Source of the DNA: Alternaria dauci
Lineage: Eukaryota; Ascomycota; Dothideomycetes; Pleosporales; Pleosporaceae
Direction of reading: 5' to 3'
DNA length: 64,000 nucleotides
NCBI RefSeq assembly: GCF_042100115.1
Contig: NC_091276.1
Coordinates: 124,001 to 188,000, forward strand
Part shown: piece by piece, positions 1 through 64,000 of the stretch
How positions within the stretch are numbered: the stretch's first letter is position 1
Layout: every line of letters starts with the position of its first letter
Program-made: the position numbers and the translations under genes
The notes under the pieces: model-generated
The model's input: only the letters and a program-made list of their open reading frames with translations
Told to the model about the DNA's origin: nothing
The model's database searches: none

Positions 1-162
1 GTTCCGAAAATGCGCATCCCCGTGTCGAGACCAGCTCAACGTTTGCGAGCTGGTTTCTTAAACCGCGACGAAACTCAAGCTACAGGATACCAAATTGTAG
101 CTACGGATGCAAACTACAAGGATCTCTTCACCCTGACTAAAAAGGAAAAGAAAGCACTCTAA
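1..162 (+). CDS. 3' end of an unrecognised gene (C-terminal 53 residues)
   Basis: The frame is open from base 1 and stops at TAA 160-162. It reads 53 residues, basic and polar, ending in KKEKKAL. The stretch keeps CpA, TpG and balanced base composition, and RIP-type sequence begins immediately after the stop codon. The start lies outside the window. I do not recognise the family. It may be the tail of an intact neighbouring gene, or a gene fragment left by insertion of the RIPed block. Confidence 0.5.
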   Translation, partial: VPKMRIPVSRPAQRLRAGFLNRDETQATGYQIVATDANYKDLFTLTKKEKKAL

Positions 163-1296
163 TTTATGCTACTAGTAACGCTACTGCTAATCACCCTAAG
201 CTTCTATTACTAGTAGATATAATACCGCTATCTACTAGCTCTAAACGGCGATCCTATAAGTATATTCTTAAAAATCTAACGCGGCTACGTGATCCTAGAC
301 ATAATTACTAATAGTACCTAGAACCTTTCTATCTTCCCCGCATCTGCTAAAGCTAACCTTTCCTAGTACCTAAGTACGTAAAGAAGCTATTAGATACTTT
401 AGCTATTTTAAAGAATAATTAGAGACTATATTTACGCCTAGTAGGTAATAATATACTGTCTATTAATATTACAATTGTATGTTATAATAAAGACCTTTCT
501 ATAATACTAGATACTTTCTAAGCTACTTTAAATATAGACTAGCTAAGCGATAGGATATAGTTTATTATCTTAGATAATAGGGTATAGAACAGTATAGAAA
601 AGGGTGTATAGATATTACAAGATAAGTACCCTAATAGTTACCTTTTCTATATAGTATAGTAGAGGACTCTAGTAAATAGTTATAAAGTAGGAAAGCTAAA
701 CTATATACTAAAGTATATAGTATAACTCCTAGGAGGCTATACGTCCTTTATTATAGGACTAGATACTAATATAAAACTAGTAAGATACTAGCTAAGAGTA
801 TAATTCCTATATCTACTTAGAGATCCTAAGATAGGGTTTACCTATCTACTATCTTACTTCTATAATATTCCTATAAATAATCCCCTCTTATAGTTATAAT
901 TTTTTATTTTCTATAAGTAGGGGGGTATTATTAAAATAAAACTTTAAAAAAGTAAAAAGTAGCTATCCCTTTACTTATTAGTTATAAAAGTTAATAAAAA
1001 AAAGATAAAGTAATAACGCGATTTAAACGCTAGACTAATTAGTATTTTAAGGTAGTAAAGCTCTAACGTCTATACGTAAAAACTAAAGTTAAAAAAATTT
1101 ACTAAAGGTAACTAAAAAGATACCTAGTAAACCTTAGTAGGCCTAATAGGGATTACTAGTATAAGCTAGTAATATAATTATAATATATTAAAAAGGGAGG
1201 AGGATATAGTATCTTTACTATAATTAAGCTTACCTAGAATTTTATACGTTTCTATAAAAGCCTAGCTACTTCTAACCTTTATACTTTAAGTATCCT

Positions 1297-1388
1297 ACTA
1301 TATATAATTAAATTATACTATATATAATTAAATTATACTATATATAATCGAAATATCTTATATATAATTAAATCGTACTATATATAAA
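1297..1388. repeat. 20-bp AT-rich tandem repeat
   Basis: Four to five copies of a unit close to actatatataattaaattat stand head to tail. The later copies differ by single substitutions. It lies wholly in RIPed sequence, so the original unit may have been less AT-rich. Confidence 0.7.
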
Positions 1389-2000
1389 TATATATATTTC
1401 CTCTTTATCCTTATCTAGGAAGTCTTCTAGCCTAGCCTAAAAACCCTAGCTATATAAGTACTAATTAATATTTCTATAAGTACATAATATACTTACCCTA
1501 TATATACTTAGGAGCTACTTAGAGTAGTCCTTAATAAGTTAGATAAGTAATTACCTAAGTTCTACTACCTCTTATAGACTAAGATAGTAGATAATATTAA
1601 TATAATTAATACCTCTAATATTAGTAATATTATTATATAGGTAGCTATTAGGTAGAGGAGGATATAGATAAGGAGGAAGGGAGAGGAGCTAGTATATATA
1701 GCTTATATAGATAGCTACTATAGCTATAAGCTCCTTATATTTAGCTACCTTATTATTCTTAAATAAGGTACCTTTAGCTAAGAAACTAAGAACTAGCTAT
1801 ACTAGTAGATAAAGGATATTAAAAGGGTATTAGAGGAGTAATATCTTAAGCTTAAAGAGAGAGAGTTTAAAGAAATACTATAGAGATAAGAGAATAAGGT
1901 GTAGATAATATTACTATTAATATTCCTTTAACTAAAGCTAATTATTAAGTAATAGTAGTAGCTATACTATAAGTAGTTAGTTAGTTATTCTTAGGAGGAG

Positions 2001-2110
2001 GTAGAAGTAGTAGTAGTAGAGGTAGTAGTAGTAAAGGTAGTAGTAGTAGAGGTAATAGTAGTAGAGGTAGTAGTAGTAAATGTAGTAGTAGTAGAGGTAG
2101 TAGTAGTAGT
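2001..2110. repeat. GTA-rich microsatellite with 15-bp higher-order period
   Basis: Runs of GTAGTAGTAGTA are separated by GAG or AAG, giving a roughly 15-bp repeating unit over about seven copies. It may be a mutated trinucleotide repeat such as (GTG)n or (CAG)n after RIP. Confidence 0.75.
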
Positions 2111-3199
2111 TATAAAGGGTAGAAATAGTAGAGGATAGTAGAAGATAGTAAGGGATAGTATATAAGTTAGAAGGGTATATCTTATAGTCTCTAGTCTATA
2201 TATAATACTATTATATATCTTTAGTATCTAGTATTTATAATATACTACGTATATACTAGTAGTACTAAATTTAAGCTTATATAAGCCTATAGTTACCTAG
2301 TTAGTACTTTATCTTAAAAAAGTCTCTAAATATACTATAATAATAATAAAAAAAAGGGACTATAAAGGCTAAGGCTAAATTAAGAAGGTAATAGAGAATT
2401 AATATCCTAAGCGTAAGAAGAGGGAATTTAAATAGATATTATAAAGATAAGAGAAGATAGTATAATAAGTACGACTACTAATATTCCTTTAGTTAAAGTT
2501 AAAAGTATAGTAGTAACCTTAGGTAGTTATTCTTAAGGAAAGAACTAAGTAGTAGTTATAAAGAGTAGAAATAGTAGTAAAGGATAATATATAAGTTAGA
2601 AGGCTATATCTTATCTTTAGTAAGTATATAATACTATCTTAAATAATCTAATAGCGATTTCGCTACTTATTTTAATAGTTTATAACGCTGTTTCTAGATA
2701 CTAACTTACTATAAAACTACCCTAATTATATAGGCTGTAGCCTAAGTAAAAACATCTCTAGCTTTCCTATCTTAGCTAGCGTAGGCGTTAAATAAGTCTA
2801 AGAGCTAAATTTAATTTCCTATTAGGAACGCTACGGTACGCCTATAACCTAACTTACTCTTCTAAACACTTATAGGTAAATACTATACTAATCTAATCTA
2901 AGGTTACCCTACTAGAGGAGTATTAAAGGCTTCTTCCTTACTATCTAGAGTAATATAAATAGGGACCTTATCCTCCTTTTCTTATCTCCTCTTTTATAGC
3001 CTATATTACTATTTAAACTTAAATTCTTATCGCGTTATTCTATCCTCCCTTTACGCCTTACTTTACACGTATAGCTATATACGTATACTCTACCTTTAGT
3101 TACTCTACCTCTCCTATAACACTTTATCTCTATAAATAGTGCGTAATATATAATAACGTTTACTAGTTAAGAGTTCCTCTAATAATAGTAATTACACTA

Positions 3200-5590
3200 G
3201 GTCTAATATAGATAATAGTATAGAGCTAGATATAGATCTAATAGATGTTAATAAATTTACTAATAATAATAATAAGAATAATAAGGATAAAGTATAGCTC
3301 TTCCCTAATAAGGATTATCCACCTAAGTACTACCTTTAATAGTTAGAGGTCTTTAATAAATAAGAGTATATAAAAGAAGACTATAAGGATAGTAGTACTT
3401 ACTTACTTTATTATATAAAAGATTAGTAGAATTAGTATATATCCTATTCCTCTTATAGCTTACGCTAGAATATATAGACTAACCCTAGTATAGATACTAG
3501 ACGTACCTAAAAAAGGACTACTATTATACCTACGTAACTATATCTATTACTACTCTATATATATTCTTTAACTAGCTACTTAGCTAGCGCTAAGGAAAAG
3601 GTAAGAGGAAACACTAAGGAACTAAGCTTACTAGCTCCCTAGGGACGTATTAGAAGGTCTTCTACCTAGTATATAAAAGAGTAGCTAGTATAAAACTAGA
3701 TAGGAAAATAAATTAGAGTATATATAAGGTATAAAAACCTAGTCTTCTAGTTTTAGTCTTATATAAGTATTTATATCTAATTTAGTAAATAGGTACTAAG
3801 GAAGCTAGCAAAGAAGTATAATCTAAAGAAGATTAGTTAAGATAAGGCCTATATATATATTAAGGATCTAGCGTAAGTACTATAAATAAATCTAGTAATA
3901 ACTAAAAAGAGATATCCCTATAGACACTATAGGATATAAGCCTAGCTCTATCTATAACTAAGTAGATTTATAGTAAATTAGCCCTAGGCTCTTCTTAGTC
4001 TCTACTACTAGTATATATAAGTTACGCTACTATAGGATCCTAAGGGTAGCCCTTATTAAGTATTACTAGAGTTTACCTTTAAATTTATAAAGGAGTTCCT
4101 TAGTATTAAAGACTTATATATAAGTATCTTATACTAGAACTTATATACTTACTAACTTTTCTCTAAGAAATACCTTCCCTCTCCCTAAAATTATATATAA
4201 TAAGACGCTCCTCTTTAGTTTATATATCTTCCTCCTTAGCCTACTCTTCTATAATTAGGCGTTTACAGCCTATAATCTAACCTCTCTAAAAGAACTAAGT
4301 AGGTTAATAATTCTACTAAGCTATAATAAGCTACTATTACGCCTAAATTAGATATTAGATAATATTCCTATATTTTAAAAAGTAGTATAGACCTTATATA
4401 GTTAGGATATCTCTCCTAATAAGCCTCTTCCTTACTCTACCTTACTACTATAGATCTAGACTTTAGGTAAGGTAATAGGTTTTACTTAAGTTACTTATCT
4501 TTATTCCCTAAGATATACTAGAGGGAAGGCGTTTAATAAGAATAGTAAGTCCTATAATCTATTCTATATAAAGTGTATAAGGTAGGATATAGAATTAATA
4601 TAGTGTATAGGTAACGTTAGTAAGGCTATATAGAACCTTATAATAGGCTATACTAGTATATTAATATTTTTTAAGTATTACCTCTTATAACGTATTATAG
4701 TTAATACGTAGGCTATCGTATAAGGTATCTAGCCTTAGGTAGCCCTTATATAGGTAGCTTATACTATAAGCTATTTAATTAATTATTATTAGCTAAGATA
4801 ACTTATATAGGAATAGTCTATATCTATAGATAATAATCCTTCTATTTATTTTCTACTTAATAGGTAAGAGAAACTTAAACGTATAGTTCCTAATATAATA
4901 AAATATCCTAAGTATAAAGCGCTTACCTCTAAGATTAGCTAAGAGAGGTAGTATTAATAGTACACCCTTCTTAAGGAGATTAAGAAACGCTAGGAGTTTA
5001 AATAACCTATACGTAATATTAAGTAGTAGCTTACTAGCTTAGAAACTAAGGATAATCTAGAGCTTATTTATAACGTTATACTCCTAGCCTAAGGGGAGCT
5101 AGCTAACTTAGTCCTATTAAAACTAGGGACTACTATAGATAAGGAGATATATAGGCGTAATAAGGCTATTTATATAGTTACCCTATACTATAGCGTTAAA
5201 GAGGGAGGTATAAACTCTATCTAAATAGGGGGGTAGAGTAGGAAAGCTACTTTACCTATTAAGAGCTAGCTAGAATATAAGGAAGAAGTATTAGAAGTAG
5301 CTAAGGTTATAGTGTTTAAGGAGAAAAGGCTAAAGGTATATTTCTTTTACTTAGGTAATAAAAGACTACTATTAGTATAACGTATACGTCCCTTTAGTAC
5401 CCTAGGTAATCTTAGTAAGTATTTTAGACGTAAGTACTTAGAAAATATTAAAATTTAGGAGGGTCTTAGCTATAATCTTTATAAGGTGCCCCTAGAAAAT
5501 AAAGATTACTTAAAACGATATACTTAATAAGTTTATAGAACTGTGTCCCCTAAGCGTTATAATTATTATTAGAACCTAGAAAGTTAGGTT
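3200..5590 (+). pseudogene. RIP-inactivated DUF3435 tyrosine-recombinase-like gene
   Basis: Reading through TAG/TAA codons gives a DUF3435-type protein. Landmarks in order are a basic N-terminal half, a core around 4000-4560 with motifs like LLEFTFKF and LPYSTLL, and the stretch around 4480-4530 that precedes the recombinase active-site helices. Near the C terminus (5340-5560) there is a zinc-finger-like segment resembling CF.CLGN...STLGNLSKYFRRKYLEN, in which several Cys and His codons are now Tyr. A plausible intron (GTAAGTCC donor, TATAG acceptor) interrupts the core near 4528-4620, as in relatives. DUF3435 proteins include the 'captain' recombinases of Starship elements as well as stand-alone transposon-like copies. 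Many nonsense codons make this copy dead. I see no Starship boundary in the window. The family call is fairly strong, its role as a captain is unproven. Confidence 0.72.
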
Positions 5591-6059
5591 AGGGTATAAA
5601 GATAAATCCTAAATTACTAAAGCTACCCTCTCTATATAGCTATAACTTAGTACCGTAGAGAGGGGATAAGCGTCCCCTTTATTTATTTAGTAATTATCTA
5701 GAAGTAGTTCTTCTAGTGTATCTATCTACGAAGGGCGTTTATATATCCCCTCCTTATTCTTATATTTACGTTAGTGCGCTAAATATTACGCTTCCTATAT
5801 ATTAGCCTATAAGACAACGCATTTATCCCTACTAGCGTAATAAGAACCCTAGTTCTCCTTAATACTAATTTACCTTAGTCTACCTTCCTTTATAGTTATT
5901 AAGGCTCTAGAAAATTATACACTCTATTATATATACTTAAAAACTATCTTTTAATAGACGAAACAATCCTTCCTTAAGTTAGATTAAATCCTTACCTACT
6001 TACTAGACTAGTGTTTTACTATAATTAGTGCTAGGGTAGTAGAGATTATAAGGCTACCT
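5591..6059. repeat. RIPed spacer between recombinase and ATPase relics
   Basis: RIP-type sequence. No reading frame resembling a known family is visible on either strand, although parts of 5700-5980 retain some CpA. Confidence 0.5.
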
Positions 6060-7190
6060 ATCTCTATACTAATATTCTAATAACTATTCTTATAAGCCTA
6101 AGTAACTATAGTAGGCTAAAGAGAGTATATAAAGGTATAGTAAAGAAATAGGGTATAAATATTACTATTAAGTAGCTCTATATCTTACTAAAGTACCTTA
6201 ATATAGAAAGGATAAAGACTTTAATAGTAATAGGGAAAGAGGATAAGGCGCCGTTATATATATAGGCTAGTTTCCCTCTCCTCTCTTAATAAAGATAAGC
6301 TAACCTAACTAGATAATACTTATAATCCTCTATAAAATAGTTATTAAATTATAAGGTCTTAGTGCCTTTAACTATACTACCTTTAAGAATAAGCTATTAG
6401 CTACTAAGTTTACTAGTAGCTAAGATAGTCCTATAAAACTTAGCCTTAACCTACTAGAATTATTTATAAAACGTAGTAAGTATAACTCTAGTATTCTAGT
6501 AAACACTAAAAACAACTTCCTAGCTAGTACTCTAGGTTCTCTTACTATTATAGACCTAATAGATCCTATTATTAATACTAATTCTGCCTACGTACTCTTT
6601 AATATATACCTCTCTATATTTATTTAGTAGATATAGTGTAGAAAGATTATTACCCTAGATAAAGTATATAGCTATATAACTAAAGGTAGTAGTGCGGCTA
6701 AAGCCTTTATAGAGAAGCTATTATAGATAGTATATAAGTAGTAATATTAAGCTATTAGGGTTATTATTATAACCTAGGAACCTAGTATTAATACGCAGCT
6801 ATTAGATCTATATAGTATTATAATAGTGTATAGATATATAAGCCCTATATAGTTTAATATACTAAAGTAATATATTACTACTCTTTACCTAAACTTACTA
6901 ACGCCTTCCTAGACTAGTATAAGTAGTAATAAGAAGGTAGAAGTTCCTAAAGATAATAGAGAATTATACTATAAGATTATTTAGCTAAAGCTTAGAGAGA
7001 GTCTACTATTCTACCTATTAGCTATAGTTAAGGTTATTAGAGAAGAAATTAAAAAGATAGAGGGGTAGTATATAAGATTTAAGATAATATAAAGGGTTAT
7101 AATAGATAGGGGGAGGAGTAAGCTTACTACTAAAGGAACCTAAGGAATAGGCCTAAAGGATACTACTATAGAGAGTAGGCCTAGAGAGAG
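6060..7190 (+). pseudogene. RIP-inactivated fungal P-loop ATPase
   Basis: The suppressed-stop plus-strand reading contains a strand-like GSLTIIDL segment near 6540, a Walker B-like KIITLDK (relatives have DEAH) near 6640, and a RVIIIT.EPSINTQLLDL segment near 6750-6810. These follow the order seen in a widespread family of fungal P-loop NTPases with DEAH boxes and a conserved 'TQEP' motif, distantly like VirD4/HerA-type ATPases. The Walker A region is not clear. Numerous TAG/TAA codons, and Tyr where relatives carry His or Cys, fit RIP. It lies about 500 bp downstream of the DUF3435 relic on the same strand. Biochemical role unknown. Confidence 0.55.
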
Positions 7191-7268
7191 TATAAGGTAG
7201 GGGTTAAGTTAGTAGTAGAATAGGATAGGGATAAGGCCCTTATCGCGTAAGGTAGGTATTGTATTAGG

Positions 7269-7753
7269 GTAGGTGTTATATAGGGTTAGGCTATACTTCT
7301 CTAGGCTTAGTCTATACTAAGGTAAGGTAGACTAAAGTAGTAGTCCGTAAGGTAGCGTATAGAATAATTAGGTAGAAAAGAGTTATTATTATAACTAAAG
7401 GATAACGATACTAATTCTATAAATAATAGAATAACTAGTTAATAATCTATATAAGAAATAAACTATTTAAGTTAACTATAATAAGTATAATAATAAGATC
7501 TAATACATTCTTATACCTATTACTATAGGTCCTATCCTCCTTACCCTCCCTTCTAAGAGGGAGGCTTAGGAGGGCTATAACCTCCTAATCCTTACTAGCC
7601 TCCTAGAGGCTAGGTCTTAGCGGGATACTATTCCTTTTACATAATCTAGGCCCCGCCCTAGATCCACTTTCGTCTATTATATCCGCCTAATAGTCTTCCT
7701 TTATGCGACCTATATAAAAGGGAAGTAATTCCTTATTACCTTATAATAGTAGG
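7269..7753 (+). mobile_element. Solo LTR (type A), RIPed, with 5-bp target duplication
   Basis: A 475-bp LTR at 7274-7748 is flanked on both sides by GTAGG (7269-7273 and 7749-7753). Its ends are TGTTA...TAATA, the RIPed form of TGTTAC...GTAACA. It aligns along its whole length, in opposite orientation, with the un-RIPed LTR at 52,028-52,503, and differs from it mainly by C-to-T and G-to-A changes. No internal retrotransposon sequence is attached, so it is the product of LTR-LTR recombination. Confidence 0.88.
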
Positions 7754-10700
7754 CTCTAAGATTAACTTTAGCTAGACGGCGCTATTAAGAGCTAAAGGAA
7801 GGGCACGAGTTTATCTATTAGTTAAATAGTAGTAATTATAGTAGTAGGAGTAGGAATTAGAAGGATAGAAGGAAGTTATATAAAGTTTAAGATATAGTAA
7901 AAAGTAATAGTAGATAGACGAAAAATTAGGCTTATTATTAATCCTAAAATTTATTAATCTCTCTAGCGTGTAAGAATCCTAGGATATAAGGCTAAGTTAA
8001 TTATACTTCTAACTATAATATAGTGCGCTTATAGCGCGTGTACACTATATTATAATACTAGACGTAATAATATTAGATCTAGCTACCCTTAACGTACTTA
8101 GCTCTCTCTCTTATTACTAAATCTCTACGTATAACTTTAATAGTCTATAACCTTAGCTAGAGCTACTCTAGTACGAGTTAGGATAGTTTATATATAGCTA
8201 TCTATATATATAGCTTAGCCTACCTTAGATAGTTAATTTAACGTAGTACGTCTTACCTCCTTACACTACTATAATAATAGACGCTATATTACTAATTAAT
8301 ATTAAAAAACACTAAATTATACCCTCTAATAATATACTAGATAGAGCTATAAGAAAGGTAGTTACGTAATCTCTTATATCTTATATATTAGATCCCGCGA
8401 ATTACTAATAAAGTGAGTACCGCCGTAAACTCTTTAAGCTCCTCCTCTCCTATCTAAATAGAATAAATTAGTTTAGCTCTAACTCCTACGATATTAATAT
8501 AGAAAAACAGATAAACTTCCTACTTAACCTATTCTAGCTTAATAATATAGAGGCCCTATAAGCCTAGCTAGGTAATAATATAGCGCGTATATAGACTACT
8601 TTAAAAAGCTAGATAAGTATACGTTACTATTTAGGCGCGTTCTATAGGGTAACTAGCTACTTTAGATAGCTAGGTAAGTAGTAGAGGGAGTTCCTAGGGC
8701 ACTTAGATAATAGGTTAAGTGCCTATACTATACTTACTTATATTAACCTTTAGGGCTTTAGAGGCAGAGAAGCTAAGTATAGATATATAGCTAATACTTT
8801 TAATAAGGATCTTATAAGGGTTTTTAATACGCTAATAAGGGTTTTAGAGTATAATAAACCTAATACGTTTAAGGGTATAAGAAGGTATAATAAAGCGCTT
8901 TTAGAATAGTTTTAGGATAAGGATATATAGGATTTCTTTAGTAGAGGAGAGAGTAGCCTATCTCTTTACAATAACAATTTCCTTTCAATTAGGTGTAGTT
9001 AGTACTACTAATCTATTAGGTTACGGTAAAAAGTGCAGGAAATCGTAGCTGTAACTAAGTTAGATTTAATTAAATTAGATTATTAGGACTTAATTACACG
9101 TATGCTAACTTCTAGATAATTATAGTATATCTTATTAATAAGTACCTTTAACGTACGTATAGTAAGTAATATAGAAAGTATAAGTAGCTCGTTATTAATA
9201 GGTTATCGCCGTACTATAGGATTAAATAGATAGTAACTATAGTATAACTTTATAATTACGCCTATACAGAGACTATATAAGTTAAAGGCGAGTATATATA
9301 CTAACCTATGTGCGTCTTCGTTATTCGCATAATATATACATTATACTACTCCCTTACGCCGCCCTCTACACAGGCTCTAGTATAGCGTACACTTTATTAT
9401 ACCTACATTTAAGGGGAATCTAGTTCCTCTAAGCGCTATAGAAACTTAATCTTAAACTCTAGTAAGCCTAAATAGTATTACTAAAAGTAGATAACCTAGT
9501 AGCCGTATTATTAGCCCTACACCTTCGTTTTCTACTAGGATTAGTTTATTAGTGCGTGTCTTAAACTATTAATTTTAGTTAGCTTACTAATATCCTAGAG
9601 ATCTTTACTTTAGTCTTATTTAACTCTCTAAGCTATTAACTCGAACATACCTAGTAGTTATTACCTAGAAAAAGAGGGGATTATTAAAAGTAAGTCTATA
9701 AGGTATAATAGAACTTACTACTAACTAACTTACATAAAGAAGAGAGTATAACTAAGAGAGTTAGTAAAAGTTACACTAGAAAATAAAAAACTAGATTAAT
9801 ACTCTTTAACGCTAGGTTCGAAATCAACTATTTAAAGGTAGACTACTATATCTTATTAACAGCTTTAGAATAGAGAGCTTAAGTAAGATAATATCTTACT
9901 ATAGGAGTAGCTACTATATATATTAGTAACTATAGAAGTGTTAAAAAAGGGTGTAAGTTTATAATAAATTTTTATCTATATAGAAAGTGTATACCTAACC
10001 TCTAACGTAGCTTAGTGTCTAAATAAGGCGATAGTAGTAGCTTTAGTAGATATCTACTTTTACTTACTACCTAATTTAAGTAATATATTAGCGTTCTATT
10101 AATACCTATTAACCTACACTTAGTGTTTCGTCTTAAACCTAGAGTAGCTATTACTAGCGTTATAGGTAGACTATAATTCGTTAACTAGATATTCCTTACT
10201 ACCCTTAAGTTCTTTATATAATACCTTTAATATAAGTAACTATCTAAATATAGGCAGTCTCTATAAAAGTAAGATTAAATTAGAAAATAGTTAGGAGTAT
10301 AGTTCCTTACATTTATTACTAGACGTAACTAGGATAATAGATACCCTATTTAGAGAGTTTAAAGAGCCTAAAACATAGGAGATATAATAAATAAAAGGAA
10401 TAGGTCTAAAAAACAATATAAATATATATTTATATTACGTAGTCTTAAACTATTAGATATAATATCTAGCGCCTAAGTTTCGTCTAATAAGAAGTTATAA
10501 AATTTGTCTAGAGTATAGTTAGAGACGTTTACGATCTAGGCTATGTATAAGTGCTTATGTAGAGATACTAGTAGTGTCTTTATTTAACTCCTGTGTACTA
10601 AATTCTATATAAACCTTTAATATAAGATTCTTCCCTTCTAATCCTAAAAACCTTAACGTGCTCTTTTCCTAGGGCAGTGTGTATTATTATTAAGGCTATA

Positions 10701-11292
10701 GGTACTTACACTCTCCGCCTATTTAATATAGTTACCACCCTTAAAAAAGCCCCTATAAGTAGGTTACTTAAGTGCTTCTTAGAGATAAAAGACTACGTTA
10801 TTCACCTTACTTAAAATGTGCTTTTACTGTCTCATTAAGTTATTTAGTTCGTCTAAGAGATCTGCTACTTTAGTACTATTCTCCTTAGGCTAGTGCCCTA
10901 TAAGACTAATTAGTACTAGTTGATGCGTAGGGAGGAGAGTCTTACTAGTGTTAATATTTAAGGCTGTCTCTCCTAGCTCACACGACGCACATTCTCTAGG
11001 CTGTTTATCCTTTCTCTTATTACTAGAGTGCTTGCCTGCAGGTGCTAGTTCTGCTAGTTCTAAAGCTAGATAAATAGCATTATCTCTAACTACTAGACAA
11101 TTTTAATACTCCTAAGATAATTAGGAATAGCTACTAATCGTGCAACATCTATACGTACCTAATACTAAGTATCGTCTAGAACAGTTTCTTAAGAACTTAT
11201 TAGTCTCTTAGCTTCTTAAGAATGCACTAGTTGTAAGGCGGAAGAGGGATAACATTATTAGGAGCATTAAAAGCTCCTTTATATATGAGTGG
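7754..11292. repeat. RIPed tract with unidentified coding remnants, fading rightward
   Basis: CpA/TpG depletion is strong up to about 9,000 and weakens toward 11,000, where CpA, TpG and CpG become normal. Stretches at 8,380-8,960 and 9,830-10,470 look like mutated coding sequence (long frames if TAG/TAA are ignored), but I recognise no family. Confidence 0.6.
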
Positions 11293-11512
11293 TCTTAACT
11301 AGACTAGCTAGGTCCTTTATACGCTACGCAATAACATCTTAAGTCCTTACAGGGATTAAGAGTTCCTTACAAATAGTGTAGTATAACACATATTGTCTGC
11401 ATGCTAGCGGGGATGTAAACACATAGTTAGTAAAGCAAAGCAAATAGAGCTAGAGTTCTATCACCTATTAAGACTAGGTGTTGAGGTAGCAGGAGCTGTT
11501 AGTTCCCCCTTA
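11293..11512. repeat. 220-bp dispersed repeat, copy 1
   Basis: Matches 16,029-16,238 in direct orientation from TCTTAACTAGACTAGC to GGAGCTGTTAGTTCCCC, with scattered transitions and one short length difference. No TIRs, poly-A or target duplication are obvious. It could be a MITE or SINE-like family, or the edge of a larger element. Confidence 0.75.
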
Positions 11513-12000
11513 AGGCTCTCCTATATACAGTGATTATACAGTTCGATAGAATTTTGTAGTGACGACTATAGCACGAAATAGAAATTATCCTGCTATACGT
11601 CCTTAAGCGGTATCTCCCGATTGCAAACAGTTTACTTAGCTTCAGAAACCGCGGCGATAGCAGCCACGACCTACTCCTAGTCTACTCTTCCCTCTTTATT
11701 TATTATAACTTAGTACACACGTAGGTGCGCCGTCTAATAGCAACGTAGTCCACTAGGTGTTCTTGCGGGCATAATTAAAATGATGCTAGATTTGTACGAT
11801 AAACTTTGAGGAGTAATGCGGGAGCGGCTACTGTTGGCCCTAACGTTATTACGCCATTAGGCTCATCATTAGCCAATAGTTACGTCCCTTAGCACTATTG
11901 CTGAGTCAACTGAAGCGGCTAAAGCGTCAGGACCCCTAAACCGCGAGCAGTCGTCACGACAGTAGTTGTGCGACGCCGCGATGCCGTGCGACATACTACT
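11513..12000. other. Non-coding spacer with normal base composition
   Basis: Contains CpG, CpA and TpG at ordinary levels, so it escaped heavy RIP. No gene, repeat or RNA gene is recognisable. Confidence 0.4.
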
Positions 12001-13239
12001 ATGTCTTTAACACGAACATCTCAAGAACTAACCTAGAAGATTACACTGCCCTTAAGTTTTGTAGACCTACTATTAACGCCGCCGCTAACTAACGAGAAGC
12101 TGTTTACGTAAGCTCTTTAAGTCATCGCACTCTTCTATAAGATCTAAACTGGAAAGCACAGCAATTAAGACCTGTAGATAGAGTTCTCGCTTCTATTAGG
12201 GGAGTTTAATAGGGTGCAGGGTCTACTTAACTAAGACAAGGAGCTGCGAAGGTTTGTAGAGGACAAGATACAGTAGGTATACTTAATACATAGTAGGCAT
12301 GGCAGCTAACACGAGAGGTAGGTAGATATAACTACAACGCTGAAAAGCACCAGCTTATTGTCTGCATACCTACAGCCGTGCACGAAGTGTTTATCGCTTA
12401 GGTTGAGGACGCAGTCTTCAGTCAACTAAAATTAATCCGTAAGGGATTAGACGACGCAGCGGCTTTCGCCCAGAAGGTGAATCTAGCTTAGTCTACTAAG
12501 ATATATTTTCTAGTTAACAACGCTTCGCCTAGTAAGGAGTCAAAATATAAACCTAACGCGTCTTTCTAGCACGACAAGGCATATTATCCTAGGGTTATTA
12601 TTAAGGTCGTATACTTACAGAAGAAAAAGAGACTAAGCTAACTAGCTAAAGACTATCTCTTAGATTCAGATGCAAATATATGAGCCGTTGTTGGGTTAGA
12701 CATTAAGTATGGCAAGAAAGGCTTACGCAAGGCGACATTGTCCGTGTAGCGAACCTAAGTGTTCCACACTCCTACAGGAGATGAATTAAGAGTGTTCTAT
12801 AAGATTATAGATGAGGTATGCTAAGGTGCAAAAAACTTGCTTACGTTGCTATGGCTGACAATCTACTCAGACGTTCCGCGATCATGACGGGAGGCCTACC
12901 AATTATCAAGGCCTGCGGCTACGCCTTAGCAATTTCGCTCATAAAGGGTTAGTGAAGGACAAGATTAGTAATCAGGATAAGGACTTAACGGTCTCTGCTT
13001 AACAGCTCTGCTCCTTTCTAAGCGCAGCGGAGGCGAGAGTAGACTAGAGAGGATCGTTAAGTAAGGATCTAATCGCTCCTAGGATCAAGAAGCGGAAGAG
13101 ATCAGAGACACCTAAAGACAGGATTGCATCTAGTGATAAAGCATGGTATATTAAGCAAGAGGAGAGGACAGCGAAGCGCATAGCGGGCGATAACCCTAAT
13201 TACAAAGATCGATCGCAAATAAAAAGCTTGTCAGAGTAA
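12001..13239 (+). pseudogene. Degraded fungal protein with nuclease-like core, copy 1
   Basis: The frame from ATG 12001 has many TAA/TAG codons, but its conceptual protein aligns along its length with the minus-strand gene at 36,067-37,225. Shared blocks in order are an N-terminal LLLTPPLT segment, a VEDKIQ splice-site region, an AFAQKV segment, then YPRVIIKV..LQKK, LLDSDANI and GLDIKYG, and after a second intron TFRDHDG...GLRLRLSNF. The frame ends at TAA 13,237-13,239 after a Lys/Arg-rich tail. The block with the pattern P.ASF...YP.V(I/V)(E/K)V.Y.QKK resembles a PD-(D/E)XK nuclease fold, but this is a tentative reading. Nonsense codons replace Gln and Trp, consistent with mild RIP. Confidence 0.55.
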
Positions 13240-14971
13240 ATGCACCAGTACTGTTGACCACTCCACAGGATCTTGCATTAGCGCCTGCTTATGCGACCTC
13301 GCTTGTCTTAACCGTGACCTAACATACCGTACAAACACGCTGTCTGATGCAGCCTTGTCACGAAACTAATCTTAACGATGGTCTCACTTTACACTATAGC
13401 TGTTCGTGACCCTGTGACCAGAGCGGCTCAGTCGCCTTCCCTGCATTGTTGTCAGGGCAGCAACTAGTTAGGGTCTTGATTAGTTGTACGTCCCTAGCTT
13501 ACTTATTAATAACGACGAAACTCTGCGCGCAGTCCCTCAATTATGGCACTATGACGTCTGCAGCGTTTCGCAGCCATTTCTTGATCCACGTCAAAACACC
13601 CAATGCCTCCAGGGCAGCTGTGATGCAGGTGATGCGAAACTAATTATGCTCGCGACTGTATTGTGAACAGTATAAAGCAAGATAAATCTAACTTTAATCC
13701 AAACCAATCCTTACCACATTCACTTATAGACTTACGGCATATGCGCGCTTATTCTTTAGGTCTTTCTCTATCGCCCGCACCTTATGAGAATCAAGATACG
13801 GTGGTTATGGTCGCAACGATAGTCGTGTCGCGCGCTACGCTAGGAACCACTTTAGGTCTTACCCCTGCTCGATCACTACTAACCCCATCTTCCGCAATCT
13901 GTAACTGCTATAGCAATAGATGTAACTAAGGTGCACATCGTCTCTGATTTTTAGGATGCTTAAGCTTAGAGAACATATGCTCTAAGCTTATCTCCGTGTC
14001 AAATAGACCTCCGCTTAGCGTCATAGCTCAACTACAACTATCAAATTTTCTCAGCTGCAATATAGCAGAAGGAAAAAAAAAGTGTCTAAAATACGGATGC
14101 ATAGCAATTTCAAATCTCTAGAAGTGTATAGGGAAGGGTAAGGTGCCTATACAGCTGGCTCATCTTACTAAGGGGCATTTCTCGCTTACGGGCAGGGGAC
14201 ATTAGAGCCAGCCCACCTTAAATGCTATTAGTAGTCATGCTAGCACCTTCTCGTAGGAGCACGCTAGTAAGACGCTTTTGTTAGTAAATAACGTGACACT
14301 GATCTCGATCAACTATAGAAGTGAGTCGGCACACAAGAAGAGTCGTGTCCTAGATACAAAGTCGTAAGATAACTTATATCTAGGTGTTATCTTTCGCGTT
14401 ACTCAATTGCTGTACATGTGCTTCAACAGCGTATTCCTTTGTGCGCAGGGCGCATAAGGAATTTCAACATAGACTGCAACTCTTATGTTAGGAAGGAGTG
14501 CTGCGATAACGTGACTACGATGACACAATAGCCTAGTCACTGAATCTAACCACTAATTAGAGTAATGCTTTAGCTACTTGAACTTAGCTCAGGCTTCCTT
14601 TGAAAAAAAGTGATTTAACTGTTACCTAACAAGACACTCGCAGTATCAGTCTTACAGGTGTCATCTGAGCATTTGTAAATGTTCAACTTATGACGTGACC
14701 TGGCATAACATCGAGCTTTCATAATTTTGGTACGCTTTAGTCACAACATTTATCGCTATTAGAGATCTAACATAGAGGTAACAGGTTCATCGGAGTTCTT
14801 TGCGAAAAAGCAATAGCACGACGGCGGAACTTACCAACTCCCTGTTATTGCTTGCGTATATTACTTAGATGTATTTAAACCAAATTATTCTCTAGATAAG
14901 CGGCAGTACTCTACAGCGTATATCTCCCAGGAGCTACAGTTATTCAATCTATCTCTTTCACGATAGTGAAA
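13240..14971. other. Spacer with no supported gene
   Basis: Base composition is near normal. Short open frames around 13,446-13,929 have no recognisable domain or signal peptide and no convincing start context. I see no repeat matching elsewhere in the window. Confidence 0.4.
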
Positions 14972-15461
14972 ATGCCAGAGCATCCTGTAGAGACCATCCT
15001 CCAATATTATTTCTCTAATCGCGGATTACTCGACGAAGCATTACTCGCCGCAGGGGCATCAGTTTCTAGTAAAGATGTACAAGGTAACGCGCAAGGAAAC
15101 AAGCGCCTCGCTCTCCTAGGAGATTCTGTTCTACAAGAAGCTGTTCTGGAGCCATAGTACAACTCTGAGGAAAGCACTGGTGAGTGCACATACGTGAAGA
15201 TTTGCTAAGAAACTAACATGGTCAGAGGAGGGTTCTAATAGAGTAAAAAATCTATGTGGGAACACAAAGTTGAGCGAAGTAGCTGAGAGAAGCGGACTGA
15301 CGAGGTACATCGTCAAAAACCCATGCCAACAAGGTCAGGCACCGCAGGAGACTGCCGCATCAACGGTTGAAGCACTGGTAGGAGCGGTTTACCTAGATTG
15401 TGGAAAGAACATATCAATAGTCATGAAAGTCCTTGAGGCTATCAGGTTTTTCACAGAGTAA
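14972..15461 (+). pseudogene. Small RNase III-domain protein with a single nonsense codon
   Basis: Exon 1 (14972-15179) and exon 2 (15226-15461) are joined by a 46-bp intron with GTGAGT donor, CTAAC branch point and CAG acceptor. The result is about 147 codons. Residues 43-54 read NKRLALLGDSVL, the RNase III signature region, and exon 2 contains TVEALVGAVYLD, the second conserved helix. The canonical first acidic residue (Glu in ERLEFLGD) is Ala here, and the Asp before FEA is Ser, so the double-strand RNA cleaving site looks incomplete even apart from the stop. Codon 62 is TAG (15,155-15,157) where TGG is expected, a G-to-A change in RIP context. The rest of the frame is clean. No dsRNA-binding domain is present. 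This fits the mini RNase III-like proteins found in ascomycetes. Confidence 0.72.
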
Positions 15462-15562
15462 TGAAGATGGATTGAGATTCTTACGCGCGACAAAAAAGAA
15501 AGCATTAAATAACTAGAATGAGCGATAAACTTATCTTGACATAATGATGCAATAATACTGTG

Positions 15563-15814
15563 CTATTCCTTTATTACCCTACTGTGTAGCGTATCGACCG
15601 TGCGGAGCCTATTCTCTCCTTTTTCTCGACAGCCGCAGCAGTCATGCCATACTAAACCTTGATTAACACTGCACCTAGAGTACCCCTCTCTGCACGCGCT
15701 GACTTGTACAGAGGCGAACACGCGGAATCTGCATCTAGTTTTGTTCCTAGCGCACATCCACAAGACAATATAATCTCGAATGTGTATATTGCATAGAATG
15801 TTGTGTAGCGACAA
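15563..15814 (-). CDS. Cysteine-rich ORF, possible exon of a small protein
   Basis: An open frame of about 83 codons without an ATG start contains eight or so Cys, including the spaced series MC-ARNKTRC, SAC-REGYSRC and a terminal DCCGC. The end of the frame is basic. No signal peptide is visible in this frame, so if real it would need an upstream exon. The Cys spacing could suit a small secreted protein, but the frame could equally be chance. Confidence 0.25.
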   Translation of the reverse strand: MSLHNILCNIHIRDYIVLWMCARNKTRCRFRVFASVQVSACREGYSRCSVNQGLVWHDCCGCREKGENRLRTVDTLHSRVIKE

Positions 15815-16028
15815 GATACAGGTTATTGTATTTTGATTGTTGATTTAGCTCTGTTGTCACAGCCTGGCTGGTTGTCTTAGGGCTGCGCGGCCTCTTGGCT
15901 CTTGGAACCTCATTTTGTGAGCCGCCAACATAATTGGTCTTTTACGTCTGTGATGTATATAATGACGACATGTGATAACAGGATCGATCTCGTACTACAT
16001 GAATACAACCTCGTTACAGTACCCGTGA

Positions 16029-16238
16029 TCTTGACTAGACTAGCTAGGTCCTTTATGCGCTACGCAATAACATCTTAAGTCTTTACAGGGGTTAATAACC
16101 TTATGTAGCATAGCGCACATTGTCTGTACGTTAGTAGGGATGTAAACATATAGTTAGTGGAGCGAAGCGAATAAAGGCTAGGCTTCTGTCCCCTGTTAAG
16201 ACTGGATGCCGAGGTAGCGGGAGCTGTTAGTTCCCCTT
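16029..16238. repeat. 220-bp dispersed repeat, copy 2
   Basis: Direct-orientation partner of 11,293-11,512. It is about 10 bp shorter and lies 550 bp downstream of the RNase III-like gene. The differences from copy 1 include many C/T and G/A transitions. Confidence 0.75.
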
Positions 16239-17176
16239 TGAGTTGTCCAAGAAGCAGAAAAGAAGAGACATTAGTTACGATGGAACATTAGTATGATATT
16301 AGACAAGGCAGGTACCATACTAGGGATCTCAGGGTCATTAATACCGCAGCGCTATACTCCTCTACGTGCGGCGACGTCGAAGATAATCTCAAATCTGCAG
16401 GGCTCCGTTTAATAGTATATAGACAGACGCAGAAAGACATCCTACGTGATGTTTGCTTCTTAGTCTCAAATTTGTTACCATTCTATTTAGCAACCTTATA
16501 TTCGACGAATTGTCAATGACGGAGGGCACAGCTCAGGAAGGCACGTATCTGCGTTAGGTAGTAGTGGGAATTATAAATAAGTAAGGCGCTTTATATTCTT
16601 TATTTTCCTCTAAGTTTATCTATTTCACGTACCTACGCGGTTCCTTCTTTCTAGTATACATGTTTCATTTATGCCCTACCTATTATGCGTCCTTAACGAC
16701 TTTGCGCTTACATGCTCCTACCTCGCGTGGTGGTGATCTTATTTAATCATAAGAGGGCTGTCTTAAGAAACTCCGGCGCTTAGTAGACGGCTACGGTTAA
16801 CGGCGCCGCGCGACGCACGATGCCTTCCAGCTTTCTGTGCCTAAAGTTAGGCCCGCAGTTTGTTGAGGGCGATCGTGTGAGGATTAGTGTCTTTAGCGAG
16901 CTCTAGGAGGATAGATGGGAAGAAGTAACTAAACTCCTTGACGACGGCCGAGTCAGGAAAGAACGTGCCGCCGCTAGGCTAGTTAGGCAAGAGTTTACCC
17001 TTGCGATCTCGACGAACCACGCGGATAGACAAACTATTTGTGCTGGATAGGTTTCCTACGACTAGATACTCGGGAAACCATTTGGCGTACACGGGTGGTT
17101 ATATGACAGCGAGACCGATAGACGCGATAGAGCCAGTTGCGACTTTGCCTAGGTGCATGCAGTAGGCGAAGCTTGG
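16239..17176. other. Spacer, no supported gene
   Basis: Mixed composition with CpG present. Stretches such as 16,780-17,120 could be mutated coding sequence related to the unknown minus-strand gene next door, but nothing is recognisable. Confidence 0.35.
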
Positions 17177-17599
17177 TTAGTAGCGGAAATTGAGAAGGTT
17201 TCGTCCACCTCTAACTCTGTAGAAGTGCTGGAATCGCTGCTCCTTATATATTAGGCGGGGGACATCTTCACTAAGTTCGCGGTCTTCTGTTAGATCTATA
17301 ATGTGCCAGGCAGAGCGGGCACCGCCGATACGGACAACCACCAGGCTGTTCTGCTTAGGGCGGTCTTGTAGTGTAGCGTCCTCTTTGGGCTCGTCTGTAG
17401 GCTCTTCGTCGGAGTCTTCTAAGAGTATAGGCAACTCGCCCCGGCACACTTCGCTTAAGTGGGCAGGGTTGTTATTGACGGAGATAAGAGAGCTAGGGGC
17501 CTACAAAGTTAAAGTTGGTAACGCACTTAATATACCTATGTCAAGAGAACGTACCTGGTCGTAGGCGACGCCAGCCTACTCGTTAGGGTCACTATTCAT
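17177..17599 (-). pseudogene. Unrecognised protein, C-terminal part, two nonsense codons
   Basis: The frame from ATG 17,599 to the stop at 17,177 is 141 codons, with TAG at two places where Trp fits well (NE*AGVAY and TL*APSS). The second half is uninterrupted. It has an acidic stretch LEDSDEEPTDEPKED followed by a conserved-looking IGGARSAWHIIDLT and a basic tail. G-to-A nonsense changes on the coding strand match RIP. It probably belongs with the coding remnant at 17,930-18,400 as the 3' part of one gene. I do not recognise the family. Confidence 0.45.
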
Positions 17600-17929
17600 C
17601 TTGCTAGTAGGGGTGCGATAATAGGCGTTGTGTCTAAGAGTTGAGGGTCAGACGTGAAGCTAGGAGCGTACGCGGAGCCATCGTGAGCAGCGACGGCCTT
17701 AGCGGGGACTGTTGACTAGTAACTAGTGAGTTACTACTTATGGAGAAACGCTGAAGTCCTCGCATAATTAATAAGCTAGCTAAGCGACTGCTACCGCCGC
17801 GTACGTCGCACGTGCCAAACTAGACGTCAGGTTACTGCTGAGCATGCGGCCAACTTTCGCGATCTCAGGAGATATAATAAATATACAGCTGTCCTCCTCC
17901 CTTCCTTATCTATGTCCGTTATCCTTACC

Positions 17930-18400
17930 GCCTGTTCTCATCATTAGACTCGTCCGCATCAGGCTCAAGAACAGGCTTCTTCTGCATACGTCCTGCAGAC
18001 ACTAACGGCGCGCTAGAGTACTTACGCCACAGCCTAATCTAGGCTTAGAGGAAGGTATTGCTATAGGCCTTTGTTCTATTAAAAGGCAGCTTAGCCTGTG
18101 GTTGTTAGTATGCGGGCAGGAAGAAGCCGGCTGTAGAACGTACGTCTTTGAGCTCCTTTACCTAATCTAGCAGCCTCTGTGCCTCGTCCTTAGATACGCA
18201 GTTAGGAAAGCGGATTATGGCGTACCGGCGGTTGGCGGGTGACGGGGCGAGCCTAGAGAGAGCCTTGGCGTAGGAGATACGTAGAGGGTGACGCGAGGGG
18301 GAGGCGGGGTTAGAAGGCGCGATGGAGCTCGAGGGCAAACTGAAGCAGAAAGCGGCCGACTGCGTCGCCTAGATAGCTAGGCTTTCTTAAGCTCCAGGCG
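17930..18400 (-). pseudogene. Unrecognised coding remnant upstream of 17,599
   Basis: A minus-strand frame reads through several TAG codons at likely Trp positions (for example LLD*VKEL and FL*A*IRLW). It contains RYAIIRFPN, an acidic LEPDADESNDEN end and a GTAAGG that may be a splice donor leading toward 17,599. The sequence is Ser/Pro-rich at its start. No domain recognised. Confidence 0.4.
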
Positions 18401-18867
18401 AGGGGCAATAACGTAGTGTGAAGGCGCGCAGCCCGCAACAGCAGCTGCAGAACTAGCAGCGGCCTAGTGCGTAGATTGTGAGGAATGTGTAGATCGTGAG
18501 AATTGTGAGGATCGTGGTGGGGATCATAAGGACAGAAGCTGAGGTTGCAGAGGCGGGTGAGGTGGAGCTTGAAGCTTATCGTGGTAGAGCTTGGCGGCGG
18601 GGTAGCTCCTGCAGGCTGCAGCCAATCTACGGCACCGATGATGCGGGCGCCGCCAACAGCTCAAACTCACTCACCAACTTTCCACTCTATAAAATAGTAA
18701 TAAACAGGGGAAAAGAAGCAGAAACGTATAAGCAATGTATAATACAAGAAGAAGTGAAAGTTTCGAACTAGCGCGCACGCAAACGCATAGGCGTTGTTGT
18801 TTTCCCTAAGCTACCCTGTTTTAACACAATAGAATTGAACACCCGAAGCTTTTCCTCATGAACTCGC

Positions 18868-19557
18868 CTATATAAGATTATAGCCCCAGATACTGTTAAA
18901 CCACGCGCAACCAATCTTAGAGTAGTTGTTAGAGGTAAGGATCTCAGCGTAGCCGGTCTGGCCCTTGTACACCCAGCCTTCAGACATAGTGGAGCAAACA
19001 CCGTCAAGGCTAGGGAGAGTAGGGATCTCGCAGAGCTATCCGCCAACAAAGACAGACAAAAAGGACTCTATAGTGTGCTTACTAGGAGCGAGAACTTAAC
19101 CATAGGTGCTAGGGTTAAGCTTATGCGTCATAACACTAGCGCTCGCGGTTACACAGTTTAACGCGTTTTTCTCGAGCTCAGCGGAGCTCGCAAGCTCCTT
19201 CAGGCCCAACTTCGCGCGCTACTCGGAGATAATACCAATGTAGGTATCACCACCAGAAGGAGGAGCAACGGACGCAGATAGGGCGGCGGCAGTAGTAGTA
19301 GGAGCCTCGCTGGTAGGCTCAGGAGCGGGAGTGTAGACAGCGGTAGTAGTAGGCTTAGGTGCCTCGCTGGTTGGCGCAGGGGGTGCAACGTAAATAGACG
19401 TGCTAGTAGGCTTAACGGGCTCGTAGACGGTGTAGACAACAGTCTCAACAACTACGTAGACATTCTTAACCTCCTTGTACTAGTATTAACCGTAGGAAGG
19501 ATAGGCGAGAGCAGAGCCAGCAAGAGCAGCAACAGGGAGAGCGATAGCGGAACGCAT
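18868..19557 (-). pseudogene. Secreted CAP/PR-1-like protein inactivated by nonsense codons only
   Basis: A single frame of 230 codons runs from ATG 19,557 to TAG 18,868 without a frameshift. Residues 1-18 form a typical signal peptide (MRSAIALPVAALAGSALA). A Pro/Thr/Ser-rich linker follows, and then a CAP domain with IISE.RAKLGL, MTHKLNPSTYG, LCEIPTLP, YKGQTGYAEI and YSKIGCAW, the blocks expected of fungal SCP/TAPS proteins. The His usual in GHAEI is Tyr here (CAT to TAT). In-frame stops occur twice at 19,480-19,488 and once at 19,219-19,221, and again at STYG* and VGG*LCE. All fit CAA/CAG or TGG to TAA/TAG transitions. The protein would have been extracellular, and CAP proteins bind sterols or lipids. 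Confidence 0.8.
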
Positions 19558-20211
19558 CTCGATAGTTGTTGGTTTAACTTAGCTAGTGATAGAGTCTGGA
19601 CTAAGTATTAACAGGTAGGTTTAACAGAATAGTTTTCTGGTTTATAGGTTACTAAAAGAACGAGTTGATGCCGAAGGGTAGTAGAGAACGTGGTGTCAAA
19701 GATTGACTGTGTAGTAAGTAAATGAATAGATGTCGGAACCGGGAAGTCGCAGACCTAGGGTAAGGAATAGACTACATTTGTACAACGCCGCACTAACAAG
19801 GAAACAAGCGCTGTGCAGCGGACATAGGCTGCGAAATAAAAGCGAGCGCCATCGTAGCCTACCACTAATGCCCCACTATCACTTTATAAAGTATTTTCGT
19901 TGCATTCCAGCAGCTCATTAGTAAATTACATAGTCTCCTACCTATAGTACCCTCTTTTACCTTTACTCAAGCCTTTTCTCACTAGTCTACGTCGCCTCTA
20001 CGCTAAACCGTTTTTAGTTATTTTCTTTAAGTATATATATTTGTAGTTTTAACAATTACTCCTAAGTATCTCTATTACTAACTTACCTATCTAACGCAAC
20101 TTATTACTTAACTTAAATCTACTTTTATCTTAAGCTTTAGTAGTTAACTAAAGCTATAACTTATACCTGCACTAGCCTATACTACTAGTAATATTATAAG
20201 GATGCACCCTA
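19558..20211. other. Shared upstream region of the CAP and chitinase relics
   Basis: The two dead secreted-protein genes are divergent, so this stretch would have held both promoters. 19,558-19,920 has normal composition, and RIP-type sequence starts near 19,925. A small ORF at 19,730-19,921 has no recognisable feature. Confidence 0.45.
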
Positions 20212-21510
20212 CTAATATACTCCTTAGGGGAGTTATAACCCTATTATCTCTCTCTATACTTATTTAGGCTGCTCTAAATCTATAGACTACTAATAGTACT
20301 ATAGCCTCCTTAGCTGTGACGGGTTATAAGAACGTTACCTACTTTATTAACTAGGTTTATTTCGCTTAATAAAAAATGTCTAAGATCTACTTTACTAATA
20401 ATAAATACAGGCTATTTATAGTTGTAACTTTAACCCTTAAGATCTTCTAGGCTAAGAACTTACTTACGTTATATACGCCTTTACTAATATTTAACTAGAG
20501 ACTAGTAAAGTCTACTTAACAGACACTTAGTCTAATACTAATAAGTACTACCCTACTAACTCCTAGAATAATATTAGTACTAACGTCTACGGGTGCGTAA
20601 AGTAGCTGTTTCTACTTAAGAAGTAGAACTGTAAGCTTAAGGTACTCTTATTAATTAGCGGGTAGACCTACTCTACTAACTTTATAGCACTAGCGTTAAC
20701 ACTAAAGGGTTAGGAAACCTTTATAAGTAGTACGATTAAGATCCTTATAGACCTTAGTTTTAATAGTCTTAATATTAACTAGGAGTATCCCGCTAATAGA
20801 GTATAGGCTAATAATATAGTCTCCCTTCTTATAGAGACTTAGTAATAACTTAACGATTACTTAACCTAGTACACTAATAACTAATATTTACTTCTTATAA
20901 TTACGTCGCCTACTAGGCCTACTAACTATAATAGGATAAAGCTTACCGCTATAGATAAGTACCTTAACTTCTAGAACCTCGTAAGTGTTAATTCCTTATA
21001 ATCTCTATATCTTCTATCTATGTTAATACATATACAGATAGCGTACGACTACTCTAGCTCCTTAGACACTAACGCTAGCTATAACTCTAACTTCTACTCC
21101 TCCCTATTAAACCCCTCTTCTATACCTTTTAGTATAAAGAAGGCGCTAGATAACTATATCTCTGCTAGCGTGCCTGCTAATAAAATCGTGCTTAGTATAC
21201 TGCTATACGGCCGCTCCTTTACCTAGACTAAGGGCCTAGGGAGGCCGTTTTCGGGTGTAGGGTAGGGGACGTAGGAAGTAGGGGTCTATAATTATAAAGC
21301 GCTGCCTTAGGCTAATGTAAAGGTTACTAAGGATTTAGACCTAGTAGCGAGCTAGAGCTATAATACTATAAAGTGTAAGATAATTAGCTATAACACGCCC
21401 GCTATTATTACTAAGAAAGCCTAACTCGTTCACTAGTAGGGGTTAGGTAGTAGTATATAGTGGGAGAGCTTAACTAATAAGAAGGGTGCTAATAGTTTGA
21501 TTTCTATAGT
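20212..21510 (+). pseudogene. RIP-inactivated GH18 chitinase
   Basis: The frame from ATG 20,212 starts with a hydrophobic signal-like segment (residues 1-22), then GYKNVTYFIN at the first strand of the GH18 barrel. Later blocks include LLSI.G.TYS-like sequence near 20,650, and the catalytic DGLDIDWE site mutated to NSLNIN*E at 20,762-20,785. After a 54-bp intron (near 20,978-21,031, GTAAGT donor, ACAG acceptor) come AYDYSSS, VPANKIVLSILLYGRSFT and QWESLTNK. The aspartates of the catalytic motif have become Asn, and Trp codons became TAG. All are RIP-type G-to-A changes. The enzyme would have cut chitin outside the cell or at the wall. The C terminus is lost after 21,510. Confidence 0.82.
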
Positions 21511-22244
21511 ACGTATTTTTTTCCTTTCCTAGTAGTTGATTTAGGGGGACAGGAGGAGAGGAGAGCAATGCTAACAACATAAATAGTTTATTAATAAAAT
21601 TAGTAGTATTAGTGCATTAGATTAGAGTGCGAATTTGCTAAGCTTTCCGCAGAGCAAGTATAAGAATCTAAGGGGAGGGTTTCCTGACAACTAGAGCCCA
21701 TTTCTCGGCTCTTCAAAGACTGTGTTCTCAGACAAGGCTTTTCCCAGTAGTTCTAGGGAGCTTTTGTCACAGTTTGGAGTCTCTCTTGCCTCAACATGTA
21801 GTGGCGCCTCACCTTAGGTGAGATGATACTGCCTATCCTGCACTAGCGTTGTTATGGTCACCCACCTACATATACTGTTCGTAGCCTCACACAATACAAC
21901 GTTAGTTCAATCCTTTAATACTTCCTGCACACTATCCCCTATAGCTTTACAATGCTAACCAAAAATGGTTTCCGGTTCGTGTATATCATTTATTCTCAAC
22001 GGACAGAAGACTCACCTGTTTAGTACTATGGCTACATCGTACTCACTCAACTTTACCACAGACTGAACTTGGTTGTTATGTAGCGTATGTAATATCTTGA
22101 TCATATAAGGTGCGTCCCTAGGTAACAAGACGCCTTATGTAACGAGACACTTTTTCGTCCAGACCTTCAGAGTCGCGCCACAGAACCTATTAAAGCTCAA
22201 GCTTAACGCAATGCAGTTCTGCAGCTGTAACAATACGACAACAT
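21511..22244. other. Transition from RIPed to normal sequence, no gene
   Basis: RIP-type composition ends near 21,640, and from there CpA/TpG are common. I see nothing coding. Around 22,110-22,160 are two short motifs (GGTAACAAGAC and TGTAACGAGAC) that faintly resemble the subterminal motif of the large TIR element, too weak to call. Confidence 0.4.
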
Positions 22245-22532
22245 AGAAGGCCTAGCTACGATATCAACGGCGAAACCTCTAGCGACGACTATGACATCAA
22301 CGGCGATGAGAACGATAATCGTTCGAGCGACATCGTTGATAAGTCCTTAAGCTCTAGGAAACATAGCCGCTGGTCTGAACAGGACGACAACCGTGTACGC
22401 AGTTAGAAAGAGAAAGGCAAGTCTTAGGACTAGATCTATCATCGAATCTGCACAAGATCTCCTGGGGCCGTGAAAGCACGCTGGTACACAAAGTTGAAGG
22501 CGGAAGCTAAGACAAATTTAGCAAAGTCTTAA
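22245..22532 (+). pseudogene. Myb/SANT-like DNA-binding fragment
   Basis: The plus-strand frame ends at TAA 22,530-22,532. It has an acidic, repetitive DDYDING segment, then SRKHSRWSEQDDNRVRS*KEKGKS*D*IYHRI...SPGAVKARWYTKL, which fits a single Myb/SANT-type helix bundle. Three TAG codons fall where the repeat's conserved Trp residues are expected. It probably bound DNA in the nucleus. The upstream end is not defined. Confidence 0.5.
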
Positions 22533-22926
22533 AACAGGGAGAGAAGAAGAGAGAACTTGTATGTAAATTTTTCAACGTTGGATTACTTTCTAGGTAAGTT
22601 CGAGCTCTAGTACTTCATCCCTCCAGCATCACTTTTAAGCTTAACTAGCTGCTAAAGTTCTTTATAATTAACCTCACCTTCACTACTCACATGATTTCAT
22701 TCACCACAAACCAACATACGTCAAATATCACCGTATCCGACATTTACGTGAAAGCAGTGAGATTGCTGTTAGCGGTACAGTAGAATTGTGCGTTTTGCGC
22801 GGTCTGCTTTCCTCCATCTTTGTTCCTCAATTATCTACCTCATCTTCTTCTTTGCCTCTTAATTAATCAAAATTCACTTCTATCAGCACTCTCAGCACTC
22901 TCAATACCCTCGACACTTCTATCAAC

Positions 22927-23517
22927 ATGTCCAGCGCCTCCAAGCACCTCGCGTTCGGCGTCGTTAAACGGCTTAATCAAGCTCCGTCTTGTCGGCGACT
23001 TCGTCAACGAGTTCGCACTGGCCGAGAACGATCATCCCAAGGCCGGCGAGCGGCTCTCACCCAACAATTTCAGTGATGACACTATTAGCGTTAGTCACAT
23101 CTACTTCCACCCGGGCACTCGTGCGCCGCCCATTCCTCCCTTCTCCGTCCTTGACGCCTACAAGACCACGCATCCCAACGCGCCTATCATCGTCGATACG
23201 GACCGTAGCGACTCGTATTCGCGCGCTTCGTCAACAATCTCGTTGACAAGGTCGGCGCCGCTGCTAACGATGACGTCATCGTCCGGCTCTTCACGGTCGC
23301 TGCCGGTAGTGACGGCGTCCACTTTGACATAGCCGTACACTTCAAGGACGGCGTGCAGTATAAGAGTACCGATATCTTTGAGTGGGACGACGTCAACTTC
23401 GACACCGAGTTCAGCAAGGGTAGCAGTGGTGTGTCGGCTGTCTACTGCAGCATTTACGCTGTGCGCCACCTAGGTTCGAAACATTGTTATAGGTCTATGC
23501 CCTTCGGCCTCATCTGA
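22927..23517 (+). pseudogene. Unrecognised protein, frame-shifted
   Basis: GC-rich, codon-like sequence that is not RIPed. ATG 22,927 opens MSSASKHLAFGVVKRL. A second frame then carries LRLVGDFVNEFALAEN...SVLDAYKTTHPNAPIIVDTD, and a third carries FARFVNNLVDKV...VHFDIAVHFKDGVQYKST to a TGA at 23,515-23,517. Two frameshifts (between 22,970 and 22,990 and near 23,210) or unrecognised introns separate them. No signal peptide or known domain. The promoter side, 22,600-22,900, is CT-rich as in expressed fungal genes. Confidence 0.45.
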
Positions 23518-24001
23518 CGTCATCTTCGACGATTTGATGGACAAATGCTAGCACGGGCATTCCAACTCAATTAGAGCGGTGGAAAACAATATAATCTCTC
23601 TACCTAGAAATCATAGTGTTGCAGACCAATTTTCAGATAGCTAAACGAAGGCTTTGCACGATTTCTAGGTTAGTACTTTACTATCCGAACGCTACGAATT
23701 TCCAGCAAAAGAATCTAAGTACGGGTCTATATATCCACCTAAGTACCGGCAATACCTGCCTGCTAGCCTTGCTAGTTCCAGATCTATGCTAGCTTCGATT
23801 GGGCAGCTAGTAGGCTTAGTTATCTTTTGCTCGTCCCTACATACTTTGTTATCCTCCTGTCCCACCTAATTAGAGCACTTAGCAAAAAAATCCATCCTCG
23901 CAAGGCTAAGATTATGTTTGCTACCTTTTGTGATAATTAATTAACTTAGGTCTGCTACTGAGCTACTAGGTTGTCTTATGTTTTGTACGTAACGGGATAC
24001 G
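23518..24001. other. Spacer left of the MITE, no gene
   Basis: Ordinary composition. No repeat or coding signal found. Confidence 0.35.
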
Positions 24002-24716
24002 TACCGTGTCTGTGCGCAATCCGAGCCAGTTCTCAATCCGAGCCACTTTTTACATACAAATCTCTAATATTAAAGTAGATATAACTTCTTTAATACTTAG
24101 TATTTTGACGAACTTCTAATACTAAAGTTATAGAGAAATATAAGCTCTATAAATCTAGAGTTTTGCTTTTTTAAATTTCTATAATATAAGCTTTTTTTCC
24201 TAAAAAGTCTAAAATTAAGTACTTTAATAAAGTTACTTCTAGTATCTATAAGGTAAAGCTTTTATTTCTCTTTAACTCTTATATTTAAAGTTCTTAAAAA
24301 TATTAAGTATTAAAAAAGTTATTTAGAAAAAACGTTTTTTTAAAATTTTAAAATCTTAAATCTTTAATAACTTTTTTATTTATTAAGATTTTTAGAATCT
24401 TTCTTAGTATTATAAATATAGAGACTTTTTTCTTTCTTAATATAAAAAAAGTTTTTAATTATCTCTACTAATTAAAAAGTATATTTTACTAGCGTTTTTA
24501 ATAAACTAAATAACTTAGTAGTTATAGAGAAATATAAATATATTCTCCTCTTATATTATAGAGGAGGTAATTCTGTATATTTTATATATTTAAGGTTTTT
24601 ATTTATCTTTTATAGTTACTTAGATGTTTAGCTTTTAAAAAGTACTTTTTTACTGTTTTTACTAGTAAAAAGTGGCTCGGATTGAGAACTGGCTCGGATT
24701 GCGCATAGACACGGTA
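24002..24716. mobile_element. MITE with 50-bp TIRs and TA target duplication
   Basis: The element spans 24,004-24,714 (711 bp) between TA dinucleotides. Its first 50 bp and last 50 bp are inverted copies with one mismatch (TG versus TA). Each TIR contains two copies of the motif CGAGCCA. The interior has no CpA/TpG and no coding frame, so it is heavily RIPed although the TIRs are nearly intact. TA duplication and size fit a non-autonomous Tc1/mariner/pogo-type element. Confidence 0.9.
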
Positions 24717-26229
24717 AAACTTTAACCTTAGATACAAGATAATTCATTAACCAAATCCTCCCATAGCTACACTCCAATCCCCGTGTTAGACATGCTAGAG
24801 CGCCCTAGCTTTATGTACTTAGCAGGAGGGCTTCGCTGTGCTTTATATGCCCCATTCTTTTATGTCTACTGTTGTGCTATTTAGACAGTATCATTTCTTG
24901 TTAGTCTATGTGAGGATAAAAAGCGCAGTCTTCTTATCTAATCACTTATTAGGACGATGAGTCGACGCTAAAGCCGATTAATATAGAAAGGAAGGTGGCA
25001 GAGTAACTATATAGCAGTGTAGGCCTAGGATAAATTAGATTCTATAATAAAGGAAGACAGAGACTAACTATTAATATACCTTACTGTAGTTAGGTAGAGG
25101 TGCTTCTACTAGCAAGTAAAAGACTTAAGATAATAATTACGCTACACAATTAGATAGACGCCGCAGCTATATTCGTAAAGACAATCGTATATAATAACCG
25201 CATATAATCTTCGTCTCTTTACTTAGATCTAGAGTTTTTATAGGTCTCTAGTTGCTTACGTAAGAGTACTAAAGATAAAAGCGATGTAGCCGCGAAACGA
25301 GTAACTAGTGCTAACTTATAAGCAGAAGATACTGTTTTACCTCTACTTACGATTAGAAAACTTTAAATACTAATATAGTCTACTTACATAATTGCGGAAA
25401 TAATGTCTAGTATAGTTAAGACTACTACTAGGTATACTATTTATATAAACTAGGAAGGAGAGATAACTATCTATAGTAATTAGGCGAGCTAAGGTTCCTA
25501 TTAGTAGGAGACAAGTAATAAAGGTAGTTAGAATACCTTACGTTGTTACTCGTAAGAAGTTAGAGATTACACATAATAACTACGTTAAGCTAGGAGTATA
25601 TCTCTATTAAATGTAGTGTAGTCGCTATTGCAATAAGGCTAGTGATACCTAGGCCTATTAAACTAGTACCGACAACGATTCCTACAATCTTCTCCTAACA
25701 GTAATCGTACTCGGAGACATAGGGGCTAGATTTAAGGTTTCTGATCTTAAGGTACGTAAGCATGCTACTTAGTATAGGTCTAACTAAGAAACAGATTGCA
25801 AGGCTAACAAGTATGTAAAGTGTTATTTTAAAGAGAATTAGTGCAGTACGAAATATAGGGGGTCCTGTCTTTTTTATCTACTCTATTTCCCGCCACAAGC
25901 AGGACTTGTAGAGAGTTCTACTGTCGTAGACTAATTACTCGTAGTAGAGCCTGAGTAGGGCGAGTTACACGGTAAGAGAGGGGTACTAAATAGCTGCATC
26001 TACGCTTATTAGGAGATCTACATAGTCCTGCGGTGCTCGGTCTTGCCGACCACTAGTATATGGCTTAGAAGAAGTCGTGATATCTGTAGGTACCCACATT
26101 GTAAGGGGTAAAACCTAGAGTAAGACTGAATACGCGTCCCTATAACCCTCGTCATAGTCTACAGCCAACACTAGTGCTTGCCGTCAAATTTCTAATCATT
26201 ACCTTTACCAATCTAACTTAGCGTTGCTC
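24717..26229. other. Mixed, partly RIPed tract without supported gene
   Basis: 24,960-25,860 is rich in TAG/TAA and poor in CpA, and 25,900-26,230 is closer to normal. No family recognised on either strand. Confidence 0.4.
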
Positions 26230-27110
26230 TTCGTATGTCAGAGTCACAGACGTAGAAGTGGAGGCCTGCAGCGACGGGGAGCTTTGTAGGCCATACTAGA
26301 GAGGTATAGGTCTAGATTGAAGAAGACTTAGAGCTTCTCATACATAAATACTTAAGAGTGATATAGTGCAGTTATAGGAGACTGCGACCGGAACGTATCG
26401 CAGCACGCTAGAGGGCCACTCTAGGGTATATCTCGTATATCGATTTCTTGCCAGATAGCCAGGTACTTCACAAGAACTAAGGCGACAATCCTTTGCTTCA
26501 CACTTCTGTTGTCAAATCGCTCTCTACACCGCAACCATGTTTCTCCAACATTCTAGTGCAGGATCAATAGATATTGCACAAACAGCAAGGTTCTCTATAG
26601 CTTCTGCTAGGGTTTCGACCTCAGTCGACTGCAGTGCCTTTGTTTAGTAAGGGATATTTTGGCGGCGCTTACGAGCTTCTGGACACGTCTCTACAGCCGT
26701 TGCCTGCTTACGTCATCAGATGCAGCTGTACAAGCATCCTGTTTGATCAGGTCGTGTAGCGACGTCAGGGACTTTACGGTTACTGGCGTTAGTAGAACTT
26801 CATTCTAGGAGGGCGTTTTTGCTGTATTAGTGCCACAACTGGGATACTCTGCGGGCAGCTTCGGCATATCACGAAGCACCCTATCTAGGTTAAAAGGAAA
26901 CAGTCCAGCAGCAGCCCATCCAGCGCGAATGTTCCTTGCGGCTATAGCTTTGTCCCTCTATAGCTTATAAAGGTAATGTTGTTTGCGAAGCAAAACTCGA
27001 GGACCTCTAGTGTTTCGTAGGTTCCAAAGCCATCAGAGATTAATACCCGAGTCAAGTTGTTTTTGCAGTACTTCTCATTCGTGACGAGGTACCTAGGAGT
27101 ATAGGTATAT
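26230..27110 (-). pseudogene. Degraded Fot1/pogo transposase fragment
   Basis: The minus-strand reading gives RVLISDGFGTYETLEVLEFCF near 27,060-26,980, almost the same as residues 239-259 of the transposase at 39,068-40,744. After a deletion that removes the third catalytic Asp region come NIRAGWAAAGLFPFNLDRVL and DLIKQ...QRLQRRVQKL, matching that protein's middle and C-terminal parts. Frameshifts and stops are frequent toward 26,230. The N-terminal DNA-binding half is missing. No TIRs were found around it. Confidence 0.72.
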
Positions 27111-27778
27111 AATGTATTGCGGAAGTTGTAAGTGGCTCATCTGTTCTGCGTCATCGCAGTACCATAGGATAAAGTGGATGATACCAAAGTATCAACTCAA
27201 CGCACACTAGGATATAAGTCAAGAAGGGAGTATAAGAGTAACCAGACTGCAGCGTCTTCGTTGCTTACACAACTCAAACACTCAACCATAGCGCTCCTCG
27301 GCACAAAGCAGGGTACGTTATGCTGCATATCTGCTACTAACGTCTTAGGCCTAATTTCTGCTTCCCAACGCTTCTTCCTATAGGAGAAGGAGAAGGTTTA
27401 CAGGCTGTTAGCGCGGCTGCGATAGCTAGGTTACCACCTTACCGCGGCGGAGTAGGACTTCACCTATAAAACCTCTTACAACAACACCTAGACGCGATGG
27501 TACTGGATAAGCGACATGCTTGCTCCGTACGGGGTCTCTGTGTTTAAGCGGAGTAAGGCCTAAGACAGGATGTAGTAGAATACCAGACAGAAATATGAAG
27601 ATGAGGTTTAATGAGGTGTAGTTGATATGTATTTGATATATCTCGGTATAATAGTAACAACTGAGTTATTCAGTGCGCACATCTATCAGAAGGAACTTGT
27701 CTGTATAGTAGCGAAGTCGTACCGTGGTTGCCATCCATTTGATCCCATGGTACGGCGATGACCCATCAACAACGAGCC
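27111..27778. other. Spacer with possible coding relic
   Basis: A 69-codon plus-strand frame at 27,174-27,383, and the sequence after it to about 27,570, could be a mutated coding segment, but no family is recognisable and I do not call a gene. Confidence 0.3.
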
Positions 27779-27854
27779 ACTCATACTTTCCGCATCACTT
27801 ACCACACGTACGTTAAAGGTACTCATCAATGAGATATACCGTAATTATCCAGAA
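27779..27854. repeat. 76-bp dispersed repeat, copy 1
   Basis: Identical to 32,941-33,016 except for two transitions. It starts ACTCATACTTTCCGC and ends TAATTATCCAGAA. Flanks differ between copies. Confidence 0.85.
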
Positions 27855-28542
27855 GTCACTGAACCCCGACCTGCCGCTACAGCTGCGTCAGACGTAGACG
27901 CGTCCAACTCATCCACTACAGACGAGCTGAGGATAAATACTATGCACAAAGTATACCTAGAAGTGGATTGTGGGAAGTCATCAGCGCTACCGCGTGTTTA
28001 GTGGATCACCCAAGAAAGGTGCATACGGTTAAGGGATATTTCAGGCATCTACTAGCTCGCGACGCTTTCTAAAACTCGCAAGACATGTTAGTTGACTTTA
28101 CAGTGGGATCATAGAATATTAGACGGCGTACTTTAATCTTCCATTAATTAATGCTATTATTTCGGCTATTTCAGCTCCCTTGTGCACTCTAGGCGTACCG
28201 TCTCCCAAAGGGCGTCAGGTATTAGTATCGGGCTTTTAAAAGAGCCGTCTCCGCTAGATCGGAACCACTCGATTGGTATCAGTATTGCCAGCATCGTGTC
28301 GTCAGGTTTGGTTACACGATTACAATGAGTCGAAATGTTCAGAACTGTCGTTCAAAGTGAATTCATTTATAGCCTGAATAACGTCGTCGGCAGACGTCCC
28401 TAAAGTAACAAATAGCAGTTGATGAGTGTAGCGGCGAACGCGCGACGAATTTGGAGGCCAAGGGGACTCTTCAAGACGCCCGCCTAACTCTAAATCCCGT
28501 GCGGGATACGTCGAAGCTGCCAATACTTAATAGTTTAAGGCA
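27855..28542. other. Spacer; short frame of doubtful significance
   Basis: A 67-codon minus-strand frame (28,320-28,523) has no ATG and no recognised domain. The remainder shows no coding or repeat signal. Confidence 0.3.
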
Positions 28543-28780
28543 TGCATCAATAAACTAATAATAGAAAACGAAGGTGCTCTGCATCCCTGATCCAGTATTA
28601 GACCTTACGGGACCGCATCCCGTGCGGCCTGCACATCAGAATATGCTAGGTTCTTTAGAAGGACAACACCCTGACGTGGATGCATCAATAAACTAATCTC
28701 AGTAGAAAACGAATGTGCTCTGTATCCCAGAGACTAGCCTTACACGACTACATCCCGCACGGGTTTCAAGCTTAACTGCT
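28543..28780. repeat. Imperfect ~100-bp tandem duplication
   Basis: TGCATCAATAAACTAAT, then AGAAAACGAA, GTGCTCTG and ATCCC, followed by a GCATCCCGTGCGG-like block, occur at 28,543-28,640 and again from 28,681. The copies differ by substitutions and small gaps. Confidence 0.65.
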
Positions 28781-29619
28781 AAACTAAATCCGGGCTAATA
28801 CCGTAAGTTAGATATTGTCTTGTTAGTAGACAAACTTCTAGTGAACACTTCTAACACCTCAAAATTCTCTAGCACCGAGATCGCTCTCTATTCTTCTAAG
28901 TGTAGGAGAGTGTGTTGAAAGTAGTATACGTAATGTATCGATAATAGACAATAAATTAGTTCTTTAGGATAATTCAAAGTTAAACAAGAAGTCTCCGGTT
29001 AAGATGTTAAGGTCTTGCGTTTGCTGCTCTGCTGCTGTTGAGGTCGTACTAGCACGTTCACTACTTCTAGCTTTCTTTGATTTTAACATCCCTAGAGGCT
29101 TTTTTTTTCTTTGCTCTCGTACTTGAAGTATGTGGTGTTACGTTAGCCCTAGTCACGCAACGTCGTTTAACTAGTCCCTCTTTAGTAGCCCCCCCTAGCT
29201 TTCGCTTTCTTTATCTAGTTAATTCTTCTTTTAGAGTTTTAGTAGTAACCTACTTAATAGTTACAACTAAATAATGCGGTTGTAGAGAAGACGATCCTAT
29301 AGTCAAAGCGGGAAGGAATGCTACTAGCACAGACTTACATCTAATAAATATTATCTAATTCTTCTTAAGATGCCCAAACAGATAGACAGGCTCAGTGTTA
29401 GTAAGATACACTCCTAGGACAGTGATTGCATAAAGCTTATTACTACTGAATACTGTTTTAGCTTAGCGTAGAGCATTAGTTATCTAAGGTATTACCCCCT
29501 TAATACTTTAGCTTATACTAAAGCTATACCCTTACAATTCGCATTCTTTTATAACAGTATAAGTAAGGAAGATCTTATACTAAGGTAGATTATTAGATTA
29601 TGCTGTCTAAGTATATAGT
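28781..29619. other. Spacer grading into RIPed sequence
   Basis: No gene recognised. Composition becomes TA-rich with few CpA/TpG from about 29,350. Confidence 0.35.
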
Positions 29620-32050
29620 TAGAGATCTGGAACCAGCTCGTCGTCGCTAGATTCTATGTCCGACATAGTTATAGCCTCTACTACAACAGGCGCCTATACT
29701 TCTTCTACTCTTAGGGGTAGTTTATCTAGTGTTCGATTCTCTAAATCCTTTTCTAATTCTCGCTAGAGCTTAGTACATGTGGATTTAAGCTCTATATTCT
29801 CCTCTAACTATACTTTCTATGTATAGGCTAGATCCTAAAGCTATTCTTTAAGTTTCTTATAGGCTTTATGTTCTTATATAGTACAGCAGTATACGTTATT
29901 TAGTTATTAGTATTCCGCTGTAGACTGTTCTAAAAGGCCTTTTATCTCTGCATTCTTATTTTCTAGATAATTAATTATTTCGCATTGCGTGTCAGATTTG
30001 CTCACGAGTGTCTCGTACTGAATTAAGATACTCTAGTACTCCTACTAAAGCGTCGCGTAGCGTAATTGTAGTTTAGTATACTAGGCATCTAGGCTTAGTT
30101 GTTTAGGCGGGATTTCGATATCTATAATATCTTAGACTAAGACAGGAGTAGTTAGTAATCTAAAGTAAGCTATCTATTATTATGTTAGTAAAAAAATTTA
30201 CTGTACAAAAGATTACTTACTTAGAATTCTAGAGAGACAAAAATGTATAAGAAAAGGTCGCGACGTAGTAGTCTTAAATTTAGGTCCTTATATAGCGGAC
30301 CGCTATATAGCTATAGTAGGAATATTATCTCTTTTTCCTTAATAAAGTCACGCTTAAAAGGGCGACCACTTTACTAATCTAGGCTAAGATATAGGAGTTC
30401 TAGGATAGGTGTATATATTTTAGGACTCTTATATAATCAGACCGCTGTTAAGACTCTCTAGACGTAGTTACTAGAGAAAGTAGGATATATTAGCTTTACT
30501 TTATAAAGGTAATCTAAAGCTAGTTATAAATAATACTATTCCTCCTTTACTATAAGATCTTTTGTATGTGTTATTTAGAAGCCCTAAGAAATAGCGAATT
30601 TTACTAGGTGTTACTAAGCTACTAAATTAGGTCCTTTTACGTAAGGTTTAGGTCCTCCTATTTCCTTTCTTAGTATATACGCTGTTAAGCTATTAAAGTG
30701 ACGGCTATAGAATACCTACAGCTCTATATATGCTACTATTATAGCGTCTTATTAGCTAAGCCTAACTTTAATCTCTACGTCTTTAGTCTTATTAAGCTGC
30801 ACTATATTCTTACTAGGAGTAAAGAAGAGTCCTATTAGGCTTAACCTTATTATACGTTTTATCTATTCGCCTAGTAAGTGTCTAAGCGCTTTATAGAGAG
30901 GCTCTAAATACTTAAGTATCTTAAAAAAAGTCTATAGTAACAGAATTACGCTAGGAAAATTATATATATTTTCTACTAAGGTTTTTTGTATCCTACAGTT
31001 ATTCTGTAAGGGAAATATCTCTTCACGTTCTATAAGATTAATAACTAGGCTCTTATTAATATCTAAGTGCTTAGGAGCTAGAAGCTTAAGTCTTTATATA
31101 GTAACGGCGTTAATAGCTAAGAAAGGTAATATCTTATCACTACAGCGTAAGATCCTCTTCTACGCTTTTATAATATAATCTAAGTAAAGCGTTATTTCCT
31201 ATACTAATTAGGAAGCTTCTTATTATATCTAACTATATATATACCTTATTACACTTTAATACTAAGAGCCTGTAAAGCGCTCTAAGTTGCAGTTTAGCCT
31301 ATAGCCCTAGCATATTAATTAAAGCATTAAAACCGGCAGTAAGTGAAGGTCGTTAGAATAGCTACCGTAAATCCTTAGGCTTAGACTTCTCTAGGTAAGA
31401 CTACTATCTTTTTTAGGCTTCTTAGTTATTTTCTTAGTAATATAATCTAATCTTGCGGAAGATCTCGCTATCTAAAGGTTTCTGTTTATTAGAGTATATC
31501 TTAATAATACGAACTAACACCAGCTTAGGGGTATCTACTCTTATATTAATAAAAGTAAGGAGATACTTACTTTTTACTAACTATAGGAGAATAGCCTTAT
31601 AATCTACTATTTATTATTCTTGTTTAGGAATCGTCGTGCTACCTTAATGCGGTATATACTAGAGAGGTATTGCACGTTCTTAAGATATAGAACAGGTGCA
31701 TCCTATAGCTATTAGAGGTTGTGTATATTATCTAATAATATACTATGTAAGGATAGTGCTATAATAAGGTTATCGTCCTTAATAATAGCATTTATAACAT
31801 TCTCCGCTTACAGCCGTAAGTAGCCTAATTACTTATAGATCTTCTCTAAGCGTATAACATTCTTATAAGAGAGATCCTGATATTTCTCTAATACGATCCT
31901 ATGTCTAAACCTTAAAGCGTGTAGTGGTACCTGGGTGATTCCTTAGTAGCATATTAACTTTTTCGCAGTAAAATCTGCATCTAGTAGCTCTATAACGGCG
32001 CATAATAAATTCCTACCTCGGAATAGGCGGAAGTTAAAGAGACTATATCA
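29620..32050 (-). pseudogene. RIPed coding remnant with C-terminal coiled coil
   Basis: Read on the minus strand through TAG/TAA, the segment begins near 32,030 (RLFRGRNLLCAV) and continues with KNVIRLEKIY and YLKNVQYLSSIYRI near 31,900-31,650. It ends in a long heptad-like stretch around 30,130-29,720 (LQLRYATL.QEYQSIL, YLENKNAEIKGLLEQ). The acidic end TMSDIESSDDELVPDL is followed by a stop near 29,618. Frames are interrupted throughout by RIP-type stops and the middle (30,300-31,400) is poorly readable. The arrangement (globular N-terminal part, coiled coil, acidic tail) suggests a structural or DNA-associated protein, but the family is unknown. Confidence 0.45.
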
Positions 32051-32940
32051 GGCAAGAGCACTAGGGAGCCGCGTTAGAATGTCACCAACTTTAGGGTCGC
32101 GAACGCGATGTCACCAGCCTACGGCGACAGGGTGAAACCACGACTTTTAAGTGCTACTTACTCTACATAAAGTCTACGCTTTATATCTATGTGCGCTGCA
32201 AGGGATCACGCTAGTCGTAATAGTAGCTGCGTACCAGTAATGAGCCACGGCGCGCAGTGAGTCAGTCAACAATATTACCACCCCACAAAATTAAGGCTGT
32301 AGAGCCACCGCAACAACTACTATCAAAATCCTTTATAGTTTTATAGCATAGAGATACTTACGCATAACTTGTATTATTTCAATTTTTAAGAAATCTTCAT
32401 TTGGCGGCCGCGCGAGTTCAGCTTAGGCGGCGGGCTGGGTGTGTCGTCTCTGAGATGCTTGCTACGAGGAAACGAGCAATTAAGCTAGGCTGGTGACCCA
32501 TGATTGCAATCTATATGCGAAACTGATCGTGAAAATCGCGCGGGGAAAGGCAAGAATCATTGTTGCAGCGTTTAATGCAGCAAATTGGCGCCCAAGCGCG
32601 CGAAGCAGTATTCAATGTATGATGTATATTTGATTATTCTGTTCTGATGTCGTGGTCACCTTACATATATATCCATAATCAGGGTCTATTTATACGACGT
32701 ATCTCTAAAGCTAGTAATGGTAGAAGGTTCTCATAATTGTGAGTGAGCAGCACTAGGACAACACACGTGGCACACGCATTGTCCTCACCTCATAAACCGT
32801 AAGTTAACAATGATTCTCCGGGCACGACGAGATATATGGGATGGTGCGGAAATCACGGTGAATTACGGGAGAGCATCTTCTGCGGAAGTGGGGTGCTTGT
32901 GAGCAACATGCCGCAAAATTGCTGCATCGACAAAGGACTA
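32051..32940. other. Normal-composition spacer, no gene
   Basis: RIP stops sharply near 32,040. I find no coding frame, RNA gene or TIR pair in this stretch. Confidence 0.35.
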
Positions 32941-33016
32941 ACTCATACTTTCCGCATCACCTACCACACGTACGTTGAAGGTACTCATCAATGAGATATA
33001 CCGTAATTATCCAGAA
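32941..33016. repeat. 76-bp dispersed repeat, copy 2
   Basis: Same-strand partner of 27,779-27,854 with 74 of 76 positions identical. It lies 125 bp left of the outer pogo element. Confidence 0.85.
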
Positions 33017-33252
33017 ATTTAGCTCTAAGAGATTAAAAGAGTAGAATTACTTAACTCACTACATTTCGTTAACATCTTAAAACCTATAGTTTACTCTTAT
33101 CTATTCTTATCACTTGGATAGTATAATTATTCTTTAAGCTAACGTACCTTACGGGTTCGTGGAACACTTTTGCCAAGCCCCCACCAAAACCACCCCATTT
33201 TGGCGCAAAACAGCCTACTTTGGCTCTATATAGAACAATGTAATACGCGATA

Positions 33253-34908
33253 TTATTTAGAGTCTACTTCTACTGCCTGCTTACATGTACGCGCATTATG
33301 CCTAGTCTGATTGCACTGCCCGCAGCGCCTTTGAGTTAGCTCACCTCCTTTAGCACGCACCCGCTTCTTTGGCTTCTTCTTATTACTACGCGCCCTAAAC
33401 TCTTATAGAGCAGTTAGACGAGCCCCTTCCTTAACTATTAAGGTCCCTTCTGCCTAGACCCGCTTCCTTTTATGCGATCTATGTCGCGTAGCAGCCTTAT
33501 TTGCCGCTCGAAGCTCTGCGATCTCCTTTTGCGCCAACACTAGCTTGTGCGCGATAATCGCTGCCCCCTTTAAGACTTTCTTAAAGGCCTTTACTATAGA
33601 AGTTAGTAAGCTATCTATATACTTCTAAATCCTTGCCTTTACGAACGTCGATTGCGACCCTAATTCAAGGGTATTGCTAGGGGTTTACGACTGCCAGGGC
33701 TCGTTGTTGATAGGCAGTAGTAGTGATGGAGTACGTAGCCGGACGTCAAGGGCTGCTATAACCCGTTCTAGGTCAAATAGGACCAATCCAGCGCCTCGAA
33801 ACCCTCCTTAAATATTACTAGGAGCAATTGCAGCATTATAGGCGCGTATAAAGCATGGTAGAAACTCTAGTTTTGTGATGTGAGTGATCCGGTTGCGCAT
33901 GAGATTTTCGGCTTAGCGCCCGTACGCCGTTTTCAAAGGCGAGAAACAACCTACATCAAGAGGCTGCAGGAGGTGCGATGAGTGTGGAGGCATGCAGATA
34001 GTGATGATCTTGTTCTCCTTGCAGTACTGCTGGAATGCGAGCGAGTCGTGGCTCTCATAGCCGTCAATTGCGAGCAGTTAGTGGCTGCCAACTACCCTCT
34101 TCTTTGTATGCTTATTAAAGTGCTTCAACTACTGCAGACTAAGCTCGTTTGTTGTCCAGCTATTCTCGGAGACTGCAATAACCTAGTCCTGAGGCAGAGC
34201 CTCCTCCTTATACTAAGCAGAGAGGTGCTGGCGGCCCTTAAAAATAATGAAGGGTGGAATAGCCCACCCTGTCGCGTTAATGCCCTGGATGACTGTTGTC
34301 CACTCTCTGTTGCCTTGCTGCACCGCCTTTGGCCTTCCTCGTCTCTCTGAAACCGTAACAACTGAGCCAGTGGATATCTGGCCCATCATGAAGCCAGACT
34401 CGTCGAAGTTGTACGTGTCTTCATCCTGGATGCCGTACTTGGCTTTGATATTGGCTACTAGGCTGAACCAGCCTTGTATAACCTCAGGATCCTCACAGAG
34501 AGCTCCCTTGTAGTCGTACTTGCGATTAAACTTTGTTGTGAGCTCAGGGCGACCTTTGACGAACGTACTAGGCCAGTTTACCCCAACCTGGCCCATATTA
34601 CGCTCAGCGCGCAAGGAATTGGCCATATCAGCCACAACTGCGAGCCTGGGGGGAAATCCTCGCGCGACTAGCTTAAGTATATGCTTAACAAGCACGTCCT
34701 CCTCAATCTTAGTTAGATTCTTTGATTTAGGCTAGCAATCTGCTTGTGGAGTCTGTCCTGCGCGTCGGCGGCTTAGTGTTGATAGAGCGACGTTATAGAT
34801 AGCTGCAGCGCGTCGCAAGGAGAGTGTCGCGTCTTGTTTAAGAGCTTGAAGGGCAGTCTGTATCTGACGTTCATTAGAGGAGTCTATCTGGTGTTGTTGT
34901 TGAGGCAT
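33253..34908 (-). pseudogene. Pogo-family transposase with nonsense codons
   Basis: A single frame of 552 codons without frameshift runs from ATG 34,908 to TAA 33,253. N-terminal residues 10-60 hold a psq-like helix-turn-helix (RAAAIYNVALSTLSRR), followed by a CENP-B/Tc5-type DNA-binding region to about 140. The DDE domain shows NFDESGF (Asp169), LLAIDGYES (Asp282) and LLQPLDVGCFSPLK (Asp318), so the DD35D spacing is intact. A C-terminal zinc knuckle reads CGQCNQTRHNARTC. About seven internal TAG/TAA codons (for example after ADC and HLSA) replace Gln or Trp, fitting RIP. It would have cut and pasted this element at TA sites in the nucleus. Confidence 0.85.
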
Positions 34909-34942
34909 TATGTAATATCCCTCACTACGTAGCGAGAACCAC

Positions 34943-35608
34943 TCTCTCAAGAGAAAAATAATAAGTACTTAGACTAATATATAGAAGAAACCCTTTCTAC
35001 GCCTCTGTAACTGTGTAACAGTACGTAAGTGAAATACGACAGATCTTCCTTGCCCTCTTAACAGTCGCCACTAGAAAATTACCAATACTGTCGTCGCCTC
35101 TGCGCCTGATTTAAGGAGTGCCTTGTCGCATAGCACGGTAGAGCACCTCTTCTCTAGCTCTACTAATCAGCTTGCATCGCTTCTAGTAATTATAATTTTG
35201 TAATCTGAACCCCTCTAGCCTTACTACCACGCTCGTAAGTCAACCTCAGCCCTGTAGCGGCGATACTAGGATGATTCATGCAGTGTCGCTACCCTTGTCG
35301 GTACCTTCTCGTTAAGCGAGCGAGTCTGGCTGTCTCAAAGCATCGCTAGCACGTCTCACGTAATACTTTACTTGTAATCTAAGCCACACTGCTCATCTGC
35401 CTAGCCTGTGGCTAGAAGCCATCCTAGAATAGTCATTCAGTGATTGTCCGAAGTTCCCCCACTCAAAGTCATTTGACTCCACCTCGGAAGTTAACGTTAG
35501 GTTAGAGCAGACTACCGTCCTCACCGCCAAATACGACACGCTAGCGAACGAAGCATAACGACCTTACTCCCCAGCCCTTCTGTTTGCTCTGAATTCGATA
35601 ATAAGGTA
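34943..35608. other. Left interior of the cargo segment, no clear gene
   Basis: Normal composition with scattered TAG codons. It may contain the mutated upstream part of the zinc-finger-like relic that becomes readable from about 35,609. Confidence 0.35.
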
Positions 35609-35989
35609 GACGATGCCTATGCTGACCTCCCTCCCGGACACGTATAGGCTTATCCCTGTAAGCTCCTTTCGTGTCCTAACTACGGCAAGTCCTAGCTCCT
35701 TCGAAGCAAATTCCTCCTCTATCTGCAGGAAGGAGATTTACACAGGACAGTAACTACACTAGCTGTGCGCCGCATAATTAAGCAAGAGTAGCGGTATACG
35801 ACTGATCCTTATTTACCGCGTTGAACGGCCCTAGATTTTCGTCCCCGAGATGATCCAGACGAGCACGTGTGGGAGTACGGGTTTAGAGATGAAACTAGAA
35901 AGGTGATAAAGGGCAAAGGCACGATGAAGCAAATAGAGATGCATCGGGCATCACGGCGCCAGGAGATACAGGAGAGGCAGACAACATAA
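35609..35989 (+). pseudogene. Zinc-finger-like protein, C-terminal part
   Basis: The frame ends at TAA 35,987-35,989. It reads AYPCKLLSCPNYGKS*LLRSKFLLYLQEGDLH, a degenerate C2H2-type finger, then RYTTDPYLP, a conserved-looking DFRPRDDPDEHVWEYGFRDET and a basic tail. Stops at V*AYP, KS*LL, QE*RY and PR*TA are probable Trp, Gln or Arg positions altered by RIP-type transitions. It is the first readable item inside the 10.7-kb segment and points toward the nuclease-like gene. Function unknown; DNA or RNA binding is an inference. Confidence 0.45.
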
Positions 35990-36066
35990 TCACAGTTTTG
36001 CTCGTACGTTGCTGTGAAGAGATTTACTTTATTCTAGTCTAAAAAGCTCTTAGTTGATGATTTATC

Positions 36067-37225
36067 CTAATAGTCCATGTCACGATCTGCGCGCTTCGCT
36101 ACTCTCTCCTCTTCCTTAGCATATCTTGCTTTATCTCCTGCTCTAATCTCTTCCGGAGGTGTTTCCAACTATTTTCGCTTCTTAACCTCCTTGGCAAGCA
36201 CATGCTTGCCCAATGCTTGCTCTTCTTTGCTATCTGCCGCACTGAGGTATTCGCAGAGTCTTGATCCAGGAATGCGGATAAAAGTGTCCTCCTCACCCAT
36301 TTCCCTCTGGGCAAGTTCTTCGTAGGTGAATTCGCTGAGGCGGAGCTGTAGACCTGGATGGTCTACGGCATTTCCTTCGTCATCACGGAAAGTCTGTAAG
36401 GAACGTCAGAAACTGGCAAAAATTGTTAAGAGAGTTAGACTTACTACATCTGCGACCCCTTCTACAGCTCGTAATTCAAGTCCGTTATTAGTAGTAAACA
36501 ACTTGGGTCTCCAGACTGATAACGTTGCTTTGCGCGACTTCTTGTTTCCGTACTTAATGTGTACGCATACGACAGCCCGCATGCTAGCATCTGAGTCTAA
36601 TATGTAGTTCTTAGCTAGCCGGCCTAAGCACGGCTTCTTCTGCGAGTATGCGACTTCAACTATAACGCCTGGATATTGTGCGTCTTTATGCCTGAATAAC
36701 GCTTCTGGCTCGTACTTCGATTTAGACGAAGTGCTAGCGCCAAGACGTATATAGGTTGATTGGGCAGGATGCACTTTCTGCGCGAATTCTGCCTTCTTGC
36801 CTAATCCGTTCTGTATTGTTTTTAGCTAGCTCCGAATGTCATCCTCCACTTTGTCAATAAAACGTTCGTGTATCTCGGTAGGCATGCGAACGACTAATTT
36901 GCGTTTATCTTCGTCGTAGTTATACCTAGCGCAAAATCCGTTAGATGTGACCTCTGCCGTCTCTGAAGTCTACTCACTGTATCTTCTCGTCCACGTATCC
37001 CGAAAGCACATCGTCTTATTGAAGCGTGCTCTCTATCTAATCGTACTCTCTGTCTGCAAGCTGAAACTCCGTCCGCGCGTCTCGCTCAGCGTCAGTTCTT
37101 GCGTAGATTTGTTTAAAAAGAGCGATAACACGATGCGCCTCTGCAAATGGCTTCTTAGCGGTCGATGGCGGCGTCAACAGGTGATCTGTGAATCTTAGGG
37201 GTGGCGTGACGTTTTGATGCTTCAT
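36067..37225 (-). pseudogene. Degraded fungal protein with nuclease-like core, copy 2
   Basis: ATG 37,225 opens MKHQNVTPPLRFTDHLLTPP. A short intron (GTGAGT donor, CTAAC branch, GCTAG acceptor near 36,980-36,930) and a second one (36,394-36,444, GTAAGT to ACAG) separate three exons. The middle exon carries MPTEIHERFIDKVEDDIRS, AEFAQKVHPAQ, then YPGVIVEVAYSQKK, NYILDSDASM and KATLSVWRP. The last reads TFRDDEGNAVDHPGLQLRL...FTYEELAQREM with a charged tail to TAG 36,067. P..LF..KDAQYPGVIVEVAYSQK resembles a PD-(D/E)XK core, which would make it a nuclease-fold protein, but this is tentative. Stops at EYD*, TLQ* and IRS* inactivate it. A diverged copy lies at 12,001-13,239. Confidence 0.6.
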
Positions 37226-37904
37226 TAAAGCTGCTTACGATATGGGCATAGCTTTACGTTGTGCTGCATCGTGAAGTTAGTTGGAAGCTGTCGCTCTTGC
37301 GCAATCGGACGGATCGACCAAACCTTGGCTGCTTTTGGTTGACTCAGCAACAGCGCCACACTAGCAGGGAGCCAATAACATAACTGTGGCTGATGGGACA
37401 AGCCATCCTGCATTGGCTGCAAAGGACCAACGCGCTTAGTCTATAATACCACCTTACCTACGACACAATTGTTGAGGCTGCAAAGCCTCTAATCTATGGC
37501 TCTATTCTTAAAGTTCTTCTGCCCGTTTGTTAGCCGACCGGCCGACCAGCCGCAGTTGACAGCCCTGCACTGCGACCGCGTTCTTGCACGCGACTGTCAA
37601 TTAATTAGCCTGTCTGATCTTCTGAATGCCAGACAAAGCCGAACTTAAACGTCGAAGAGCATAGTCGTAGAGAGACAAGGCCAGGAATTGTCGAGAGGAA
37701 GAGGAGGCGGAAAGAGAGGAGGAAGAGGCTAGGCGCCGACGAGCGCAATCCTAGAGAGATAAGGCTAGAAACCAGCGTGAGGAGGAGGAAAGGATAACCA
37801 GGATAGCGCGGGCTGTTCAGCGACAGCTAGCTCTTAGTTACGAACCGAGCTAGCCAGTAGCCGTACTGGTAGCGCAATTATCAACAATATCGCTTGTCGC
37901 CATA
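37226..37904. other. Spacer with a charged-repeat relic
   Basis: 37,640-37,820 encodes, in one plus frame, two copies of a motif like RRRA.S.RDKARN.REEEE, an Arg/Glu-rich coiled-coil-like stretch with TAG codons. It may be the 5' part of a lost gene ahead of the BTB gene. The remainder shows nothing. Confidence 0.35.
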
Positions 37905-38623
37905 ATGGAGGCACGTTCGGCCAAGTTTATGCGAGACATCGCTAGGTATTTACCCTTTAGACTTGCACAACTTTACCTAACTTTCATAGGATATTTAATA
38001 ACACGAAATACTCTAATGCCACGGTCGTTATCCACAGTAAAAAACTACCCGTTCACAAATCCGTTATCTGCACGCAAAGCGAATACTTCGAGAAGGCATT
38101 CCAGGACGCGTTTGTTAAGGGAAGTTCAGGAGTACTTACATTCAATAATGATAGTGGAGCTGCCCACTGGAGGGTGTTTGAATACCTGTACACTGGCGAC
38201 TACTCGGACGATCTATCGCATGACTTCGAGGGTACGGTGGAAGTTGAACCTATTCGCTCGATTTTCTAATAGCTACTAGATGATCCCACGCTGTTAAAAG
38301 AGCCTCGTGTATACGCCCTCGCTAATATGTTCTTCTTAGAGGACTTGAAAGCGCTTGCCACAGCAAAACTTCAACAAAAGTTAAAAGAGCTCTAGACCAA
38401 CGAATCTTTTCCAGAATGCATTCGCGAAGTACATGCGACTACTCCTCAGGGCGACTGTGCGATGCGATCTGCTGTAGTTCAGGTTGCCAAGAACCACGTA
38501 AGAGAACTAGGCAAACAGGTCGTGTTTAAGGATCTCATCCACGAAGGTGGCGATTTTGCTGTTAACTACTTTGAAAGTGTTGTTTTTCTAGCGCCTTCAG
38601 CGGTCCTCCCAACGCGTCCCTAA
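37905..38623 (+). pseudogene. BTB/POZ-domain protein with three nonsense codons
   Basis: Exon 1 (37,905-37,945) and exon 2 (37,990-38,623) flank a 44-bp intron with GTATTT donor, CTAAC branch and CATAG acceptor. Together they give 224 codons plus stop. After MEARSAKFMRDIARIF comes a BTB fold: ATVVIHSKKLPVHKSVICTQ, SEYFEKAFQDAF, GVLTFNNDSG and FEYLYTGDYSDD. A helical tail follows, with VYALANMFFLEDLKALA. Fungal BTB proteins of this length often act as Cul3 adaptors or orphan scaffolds. Two adjacent stops follow PIRSIF and a third follows KLKEL, all RIP-compatible. It sits between the nuclease-like gene and the Fot1-like transposase. Confidence 0.75.
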
Positions 38624-39067
38624 GTAAGCGACCTTTTTGGTGGTACGTATAACAATTCCTCTGCATGGTAGTCAACCGCAATGCCTTGCTTAAGAACCTC
38701 CCTGCTTCGAGCTTAGCGGCCTTAAGCCAACGGGGTTTGACGTAATTTGTCTGATGGACAGGTGGCATTTTAGCAGGGATGAGCAATATCAACAATGCAG
38801 TAGTTGCACATCGGGTAGAAAAAGATGGCGAAGCAACATCATGAAGTTTTAGCTATCATTTGCGTCATTCATGCTGCATGGTATGCATCGCCGATCATAC
38901 GGCACATCTTGGCTTTGACATACATCACCAAGAATGATACGCACGATAGCCGCAAGCATGTTGACTGCTCAAGTCACCACAAGACATAGAGGTACCAAGG
39001 AAAGAGCACAAGCGTGCGCATAGGAGAGCGAAGGCTGATAAAGACTTCGACTACAACTGTTCTTTTG
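38624..39067. other. Spacer between BTB relic and transposase
   Basis: No gene or repeat recognised. No TIR specific to the Fot1-like gene is visible here. Confidence 0.35.
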
Positions 39068-40744
39068 CTAGTACATCTTCGCCTCTAGGGCTCTATATGG
39101 CTGTTGGATAATCTCAACTTCCTTAACTCGTGTTTCGCTTGTTCGTAAGACTTTTGCCCTCTGCGCTGAGTTACTAGCATCCTGCTCTGGCGAAGCGCTC
39201 TTTCGTTTCCGACCACGTTTCTTCATGCCCATAGCAGCACCTTCTGCCTCTGGTGCCGCACTTGCGACATCTCTGGCTTCTTTAGCAGCCTTTTTGGCCC
39301 TTTTCTCTGCCTCCTTGGCGTCCGTCAGAGCGCGTTCCGCTCGCTTCTTCTCGAGGTCCTCATAGGTCGCCACTCTTGCCGTACCTATTACCTTTTGATC
39401 GGCTGCTCGGCGAGCTTTTCCTTCGTTGTTAATCGTAGCTAAGAACTGATTTCGATTGTAAAGGAGTGCAATCTTGGCAAGGTACGTCTGAGCGGCATTT
39501 GCCACCTTCTGTTGGAGCTTCGCCTTGTGCTGGCTGCTCGCTTGATTATTGGGTACCTGTTTGATCCTGTCAAGTAGCGACATCAAAGCCTCTCCAGATA
39601 CTGGCGTTGCAGGCGTAGGCAGTGTTTCGTAGTCCGGACGGAGATCTATCCTCAGCTTACTAGCGGTCGATATGGTTAAATCGGTGGGGGGTTTAGGTAT
39701 CTCTGCAAGGACTTTATTAGGATTGAATGGGAATAACCCGCTTCCTCTCCAGGCTCCAAGGATGTTTCTTTTCGTAAACGCCTTTTCCCTTGCTGGGCTG
39801 TACAGATAAGTGAAGTGCTGCTTGCCGACTGTGTTTACTCCACCAAGCTCCATCCTTTCCACTTGTTCGCGATAGACTGTCTTCAAGGGCCCGAAGGCCC
39901 CGACATCACATGGCTGGGTCTTGTGGGAGGTATGGGAGGGCAAACGGCAAAGGATGATGTTGTTTTCAAAACAAAACTCCAAGACCTCCAGGGTTTCATG
40001 CGTTCCGAAACCATCCCAAATAAGTACGCGTGGTTTATTGTTAGCGCGTTGTTTGGTTTGGGGATCGAATACAAGCTTAAGCCACTGCAAGCTAATATAA
40101 GAGTCGGTGAATCCAGTATCAGAGAGCGCATAGACCCAACCAGGCGTAGGATACGTAGTCCAGTTGGCTCGATGGGTTTTAGCGGGCCAGATTATCATGG
40201 GGTTTAGACACCTTCCGTCTGCGGAAATGCATTCAACAGCAGTTACCATGGTACGCTTGACGCGTGCACCTCTATAAGCGTGTGTATCGTCCTTACCAAC
40301 TAAGACTTTCACGGAATTTAGCATACTTAGCATAACGCCAGTCTTGTCCATATTGTAAACGTTCTCTGGATAGACATCGGGCTCACGTAGCACCGGCCCA
40401 ATCACCTCAAACCAACACTTAACCTTATCATAGATGTTGAGCCGGTTCCAATCCTGCGGCCTGCTCTTCTTCGCTGCGATTTCTGGACGATGTTTCTCAA
40501 ACGCCTTAGCCCAGTTCGGGCCGGGCGGCTTGAGTGGCCTGTCCGCTGGGGGCCGATTGCGAGTGGCACTGAATGCTATCGCAGCTATATGCTTCATCCG
40601 CACAGGTGTTCCAAAAGCCTTCTGTTGTAACAAGAACTCGACAACTGCGTTCGCTTCGTACGGGGTGAGGTACCGCTGTTTTTGGGCTTTGACCTGCATC
40701 GATTCTCGCTCGAGTTTGCGATGACCGAGGGTAGAGAGAGGCAC
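39068..40744 (-). CDS. Fot1/pogo-like DDE transposase, long uninterrupted ORF
   Basis: 558 codons without a stop. The frame shown begins at a GTG, and the first ATG is codon 16 (40,699). The same frame stays open to about 40,870 and there encodes ALTEALPDGIPDTLAARAAHFNVP, which is the expected psq helix-turn-helix, so the true start has been lost or lies in another exon. Residues 25-100 form the CENP-B/Tc5-type DNA-binding region. The DDE domain has NMDKTG (Asp133), LIWDGFGTHE (Asp244) and KTQPCDVGAFGPLK (Asp280), giving DD35D spacing. The C terminus is Lys/Ala/Glu-rich, with RKRKSASPEQ near residue 520. Unlike its neighbours it has no nonsense codon. It is the best candidate for a source of transposase in the window, though the start problem leaves activity doubtful. 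Confidence 0.85.
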   Translation of the reverse strand: MPLSTLGHRKLERESMQVKAQKQRYLTPYEANAVVEFLLQQKAFGTPVRMKHIAAIAFSATRNRPPADRPLKPPGPNWAKAFEKHRPEIAAKKSRPQDWNRLNIYDKVKCWFEVIGPVLREPDVYPENVYNMDKTGVMLSMLNSVKVLVGKDDTHAYRGARVKRTMVTAVECISADGRCLNPMIIWPAKTHRANWTTYPTPGWVYALSDTGFTDSYISLQWLKLVFDPQTKQRANNKPRVLIWDGFGTHETLEVLEFCFENNIILCRLPSHTSHKTQPCDVGAFGPLKTVYREQVERMELGGVNTVGKQHFTYLYSPAREKAFTKRNILGAWRGSGLFPFNPNKVLAEIPKPPTDLTISTASKLRIDLRPDYETLPTPATPVSGEALMSLLDRIKQVPNNQASSQHKAKLQQKVANAAQTYLAKIALLYNRNQFLATINNEGKARRAADQKVIGTARVATYEDLEKKRAERALTDAKEAEKRAKKAAKEARDVASAAPEAEGAAMGMKKRGRKRKSASPEQDASNSAQRAKVLRTSETRVKEVEIIQQPYRALEAKMY

Positions 40745-40870
40745 GTTGAAATGTGCTGCTCGAGCCGCGAGGGTGTCAGGTATGCCGTCAGGAAGTGCTT
40801 CGGTTAATGCTCGACTCTCCTTATCTATAGTTAGCTCACCGAGGGTTATTGGAGGGAGAGGGCGGGAGGC

Positions 40871-41056
40871 AGCTCAGCGAGTCCCAGTAAACGGCAGTGC
40901 AGGCGATGCAGCCAGAACACGTTGCTATTTTAAGATTGGGCAGACCGATTCAGCCGCCGAACAGAATAAACTAACCAAACTGACCAAACTAGCCAAGCAA
41001 ATCGAGGAAAAGCTATCCCTGCGCCACAAGGCCCATGGAAGCTTCTAGTTTAATAC
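40871..41056. other. Spacer between transposase and minisatellite
   Basis: GC-richer than its surroundings. A direct run of CTAACCAAAC / TGACCAAAC / TAGCCAAGC triplets occurs near 40,975-41,000. No gene. Confidence 0.35.
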
Positions 41057-41133
41057 AGTAAACAACGAATTATTAGACCTTGTATTAAAGAATTAGTAAA
41101 CAACAAATTATTAGACCTTGTATCTAAGAATTA
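41057..41133. repeat. 38-bp minisatellite, left part (2 units)
   Basis: Two units of a 38-bp repeat (AGTAAACAAC.AATTATTAG..., ending AAGAATT) at 41,057-41,094 and 41,095-41,132. The array is continued at 42,979 after the pogo insertion. Confidence 0.9.
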
Positions 41134-42979
41134 ACGTGTTTCACCAGTAGTTCGGCCGCCCCAGTGGTTCGGCCACTAAACCCCACCAAAACGCCTGCGC
41201 AGCGACGTCGCGTAATGTCTCAACAATACAACGTACAAAAGACTTATACTGAAGCAGATGTAACTACTGCTATCTCTAGTATTACTTCTAAGCAGATTCA
41301 GAGCAAACAACGCGCTGCAGCGGTATATAACGTCCCTCGAACAACAATCCAAGCGCGACGTGCTGGAAGACGCTCTCAACGCGACAGCGAGCCGAAAGTA
41401 AAGCGCCTAGAGAAGCTAGAAGAGGAGGTGATTGTACAGTATATACTTGAGTACTCTGTACGCGGTCTACCTGTCTCAAGGCTCAACGTACGAGATATGG
41501 CGGATAGACTACTGCGAGAGCGTGGTGGAAACGCTGTTGGCAAGAATTGGGTTGATAGGTTCATTCAGCGTACACCTGAGCTGCGAACGCGATGGACCCG
41601 TCCGTACGATCGCCAGCGAGCTGCCTGCGAGGACCTAGCGCTTATCTAGCCCTGGTTCACGCTAGTTCACAACATGAAGGCGAAGTATGGTATCACAGAT
41701 AAGGACATGTACAACTTTGACGAGTCTGGGTTCGTGATGGGCAAGATAACGCCTTAGCTTGTGGTAACAGGCTTAGAGAAGCCTAGGAAGAGGAAGAAGC
41801 TCTAACCTGGCGATCGCGAGTGGACTACCCTGGTACAAGCCGTCGGCGCGACGGGTTGCGTTATCCCACCCTTCCTCATCTTCGCAGGCAAGGTTCTTAT
41901 CTCAACCTGGTTTACTAAGGACCTCCCGCGCGATTGGGTAATACAAGTTAGCCCTACTGGATGGACGAACAACGATCTAGCGCTTGCCTGGCTTGAACAC
42001 TTCGACTCGCATGCGAAGCCTGTCGGGGCGTACAGGCTGCTTATTATTGATGGCCACGAGAGCTATTGCTCAGTCGATTTCCAGGAGCGCTGCAAGGAGA
42101 AGAAGATTATTACTCTCTGTATGCCTCCACACTCGTCGCACCTCCTGCAACCGCTTAACGTTGCCTGCTTCTCGCCGTTAAAGTGCAAGTATGGCGACGA
42201 GGTCTGTGCGTTGATGCGCAGGCGCGTCCACCATATCAGCAAAGAAACCTTCCTACCAGCCTTTAAAGCAGCATTTCAGAAGGTGATTACGCCAGAGAAC
42301 GCTCGCGCAGGGTTCCAAGGCGCTGGGCTTGTCCCACACAACCCAGAGGTGGTGTTATCGAAGCTTAACGTACGGCTCTGTACTCCACCGTCAACCACCG
42401 TCGAGGACGGTGCTTAGGAGGCGAAGACGCCGCGCAACGCCCGCGAGATAGAGGCGCAATCAACACTAATTCGAAATCGCATGCAAATCCAACGAGGGTC
42501 ACCAGCAAGTTCTCTTGATGAGCAGATCACGCAGTTGAGTAAGGGCGCTCAGCAGATAGCTCATAATATGGTGTTAATGCAGGAGAAAATAAAGAGCCTT
42601 CAAGAGGCAGTAGAAGCGTCAACAAAGCGCCGGAGTCGTAAAAGGCGATATATACGGGCAGAGGAGACCTTAACAGTAGGTGAGGTAAGCGACTTAATCG
42701 CTGCGACAGTGGTTGACAGTTGCAACGATGGCGATAGACCGTCGAAGAGGGTGCGCGCAGAGAGGCACTGTGGGCGTTGCGGCGAGACTGGGCATAACGC
42801 CCGCACCTGTAAGGTAGAAATTGAGGACGCAGATAATAGCGATACATCTGAAGAATAATATTCTGTTATATTAACGATAAATAATTATTGTGGTGTTGCG
42901 CTGCAGCGCTGTGCAGGCGTTTTGGTGGGGTTTAGTGGCCGAACCACTGGGGCGGCCGAACTACTGGTGAAACACGTTA
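41132..42979 (+). mobile_element. Complete pogo-like transposon inside the minisatellite
   Basis: The element is 41,134-42,977 (1,844 bp) between TA duplications at 41,132-41,133 and 42,978-42,979. The TIRs are about 71 bp long with one mismatch and start ACGTGTTTCACCAGTAG. Excising the element with one TA recreates an exact minisatellite unit junction (AAGAATTAGTAAAC). Its ACGT termini and gene layout match the outer pogo element, but the TIR sequence differs, so it is a separate family member. Confidence 0.93.
41215..42858 (+). pseudogene. Pogo-family transposase with RIP-type lesions
   Basis: A single 548-codon frame runs from ATG 41,215 to TAA 42,858. It has a psq helix-turn-helix (AAAVYNVPRTTIQARR), the CENP-B/Tc5 DNA-binding region with NWVDRFIQRTPELR, and DDE motifs NFDESGF (Asp169) and LLIIDGHES. 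The third catalytic Asp has become Asn (LLQPLNVACFSPLK, compare QPLDVGCF in the outer element). A coiled coil near residue 440 precedes a zinc knuckle CGRCGETGHNARTC. TAG/TAA interrupts after LALI, KITP, KKL and VEDGA. All lesions are C-to-T or G-to-A. The protein is about 50-60% like the outer pogo transposase by eye. Confidence 0.88.
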
Positions 42980-43205
42980 GTAAACAATAAATTATTAGAC
43001 CGTGTGTCTAAGAATTAGTAAACAATAAATTATTAGACCGTGTGTCTAAGAATTAGTAAACAATAAATTATTAGACCGTGTGTCTAAGAATTAGTAAACA
43101 ATAAATTATTAGACCGTGTGTCTAAGAATTAGTAAACAACAAATTTGTAGACCGTGTGTCTAAGAATTAGTAAACAACAAATTTGTAGACTTTGTGTCTA
43201 AGAAT
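42979..43205. repeat. 38-bp minisatellite, right part (6 units)
   Basis: Four identical units (42,979-43,130) are followed by two variants carrying AACAAATTTGTAG. With the two units left of the pogo element the array had eight units. Divergence grows toward both edges while the centre is homogeneous, as expected from unequal exchange. Confidence 0.92.
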
Positions 43206-43485
43206 AACGTACGTAATTCTCTCTAGGTTGTGGTGTATTATTAATCTAGTAGTTAGAATTAACTCCACTTTAATATATTAAGATAAGATCGGGCTAGGGG
43301 TTACACTCGTGCAGACCTTGCGGAATTAAGATCTTAAAGCCGGCACACGCGCCATAAGATCTTGGTTTTCCCTTTAGTTCTATACCCTATTATTCGTTAT
43401 TCTGTTTCAAATTTAGGCCCAGAAATATACCTCGAAGGATTCTGTTGTAGCTTCCAACGTATTACACCAATCCCGTATCACAAAC
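43206..43485 (+). promoter_or_regulatory. Upstream region of the NmrA-like gene
   Basis: 280 bp between the minisatellite and the NmrA-like start. It contains a palindromic TTAAGATCTTAA near 43,326 and CT-rich sequence toward the ATG. A core promoter is likely here, but no specific factor site is identifiable. Confidence 0.35.
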
Positions 43486-44800
43486 ATGGCAAAGAAGATT
43501 ATTACTATCTTGGGCATTACTGGCAAGCAGGTAATTTTGGCTTCTATCCCCCCGTCCCCTTTCTTCTTAGATTTACAGGACATCTTTTATTAACTATATC
43601 GTCTTGCGATAACACTTCGGAAGCTAATCACTTATTGGCTGAAAATAGGGCTCCTCCGTTGCCAATGTTTTCCTCAGAGAGGAAGGCTGGCACATCCGTG
43701 GCGTGACCCGTGATCCAAGCAAGCCGGCGAGCCAGGTTTGGGTTGAGAAGGGCGTCGAAATCGTCAGAGGCGACATGAACGATGCTGCCATGCTGAAGAA
43801 GATCTTTGCCGGGTCAAATGTGATATTCGGCGTCACAGACTTTTGGGCCGTCGTGCGCGATCCAACATTCCAGGAGAGTGCCAAAGCGGCCAACGTTCCC
43901 ATTAACGTGCTCGCCTACGACGTCGAAGTCCAGCAAGGACGGAACATCGTAGACGCTACGAATGCAACCCTTGACACCTTGGAGCGGTTTGTGCTATCGA
44001 CGCTCTCGCCCACGAAGAAGTGGAGTAAAGGCAAATACTCGCATGTCTACCACCACGATGCGAAATGGGAGGCTGTTGAATACTTAAAGGCCACCTATCC
44101 TGAGCTTGCTAAGAAGACGTCGTATCTACAGGTGACGCTATATATGACGAACTGGAAGGATTTTGGCCCCCTCGGGGTAGGCAAGCCAGTTAAAGTAAGT
44201 CTACAGCTCCTGGAGAATTTGCCACTCGCTTGAGCATAACTATTTGAATTTAGGGCAGAAGCAGCTGACAGGCCAGTAGCAACCTGATGGCACCTTTTTG
44301 TTGAGCCTTCCTGGGGATCCCGATCGCCCTATTGCGCACATCGATGCGCGCCGCGACACTGGTAAGTCTGCCGTATTGATCACAGTGAATTCTTTTAGCT
44401 AATATCTGACATTTAAGGCGAATTTGTAAAGGCCTTAGTAAAGGTCCCAGCTGGCCAAAACCTTCTTGGTGTTGCTAGCACGTTGAGCTGGAACGAGTAT
44501 GCTACTTTGTGGGGCAAGATACATGGCGTGACCTGTCGCTTCGAGCGCCTTGACCGCAAAGTCCTTGAGGACGCTATCCCTAATGGCGTTGGTGAAGAGT
44601 TCGCTGAGACGTACGAGTACATCGCAGAGTTTGGTTGCGATGGTGGTGATCTAACTGTTGTTCATCCTAAAGATGTAAGTAACTATTCTATCCCTAATTC
44701 TGTATTCTATCTTCTTACAGAGGCATAGCTTGGTATAGATCTTCCATTGTACACTGTGGAAGAGTACATCAAGGATGAGGATTGGATGTTCGTATTGTAG
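43486..44800 (+). CDS. NmrA-like NAD(P)-binding protein, five exons, intact
   Basis: Exons 43,486-43,530, 43,649-44,194, 44,280-44,361, 44,418-44,674 and 44,729-44,800 join into 1,002 bp, 333 residues, with no stop or frameshift. Introns have GTAATT/GTAAGT donors and TAG or AAG acceptors. Residues 1-16 read MAKKIITILGITGKQG, the GxxGxxG dinucleotide-binding loop of NmrA-like/HSCARG atypical short-chain dehydrogenases. Later blocks are VTRDPSKP, FGVTDFWAVV, LSTLSPTKKWSKG, KATYPELAKKTSYLQ, HIDARRDTGEFVKALV and LSWNEYA. The catalytic Tyr-x3-Lys of true SDRs is not evident, so a cofactor-sensing or regulatory role, as for NmrA in nitrogen control, is more likely than enzymatic activity. Length matches the family. 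It is the only complete gene recognised here and sits inside the 10.7-kb insertion. Confidence 0.87.
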
Positions 44801-45654
44801 GGTTGAAGCCTACGGTCTGCTCCGCCACCGCCTACCCTAGAGGATTGTTAGAATCCTACGTAGGATTCCGCTTTCTACAGTGGCCGTGCGCGAAACGAGC
44901 CAGTTCGCGGGTCGAGCCACCCCAACAAGATCAGACGACTAGAAAGATAAGGCTGTAGAGCTACCTACAAAAGCGATTATTGCGAGATTTCTTAGTGTAT
45001 TACTGTATTAATATATATAAAGCTTTCTATCTATTTGAATCTCGCTAGCGTCTTAAAGTTATAGCTACGTAGGCTTATTTTAGGTAGGGGAGACGCAGTA
45101 GGCAGACTAGCGTTAGCACGACTTACTATAGCTATAACGCCACAACGCTTTACTAGAATTTTTACTACTTTATATAAGGCTTTTTACTTATATCCTATAG
45201 GTATATTATAAGATTTTTATATAGTAAAATACACAGCCGCTAATACGCACTGATATGCGCTGAAGTAACGAAGGATCGTGAGACCCCTCATTCTGCTCGG
45301 CGAAACTCTCGGAAGCATGAACATCGAAGGCATAACAACTTCAAAAGTTGGGAACCTTTTGGTTATTCACAAGAATATCGTTGAATGGCTCTGAAAGCTG
45401 CAGATCTGCTGAAAGCTGTGCGCAAACCGGGGTTGTGCGGTCGGAGAGGATCTAGAACCAGTAACGAAACCATCGACGGCATGACCAACAGAGCAGTAAT
45501 TTTCCAATCGCACATCCATACTAAGTGCAGGACTGGCCAAAGAATAGCGATATACTAGCTGCGACTTCAAAGACTTGTGTGAGAGTGACTTAGGATAACT
45601 AAATAGTAAAGTCATCTCGTTACGGGGTGGTTCTCGTTACATAGTGGGGGATAT
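44801..45654. other. Right interior of the cargo segment
   Basis: At 44,885-44,930 is a single copy of a terminus-like block (GTGCGCGAAACGAGCCAG, then CGGGTCGAGCCACC) built like the MITE TIR at 24,004, without a matching inverted partner in the window. 44,990-45,235 is a short RIP-like stretch. 45,250-45,620 has normal composition and no gene. Confidence 0.45.
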
Positions 45655-45784
45655 TAGATAGGTAGAGTTTGGTGGGGGCTTGGCAAAAGTGTTCCACGAA
45701 CCCGTGTGTTCCACGAACCCGTGAGGTACGTTATTATCTATAAAGCCTTTCTTATTAAAGTTCTAGGTATCTTAGGGTTCGCCT

Positions 45785-45905
45785 GCAAAGCCTTACCAAA
45801 CTACACCGCCTCTACTTGCGTTCGATTGTCTATACTGTTCGCTGTATTAAGAGTATCTCGATCACAGAGGGCACTAAGTCTTAATCTTTGATCTTGATAG
45901 TGGCG
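45785..45905 (-). pseudogene. Un-RIPed fragment homologous to 58,515-58,635
   Basis: About 120 bp immediately right of the outer pogo element match the RIPed minus-strand coding remnant near 58,500. The differences are mostly C/T and G/A transitions (for example GCCTGCAAAGCC versus GCTTATAAAACC). In translation both contain DLVPSVIEILL on the minus strand. This copy is a short, frame-shifted relic. Confidence 0.6.
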
Positions 45906-46338
45906 GTGCAGAGGATGGCTTGGGCCTCGTGGCGACCTGATCGACCCAGCTACTAACGTGACATATAATCTGATGTTAAAGCGCTTAGGCACGATCGCGC
46001 CGCAAAAGAGGTAGAGAATACTATTCTAAATTATAAGGCTTATAGATATAGCTAATAGATATAATAAGATATATATTTAATGCTACTTGTGCTAAAAGAT
46101 AGGCGATCTAAGGTAGCCTTATAGGACTACCTAAGTTTAAATCTACTAGGTCACGGGCTAGTATTTTAAATATACTTTATTTTATTTATACCGCATAATA
46201 ATATAGCTAGTTATAGATTTTAATAATATATAGTCCTTCTTTAGCGGCTAGTTCTTTCTTATATAATTAGCCCTAGTATATATAGTAGCTATATCCTCCC
46301 TTATTTAACTAGTATAGTAGAAGATTTTATAACCCTAT
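45906..46338. repeat. Border into RIPed sequence
   Basis: RIP-type composition starts near 46,010. Nothing coding is recognised before the LTR at 46,339. Confidence 0.4.
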
Positions 46339-46794
46339 TGTTACACAGGGGTTTGCTATACTTCTCTAAGCTCGATCCTTTCTAAGGCGAGATAGGTTTA
46401 GGCGATAGTCCGTGAGGTAGCGTATAGAATAATTAGGTGGAAAAGAGTTATTGTTGTTAACTAAGAGTATAACAATACTAATTCTATAAATAATAGAATA
46501 ACTAGTTAATAATCTGTGTAAGAGATGAACTATTTAAGTTAACTACAACGAGTGTAATTAATAAAAACCGTCTATCCTTTATACCTATTATATTTAATAC
46601 CTATCCTCCCTAGCCTCCCTTCCTAGAGGGAGGTTTAGGAGGACTATAGCCTCCTAGCCTTTACTAGCCTCCCTAAGGCCTTGCCTTAGCGGGATACTAA
46701 TTATATAACTTAGTGCACCCCGCATCTAGCCTTCTTTTCCTTTATTTATAGCTTTCCTTATATAAGGAGGATTTACCCTTTATTACCTATAATA
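46339..46794 (-). repeat. LTR (type B), 456 bp, 3' LTR of the Gypsy element
   Basis: Ends are TGTTAC and TAATA. Internal sequence starts at 46,795 with TTACCCCCCTTCTT, which on the minus strand is a purine run (AAGAAGGGGGG) directly before the LTR, as expected of a polypurine tract. So this is the 3' LTR of the minus-strand Gypsy element. It matches 53,013-53,468 in opposite orientation. It is only partly RIPed, since a number of TG/CA remain. Confidence 0.75.
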
Positions 46795-46984
46795 TTACCC
46801 CCCTTCTTAGGTGTATTATCTTAATACCCTAGAATATTATTTCTCCGCGCCTAGGGTAGTAGTAGAGGTGTAGGCTTAGGTATTCTAGTAATGTTATATC
46901 CCCTCTTCCCTCCTTTCCTTACGTTCCCTAACTATGCCTAAGGTCCTATCTTCTTAATAGGTTTATACCTAGACTTTAACTTAA

Positions 46985-47520
46985 TAGCGCTAGGCGCGTA
47001 CTAACCGTATTCGTTACTAAGGGAATAAAATAACGTTTTATTATAAGCGCTGTAAGGAGAAGAATCTCCGTTATTTTATAGATACTGTATTAGGGTAGTG
47101 CGCGGGTTACATTTTAGTAAAAGCTAAGTGTAGCTTATTTATAACTAAGGAAGAGTAAGAGAAGGTTAAGGCTAAAAAGCGTAAGAAACGCCTAGCGCTT
47201 CTTTATACTAAGGCTAAAGTTACTTAGCTTTACCTAGAAGTAGTAGAGACTAAGGCGCGAGAGTAAGTATTTACTAATTAAGATTATACTATTTTAAGTC
47301 TTTAGGATTATGTAAAAGAGTAAGCTAAGGGGAACTCTACCCCTAGTATAGATTTTCTAATAACTAAACTATTACTACTTAGAACGTCGACTAACTTAGG
47401 CTAGTTACAGGCTAACGCTTCTTTTAATCCCTCTTTTAATTACTTCCTTTCCCTTAAGGACCTAGTCCTCTCTTCTCTAGGTGTTTCTAATAGTACTTAC
47501 GTACCTATAACTTACAGTTC
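46985..47520 (+). pseudogene. Antisense ORF relic with a Cys-cluster motif in the Gypsy 3' region
   Basis: On the strand opposite to pol, the reading (past stops) gives KRCKEKNLRYFIDT, CAGYILVKAKCSLFI and a long basic helix EKVKAKKRKKRLALL, then LYLEVVE. Tyr in two positions where Cys is expected restores by eye a CxxC...C...CxxC...C pattern, as in small fungal proteins with an NLRCF.DT and CAGC signature. Its 3' end overlaps the chromodomain codons in antisense. It may be a retrotransposon accessory gene or a captured host gene. Function unknown. Confidence 0.45.
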
Positions 47521-50340
47521 GTTAAATTTTCCTTTAGTTCCTAAGTGTTCTAGCTCTCTAGCCATCCTAGCTACTTAACTAAGTATTTCTACTAATAACT
47601 AATTTTCTATAGGTCCCTAATTTCCTTAACCTTGTACTCGTCATCTTTAAGCTCTATATTAGTAGCTAGCTTAGCATCTAGAGGTGCTCTTTCTAGGAGT
47701 TTCTTATAAAAGACAGGGTAGATACGTATGCCTAGTAGGAGTTAGAGTTTATAATTTACATTACCTATTTCCTCTAAGACCTTAAATAGTCCTACTTAGA
47801 GGTTATCTAGTTTCTTACTTAGTTGCTTAGTTTTTAAGTTCTGTTATAATAGGAAAACTTTATCCCCCTTCTTAAAGGTTAGTCCCTTAATCCTTTACTT
47901 ATTAGCCGCCTTAGCTGTTATAAGGTTCCTATAAGCTATATTCTTACTTAATTTATTATATAGCTCTCGCATTAAGTAGGCTTTATTATCTATACCTACT
48001 ATAATACTTTCTATATCCTTTAGATCTTAATAAGTAACTAGCTTATATCTATAGTTCACGTAGTGTAGTAAGTACTTTATTATTATAGACCTAGTACTAT
48101 TATAGGCTAGTTATACTATTAGTAAGAGTTTAACTTAGTTATCTTATAGCTTATTAGCGTATATCCTTAGATACTATTCTAGTATTTAGTTTATTCTTTT
48201 TATCTAGCTATCTATTTTAGGGTAAAAGCTAGTTAATAGCTTCTTCTTTACACCTAACTTTACTAGGAATGTATTCTAATACTTAGAAGTAAATAGTTTA
48301 TTATAATTAGTAATAAACTCTTTAGGTATCCTATATTCTAATATTAGTGCCTTACTAACCTTATACACGCATTCTTCTACTATAATAGTTTCTTTAGTAG
48401 GTATAAACTTTACTCCTTTTATATATTAGCACACAATAACTAGGATTATATCGTATAATTTTCTAGATCCTAGTTCTAACAATTTTAGGAGCTTTACTAT
48501 AAAGTCTATTATTACGCTACTCTATAGTCTTATTAGTAGCAGTAAGGGTTATAACAGGCTATAGGGCTTATATCTCTTAGGCTTATTCTAGTAATAAGCT
48601 AAATAGTTACCTAGGACGTCCTACACCTTCGCTTATAAGCGTAGTATAGCGAACACCTTAGCTAAACATCTAACTATTTCTTCTAGTAATATATATCTAT
48701 ATTCTAAGGATTTATATAGTTCCTAAATAAGACTTAGTCTTATATATAGAGGTATATATATTTAATTTCTTTAAATTATATCTTAGTACTCTTATTTATC
48801 CTATAATAGTTTATTAGAGCTATTCTCCTTAGGCTTAAACTACTAGCTAGTAGCCTTCTACTACTATTACTACTATAATAATTCTACCTACTTAGCTACC
48901 TTAGCTACCCTAGCTAGTTCTGGCTAGTTGTAACGTAGTGTACTATTAGGCATCTTCTTAAATATAGTGTTATATAGTTCTTTATAACTTTCTTTGCGTA
49001 AGTTAGATCTCCTACTTAGAGTATCTACTACTCTATTAAGCGTTCTAGCGCGGTATATTATCTTAAAGTCAAACTAAGCTAGTATCTTAGCCTATTAGAC
49101 TTATTATCTATTAAGTTTCTTTATTATTATAAAACCTACTAAGTTCTAGTAATTAGTAAAAACCTTAATCTAGTGTAGTAGTCCTAGTAAATAGACTTCC
49201 TACTATTTAAAGGTATTAACTACTCCTAGTAGCTCCTTATTATAAATGTTGTAGTTAAGTTCTACTCTAGAGAACTTCCTTAAGTAGTAGAACACTAGTC
49301 TCTACTTCTTATCTAGGCACTGCTATAATAATATAGCTCTAAGTGTATAGTCTAACGCGTTAGTCTTAACTCGCGTCTCTCGTTTTAGGTTATACATTTC
49401 TAGTATAGGTGCCTTAAGGAATATCTACTTAATTTAATCAAAAGCCTCCTAATATTCCTTATTCTATTTAAAACTAATTTCCTTCTTCGTAATCTTAGAG
49501 AGGGGTGTTGTGATCTTTAAGTAATCCTTAATAAACTTCTAGTAGTAGTTAGCAAATCCTAGGAAGGATTGCATATCCTTGACTATTTTGGGCGTTAGCC
49601 ACTCCTATACAGCCGCTATCTTCTTTAGGTTTATCTTTACTCCCTCTATAGATATAATAAAGCCTAGGTATTCTGTTTCCTTTATATAGAATTTACACTT
49701 CCCTAGCTATAGGTACAGCTTATATTCCTTAAGCTTCCTTAGCACTTTCTTAATATACTCTATATATTCTTCTAGTGTACTACTAGTGTATACTAGTATA
49801 TTATTAATGTACGCTATAACGAAGATCCTAAGGTATTTATAGAGCGCATTATTAATAACTAATTAAAATATTACTAGGGTATTTATTAACCTAAAAGGCA
49901 TTACTATATACTTAAACAGTCTATATTTCGTCTTAAACGCTATTATCTATTTATGTCCTTCCTTAATCCTAATTTAGTAAAATCCTTCCTAAACGTCAAA
50001 CTTCGTAAACTACTTAGCTCCCTAGAGTTAATCTATAAGCTTAGTTATTAGTAGTAAGGGATATTAGTTCTTCTAAGTAACGCTATTCAACCTATAAAAG
50101 TTAATATATAGTTACTACATCCTATTAGGCTTCTTTATAAATAAGATAGGTAAGGCTATTAGGCCTAATCCTAGTTAGATAAATCCCTTCTTTAGATTCT
50201 TCTAGATATAATCCCTTAGCTCAGCATTATACTTAGGCGATATAGGGTATATAGGTCCTAGGCTTAGCTTTACCCCTTTATTAAGGATAATCTTATAATC
50301 CTAATCCTAATAGTCTACTAAGTCTATAGCTTTGTTTTCC
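47510..50340 (-). pseudogene. RIPed Gypsy pol (RT, RNase H, integrase, chromodomain)
   Basis: Suppressed-stop reading shows LRDYI.KNLKKGFI, FTKFDVQEGFY, AFKTKYRLFKYIVMPF and FVIAYINNILVYTS (the YxDD box with both Asp changed to Asn). LGFIISIEGVK and the RNase H end RTLNRVVDTLSRR follow. The integrase has VIIDFIVKLLK, IPKEFITN, FTSKY and the QYLRIYAN helix. A GPFKVLE-like integrase tail leads to a chromodomain with DDEYKVKEI and a final aromatic segment near 47,520. All domains are in one orientation. The many TAG/TAA codons make it non-functional. Confidence 0.88.
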
Positions 50341-52022
50341 TTAAAGAGTTCTCTAAACTTATTAGTTTAATACTCTTTTAGTATCTCTAATAGTAAGTGT
50401 CCTTCCTTTATAGTTGTGACTTATCTTATCTAGATAACTCCTACTCTCTAAGGGTCCTTCTTATAGATTCTCCTAATCTTATAAGGCGAGATCTTACTAA
50501 ACCTCCTATCTTAGGTTAAGCTCTAGTCCTTTAGGCTTACTCTTCTATATACTCTAGTAACCTTATATATAGGTTCTCTTCTAAGTATTATTTATTTTTA
50601 CTAGTTAATAGTAGGGTTATAAGTATCTAGCTAATTATAACCTATTAATATATCTAGTCTACCTAGATCTATAATATTAATATTTATTTAGCACTCTATA
50701 CTAGCTATCTATAGCTTTATTAATTTAGTTTCTATCTATATTATACTATTTCTATATTCTATAAGCTTTTTATTAGCTAGTACTACTAGTACTAGATTCT
50801 TCTTAATCTAGTATAGTACTCTGTGCTTCTCTACTACTTAGGGTAAGATTATTATTTGTGCGGCCCCGCTATCTACGAGCGCCTTAATGTTCTGTCCCTA
50901 TATAGATATAGTCGTAAGTAACTACTTTACCTAACTATTAGTATCCTATACCTTCCTAAGGGTTATTTTAGGACTACCTTTACTAGTGTAACCCTATCCC
51001 TAGTAGTATCTTAGTTTTTTAACTGCTTACCTTTCCTATACCTAGGAAAGTAGCCTATGTTATTCTTTAAGCTATAGTGCGTCAAGCACCTATTATTATA
51101 ACAGAAGCTCTAGTAAATATTCTAATAAGGTATCTCCTCCCTAGTAATCCTCTTCTTTAGTTTAGCCTTCTTAGCCTTATAAATCTTATAGTTTATAACC
51201 TTATAGATATTTAATAATAGGGTATAATAATAATAGTTATCTACCTTATATACTTCCTTAAGCTACTTATAATAGAAGTTATACCTATTCCTATATTATA
51301 TCTATAGAAGTTAGTAGTAGATCTCTACTTTCTTTAGTTTATATAGGTAGTAGTTATCTACTAGATATTTATCTACCTAGAGGTTTAGGTAATAGTACTA
51401 GTCCTAGTCTATTCTATATTCCTCCTTATCCCGTTTATAGAACTCGTAATTAATTTTATAGTAATACTAATATAAATCATTATATTCCTTAGTATAATCT
51501 ACTTTAGAAGCTTCTTAGTCCTTAACCTTAGCTATTAGATTATTAAAGTAGGGTTATTAGTGTATCGCCTAATACCTAATTTCTTTAGTATTTAGGCTAG
51601 TAATTATAATTCGTTCACGAACTATATATTCGTTAGCGTAGTGTATCTTATTACTATATACTTAATACTAGTTATTAGCTAGTTATTCTATTATAATAGT
51701 ACTTTTAACCTTTTAGTTAGTTTTCCTTAGCTAGTTTATAGTAAGGACTTTATTATCTAATTTTACTCTTAGGATAATTTCGTAGCTTTCCTTATCCTCT
51801 AAGCGTACCTCCTTATATAGGTCTAAGTTACTTAGGTTATCGTCTAGCTCTATCCCGGCTAGGTAAGGCGTACCTTATCTAATTATCTAGATCTTAATAG
51901 CTGCCTATTTAACTTATTCTTCTTCGTAATCCCTAGCGAAGTATCCTATCTTACGATATTAAAGATATACTTTATTATTATAACGCCGCTAGCGTTCTTC
52001 CTTAAAGAGACTGTTATATCTT
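50341..52022 (-). pseudogene. RIPed protease/gag C-terminal region of the Gypsy element
   Basis: Between gag and RT the minus strand carries a readable but heavily mutated stretch. Around 51,110-51,070 a CYNNR-L-HYS-like block may be a degraded zinc knuckle. The protease active site cannot be pinned down. Confidence 0.5.
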
Positions 52023-52508
52023 TTACCTGTTACAAGGTAACAAGGAATTGCTTCCCTTTCATGCAGGTCGTATAAAGGAAGACCATCAGGCGGACACGAT
52101 AGACGAAAGTGGATCTAGGGCGGGGCCCAGATCACGTGAAAGGAATGGCATCCCGCCAAGACCTGGCCTCTAGGAGGCCAGTGAGGATTGGGAGGTCACG
52201 GCCCTCCTAGGCCTCCCTCTTGGAAGGGAGGGTAAGGAGGACAGGACCTATAGCAATGGGTATAAGAATGTGTTGGATCTCATTATTACACTCGTTGTGG
52301 TTAACTCAAATAGTTCATCTCTTACACAGATTGTCAACTAGTTATTCTATCGTTTATAGAATTGGTATTGTTTATCCTTTAGTTACAACGATAACTCTTT
52401 TCCACCTAATCATTCCATACGATACCTCACGGACTACCGCTTTAGTCTACCTCGCCTTAGTACGGACCGAGCCTAGAGAAGTATAGCCTAACCCCGTGTA
52501 ACATTACC
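52023..52508 (+). mobile_element. Young solo LTR (type A) with TTACC target duplication
   Basis: A 476-bp LTR at 52,028-52,503 has ends TGTTACA and GTAACA and is flanked by TTACC on both sides (52,023-52,027 and 52,504-52,508). Unlike everything around it, it is full of CpA, TpG and CpG, so it was not RIPed. It interrupts the gag region of the RIPed Gypsy element. Its full-length RIPed relative is at 7,274-7,748. Strand is inferred from the polypurine-tract orientation of the related type B LTR. Confidence 0.92.
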
Positions 52509-53012
52509 TCCTTAGGGCTTCTTATCCTTAGGTTTATCTTATACCTTACTAGTTATAATAGTATTACTATCCTTATTAAATCTCCTACGTTATTTTTTTA
52601 TATTAGGTAGGTTAGGTTAGAAGTATTTCTTCTAGTTATTTTATTCCTATAACCTATTATTAATATATATAGCTAGCTTAATTAGAGTGTATAGTGTTCT
52701 AGGCTTATTATAGTATTTAAGGCTGTCCTTTAGATTTTCTGTAAGGCTAGCTTGAAATACTATTTAACGTGCTATATTATCCTAATTAATCTATACTTAT
52801 AGTTACTTAACTTCCGCCGTATATACTAATACTAACGTAGTCTACCTTAGGCGAGTAATCTTCTTCTCTACCTAGTTCTAAGCGTCTACTTCTCTAAAGA
52901 TACGTCCTATCTCTTATTTAAACTCTATCTAACTTATAAATAAGGTACGGGTTCCTTCTTTAGTGCCTATATATTCTACGTCTAGTAGGTAATTATCTAT
53001 ATAGGGTTGCAT
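52509..53012 (-). pseudogene. RIPed Gypsy gag, central part
   Basis: On the minus strand the sequence reads PYIDNYLLDV, IEFK.EIGRIFREVDA, KKITRLRQTTLVLVYTAEVK, FQASLTENLKDSL and YINNRL, the conserved retrotransposon gag core. The N-terminal part before PYIDNY is missing, because an LTR in the opposite orientation begins at 53,013. The ATG at that junction is therefore probably not the original start. Confidence 0.75.
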
Positions 53013-53468
53013 TATTATAGGTAATAAAGGTTAAATCTTCTTTATATAAAGAAAGTTATAAATAAAAGAAAGGAAGGCTAGGTATAGGGCGCACTAAGTT
53101 ACGTAATTAGTATCCCGCTAAGGTAAGGCCTTAGGGAGGCTAGTAAAGGCTAGGAGGCTATAGTCCTCCTAAACCTCCCTCTAGGAAGGGAGGCTAGGGA
53201 GGATAGGTATTAAATATAATAGGTATAAAGGATAGACGGTTTTTATTAATTACACTTATTATAGTTAACTTAAATAGTTTATCTCTTATATAGATTATTA
53301 ACTAATTATTCTATTATTTATAGAATTAGTATCGTTTATTCTCTTAGTTATAATAATAACTCTTTTCTACCTAATTATTCTATACACTACCTTATAGACT
53401 ATCACCTAAGCCTATCTCGCCCTAGTACAGACTAAGCTTAGAGAAGTATAGTAAACCCCTATATAACA
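53013..53468 (+). repeat. LTR (type B), 456 bp, inverted relative to 46,339-46,794
   Basis: Full-length and the same size as the LTR at 46,339, but in opposite orientation and more RIPed. Left flank TGCAT, right flank CCTAA, so no target duplication. It truncates gag on its left and abuts a partial LTR on its right, so it is probably a later insertion with deletion or the product of recombination. Confidence 0.78.
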
Positions 53469-53592
53469 CCTAAATATTAGACCTTAGTGTAATAGTATAT
53501 TATATAACTTAGTGCGCCTTATACTTAGCCTTCCTTCCTTTATTTATAACTTTCCTTATATAAGGAGGATTTAACCTTTATTACTTATAATA
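53469..53592 (-). repeat. Truncated type B LTR remnant
   Basis: 124 bp matching the part of the 46,339 LTR nearest the internal region, in the same orientation as that LTR (shared TATATAACTTAGTGC and TTCCTTATATAAGGAGGATTTA). This could be what is left of the original 5' LTR. Confidence 0.65.
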
Positions 53593-54250
53593 TTAGGATA
53601 GATAAGTATAGAAATTATATATTAAAATAGGATAAAACCCTAATCTAAGCCTATAGATATAATTAGTTAGTATTAGATTAGAGCCGCCTTATATACTTAA
53701 CACTAAATACTATAGTATCTATTTCTTTACTAGATATATCTTTAGGGTAACCTTAATTTACGTAGGTATAGTACTTACTAAGTTATATCTCTCTATCCTT
53801 AGGTAGCGCAAAATATTAGTAGGAATTTAGAATTATTTTCCTATCTTTATATAATAATTATATATACTATCTAGTAGTTAGATAAAGAATAAAAGGCTCT
53901 ATAATAGTGCTACTAGTAAAAGCACGTAGGTAATAGGATATAGTACTAAGACTAGACTAGATATATACTTAGTAGCTAAAGATCTTTAAAGGAATAGAGG
54001 TAAGTGTAAAGTCCTATATATAAAGTAGATTTAAGATACTATACTATAATATCTTATAGTATATCTAGCACTAGACTACTAAGTGTCTTTATCTTCTACT
54101 AACTATCCTAAGTAGCTATCTTAGTTATCTTTAGTATTAACGCGAGACGCTTTACACTTCTAGTAATACTAGTATAGTAGATAAAGTAGTATTAAAATTA
54201 CTATAATTACGTATACTAGTATTACTATAATTAATATTATATAGCTACTA
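53593..54250. repeat. RIPed tract without recognisable gene
   Basis: Strong CpA/TpG depletion. No family seen. Confidence 0.45.
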
Positions 54251-55800
54251 CTTATGTTTTTCTTAGGGAGAGGAGAAGAATAAAGAGGTAAGGTAAGTAT
54301 ATTAGGCAGAGTATATTTACTAATATATTAGGACTAGACGTTTACAGACTACGTAAGGTAAGTTAAAACCTAATAATAAGTTAAGAGAGTATACTATAGT
54401 AACTAAGTAAAGCTATATATAAAGATATTAAGAATAAGCTATAGTCCTTATAGCCTTACTTCTAACTACTTAGAGCTATTTAGCTTAAGTATAACCTATA
54501 CTATCTAAATCTAATTTCTATCTATATATTACGTTATAAGTATTCTTATACTTATAAGTTCTCTTATTTAAGAGAATCTATTTATCTAGGTTATTAAGAA
54601 TTATAGAAGTTATAGTTAGCTTAAGTTATTCTAGTACTATAGGTAAAGTAGATAGTAACTATAGTTTAGTATTATAAGATAAGTTATATTATATTACTTT
54701 AATATAAAGTCTTATAATTTTAATATCTATATAAGCTATATGCTACAGCTTAAGCCTAATACGTAATATTCTTAATAGTATACCCTCTATCCCCCTTAAT
54801 AATACTATAAGTATTACTCTAGCTAATCTTAATATTATTACTCTCTAGGCTATTTAGCTTAGTATTAGGGGCGTAGCTAGTATCTATAAAGTAGTAGCTA
54901 GTTTCTATTCTAGGCGTAGCGTTCTAATTATAAGTATTAGAAGTAAGTCTTTCTAGCCTATAGTAGTACTCTTAAGATAGTAGATATCTATAAGGTATAT
55001 ATATATAATAGTAGTATTAAGCGCGCTCCTTATTATAGTAATACTTAATATATTTCTACTAACTTCTAGTTATACTTATACTACTTAAACTACTACAGCT
55101 AGTTAAATCTTTACTATAATTACTAGATCTAGGCTATTCTCCTCCTATTAGAACTTTACTAGTAAGAGTTAGGAGTATAGTATAGTATATAGTTAAACTA
55201 GATATACTACTTAAGCTAATAGGTATAGTATTAGTACTAGAGCCTAAACTAATCTAAACTAAGGCGTAGTTTATAAATAATTTATACTTACGGTTTAGCT
55301 AGATCTAAGTAAAGACTACTAGGCTACTTAGTATATTTACAGGAACCTTAAAGTAGAAGACCTAAGGGTTATCTTCCTATTAGTAGGGGTAGTTCCTATA
55401 GTATAAAGCTATAACTTTCTAGGTCTAACCTTTATTTATAGAAAAGCTAACCTAATAGCTTCCGCTATAGTATATTAATCCTAGAGTACCTATAGTATAT
55501 ATATAATTAGATAGCTAGAAGTATATATCCTAGCCTAGTTCCTATATTACCTATAGCTAGCCTTCTTCTATATATAGAAGATTAAGATAACTATAGTAGT
55601 CCCTAGGGGAGGGTAGTATTAGCCTACTATTAGAATTATAATATCTAATAGGAAAGTTAAGTTTATTATCTACTTACGTTATTAAATAGTTCGCTTCTAG
55701 ACTACTACTTAGAGGGGGTAGATACTATAGTAATATATAGGCTTAAGCTATAGCTACTAACGTTATTAGGAAGATATAAACTATATATATATTATAGTAT
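54251..55800 (-). pseudogene. RIPed secreted LPMO-like protein
   Basis: On the minus strand a hydrophobic signal-like segment (VYIFLITLVAIA.A, near 55,790-55,740) is followed directly by YILL. Lytic polysaccharide monooxygenases have their copper-binding N-terminal His at this position, and His to Tyr (CAT to TAT) is a RIP change. Next come DNKLNFP, LPSP, YYSGSYQVSFSINKG and FYFKVPVNIPSSPVVF. LNRKYKLFINYALVQI, near 55,270, ends the immunoglobulin-like core. A long Ser/Thr-rich tail extends toward 54,250. The order of blocks fits an AA11-like or related LPMO with a C-terminal extension. Such enzymes oxidise chitin or other polysaccharides outside the cell. The exact AA family is unsure. Confidence 0.55.
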
Positions 55801-58449
55801 AAGTAAGGCTAAGTATAAAGTTTATCCTTAGATAACTTAGGGGTTAGTTCTTAGGAATAAGTAAGTATAATAGATAGGGTTAGTATAATAATATAATTAG
55901 AAGATTAATATAATATTATAAGAGGTTATATAAGAATAAAGTAGAATCCTTAGATTAACTACTAGAGTTTTATACTAAGATTAAGTTAAATATACTAAGC
56001 TAGAAGGGTTTAGTACCTAAGCTATATACTTAATAAGCGTCGTGCTTATATACGAGCGTATAAGTGCTCGTAGACGAGTAGTACTATATACGCTCTATAA
56101 TTAGCTAGTAAGTAGTACTCGTAGGTAAGTATCTACTTATAGGCTAGCGTCTAACTACTTACTAATAAGTAGTTACGTAACTATAGCGTAGTACTATACT
56201 ATAATCCTTTAACTATACTACTTAATCCTCTAAAGTACTTACACTTACCCCCTAACTCCTCTTAGGTGTAGATCGTAATAGTAGGCTTTACTTAAAGGTT
56301 AGTATTATTATTATTAAGGGTATAGTACTATAAGTATATATTAACTATCTCTTAAAGGTAAGTATAGAAGTGTATAAGGTAATTAATAAAGAAAAGAAGA
56401 GTAGTAAGCTATAAGGCACGTATTCTTATAGTATCTATTTTACTAGTCTACTTAATATAGGCACTAGTAGTATTTAGCGTAAATTAAGCTACTATAGCTA
56501 TAGTAATAGGGGCTTTTATAAGTATATAGAGCTACCTACTAGTATCTCTCTACTTATCGTAACTAGTAAGTTTATATATATAATACTACTTAGTTTAGTA
56601 GATCTAAGCTTAGAATAGTTAGTCTAGTATACGTAGTATTTAATAGTAGTAAAAACGTGTTATACAATCTATAGTAGTCTAATTACTATATAGTTATTAT
56701 AGCTTCTAATACTACTAACCCTTTATATAGTATACCTACTATCTTTTTCTAAATATATTATATAAAAGAAGTAGATTACTATAGTTTCCTACGTGTAGCT
56801 GCCTAAGTATATATATTAGAGGTATTAATACTAAGTTCTTTTAACGCTAATCTAGTAGATAATAACCTAGAAGTCTTTACTTAAGTCTCTACGCTTATAT
56901 CTTAAGATATAGTAGTAACCCTACGCTCCTTATTTATATTACTTTAACTTACTAATATTTAGGCGTATAATAGGCTAATATTCTTTTCCTAGCTTATAAT
57001 TAACCTAGGTTAGAATATTAGTAAAACTTAGGTAACCTAGGGCGTATAATTCTAAATTACCTAAATTACTTTATTAGCTTTTAAACACTTAAAGATAGCT
57101 GTAAACTTAGAGTCTAGGGCTTAAAAGTTAAGATTATTATTAAAAATATTCTTAAGAGCGTTAGCTAGCTCCTATAAGCTTTAGGTTATAATTTTATAAT
57201 TACTATATATAGAGATTACTAACTATTTTAACTACGTCTCTCTTATATAAAGCTCGTCTCTTAGGTAAAGTAATAGCTATTTCTATAAGTTTAGGGATAG
57301 ATATTAATATTATAGGTAATAGACCTACCTAATTATATCTTAGAGTTATAAGGGAGTAAGTAGTAAGGGAGTATAAAGATTAAAGTTACTATTCTTAACT
57401 AGCTATATATAACACTATACTAGATAAACTTAATAAAACTAATCTATATAAAAATAATAAGTAATTTCCTATAAGTAGTATCTATATACACGCGTATAAA
57501 GGTAGTAATATAGTATAAATTCTATTCTCTAACTTATTAGTCTACTTAATCTACTTCGTATCTACTAAGCACGTAGAGTAGTAAGTAACTATCCTATAGA
57601 AGTAATGTAAAAGCGCTTTAGGATTATACTATACTTAGAGTAGCTTCTTCTTCTTTATTATACTTAAGTCTTTATAAAATACCTATATTAGCTTCTATTA
57701 TATCTAAACCCTATCCTTCTTAGCGTATATAATACAGCCTCTATAGCTAGAATAAGTTCTCTATAGATAAAAAAAGAGCCCTCTTATTATTAAGGTAATA
57801 TTCTAGTAGGCTAAGAACGTAAGGTAAGGGCTTTTTACGTTTTAAGAGCTACGTAGGGTCTTAGCTGTAATATATCTAAGTAGACTAAGCTAGTCCTTTT
57901 AAACCTCTATAATAGGATTATATATAAGGTTATAAGGAGAGGCTTAGTTTAACTTACTTTTAATTATAGGTTCCTAGGTAATAAGTAGCTAGTCTTTACC
58001 TTATATATAGATAAGCTACCCTCTATCCCTACCTATACGAAAGGAATAGTACTTAGCTACTAAGAGCTATAAACTTTCCTAGAATATAAGTAAGTTCTTA
58101 TAGCTAAGGTTAATAGCGCCTAAGTAAGGCTATAAATCCTTACTAGTTAGATAGCTTCTAGGCTTAGTCTTTATACTTATAATATAGGCTATACTTTATA
58201 ATAGTATAGTAGCTAGGATAGATAAAAGGCTATATAGAATTTAAGGAGGGGAGTAATAATTAAGCTCTAATTAAGGGTAGAAGAAGTATATAAGGAGCTA
58301 AAAACTTAGTACCCTTACCTAGCGTTATAGGCTTTAGTAAGATAGTAGGCTAGTCTAGGTATATATTAGGCTATATCCTACTATATAAAGAAATAAAGTA
58401 GCCTATCTCTAAAACTACTTATATTATACTTATAAAGATCTAACGCGTT
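55801..58449. repeat. RIPed tract with unidentified minus-strand coding remnants
   Basis: Readable minus-strand stretches occur around 57,450-57,850 (hydrophobic LLIGNYLLFLYRLVLLSLSS) but fit no family I know. A short tandem-like block of CGTA/CTCGTA motifs lies at 56,035-56,140. Nothing else is recognised. Confidence 0.45.
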
Positions 58450-61150
58450 AGGGAGACTATCTAAGAGGAGATTAAAAACTATCTTAAGCACCTATTCTAG
58501 TAGCCCTAGCCTAGCTTATAAAACCTTACTAAACTATACTACCTCTACTTATATTACTCTATCTATACTATTTACTATTATTAAGAGTATCTCTATTATA
58601 GAGGGTACTAGGTCTTACTCTTTAATCTTAATAGGTCTACTAAGACTCTTTTCCTTAGGCTCTTAGAGCTTAATCCTAAACTTAGCTATACTTAAAGAGG
58701 GCGGATAGGTCCTAAAACTTAGAAATAGAATAAGTAGACCTAGATTTAATAATAGCCTACCTTATAGTACGTAGTATAGCACTTTCCCTTCTCTAATATA
58801 CTTATTAATATTACGTTAAATACGCTTCTCGTTAATACTATATACCTTAGTAACCTTTCTTAAAATCTTATTCCTTACTATATCCTAAGCCTACTATTTC
58901 TTTTCTAAGGCGCTAAGTTCTTTATAGATATAATAGATCTTATTATTATATAGTATAGGTAGTAGTTCGTTATAGAGGCCCTACTTAAAGCTAGTAGTTA
59001 GCTTCTAAGTATATACTCTTTATTTCTCTTAGTTACTACTACGCTTCTCTCTTTAGAGCGCTACGATAGCCTATAGATATATCTTAAAGTAGTAGTATTT
59101 TACGTATTAATTTCTAGTAACTAGAAGGTAGCTCTAGCTCTCTAAGCTATCTAAATAAAGGTAGATATAAAAGAGCTTCTCTATAATAGGTTACTCTACC
59201 TCTTAATATACTTAATCTTTATATTTTATAATAAAAGCTAGTTTAAGTAAGTTAAGGATATAGGGTAACCTAATCTTATATATATACTATAAGATCCTTA
59301 GATACTATCTATAAGAGATCTTAGCTAGCTTTTAGAGAAGTACTTTATATAGTACTTTAAGATTAAAGTTCTTAAGCTTTAATATAGAGATCTTATTACT
59401 TTACACTTACACTTATATATCTAAATAGGCCCTATCTAGTCTAGTATTAATCTATTAGGAAGCTACTAGTCTACTAGAGATACTAAATTATTTAAGAATA
59501 GAGTTACGTTAAAGAGGTGCTAATAGCTCTCTTAAGAGGCGTAGGCGTAATTCTTAAGAGGATAGAATATTCTATAGTAGCTACTACTAGAAGTAAGCCT
59601 CTATAATCTAAATAGAGAGAAGGGTACTTTCTATATATAGGCTAATATTATAGGGCTATAGAGAGTTAGTTAACACGAAGATAGAGGTAAGCAGATTTTA
59701 TATATTAATATACTTTATCTCCTACTTAGAAGGCGTTAGGCCTAGATATAGAAGGTTTACTATATAGCTACTAAGAATAAACAGCGTCTTTCTCTTTAAA
59801 GCTCCTAGTATAAGTAGTAGTAAAGCCTCTCTACTTTAGTGTAAGATAATTATAAAGCTTTTAACTAAGTTCTCGTCTAGTAGTAATCTTCTATTACTTA
59901 TAGTTAGATTAACTTCTAGTATATAAAGTAGACTAGGAACTAATAAGTAGATTAGGCTATAAAGGAGTCTTAGCGTAAGAGGCCTCCTTTCTACTAGAGG
60001 TAAAAGGAGCTCTTAGACCTCTATACTATCTATATCTTCTATAATTTTATATAGAAGATAAAAGTTTAAATAGTAAGTAAAGTCTAGATATTCTTAGAAT
60101 ATTAGATTATCACTAAAGCTTTATATATAAGTTTAATTAGTTAGATATTACTTATTATAGGTAGCTATAGTCTCTTTAATACCTATATATAACTTATACT
60201 ATATTAGACTACTATATAAGTCTTTAAATACTTTATTAAAGAACTAGGTATTATATATTACTATCTCTTTACTATTACTATTCTTAACTTCTATTCTACT
60301 AGCTAGTAAGATAGATACGTCTAGCTCTACTAAGTCTATATATAGCTAATTAAATAGGGTATAATATAAAGATTTAGCTCCTAAATAGAATCTACTATAT
60401 TCTAAGTCTTCTACCTAATATAGGGTGTTAACCCTAGACTAAGTATTATCGTAAGGGGGTTAGTAAGTTTAGGTAACTAAAGCTCCGCTAAAGACTTAAG
60501 CTAGCTATATATATATATATTTATTACATTTATTAGTAGTAGTCCTTATTTTATAGAGTATAGAAGTAGGTTCTTCTTACCCTAGTAGGTATCTTCTTTA
60601 CACTACCTTAATCCTATAAATATTCTCTATTAGTATTTCGCCTAATAATACTAGATCTCTAAATAGGATCTCTAAAGTTATAGTTACTATTATATAGTTA
60701 CTAAAGCTTACTTTATTAGGTATAGTTAAAGATATTCCCTAATAGTTATTATTAGACTCTAACCCTATCTCCTACTTAGTAATAAAGAGTGAGGCTAGGG
60801 AAGTAAGCTAAGGAGTAGACGTAATATAGTAGGAAGACTTTTATACCTCTTAGTTAGCGCTACCTATACCTATAGGCTACTAGCCTAGTACTATACCTAC
60901 TTAAGTAGCTTCCTTAAGAGAGAGTTTCTATTAGGCGTCCTTCTTTAAGTAATTAAGTGTATCTACTAGGGTAGTAAGGTTATTATAGTTAATTATATTA
61001 CTTACTTATAACTAATTATCTATAAAACGCTTTAGCTAGTTAGATACTTCTATTATAGTATTTTATTAATTAATAAGTATACACCTTAATTAGTTCTAAG
61101 GCTAAAGATAAAGAACTATTTAGTACTACTATATTAGTAGGTTAAATAGG
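58450..61150 (-). pseudogene. Long RIPed gene of unknown family
   Basis: The minus strand reads as one long protein past stops. Examples are YLKKDA..KLSLKEAT near 60,950, LLLDENLVKSFIIILYQSREAL near 59,870, IQIYKCKCKV near 59,400 and DLVPSIIEILLIIVNSIDRV near 58,600. It is rich in Leu and predicted helical. An un-RIPed fragment of the same sequence lies at 45,785-45,905. I do not recognise a domain. Confidence 0.45.
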
Positions 61151-61539
61151 TAATTAATTTTAGTAGACTTAGTAAGAGGCGTTCTATAGTTAAGTAAGCT
61201 ATACTAACTATTTACTCCCTACTAAAATCTATAGCCTACCTTACGCCGCGCTAGTATAGTCTATAGTAGATACGCCTACTTATTAGCTAGTAGCCTCTAC
61301 GTTCTCTAATATATAACCCTATCTAGCTTAGCGTAGCTAGTACTAGACTTTAAAGTCTTCTTACTTATTACGCTAGCCCTTTTCTAGAGTAGAGTAGTTA
61401 ATAGGAATAGTTTAAAGACGCCTTTACTACTCTTAATCTATCTACTATAGGCTAGATCTTAGATTATAAGAACTAGATATTAGACTATAGCTATAGATAA
61501 GGCTTTTAGAAAGTTATTTACTAAAGCTTAGTAGCTTAA
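61151..61539. repeat. RIPed spacer between divergent relics
   Basis: Lies between the 5' ends of the minus-strand unknown gene and the plus-strand channel-like gene, so both promoters may once have been here. Nothing identifiable. Confidence 0.35.
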
Positions 61540-64000
61540 TAGTATTTCTTTAAGCTTATTTATAGCTTCTATCTCCCTCTCTATAGTTATATTTATAGTC
61601 TAAGTCCTTATATTTCTTTATATCTAAAAACGCTTCCTTAACCTCTAGTAAGCTTACGGTATTTTACCTAGTTATATACTAATAATTATAGTTCTACTAT
61701 TCTAGATTATCTAGACAAGGCCTATATAACCTAGAAAAGATATATAGTAACTAACCTTCTTTAATTTAACCGCCGCTATAAATATCTTAATAGATACTTC
61801 TTTTACTAGTACCTATAGTTACTAATCCTAATCTTTACTCCTACTTTACTTCTAATAATACTAATCCTTATCCCCTTAAACTATATTAATAGAAAAACTA
61901 CTATACGTAGAGTAAGTAAGCTTAATACCCTAGGGTAGTCTAACGTTAGCCTTAACTAAGTAGACTAGTACTAGGTTTATCTTATACTAAGTCTACTCTT
62001 TACTAGCTATATTTACTAGATTATCTAGAGTAAGCTTACCTTTTATATTATAGCTTAGTAGTACTTACCTAATATAATATTATATATAGTACTCTTTAAC
62101 TCTTTACCTAATAACTAGATATTTAAGAAAATACTTATATATTAACTCTAGGTCTTTCCTAGTAAGACTACTACTATTTCCTTTAATTATAACTATAGCG
62201 CTATTTCCTAGCTAGTAGTAAGGTAGGAATACTTAGCTAGTACCCTTAAGGCGGCTAAGACTACTAATATAAAGAAGGCTTTTAGAGTAGGTATATAGAA
62301 GTAAGCTAGAAAGTTAAGTATTATTAAAGAGCGTAGGCGCTTAAGTTACTAGTTATAGAGCCTCCTAAATCTCTTTACCTAGCTAAGACTTAAAAAGCTT
62401 AACCTTACCCTAATTTACTAGGAGAAGCTTCGTAAGACTAGTAAGAAGATTAACCTCTATTATAAAATATAAGATAAATTTCTATTACTATAGTCCGCCT
62501 TTATTACCTTCGCTAACCTATCTACTACCTATATAGTATACTAGATAGTAATTTATACTAGTTTAGGCTACGTAACGCCTCGTATAATACCTTTATCTAT
62601 AGATAATATAGTATAGAGTAATATTAATATTACGTAGTAGGATAGGACTATATATACTATACTTTTAAATATACTTATTTTTATAATAGTAGCTACTTAT
62701 ATTATACTAGTAGCTCTAGTAGGACTCCTCTCCTAGATTATCTATATTACTTAGGTAGTATCTTAGCTAAGCTAGATTAATAAGCTTCTAGAGTCTCTCC
62801 TAGGCCTACTATAAGGTGTACTCCCCCCTATACTAGTAGCTATTCTAATAAGAAGGTTTATTTCCCTACTAGATTACCTTATCTAAAAGTAGGGTATCCC
62901 TTCTAGGAGCTAGATTAACCTTAAGATATAAGACTATTACTTTTACTTTCTCTTTATCTAGGTAACCCTTATAGTGTCTTTATCTATAGGGCTTACTACT
63001 ATTATAAATAAAATAGTAAGGGGAGCTTCGCTAGCTATAACCTTAGTAAAAAACTTACTAAAAGTAAGTAATTACTTCCTTTCCTACCTTCTCTTATAAG
63101 CTCTATCTATAAGCGCTAGCTTATTATTATAGATAGACTATCTACTTAGAAGGTTTATACTTAGCCTAATCTTTAATAAGTTAGTTATATAGATAATAAT
63201 ATATAAGAGAGGTTAGGATCTCTAATAAGGTACCTTCGTACCTATCTTTATAAACTTCTCCTATATTAGTAAGTTTAAACGCTAGAGGCGCTAGTGTAGT
63301 ATATACTAAGATAGATAGGACTCCTCTACGCTATTATCTTACTAATTATTCTTTCTTTCTAGGTTCTTACTAGTAGCTTATTCTAGATTATCTACTCTTA
63401 TTTAAGAATACTCCTTACTACGTAGGACTATAGGGGCCTCTTCTATCCTAAAGTACTTAAACATCTCTTAGTAGGCCTATACCTAATATAAGCTTATCTT
63501 ATAGCCCTATTTCTTCTTATATAGGACTTATAGGGTAACGCTAGATATATTAGATAGGCGTATATTATAATACTTACTATAGGACTAACTATTATATACT
63601 ATTACTTACTTTATAAAGTATTTAATCTATTACTAAGCTTCTCTCCTACTACACTTAAGGGTACGTTAGCTAAGGATATAATATTATCCCCTCCCTTTCT
63701 ATATAAGGCGCTTACGTTAACCCTAGTAGTTTATATTCCTAGTAATAAGGATAGACTTAGCTCTACTTAAGCACTATAGCTTAGGGAGGAACTAAAAGGG
63801 GTAACTATATCCTATATAGACGTAGTTATTACTATATTAGGTAAGATATAGTTATTATAGAGTTTATAAAACTAAAATCTTAGGATCTACTATTATTCTT
63901 TTCTATATAAATATAGTAGCTAGTAATATTATTTATATAGCTCTTACTAATACGTAGTATAGCTAACTAATCTAATCTTTATATAATAATTTCTAGCTAG
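61540..64000 (+). pseudogene. RIPed CSC1/OSCA-type membrane channel, 3' end outside window
   Basis: The suppressed-stop plus reading begins with a membrane segment SLSLFIASISLSIVIFIVQV near 61,550. A cytoplasmic domain follows (SLPNNQIFKKILIYQL, IKERRRLSYQL, SAFITFANLSTTYIVYQI). From about 62,650 come membrane segments: ILNILIFIIVATYIILVALVGL, LLGLL.GVLPPILVAILI, the charged GIPSRSQINLKIQDYYFYFLF and VTLIVSLSIGLTT. KNLLKVSNYFLSYLLLQALSISASLLLQI closes the clear part. This block order is that of the RSN1_7TM/DUF221 region of fungal CSC1/OSCA calcium-permeable, mechanosensitive channels. Very many RIP stops are present. The sequence runs to the window edge. Confidence 0.78.

Follow-up and report, generated by a model that had tools for sequence, protein, structure and literature searches.

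A 10.7-kb unit with inverted ends, a transposase gene, and cargo genes in Alternaria dauci is probably an oversized Fot-type transposon

Introduction

Within a 64,000-nucleotide stretch of the genome of Alternaria dauci, the carrot-blight fungus (this whole stretch is referred to as the window), a 10.7-kb unit at 34,913 to 45,656 lies inside another transposon and holds several genes between inverted ends. Pogo elements of the Fot family, as described in the available text of a survey, span 1.2 to 5.2 kb, contain one or two transposase ORFs, have terminal inverted repeats (TIRs) with a TA (or TAA) target duplication, and encode transposases with HTH_psq and/or HTH_Tnp_Tc5 N-terminal domains (PMC7386202). 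The question this locus raises is whether the unit is a gene-carrying member of that family, or whether its genes, its ends, or its movement have some other source. A sequence-only reading had proposed a large cargo-carrying Fot-type transposon, distinct from Starships, with the caution that it might be a composite.

Results

The 28-bp inverted ends of the unit (34,915 to 34,942 and 45,627 to 45,654) are identical at 25 of 28 positions, the three mismatches being transitions, and TA is present at both the left and the right flank; read as a direct repeat, the target duplication is TA and not TAA. These ends, noted from the sequence alone, were confirmed. As a control, 30 first-order shuffles of 32,501 to 46,200 yielded no pair matching at 25/28 or better (top score 20/28). 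With its TA, the left end (34,913 to 34,942, plus strand) reads TA-N14-GTAGCGAGA-N8 followed by a degraded second 9mer, and the right end (45,627 to 45,656, minus strand) reads TA-N14-GTAACGAGA-N8-GTAACGAGA, running inward to 45,615. This is a Fot-type layout, which we also found at the ends of four related elements (termed E2 to E5) and in ordinary small Fot families. The two-box pattern alone, at up to 2 mismatches, gave 8 matches versus 9 for a reversed control; the unit's end has only three matches genome-wide, two of which are its own pair. The unit is known as a single copy in this genome.

The unit sits within the 5′ leader of an outer pogo/Fot element. The gene side of this element (33,140 to 34,912, minus strand) begins at its own left TA and contains nine stops in the matched frame, and its displaced TIR and leader end (45,657 to 45,733, minus strand) run to its own right TA. 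Joining the flanks and keeping one TA gave a pogo element of 1,852 bp including both terminal TAs, or the 1,848 bp predicted by the sequence-only reading when these are excluded. In the rejoined element the distance from TA to ATG is 83 bases, exactly that of an ordinary Fot element nested within the unit. None of the eight other matches to the pogo gene side extended to the junction as an empty site would, the query itself having stopped at that junction. A search for a collinear locus elsewhere in the genome found none among 25 matches (the E2 transposase, a dispersed Fot fragment, and short Fot pieces), although this search was non-exhaustive and missed E5, which BLAST later found. Dispersed Fot families are common and the two-box pattern is no commoner than its control, but the empty shuffles and the three genome-wide matches led us to reject a chance origin of the ends. 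Together with the restored leader, whose length is exactly that of the nested Fot element's, they also make it very improbable that the ends come from two small elements unrelated to each other.

Between the ends, a Fot-type transposase gene (39,068 to 40,873, minus strand) has a 601-codon open frame, a Pfam DDE_1 match (E 1.2e-29), and 35 residues between its second and third catalytic aspartates (DD35D). We detected no Pfam match to HTH_psq or HTH_Tnp_Tc5 in this copy at E 0.01; a precomputed PF03221 was present in 15 of the 120 transposase relatives listed. The frame is indeed open, but its earlier description as an uninterrupted 558-codon ORF was overstated, because those codons are counted from a GTG; the start ATG of the relatives is missing at the homologous place, and in this frame an ATG first appears at codon 59. 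The unit's copy is probably no longer autonomous. From the transposase tree we used only the U-type and E2-type groupings, since branches are long for the pseudogenes and partial sequences, and a mis-framed row for the nested Fot element (33 stops) was ignored. The 1.5-kb flanks of a transposase relic on contig C1 contained no TIRs, the top alignment being AT-rich, non-end sequence. Compared with viral contigs, the transposase gave one weak match (32%).

Relatives of the unit elsewhere in the genome have different genes between their ends. E2, a 7.3-kb element on contig C9, has ends with exactly two genome-wide matches, inverted, and a transposase 56% identical to the unit's with two stops. 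A HET/NACHT/ankyrin (NLR) gene lies between these ends beyond the transposase, in the same place as two decayed genes in the unit. E5 spans about 2.6 kb and has the unit's ends around a kinase gene, with no transposase. It shares the left end, the region upstream of the transposase (40,917 to 41,061, minus strand, homologous to the stretch upstream of the E5 kinase), and the right subterminal region (45,214 to 45,654, homologous to C5:296.7-297.0 kb), all flanking the kinase. The right end of E5 is degraded: a search within 20 kb that allowed up to 7 mismatches found no partner for the third genome-wide end, and alignment gave the degraded end. Gain of the E5 kinase from another fungal class was unsupported, as its nearest relative is from Trematosphaeria pertusa (93%). 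E3 is a 17.1-kb element with paired ends and TIRs of about 100 bp; in the portion read (7.6 of 17.1 kb plus 200 bases at the right end), it carries a Tc1-type (DDE_3) transposase, and no close Fot-type transposase was found there. In the window itself, E4 is the left end of an E2-type element (22,106 to 22,149, plus strand) with transposase remnants at about 26,739 to 27,061, and no right end was found for it.

The two decayed genes of the unit had been called BTB and nuclease-like. The first is a BTB/POZ gene (37,961 to 38,623, plus strand), as proposed, with in-frame stops, and its sole other genome match is 34% identical. The nuclease-like label fared less well: this spliced gene (36,169 to 36,939, minus strand) contains one in-frame stop, a Pfam search at E 0.01 gave nothing for its main exon, and a relative (53%) lies at 12,426 to 12,821 in the window. 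Among eight other frames in the window, one matched ribonuclease III in Pfam and seven had no match. The proposed zinc-finger-like gene we take to be a zinc-knuckle motif, identified by eye, at the C terminus of the separate, nested Fot element (41,132 to 42,979, plus strand), which has TA on both sides and lies inside an array of 38-bp repeats. Rightward is an end fragment of another dispersed Fot-like family (44,876 to 45,225, plus strand), for which no right TIR was found.

The NmrA-like gene (ACET3X_005659; 43,486 to 44,800, plus strand) is intact, as first reported, and has five exons. Its closest named proteins are from Sordariomycetes (77-79%), and in the tree it groups with Colletotrichum incanum with support of 100/99. 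Recent capture from A. dauci itself was excluded, the nearest paralogue in its own genome being only 52% identical. Since the gene is intact and groups with Sordariomycetes, it looks to have been acquired horizontally from a distant fungal group.

The repeat array, the nested Fot element, the NmrA gene, and the Fot fragment together form a block of about 4.15 kb (41,065 to 45,213) absent from E5, and the caution about a composite was therefore right. Removing this block leaves a core of about 6.6 kb with the ends, the transposase, BTB, and one further gene. These data bear on whether the outer pogo element was first entered by a Fot element of ordinary size, to which the other genes came later through nested insertions and repair in repeat-rich surroundings, so that it was never a moving cargo carrier. 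The Fot debris and array inside the unit and the block missing from E5 are what such filling would leave, the flanks past about 46 kb are rich in AT and show dinucleotide ratios of the RIP type, and cargo above 6 kb is said in the available text of a review to lower DNA transposition strongly (PMC6431247). However, the core still carries two decayed genes beyond the transposase, where E2 has its NLR, and a kinase lies between the unit's ends in E5; the presence of more than one oversized unit in the same genome also lowers the likelihood of such later filling, and we consider it improbable.

Discussion

We conclude that the unit probably belongs to the Fot family of pogo superfamily cut-and-paste DNA transposons, as an oversized member that carries genes. 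Each terminal repeat would offer the Fot-type transposase two binding sites spaced 17 bp apart, and the enzyme would cut out the DNA from end to end and reinsert it at a TA, so that cargo would travel with the ends. The unit, E2, and E5 suggest a common plan of TIR, leader of about 0.6 to 0.7 kb, transposase or substitute gene, exchangeable cargo, and TIR. The core of about 6.6 kb would have gained the Sordariomycete-type NmrA gene, the repeat array, and Fot debris either before its insertion into an ordinary pogo element's leader or afterward, and the element may have carried NmrA between species. The earlier proposal of a large cargo-carrying transposon is supported by E2 and E5, which have such ends and other cargo, and by E3 as an end-bounded unit of 17.1 kb. 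No empty site or second copy was seen, however, and all 10.7 kb may never have moved together, as E5 is without the NmrA block.

In the available text on the Fot family, the unit's DDE_1 domain and DD35D spacing have their counterparts in the family as a whole, its TA target resembles that of the FotC/FotD clades, and the TIRs of E3 resemble those of FotC, which are about 100 bp, whereas E2 (7.3 kb), the unit (10.7 kb), and E3 (17.1 kb), with their other genes, differ from transposase-only elements of 1.2 to 5.2 kb (PMC7386202). Among titles and abstract openings, mostly outside the subscription literature, we found no cargo-bearing Fot or pogo element above 5.2 kb.

The closest known kind is ToxTA (formerly ToxhAT), a TA-target cargo transposon. 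The accessible portions of the reports on it describe a 14-kb element of wheat pathogens, also in Alternaria ventricosa, with a 74-bp TIR, likely a non-autonomous Tc1/Mariner whose transposase source is unknown (PMC6737239, PMC12506042, PMC11857905). Like ToxTA, the unit is TIR-bounded with a TA duplication, exceeds 10 kb, and has several cargo genes, a likeness drawn from described features (PMC12506042). Further likenesses, as far as these texts go, are an NLR-type cargo gene, a nested transposon, a signal of horizontal transfer, RIP decay in some hosts, and residence in Pleosporales; in contrast to ToxTA, both the unit and E2 have a gene for a Fot-type transposase (PMC6737239, PMC12506042, PMC11857905). 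Icarus, a putative 294-kb element around ToxB in Pyrenophora tritici-repentis, is likewise described as TIR-bounded, with DDE genes, no tyrosine recombinase, and NLR-HET cargo in one isolate, but it is about 27 times larger than the unit, and its acting DDE gene, if any, is unknown (PMC9594970).

Starships such as Sanctuary and Horizon are also fungal cargo elements with NLR/HET genes, but they are moved by a tyrosine recombinase, whereas the unit combines a DDE transposase gene with TIRs and TA. No captain of the DUF3435 family was found between the unit's ends at E <= 0.001. The claim that the unit is distinct from Starships is qualified by the only genome match at this threshold, a relic full of stops about 30 kb upstream (3,859 to 5,179, plus strand), because the unit may ride inside a dead Starship, much as Sanctuary houses ToxTA. 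In that case the unit would be passive cargo, with any long-range movement due to the Starship. A stretch of about 200 kb downstream of the relic takes in the unit along with E3, E4, and E5, and ToxTA resides in the 170-196-kb Sanctuary according to the accessible text (PMC12506042), but E2 is on another contig with its own transposase gene. We regard such passage as a real possibility, though the lesser one; it is compatible with the unit being an oversized Fot-type element and does not exclude it.

More speculatively, and in our view rather doubtfully, the unit and its relatives could represent a Pleosporalean family of self-mobile Fot-type cargo transposons of about 7 to 17 kb, which would swap genes between the transposase and the far end, could replace the transposase by a cargo gene, and may be the source of transposase for ToxTA-like elements. 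Gene-moving cargo transposons of fungi have so far been discussed mainly as Starships, with ToxTA as the TA-target, TIR-bounded exception. If true, that exception would find its family in Fot-type elements that encode their own transposase and carry NLR, kinase, BTB, and foreign NmrA genes, and it would gain a candidate enzyme and a recognizable end signature with which any fungal genome could be searched.

Ends of the unit and the host pogo element

The sequence-only reading placed a TIR-bounded unit at 34913–45656, nested precisely in a pogo element, and both halves of that description largely held. The 28-bp inverted ends (34915–34942 and 45627–45654) are three transitions apart with TA beside each, and when the flanks (33140–34912 and 45657–45733) are rejoined with one TA they restore a single pogo element of 1,852 bp including its terminal TAs, or 1,848 bp without them. 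The unit was inserted 4 bases before the ATG of this outer element, whose TA-to-ATG leader is 83 bases once rejoined, the same as in the ordinary Fot element nested inside the unit (41132–42979). The gene side of the outer element has nine genome matches, one of which is itself; the other eight stop short of the junction, where the query ended, and none of them revealed an empty site.

We scanned 20001–60000 of the window for inverted, TA-flanked 28-mers with at least 25 matches, which gave 67 pairs. Among the 60 listed, a single inverted repeat family at 46.3 and 52–53 kb accounts for 53, and the other seven are those of the unit, the outer pogo element, the nested Fot (three), one pair between two transposase genes and one spanning 0.7 kb at 24.0 kb. 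Chance yielded no pair at 25/28 or better in 30 first-order shuffles of 32501–46200 (best 20/28). Across the 34.9-Mb A. dauci genome, where the window is C5:124001–188000 (C5 being NC_091276.1), the unit end with up to 3 mismatches has three matches: the unit's two and C5:299168.

The transposase and its relatives

On the minus strand at 39068–40873, the unit carries a transposase frame open over 601 codons with a DDE_1 domain (Pfam E 1.2e-29); its second and third catalytic D are separated by 35 residues. The earlier description as an uninterrupted ORF is too strong: the 558 codons given there count from a GTG, and no in-frame ATG occurs before codon 59. All eight relatives inspected have an MD start at the place homologous to codons 16–17; the ATG there is present in the DNA of E2, a related element on C9, and absent from the unit copy. 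The unit is probably dead in this strain.

A genome search with this transposase gave 45 matches including itself. The best other match is that of E2 (C9:1998072–1999745; 56%, two stops), with a C1 relic next (41%); the window itself contains two pieces at 26643–27073 (41% and 71%), and the remaining 40 are 20–34% identical. Outside the genome (7,995 candidates scored, best 120 of 908 listed), the matches listed include jgi proteins with 87% identity and with 92% across 66% of the query, as well as one from Pyrenophora tritici-repentis with 84%. The E2 transposase shares 88% identity with two proteins of P. tritici-repentis and 85% with a Bipolaris sorokiniana protein, and the four form one tree group (100/100).

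Related Fot-type elements

E2 spans C9:1997451–2004781 (7,331 bp with TAs) between 72-bp inverted ends that are 86% identical, with inverted similarity extending ∼0.6 kb inward. Its 33-base end pattern has just two matches genome-wide, both its own and inverted, and these ends enclose the transposase together with a HET/NACHT/ankyrin NLR gene, the latter in two frames. The other relatives lie on C5. E3 (C5:311413–328551; 17.1 kb) has inverted Fot-type ends alignable over ∼96 bases; we read 7.6 kb of it (C5:311413–319000) and its right end (C5:328451–328650). The 7.6 kb contain a TPR gene and a DDE_3 (Tc1-type) transposase frame that is open over 398 codons and showed no clear TIRs of its own within L033:6300–9200 (L033 2413–10000 being C5:311413–319000). 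The left end of E4, at window 22106, is of E2 type, and remnants of its transposase lie at ∼26.7–27.1 kb; a right end was looked for and not found. Between its left end and these remnants sits a 0.7-kb stretch (24002–24714) with TA-flanked 27/28 inverted ends, Fot-like by eye.

E5 is a small element at C5 ∼296.56–299.20 kb whose left end matches that of the unit over 28 bases except for one transition. A kinase frame containing one stop takes the transposase's place there, behind a shared upstream region and shared ends; its nearest relative is from Trematosphaeria pertusa (93%).

Both ends of the unit, of E2 and of E3, together with one end from E4 and one from E5 (eight in all), share a layout of TA, 14 bases, a 9-mer near GTARCGAGA, 8 bases and a second 9-mer; in E5 and at the left end of the unit the second 9-mer is degraded. 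This layout also occurs, with GTGACGAGC boxes, in ordinary Fot families of A. dauci, so it marks Fot type and not large elements. The bare two-box pattern with up to 2 mismatches was not above control (8 vs 6+3); the four matches with 0–1 mismatch had TA correctly placed in 4/4.

Composite make-up and cargo

E5 runs from its left end through the kinase and a homologue of window 40917–41061 directly into a homologue of ∼45214–45577 and a degraded right end; compared with it, 41,065–45,213 is extra in the unit. This block holds a 38-bp repeat array, the nested Fot (flanked by TAs of its own), the NmrA gene and an end fragment from a dispersed Fot-like family, its right end missing. The array is split by the nested Fot (41062–41131 and 42980–43210) and begins at the junction where E5 is without the block. 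Minus the block, the core is 6.6 kb and the transposase starts ∼0.7 kb from the unit's right end, comparable to the ∼0.6 kb from the left end in E2. We conclude that the unit is a genuine Fot-type element, oversized and bearing cargo, in a composite state, whose 10.7 kb may not have moved as a whole.

What was noted previously as a zinc-finger-like gene corresponds, by eye, to the zinc-knuckle motif in the transposase of the nested Fot. The BTB and nuclease-like genes both contain stops, and "nuclease" is not supported because the main exon of the latter gave no Pfam match. Relatives of the latter gene (53–55%) lie at window 12426–12821 (C5:136426–136821), with six in-frame stops, and at C5:2867222–2867561.

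The NmrA-like gene is intact as described (five exons, 333 aa), and its protein is 100% identical to A. dauci ACET3X_005659. The search returned 284 proteins at E ≤ 1e-40; among the best 120 listed, the best named matches other than itself come from Eutypa (79%), Ilyonectria (78%) and Colletotrichum (77%), and the best other match in the A. dauci genome is 52% (17 matched pieces, four being itself). In a tree of 39 rows hand-picked from those 120, its sister is Colletotrichum incanum (100/99), within an eight-row group (100/99) of five proteins from what we take to be Sordariomycetes, one further protein, Elasticomyces (presumably a Dothideomycete) and the A. dauci protein. Seven rows of presumed Pleosporales type form a separate group (100/96), and the eighth, Melanomma, stands apart from it on a long branch. 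The NmrA gene was most likely acquired horizontally; the E5 kinase gives no such signal.

Starship neighborhood and known elements

DUF3435, the Starship-captain family, was found at one locus genome-wide (E ≤ 0.001), a relic of three matched pieces full of stops at window 3859–5179; the ∼200 kb downstream of it contain the unit, E4, E5 and E3. A ribonuclease III domain fragment occurs at window 15198–15461, in a GC-balanced stretch. Fot-type elements near a captain relic recall ToxTA inside the Starship Sanctuary (170–196 kb). Two papers describe ToxTA as 14 kb with 74-bp TIRs, a TA duplication and an NLR-type gene, and leave its transposase source open (PMC12506042, PMC6737239); others place ToxA and ToxhAT in Alternaria ventricosa (PMC11857905) and describe Icarus (PMC9594970).

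According to a giant-transposon review, DNA transposition falls strongly above 6 kb of cargo (PMC6431247), which counts against large Fot units. PMC7386202 gives pogo lengths of 1.2–5.2 kb, reports TA targets for FotC and FotD, and assigns DD35D to nearly all Fot elements. A literature search of titles and abstract openings found no report of an oversized Fot element with cargo.
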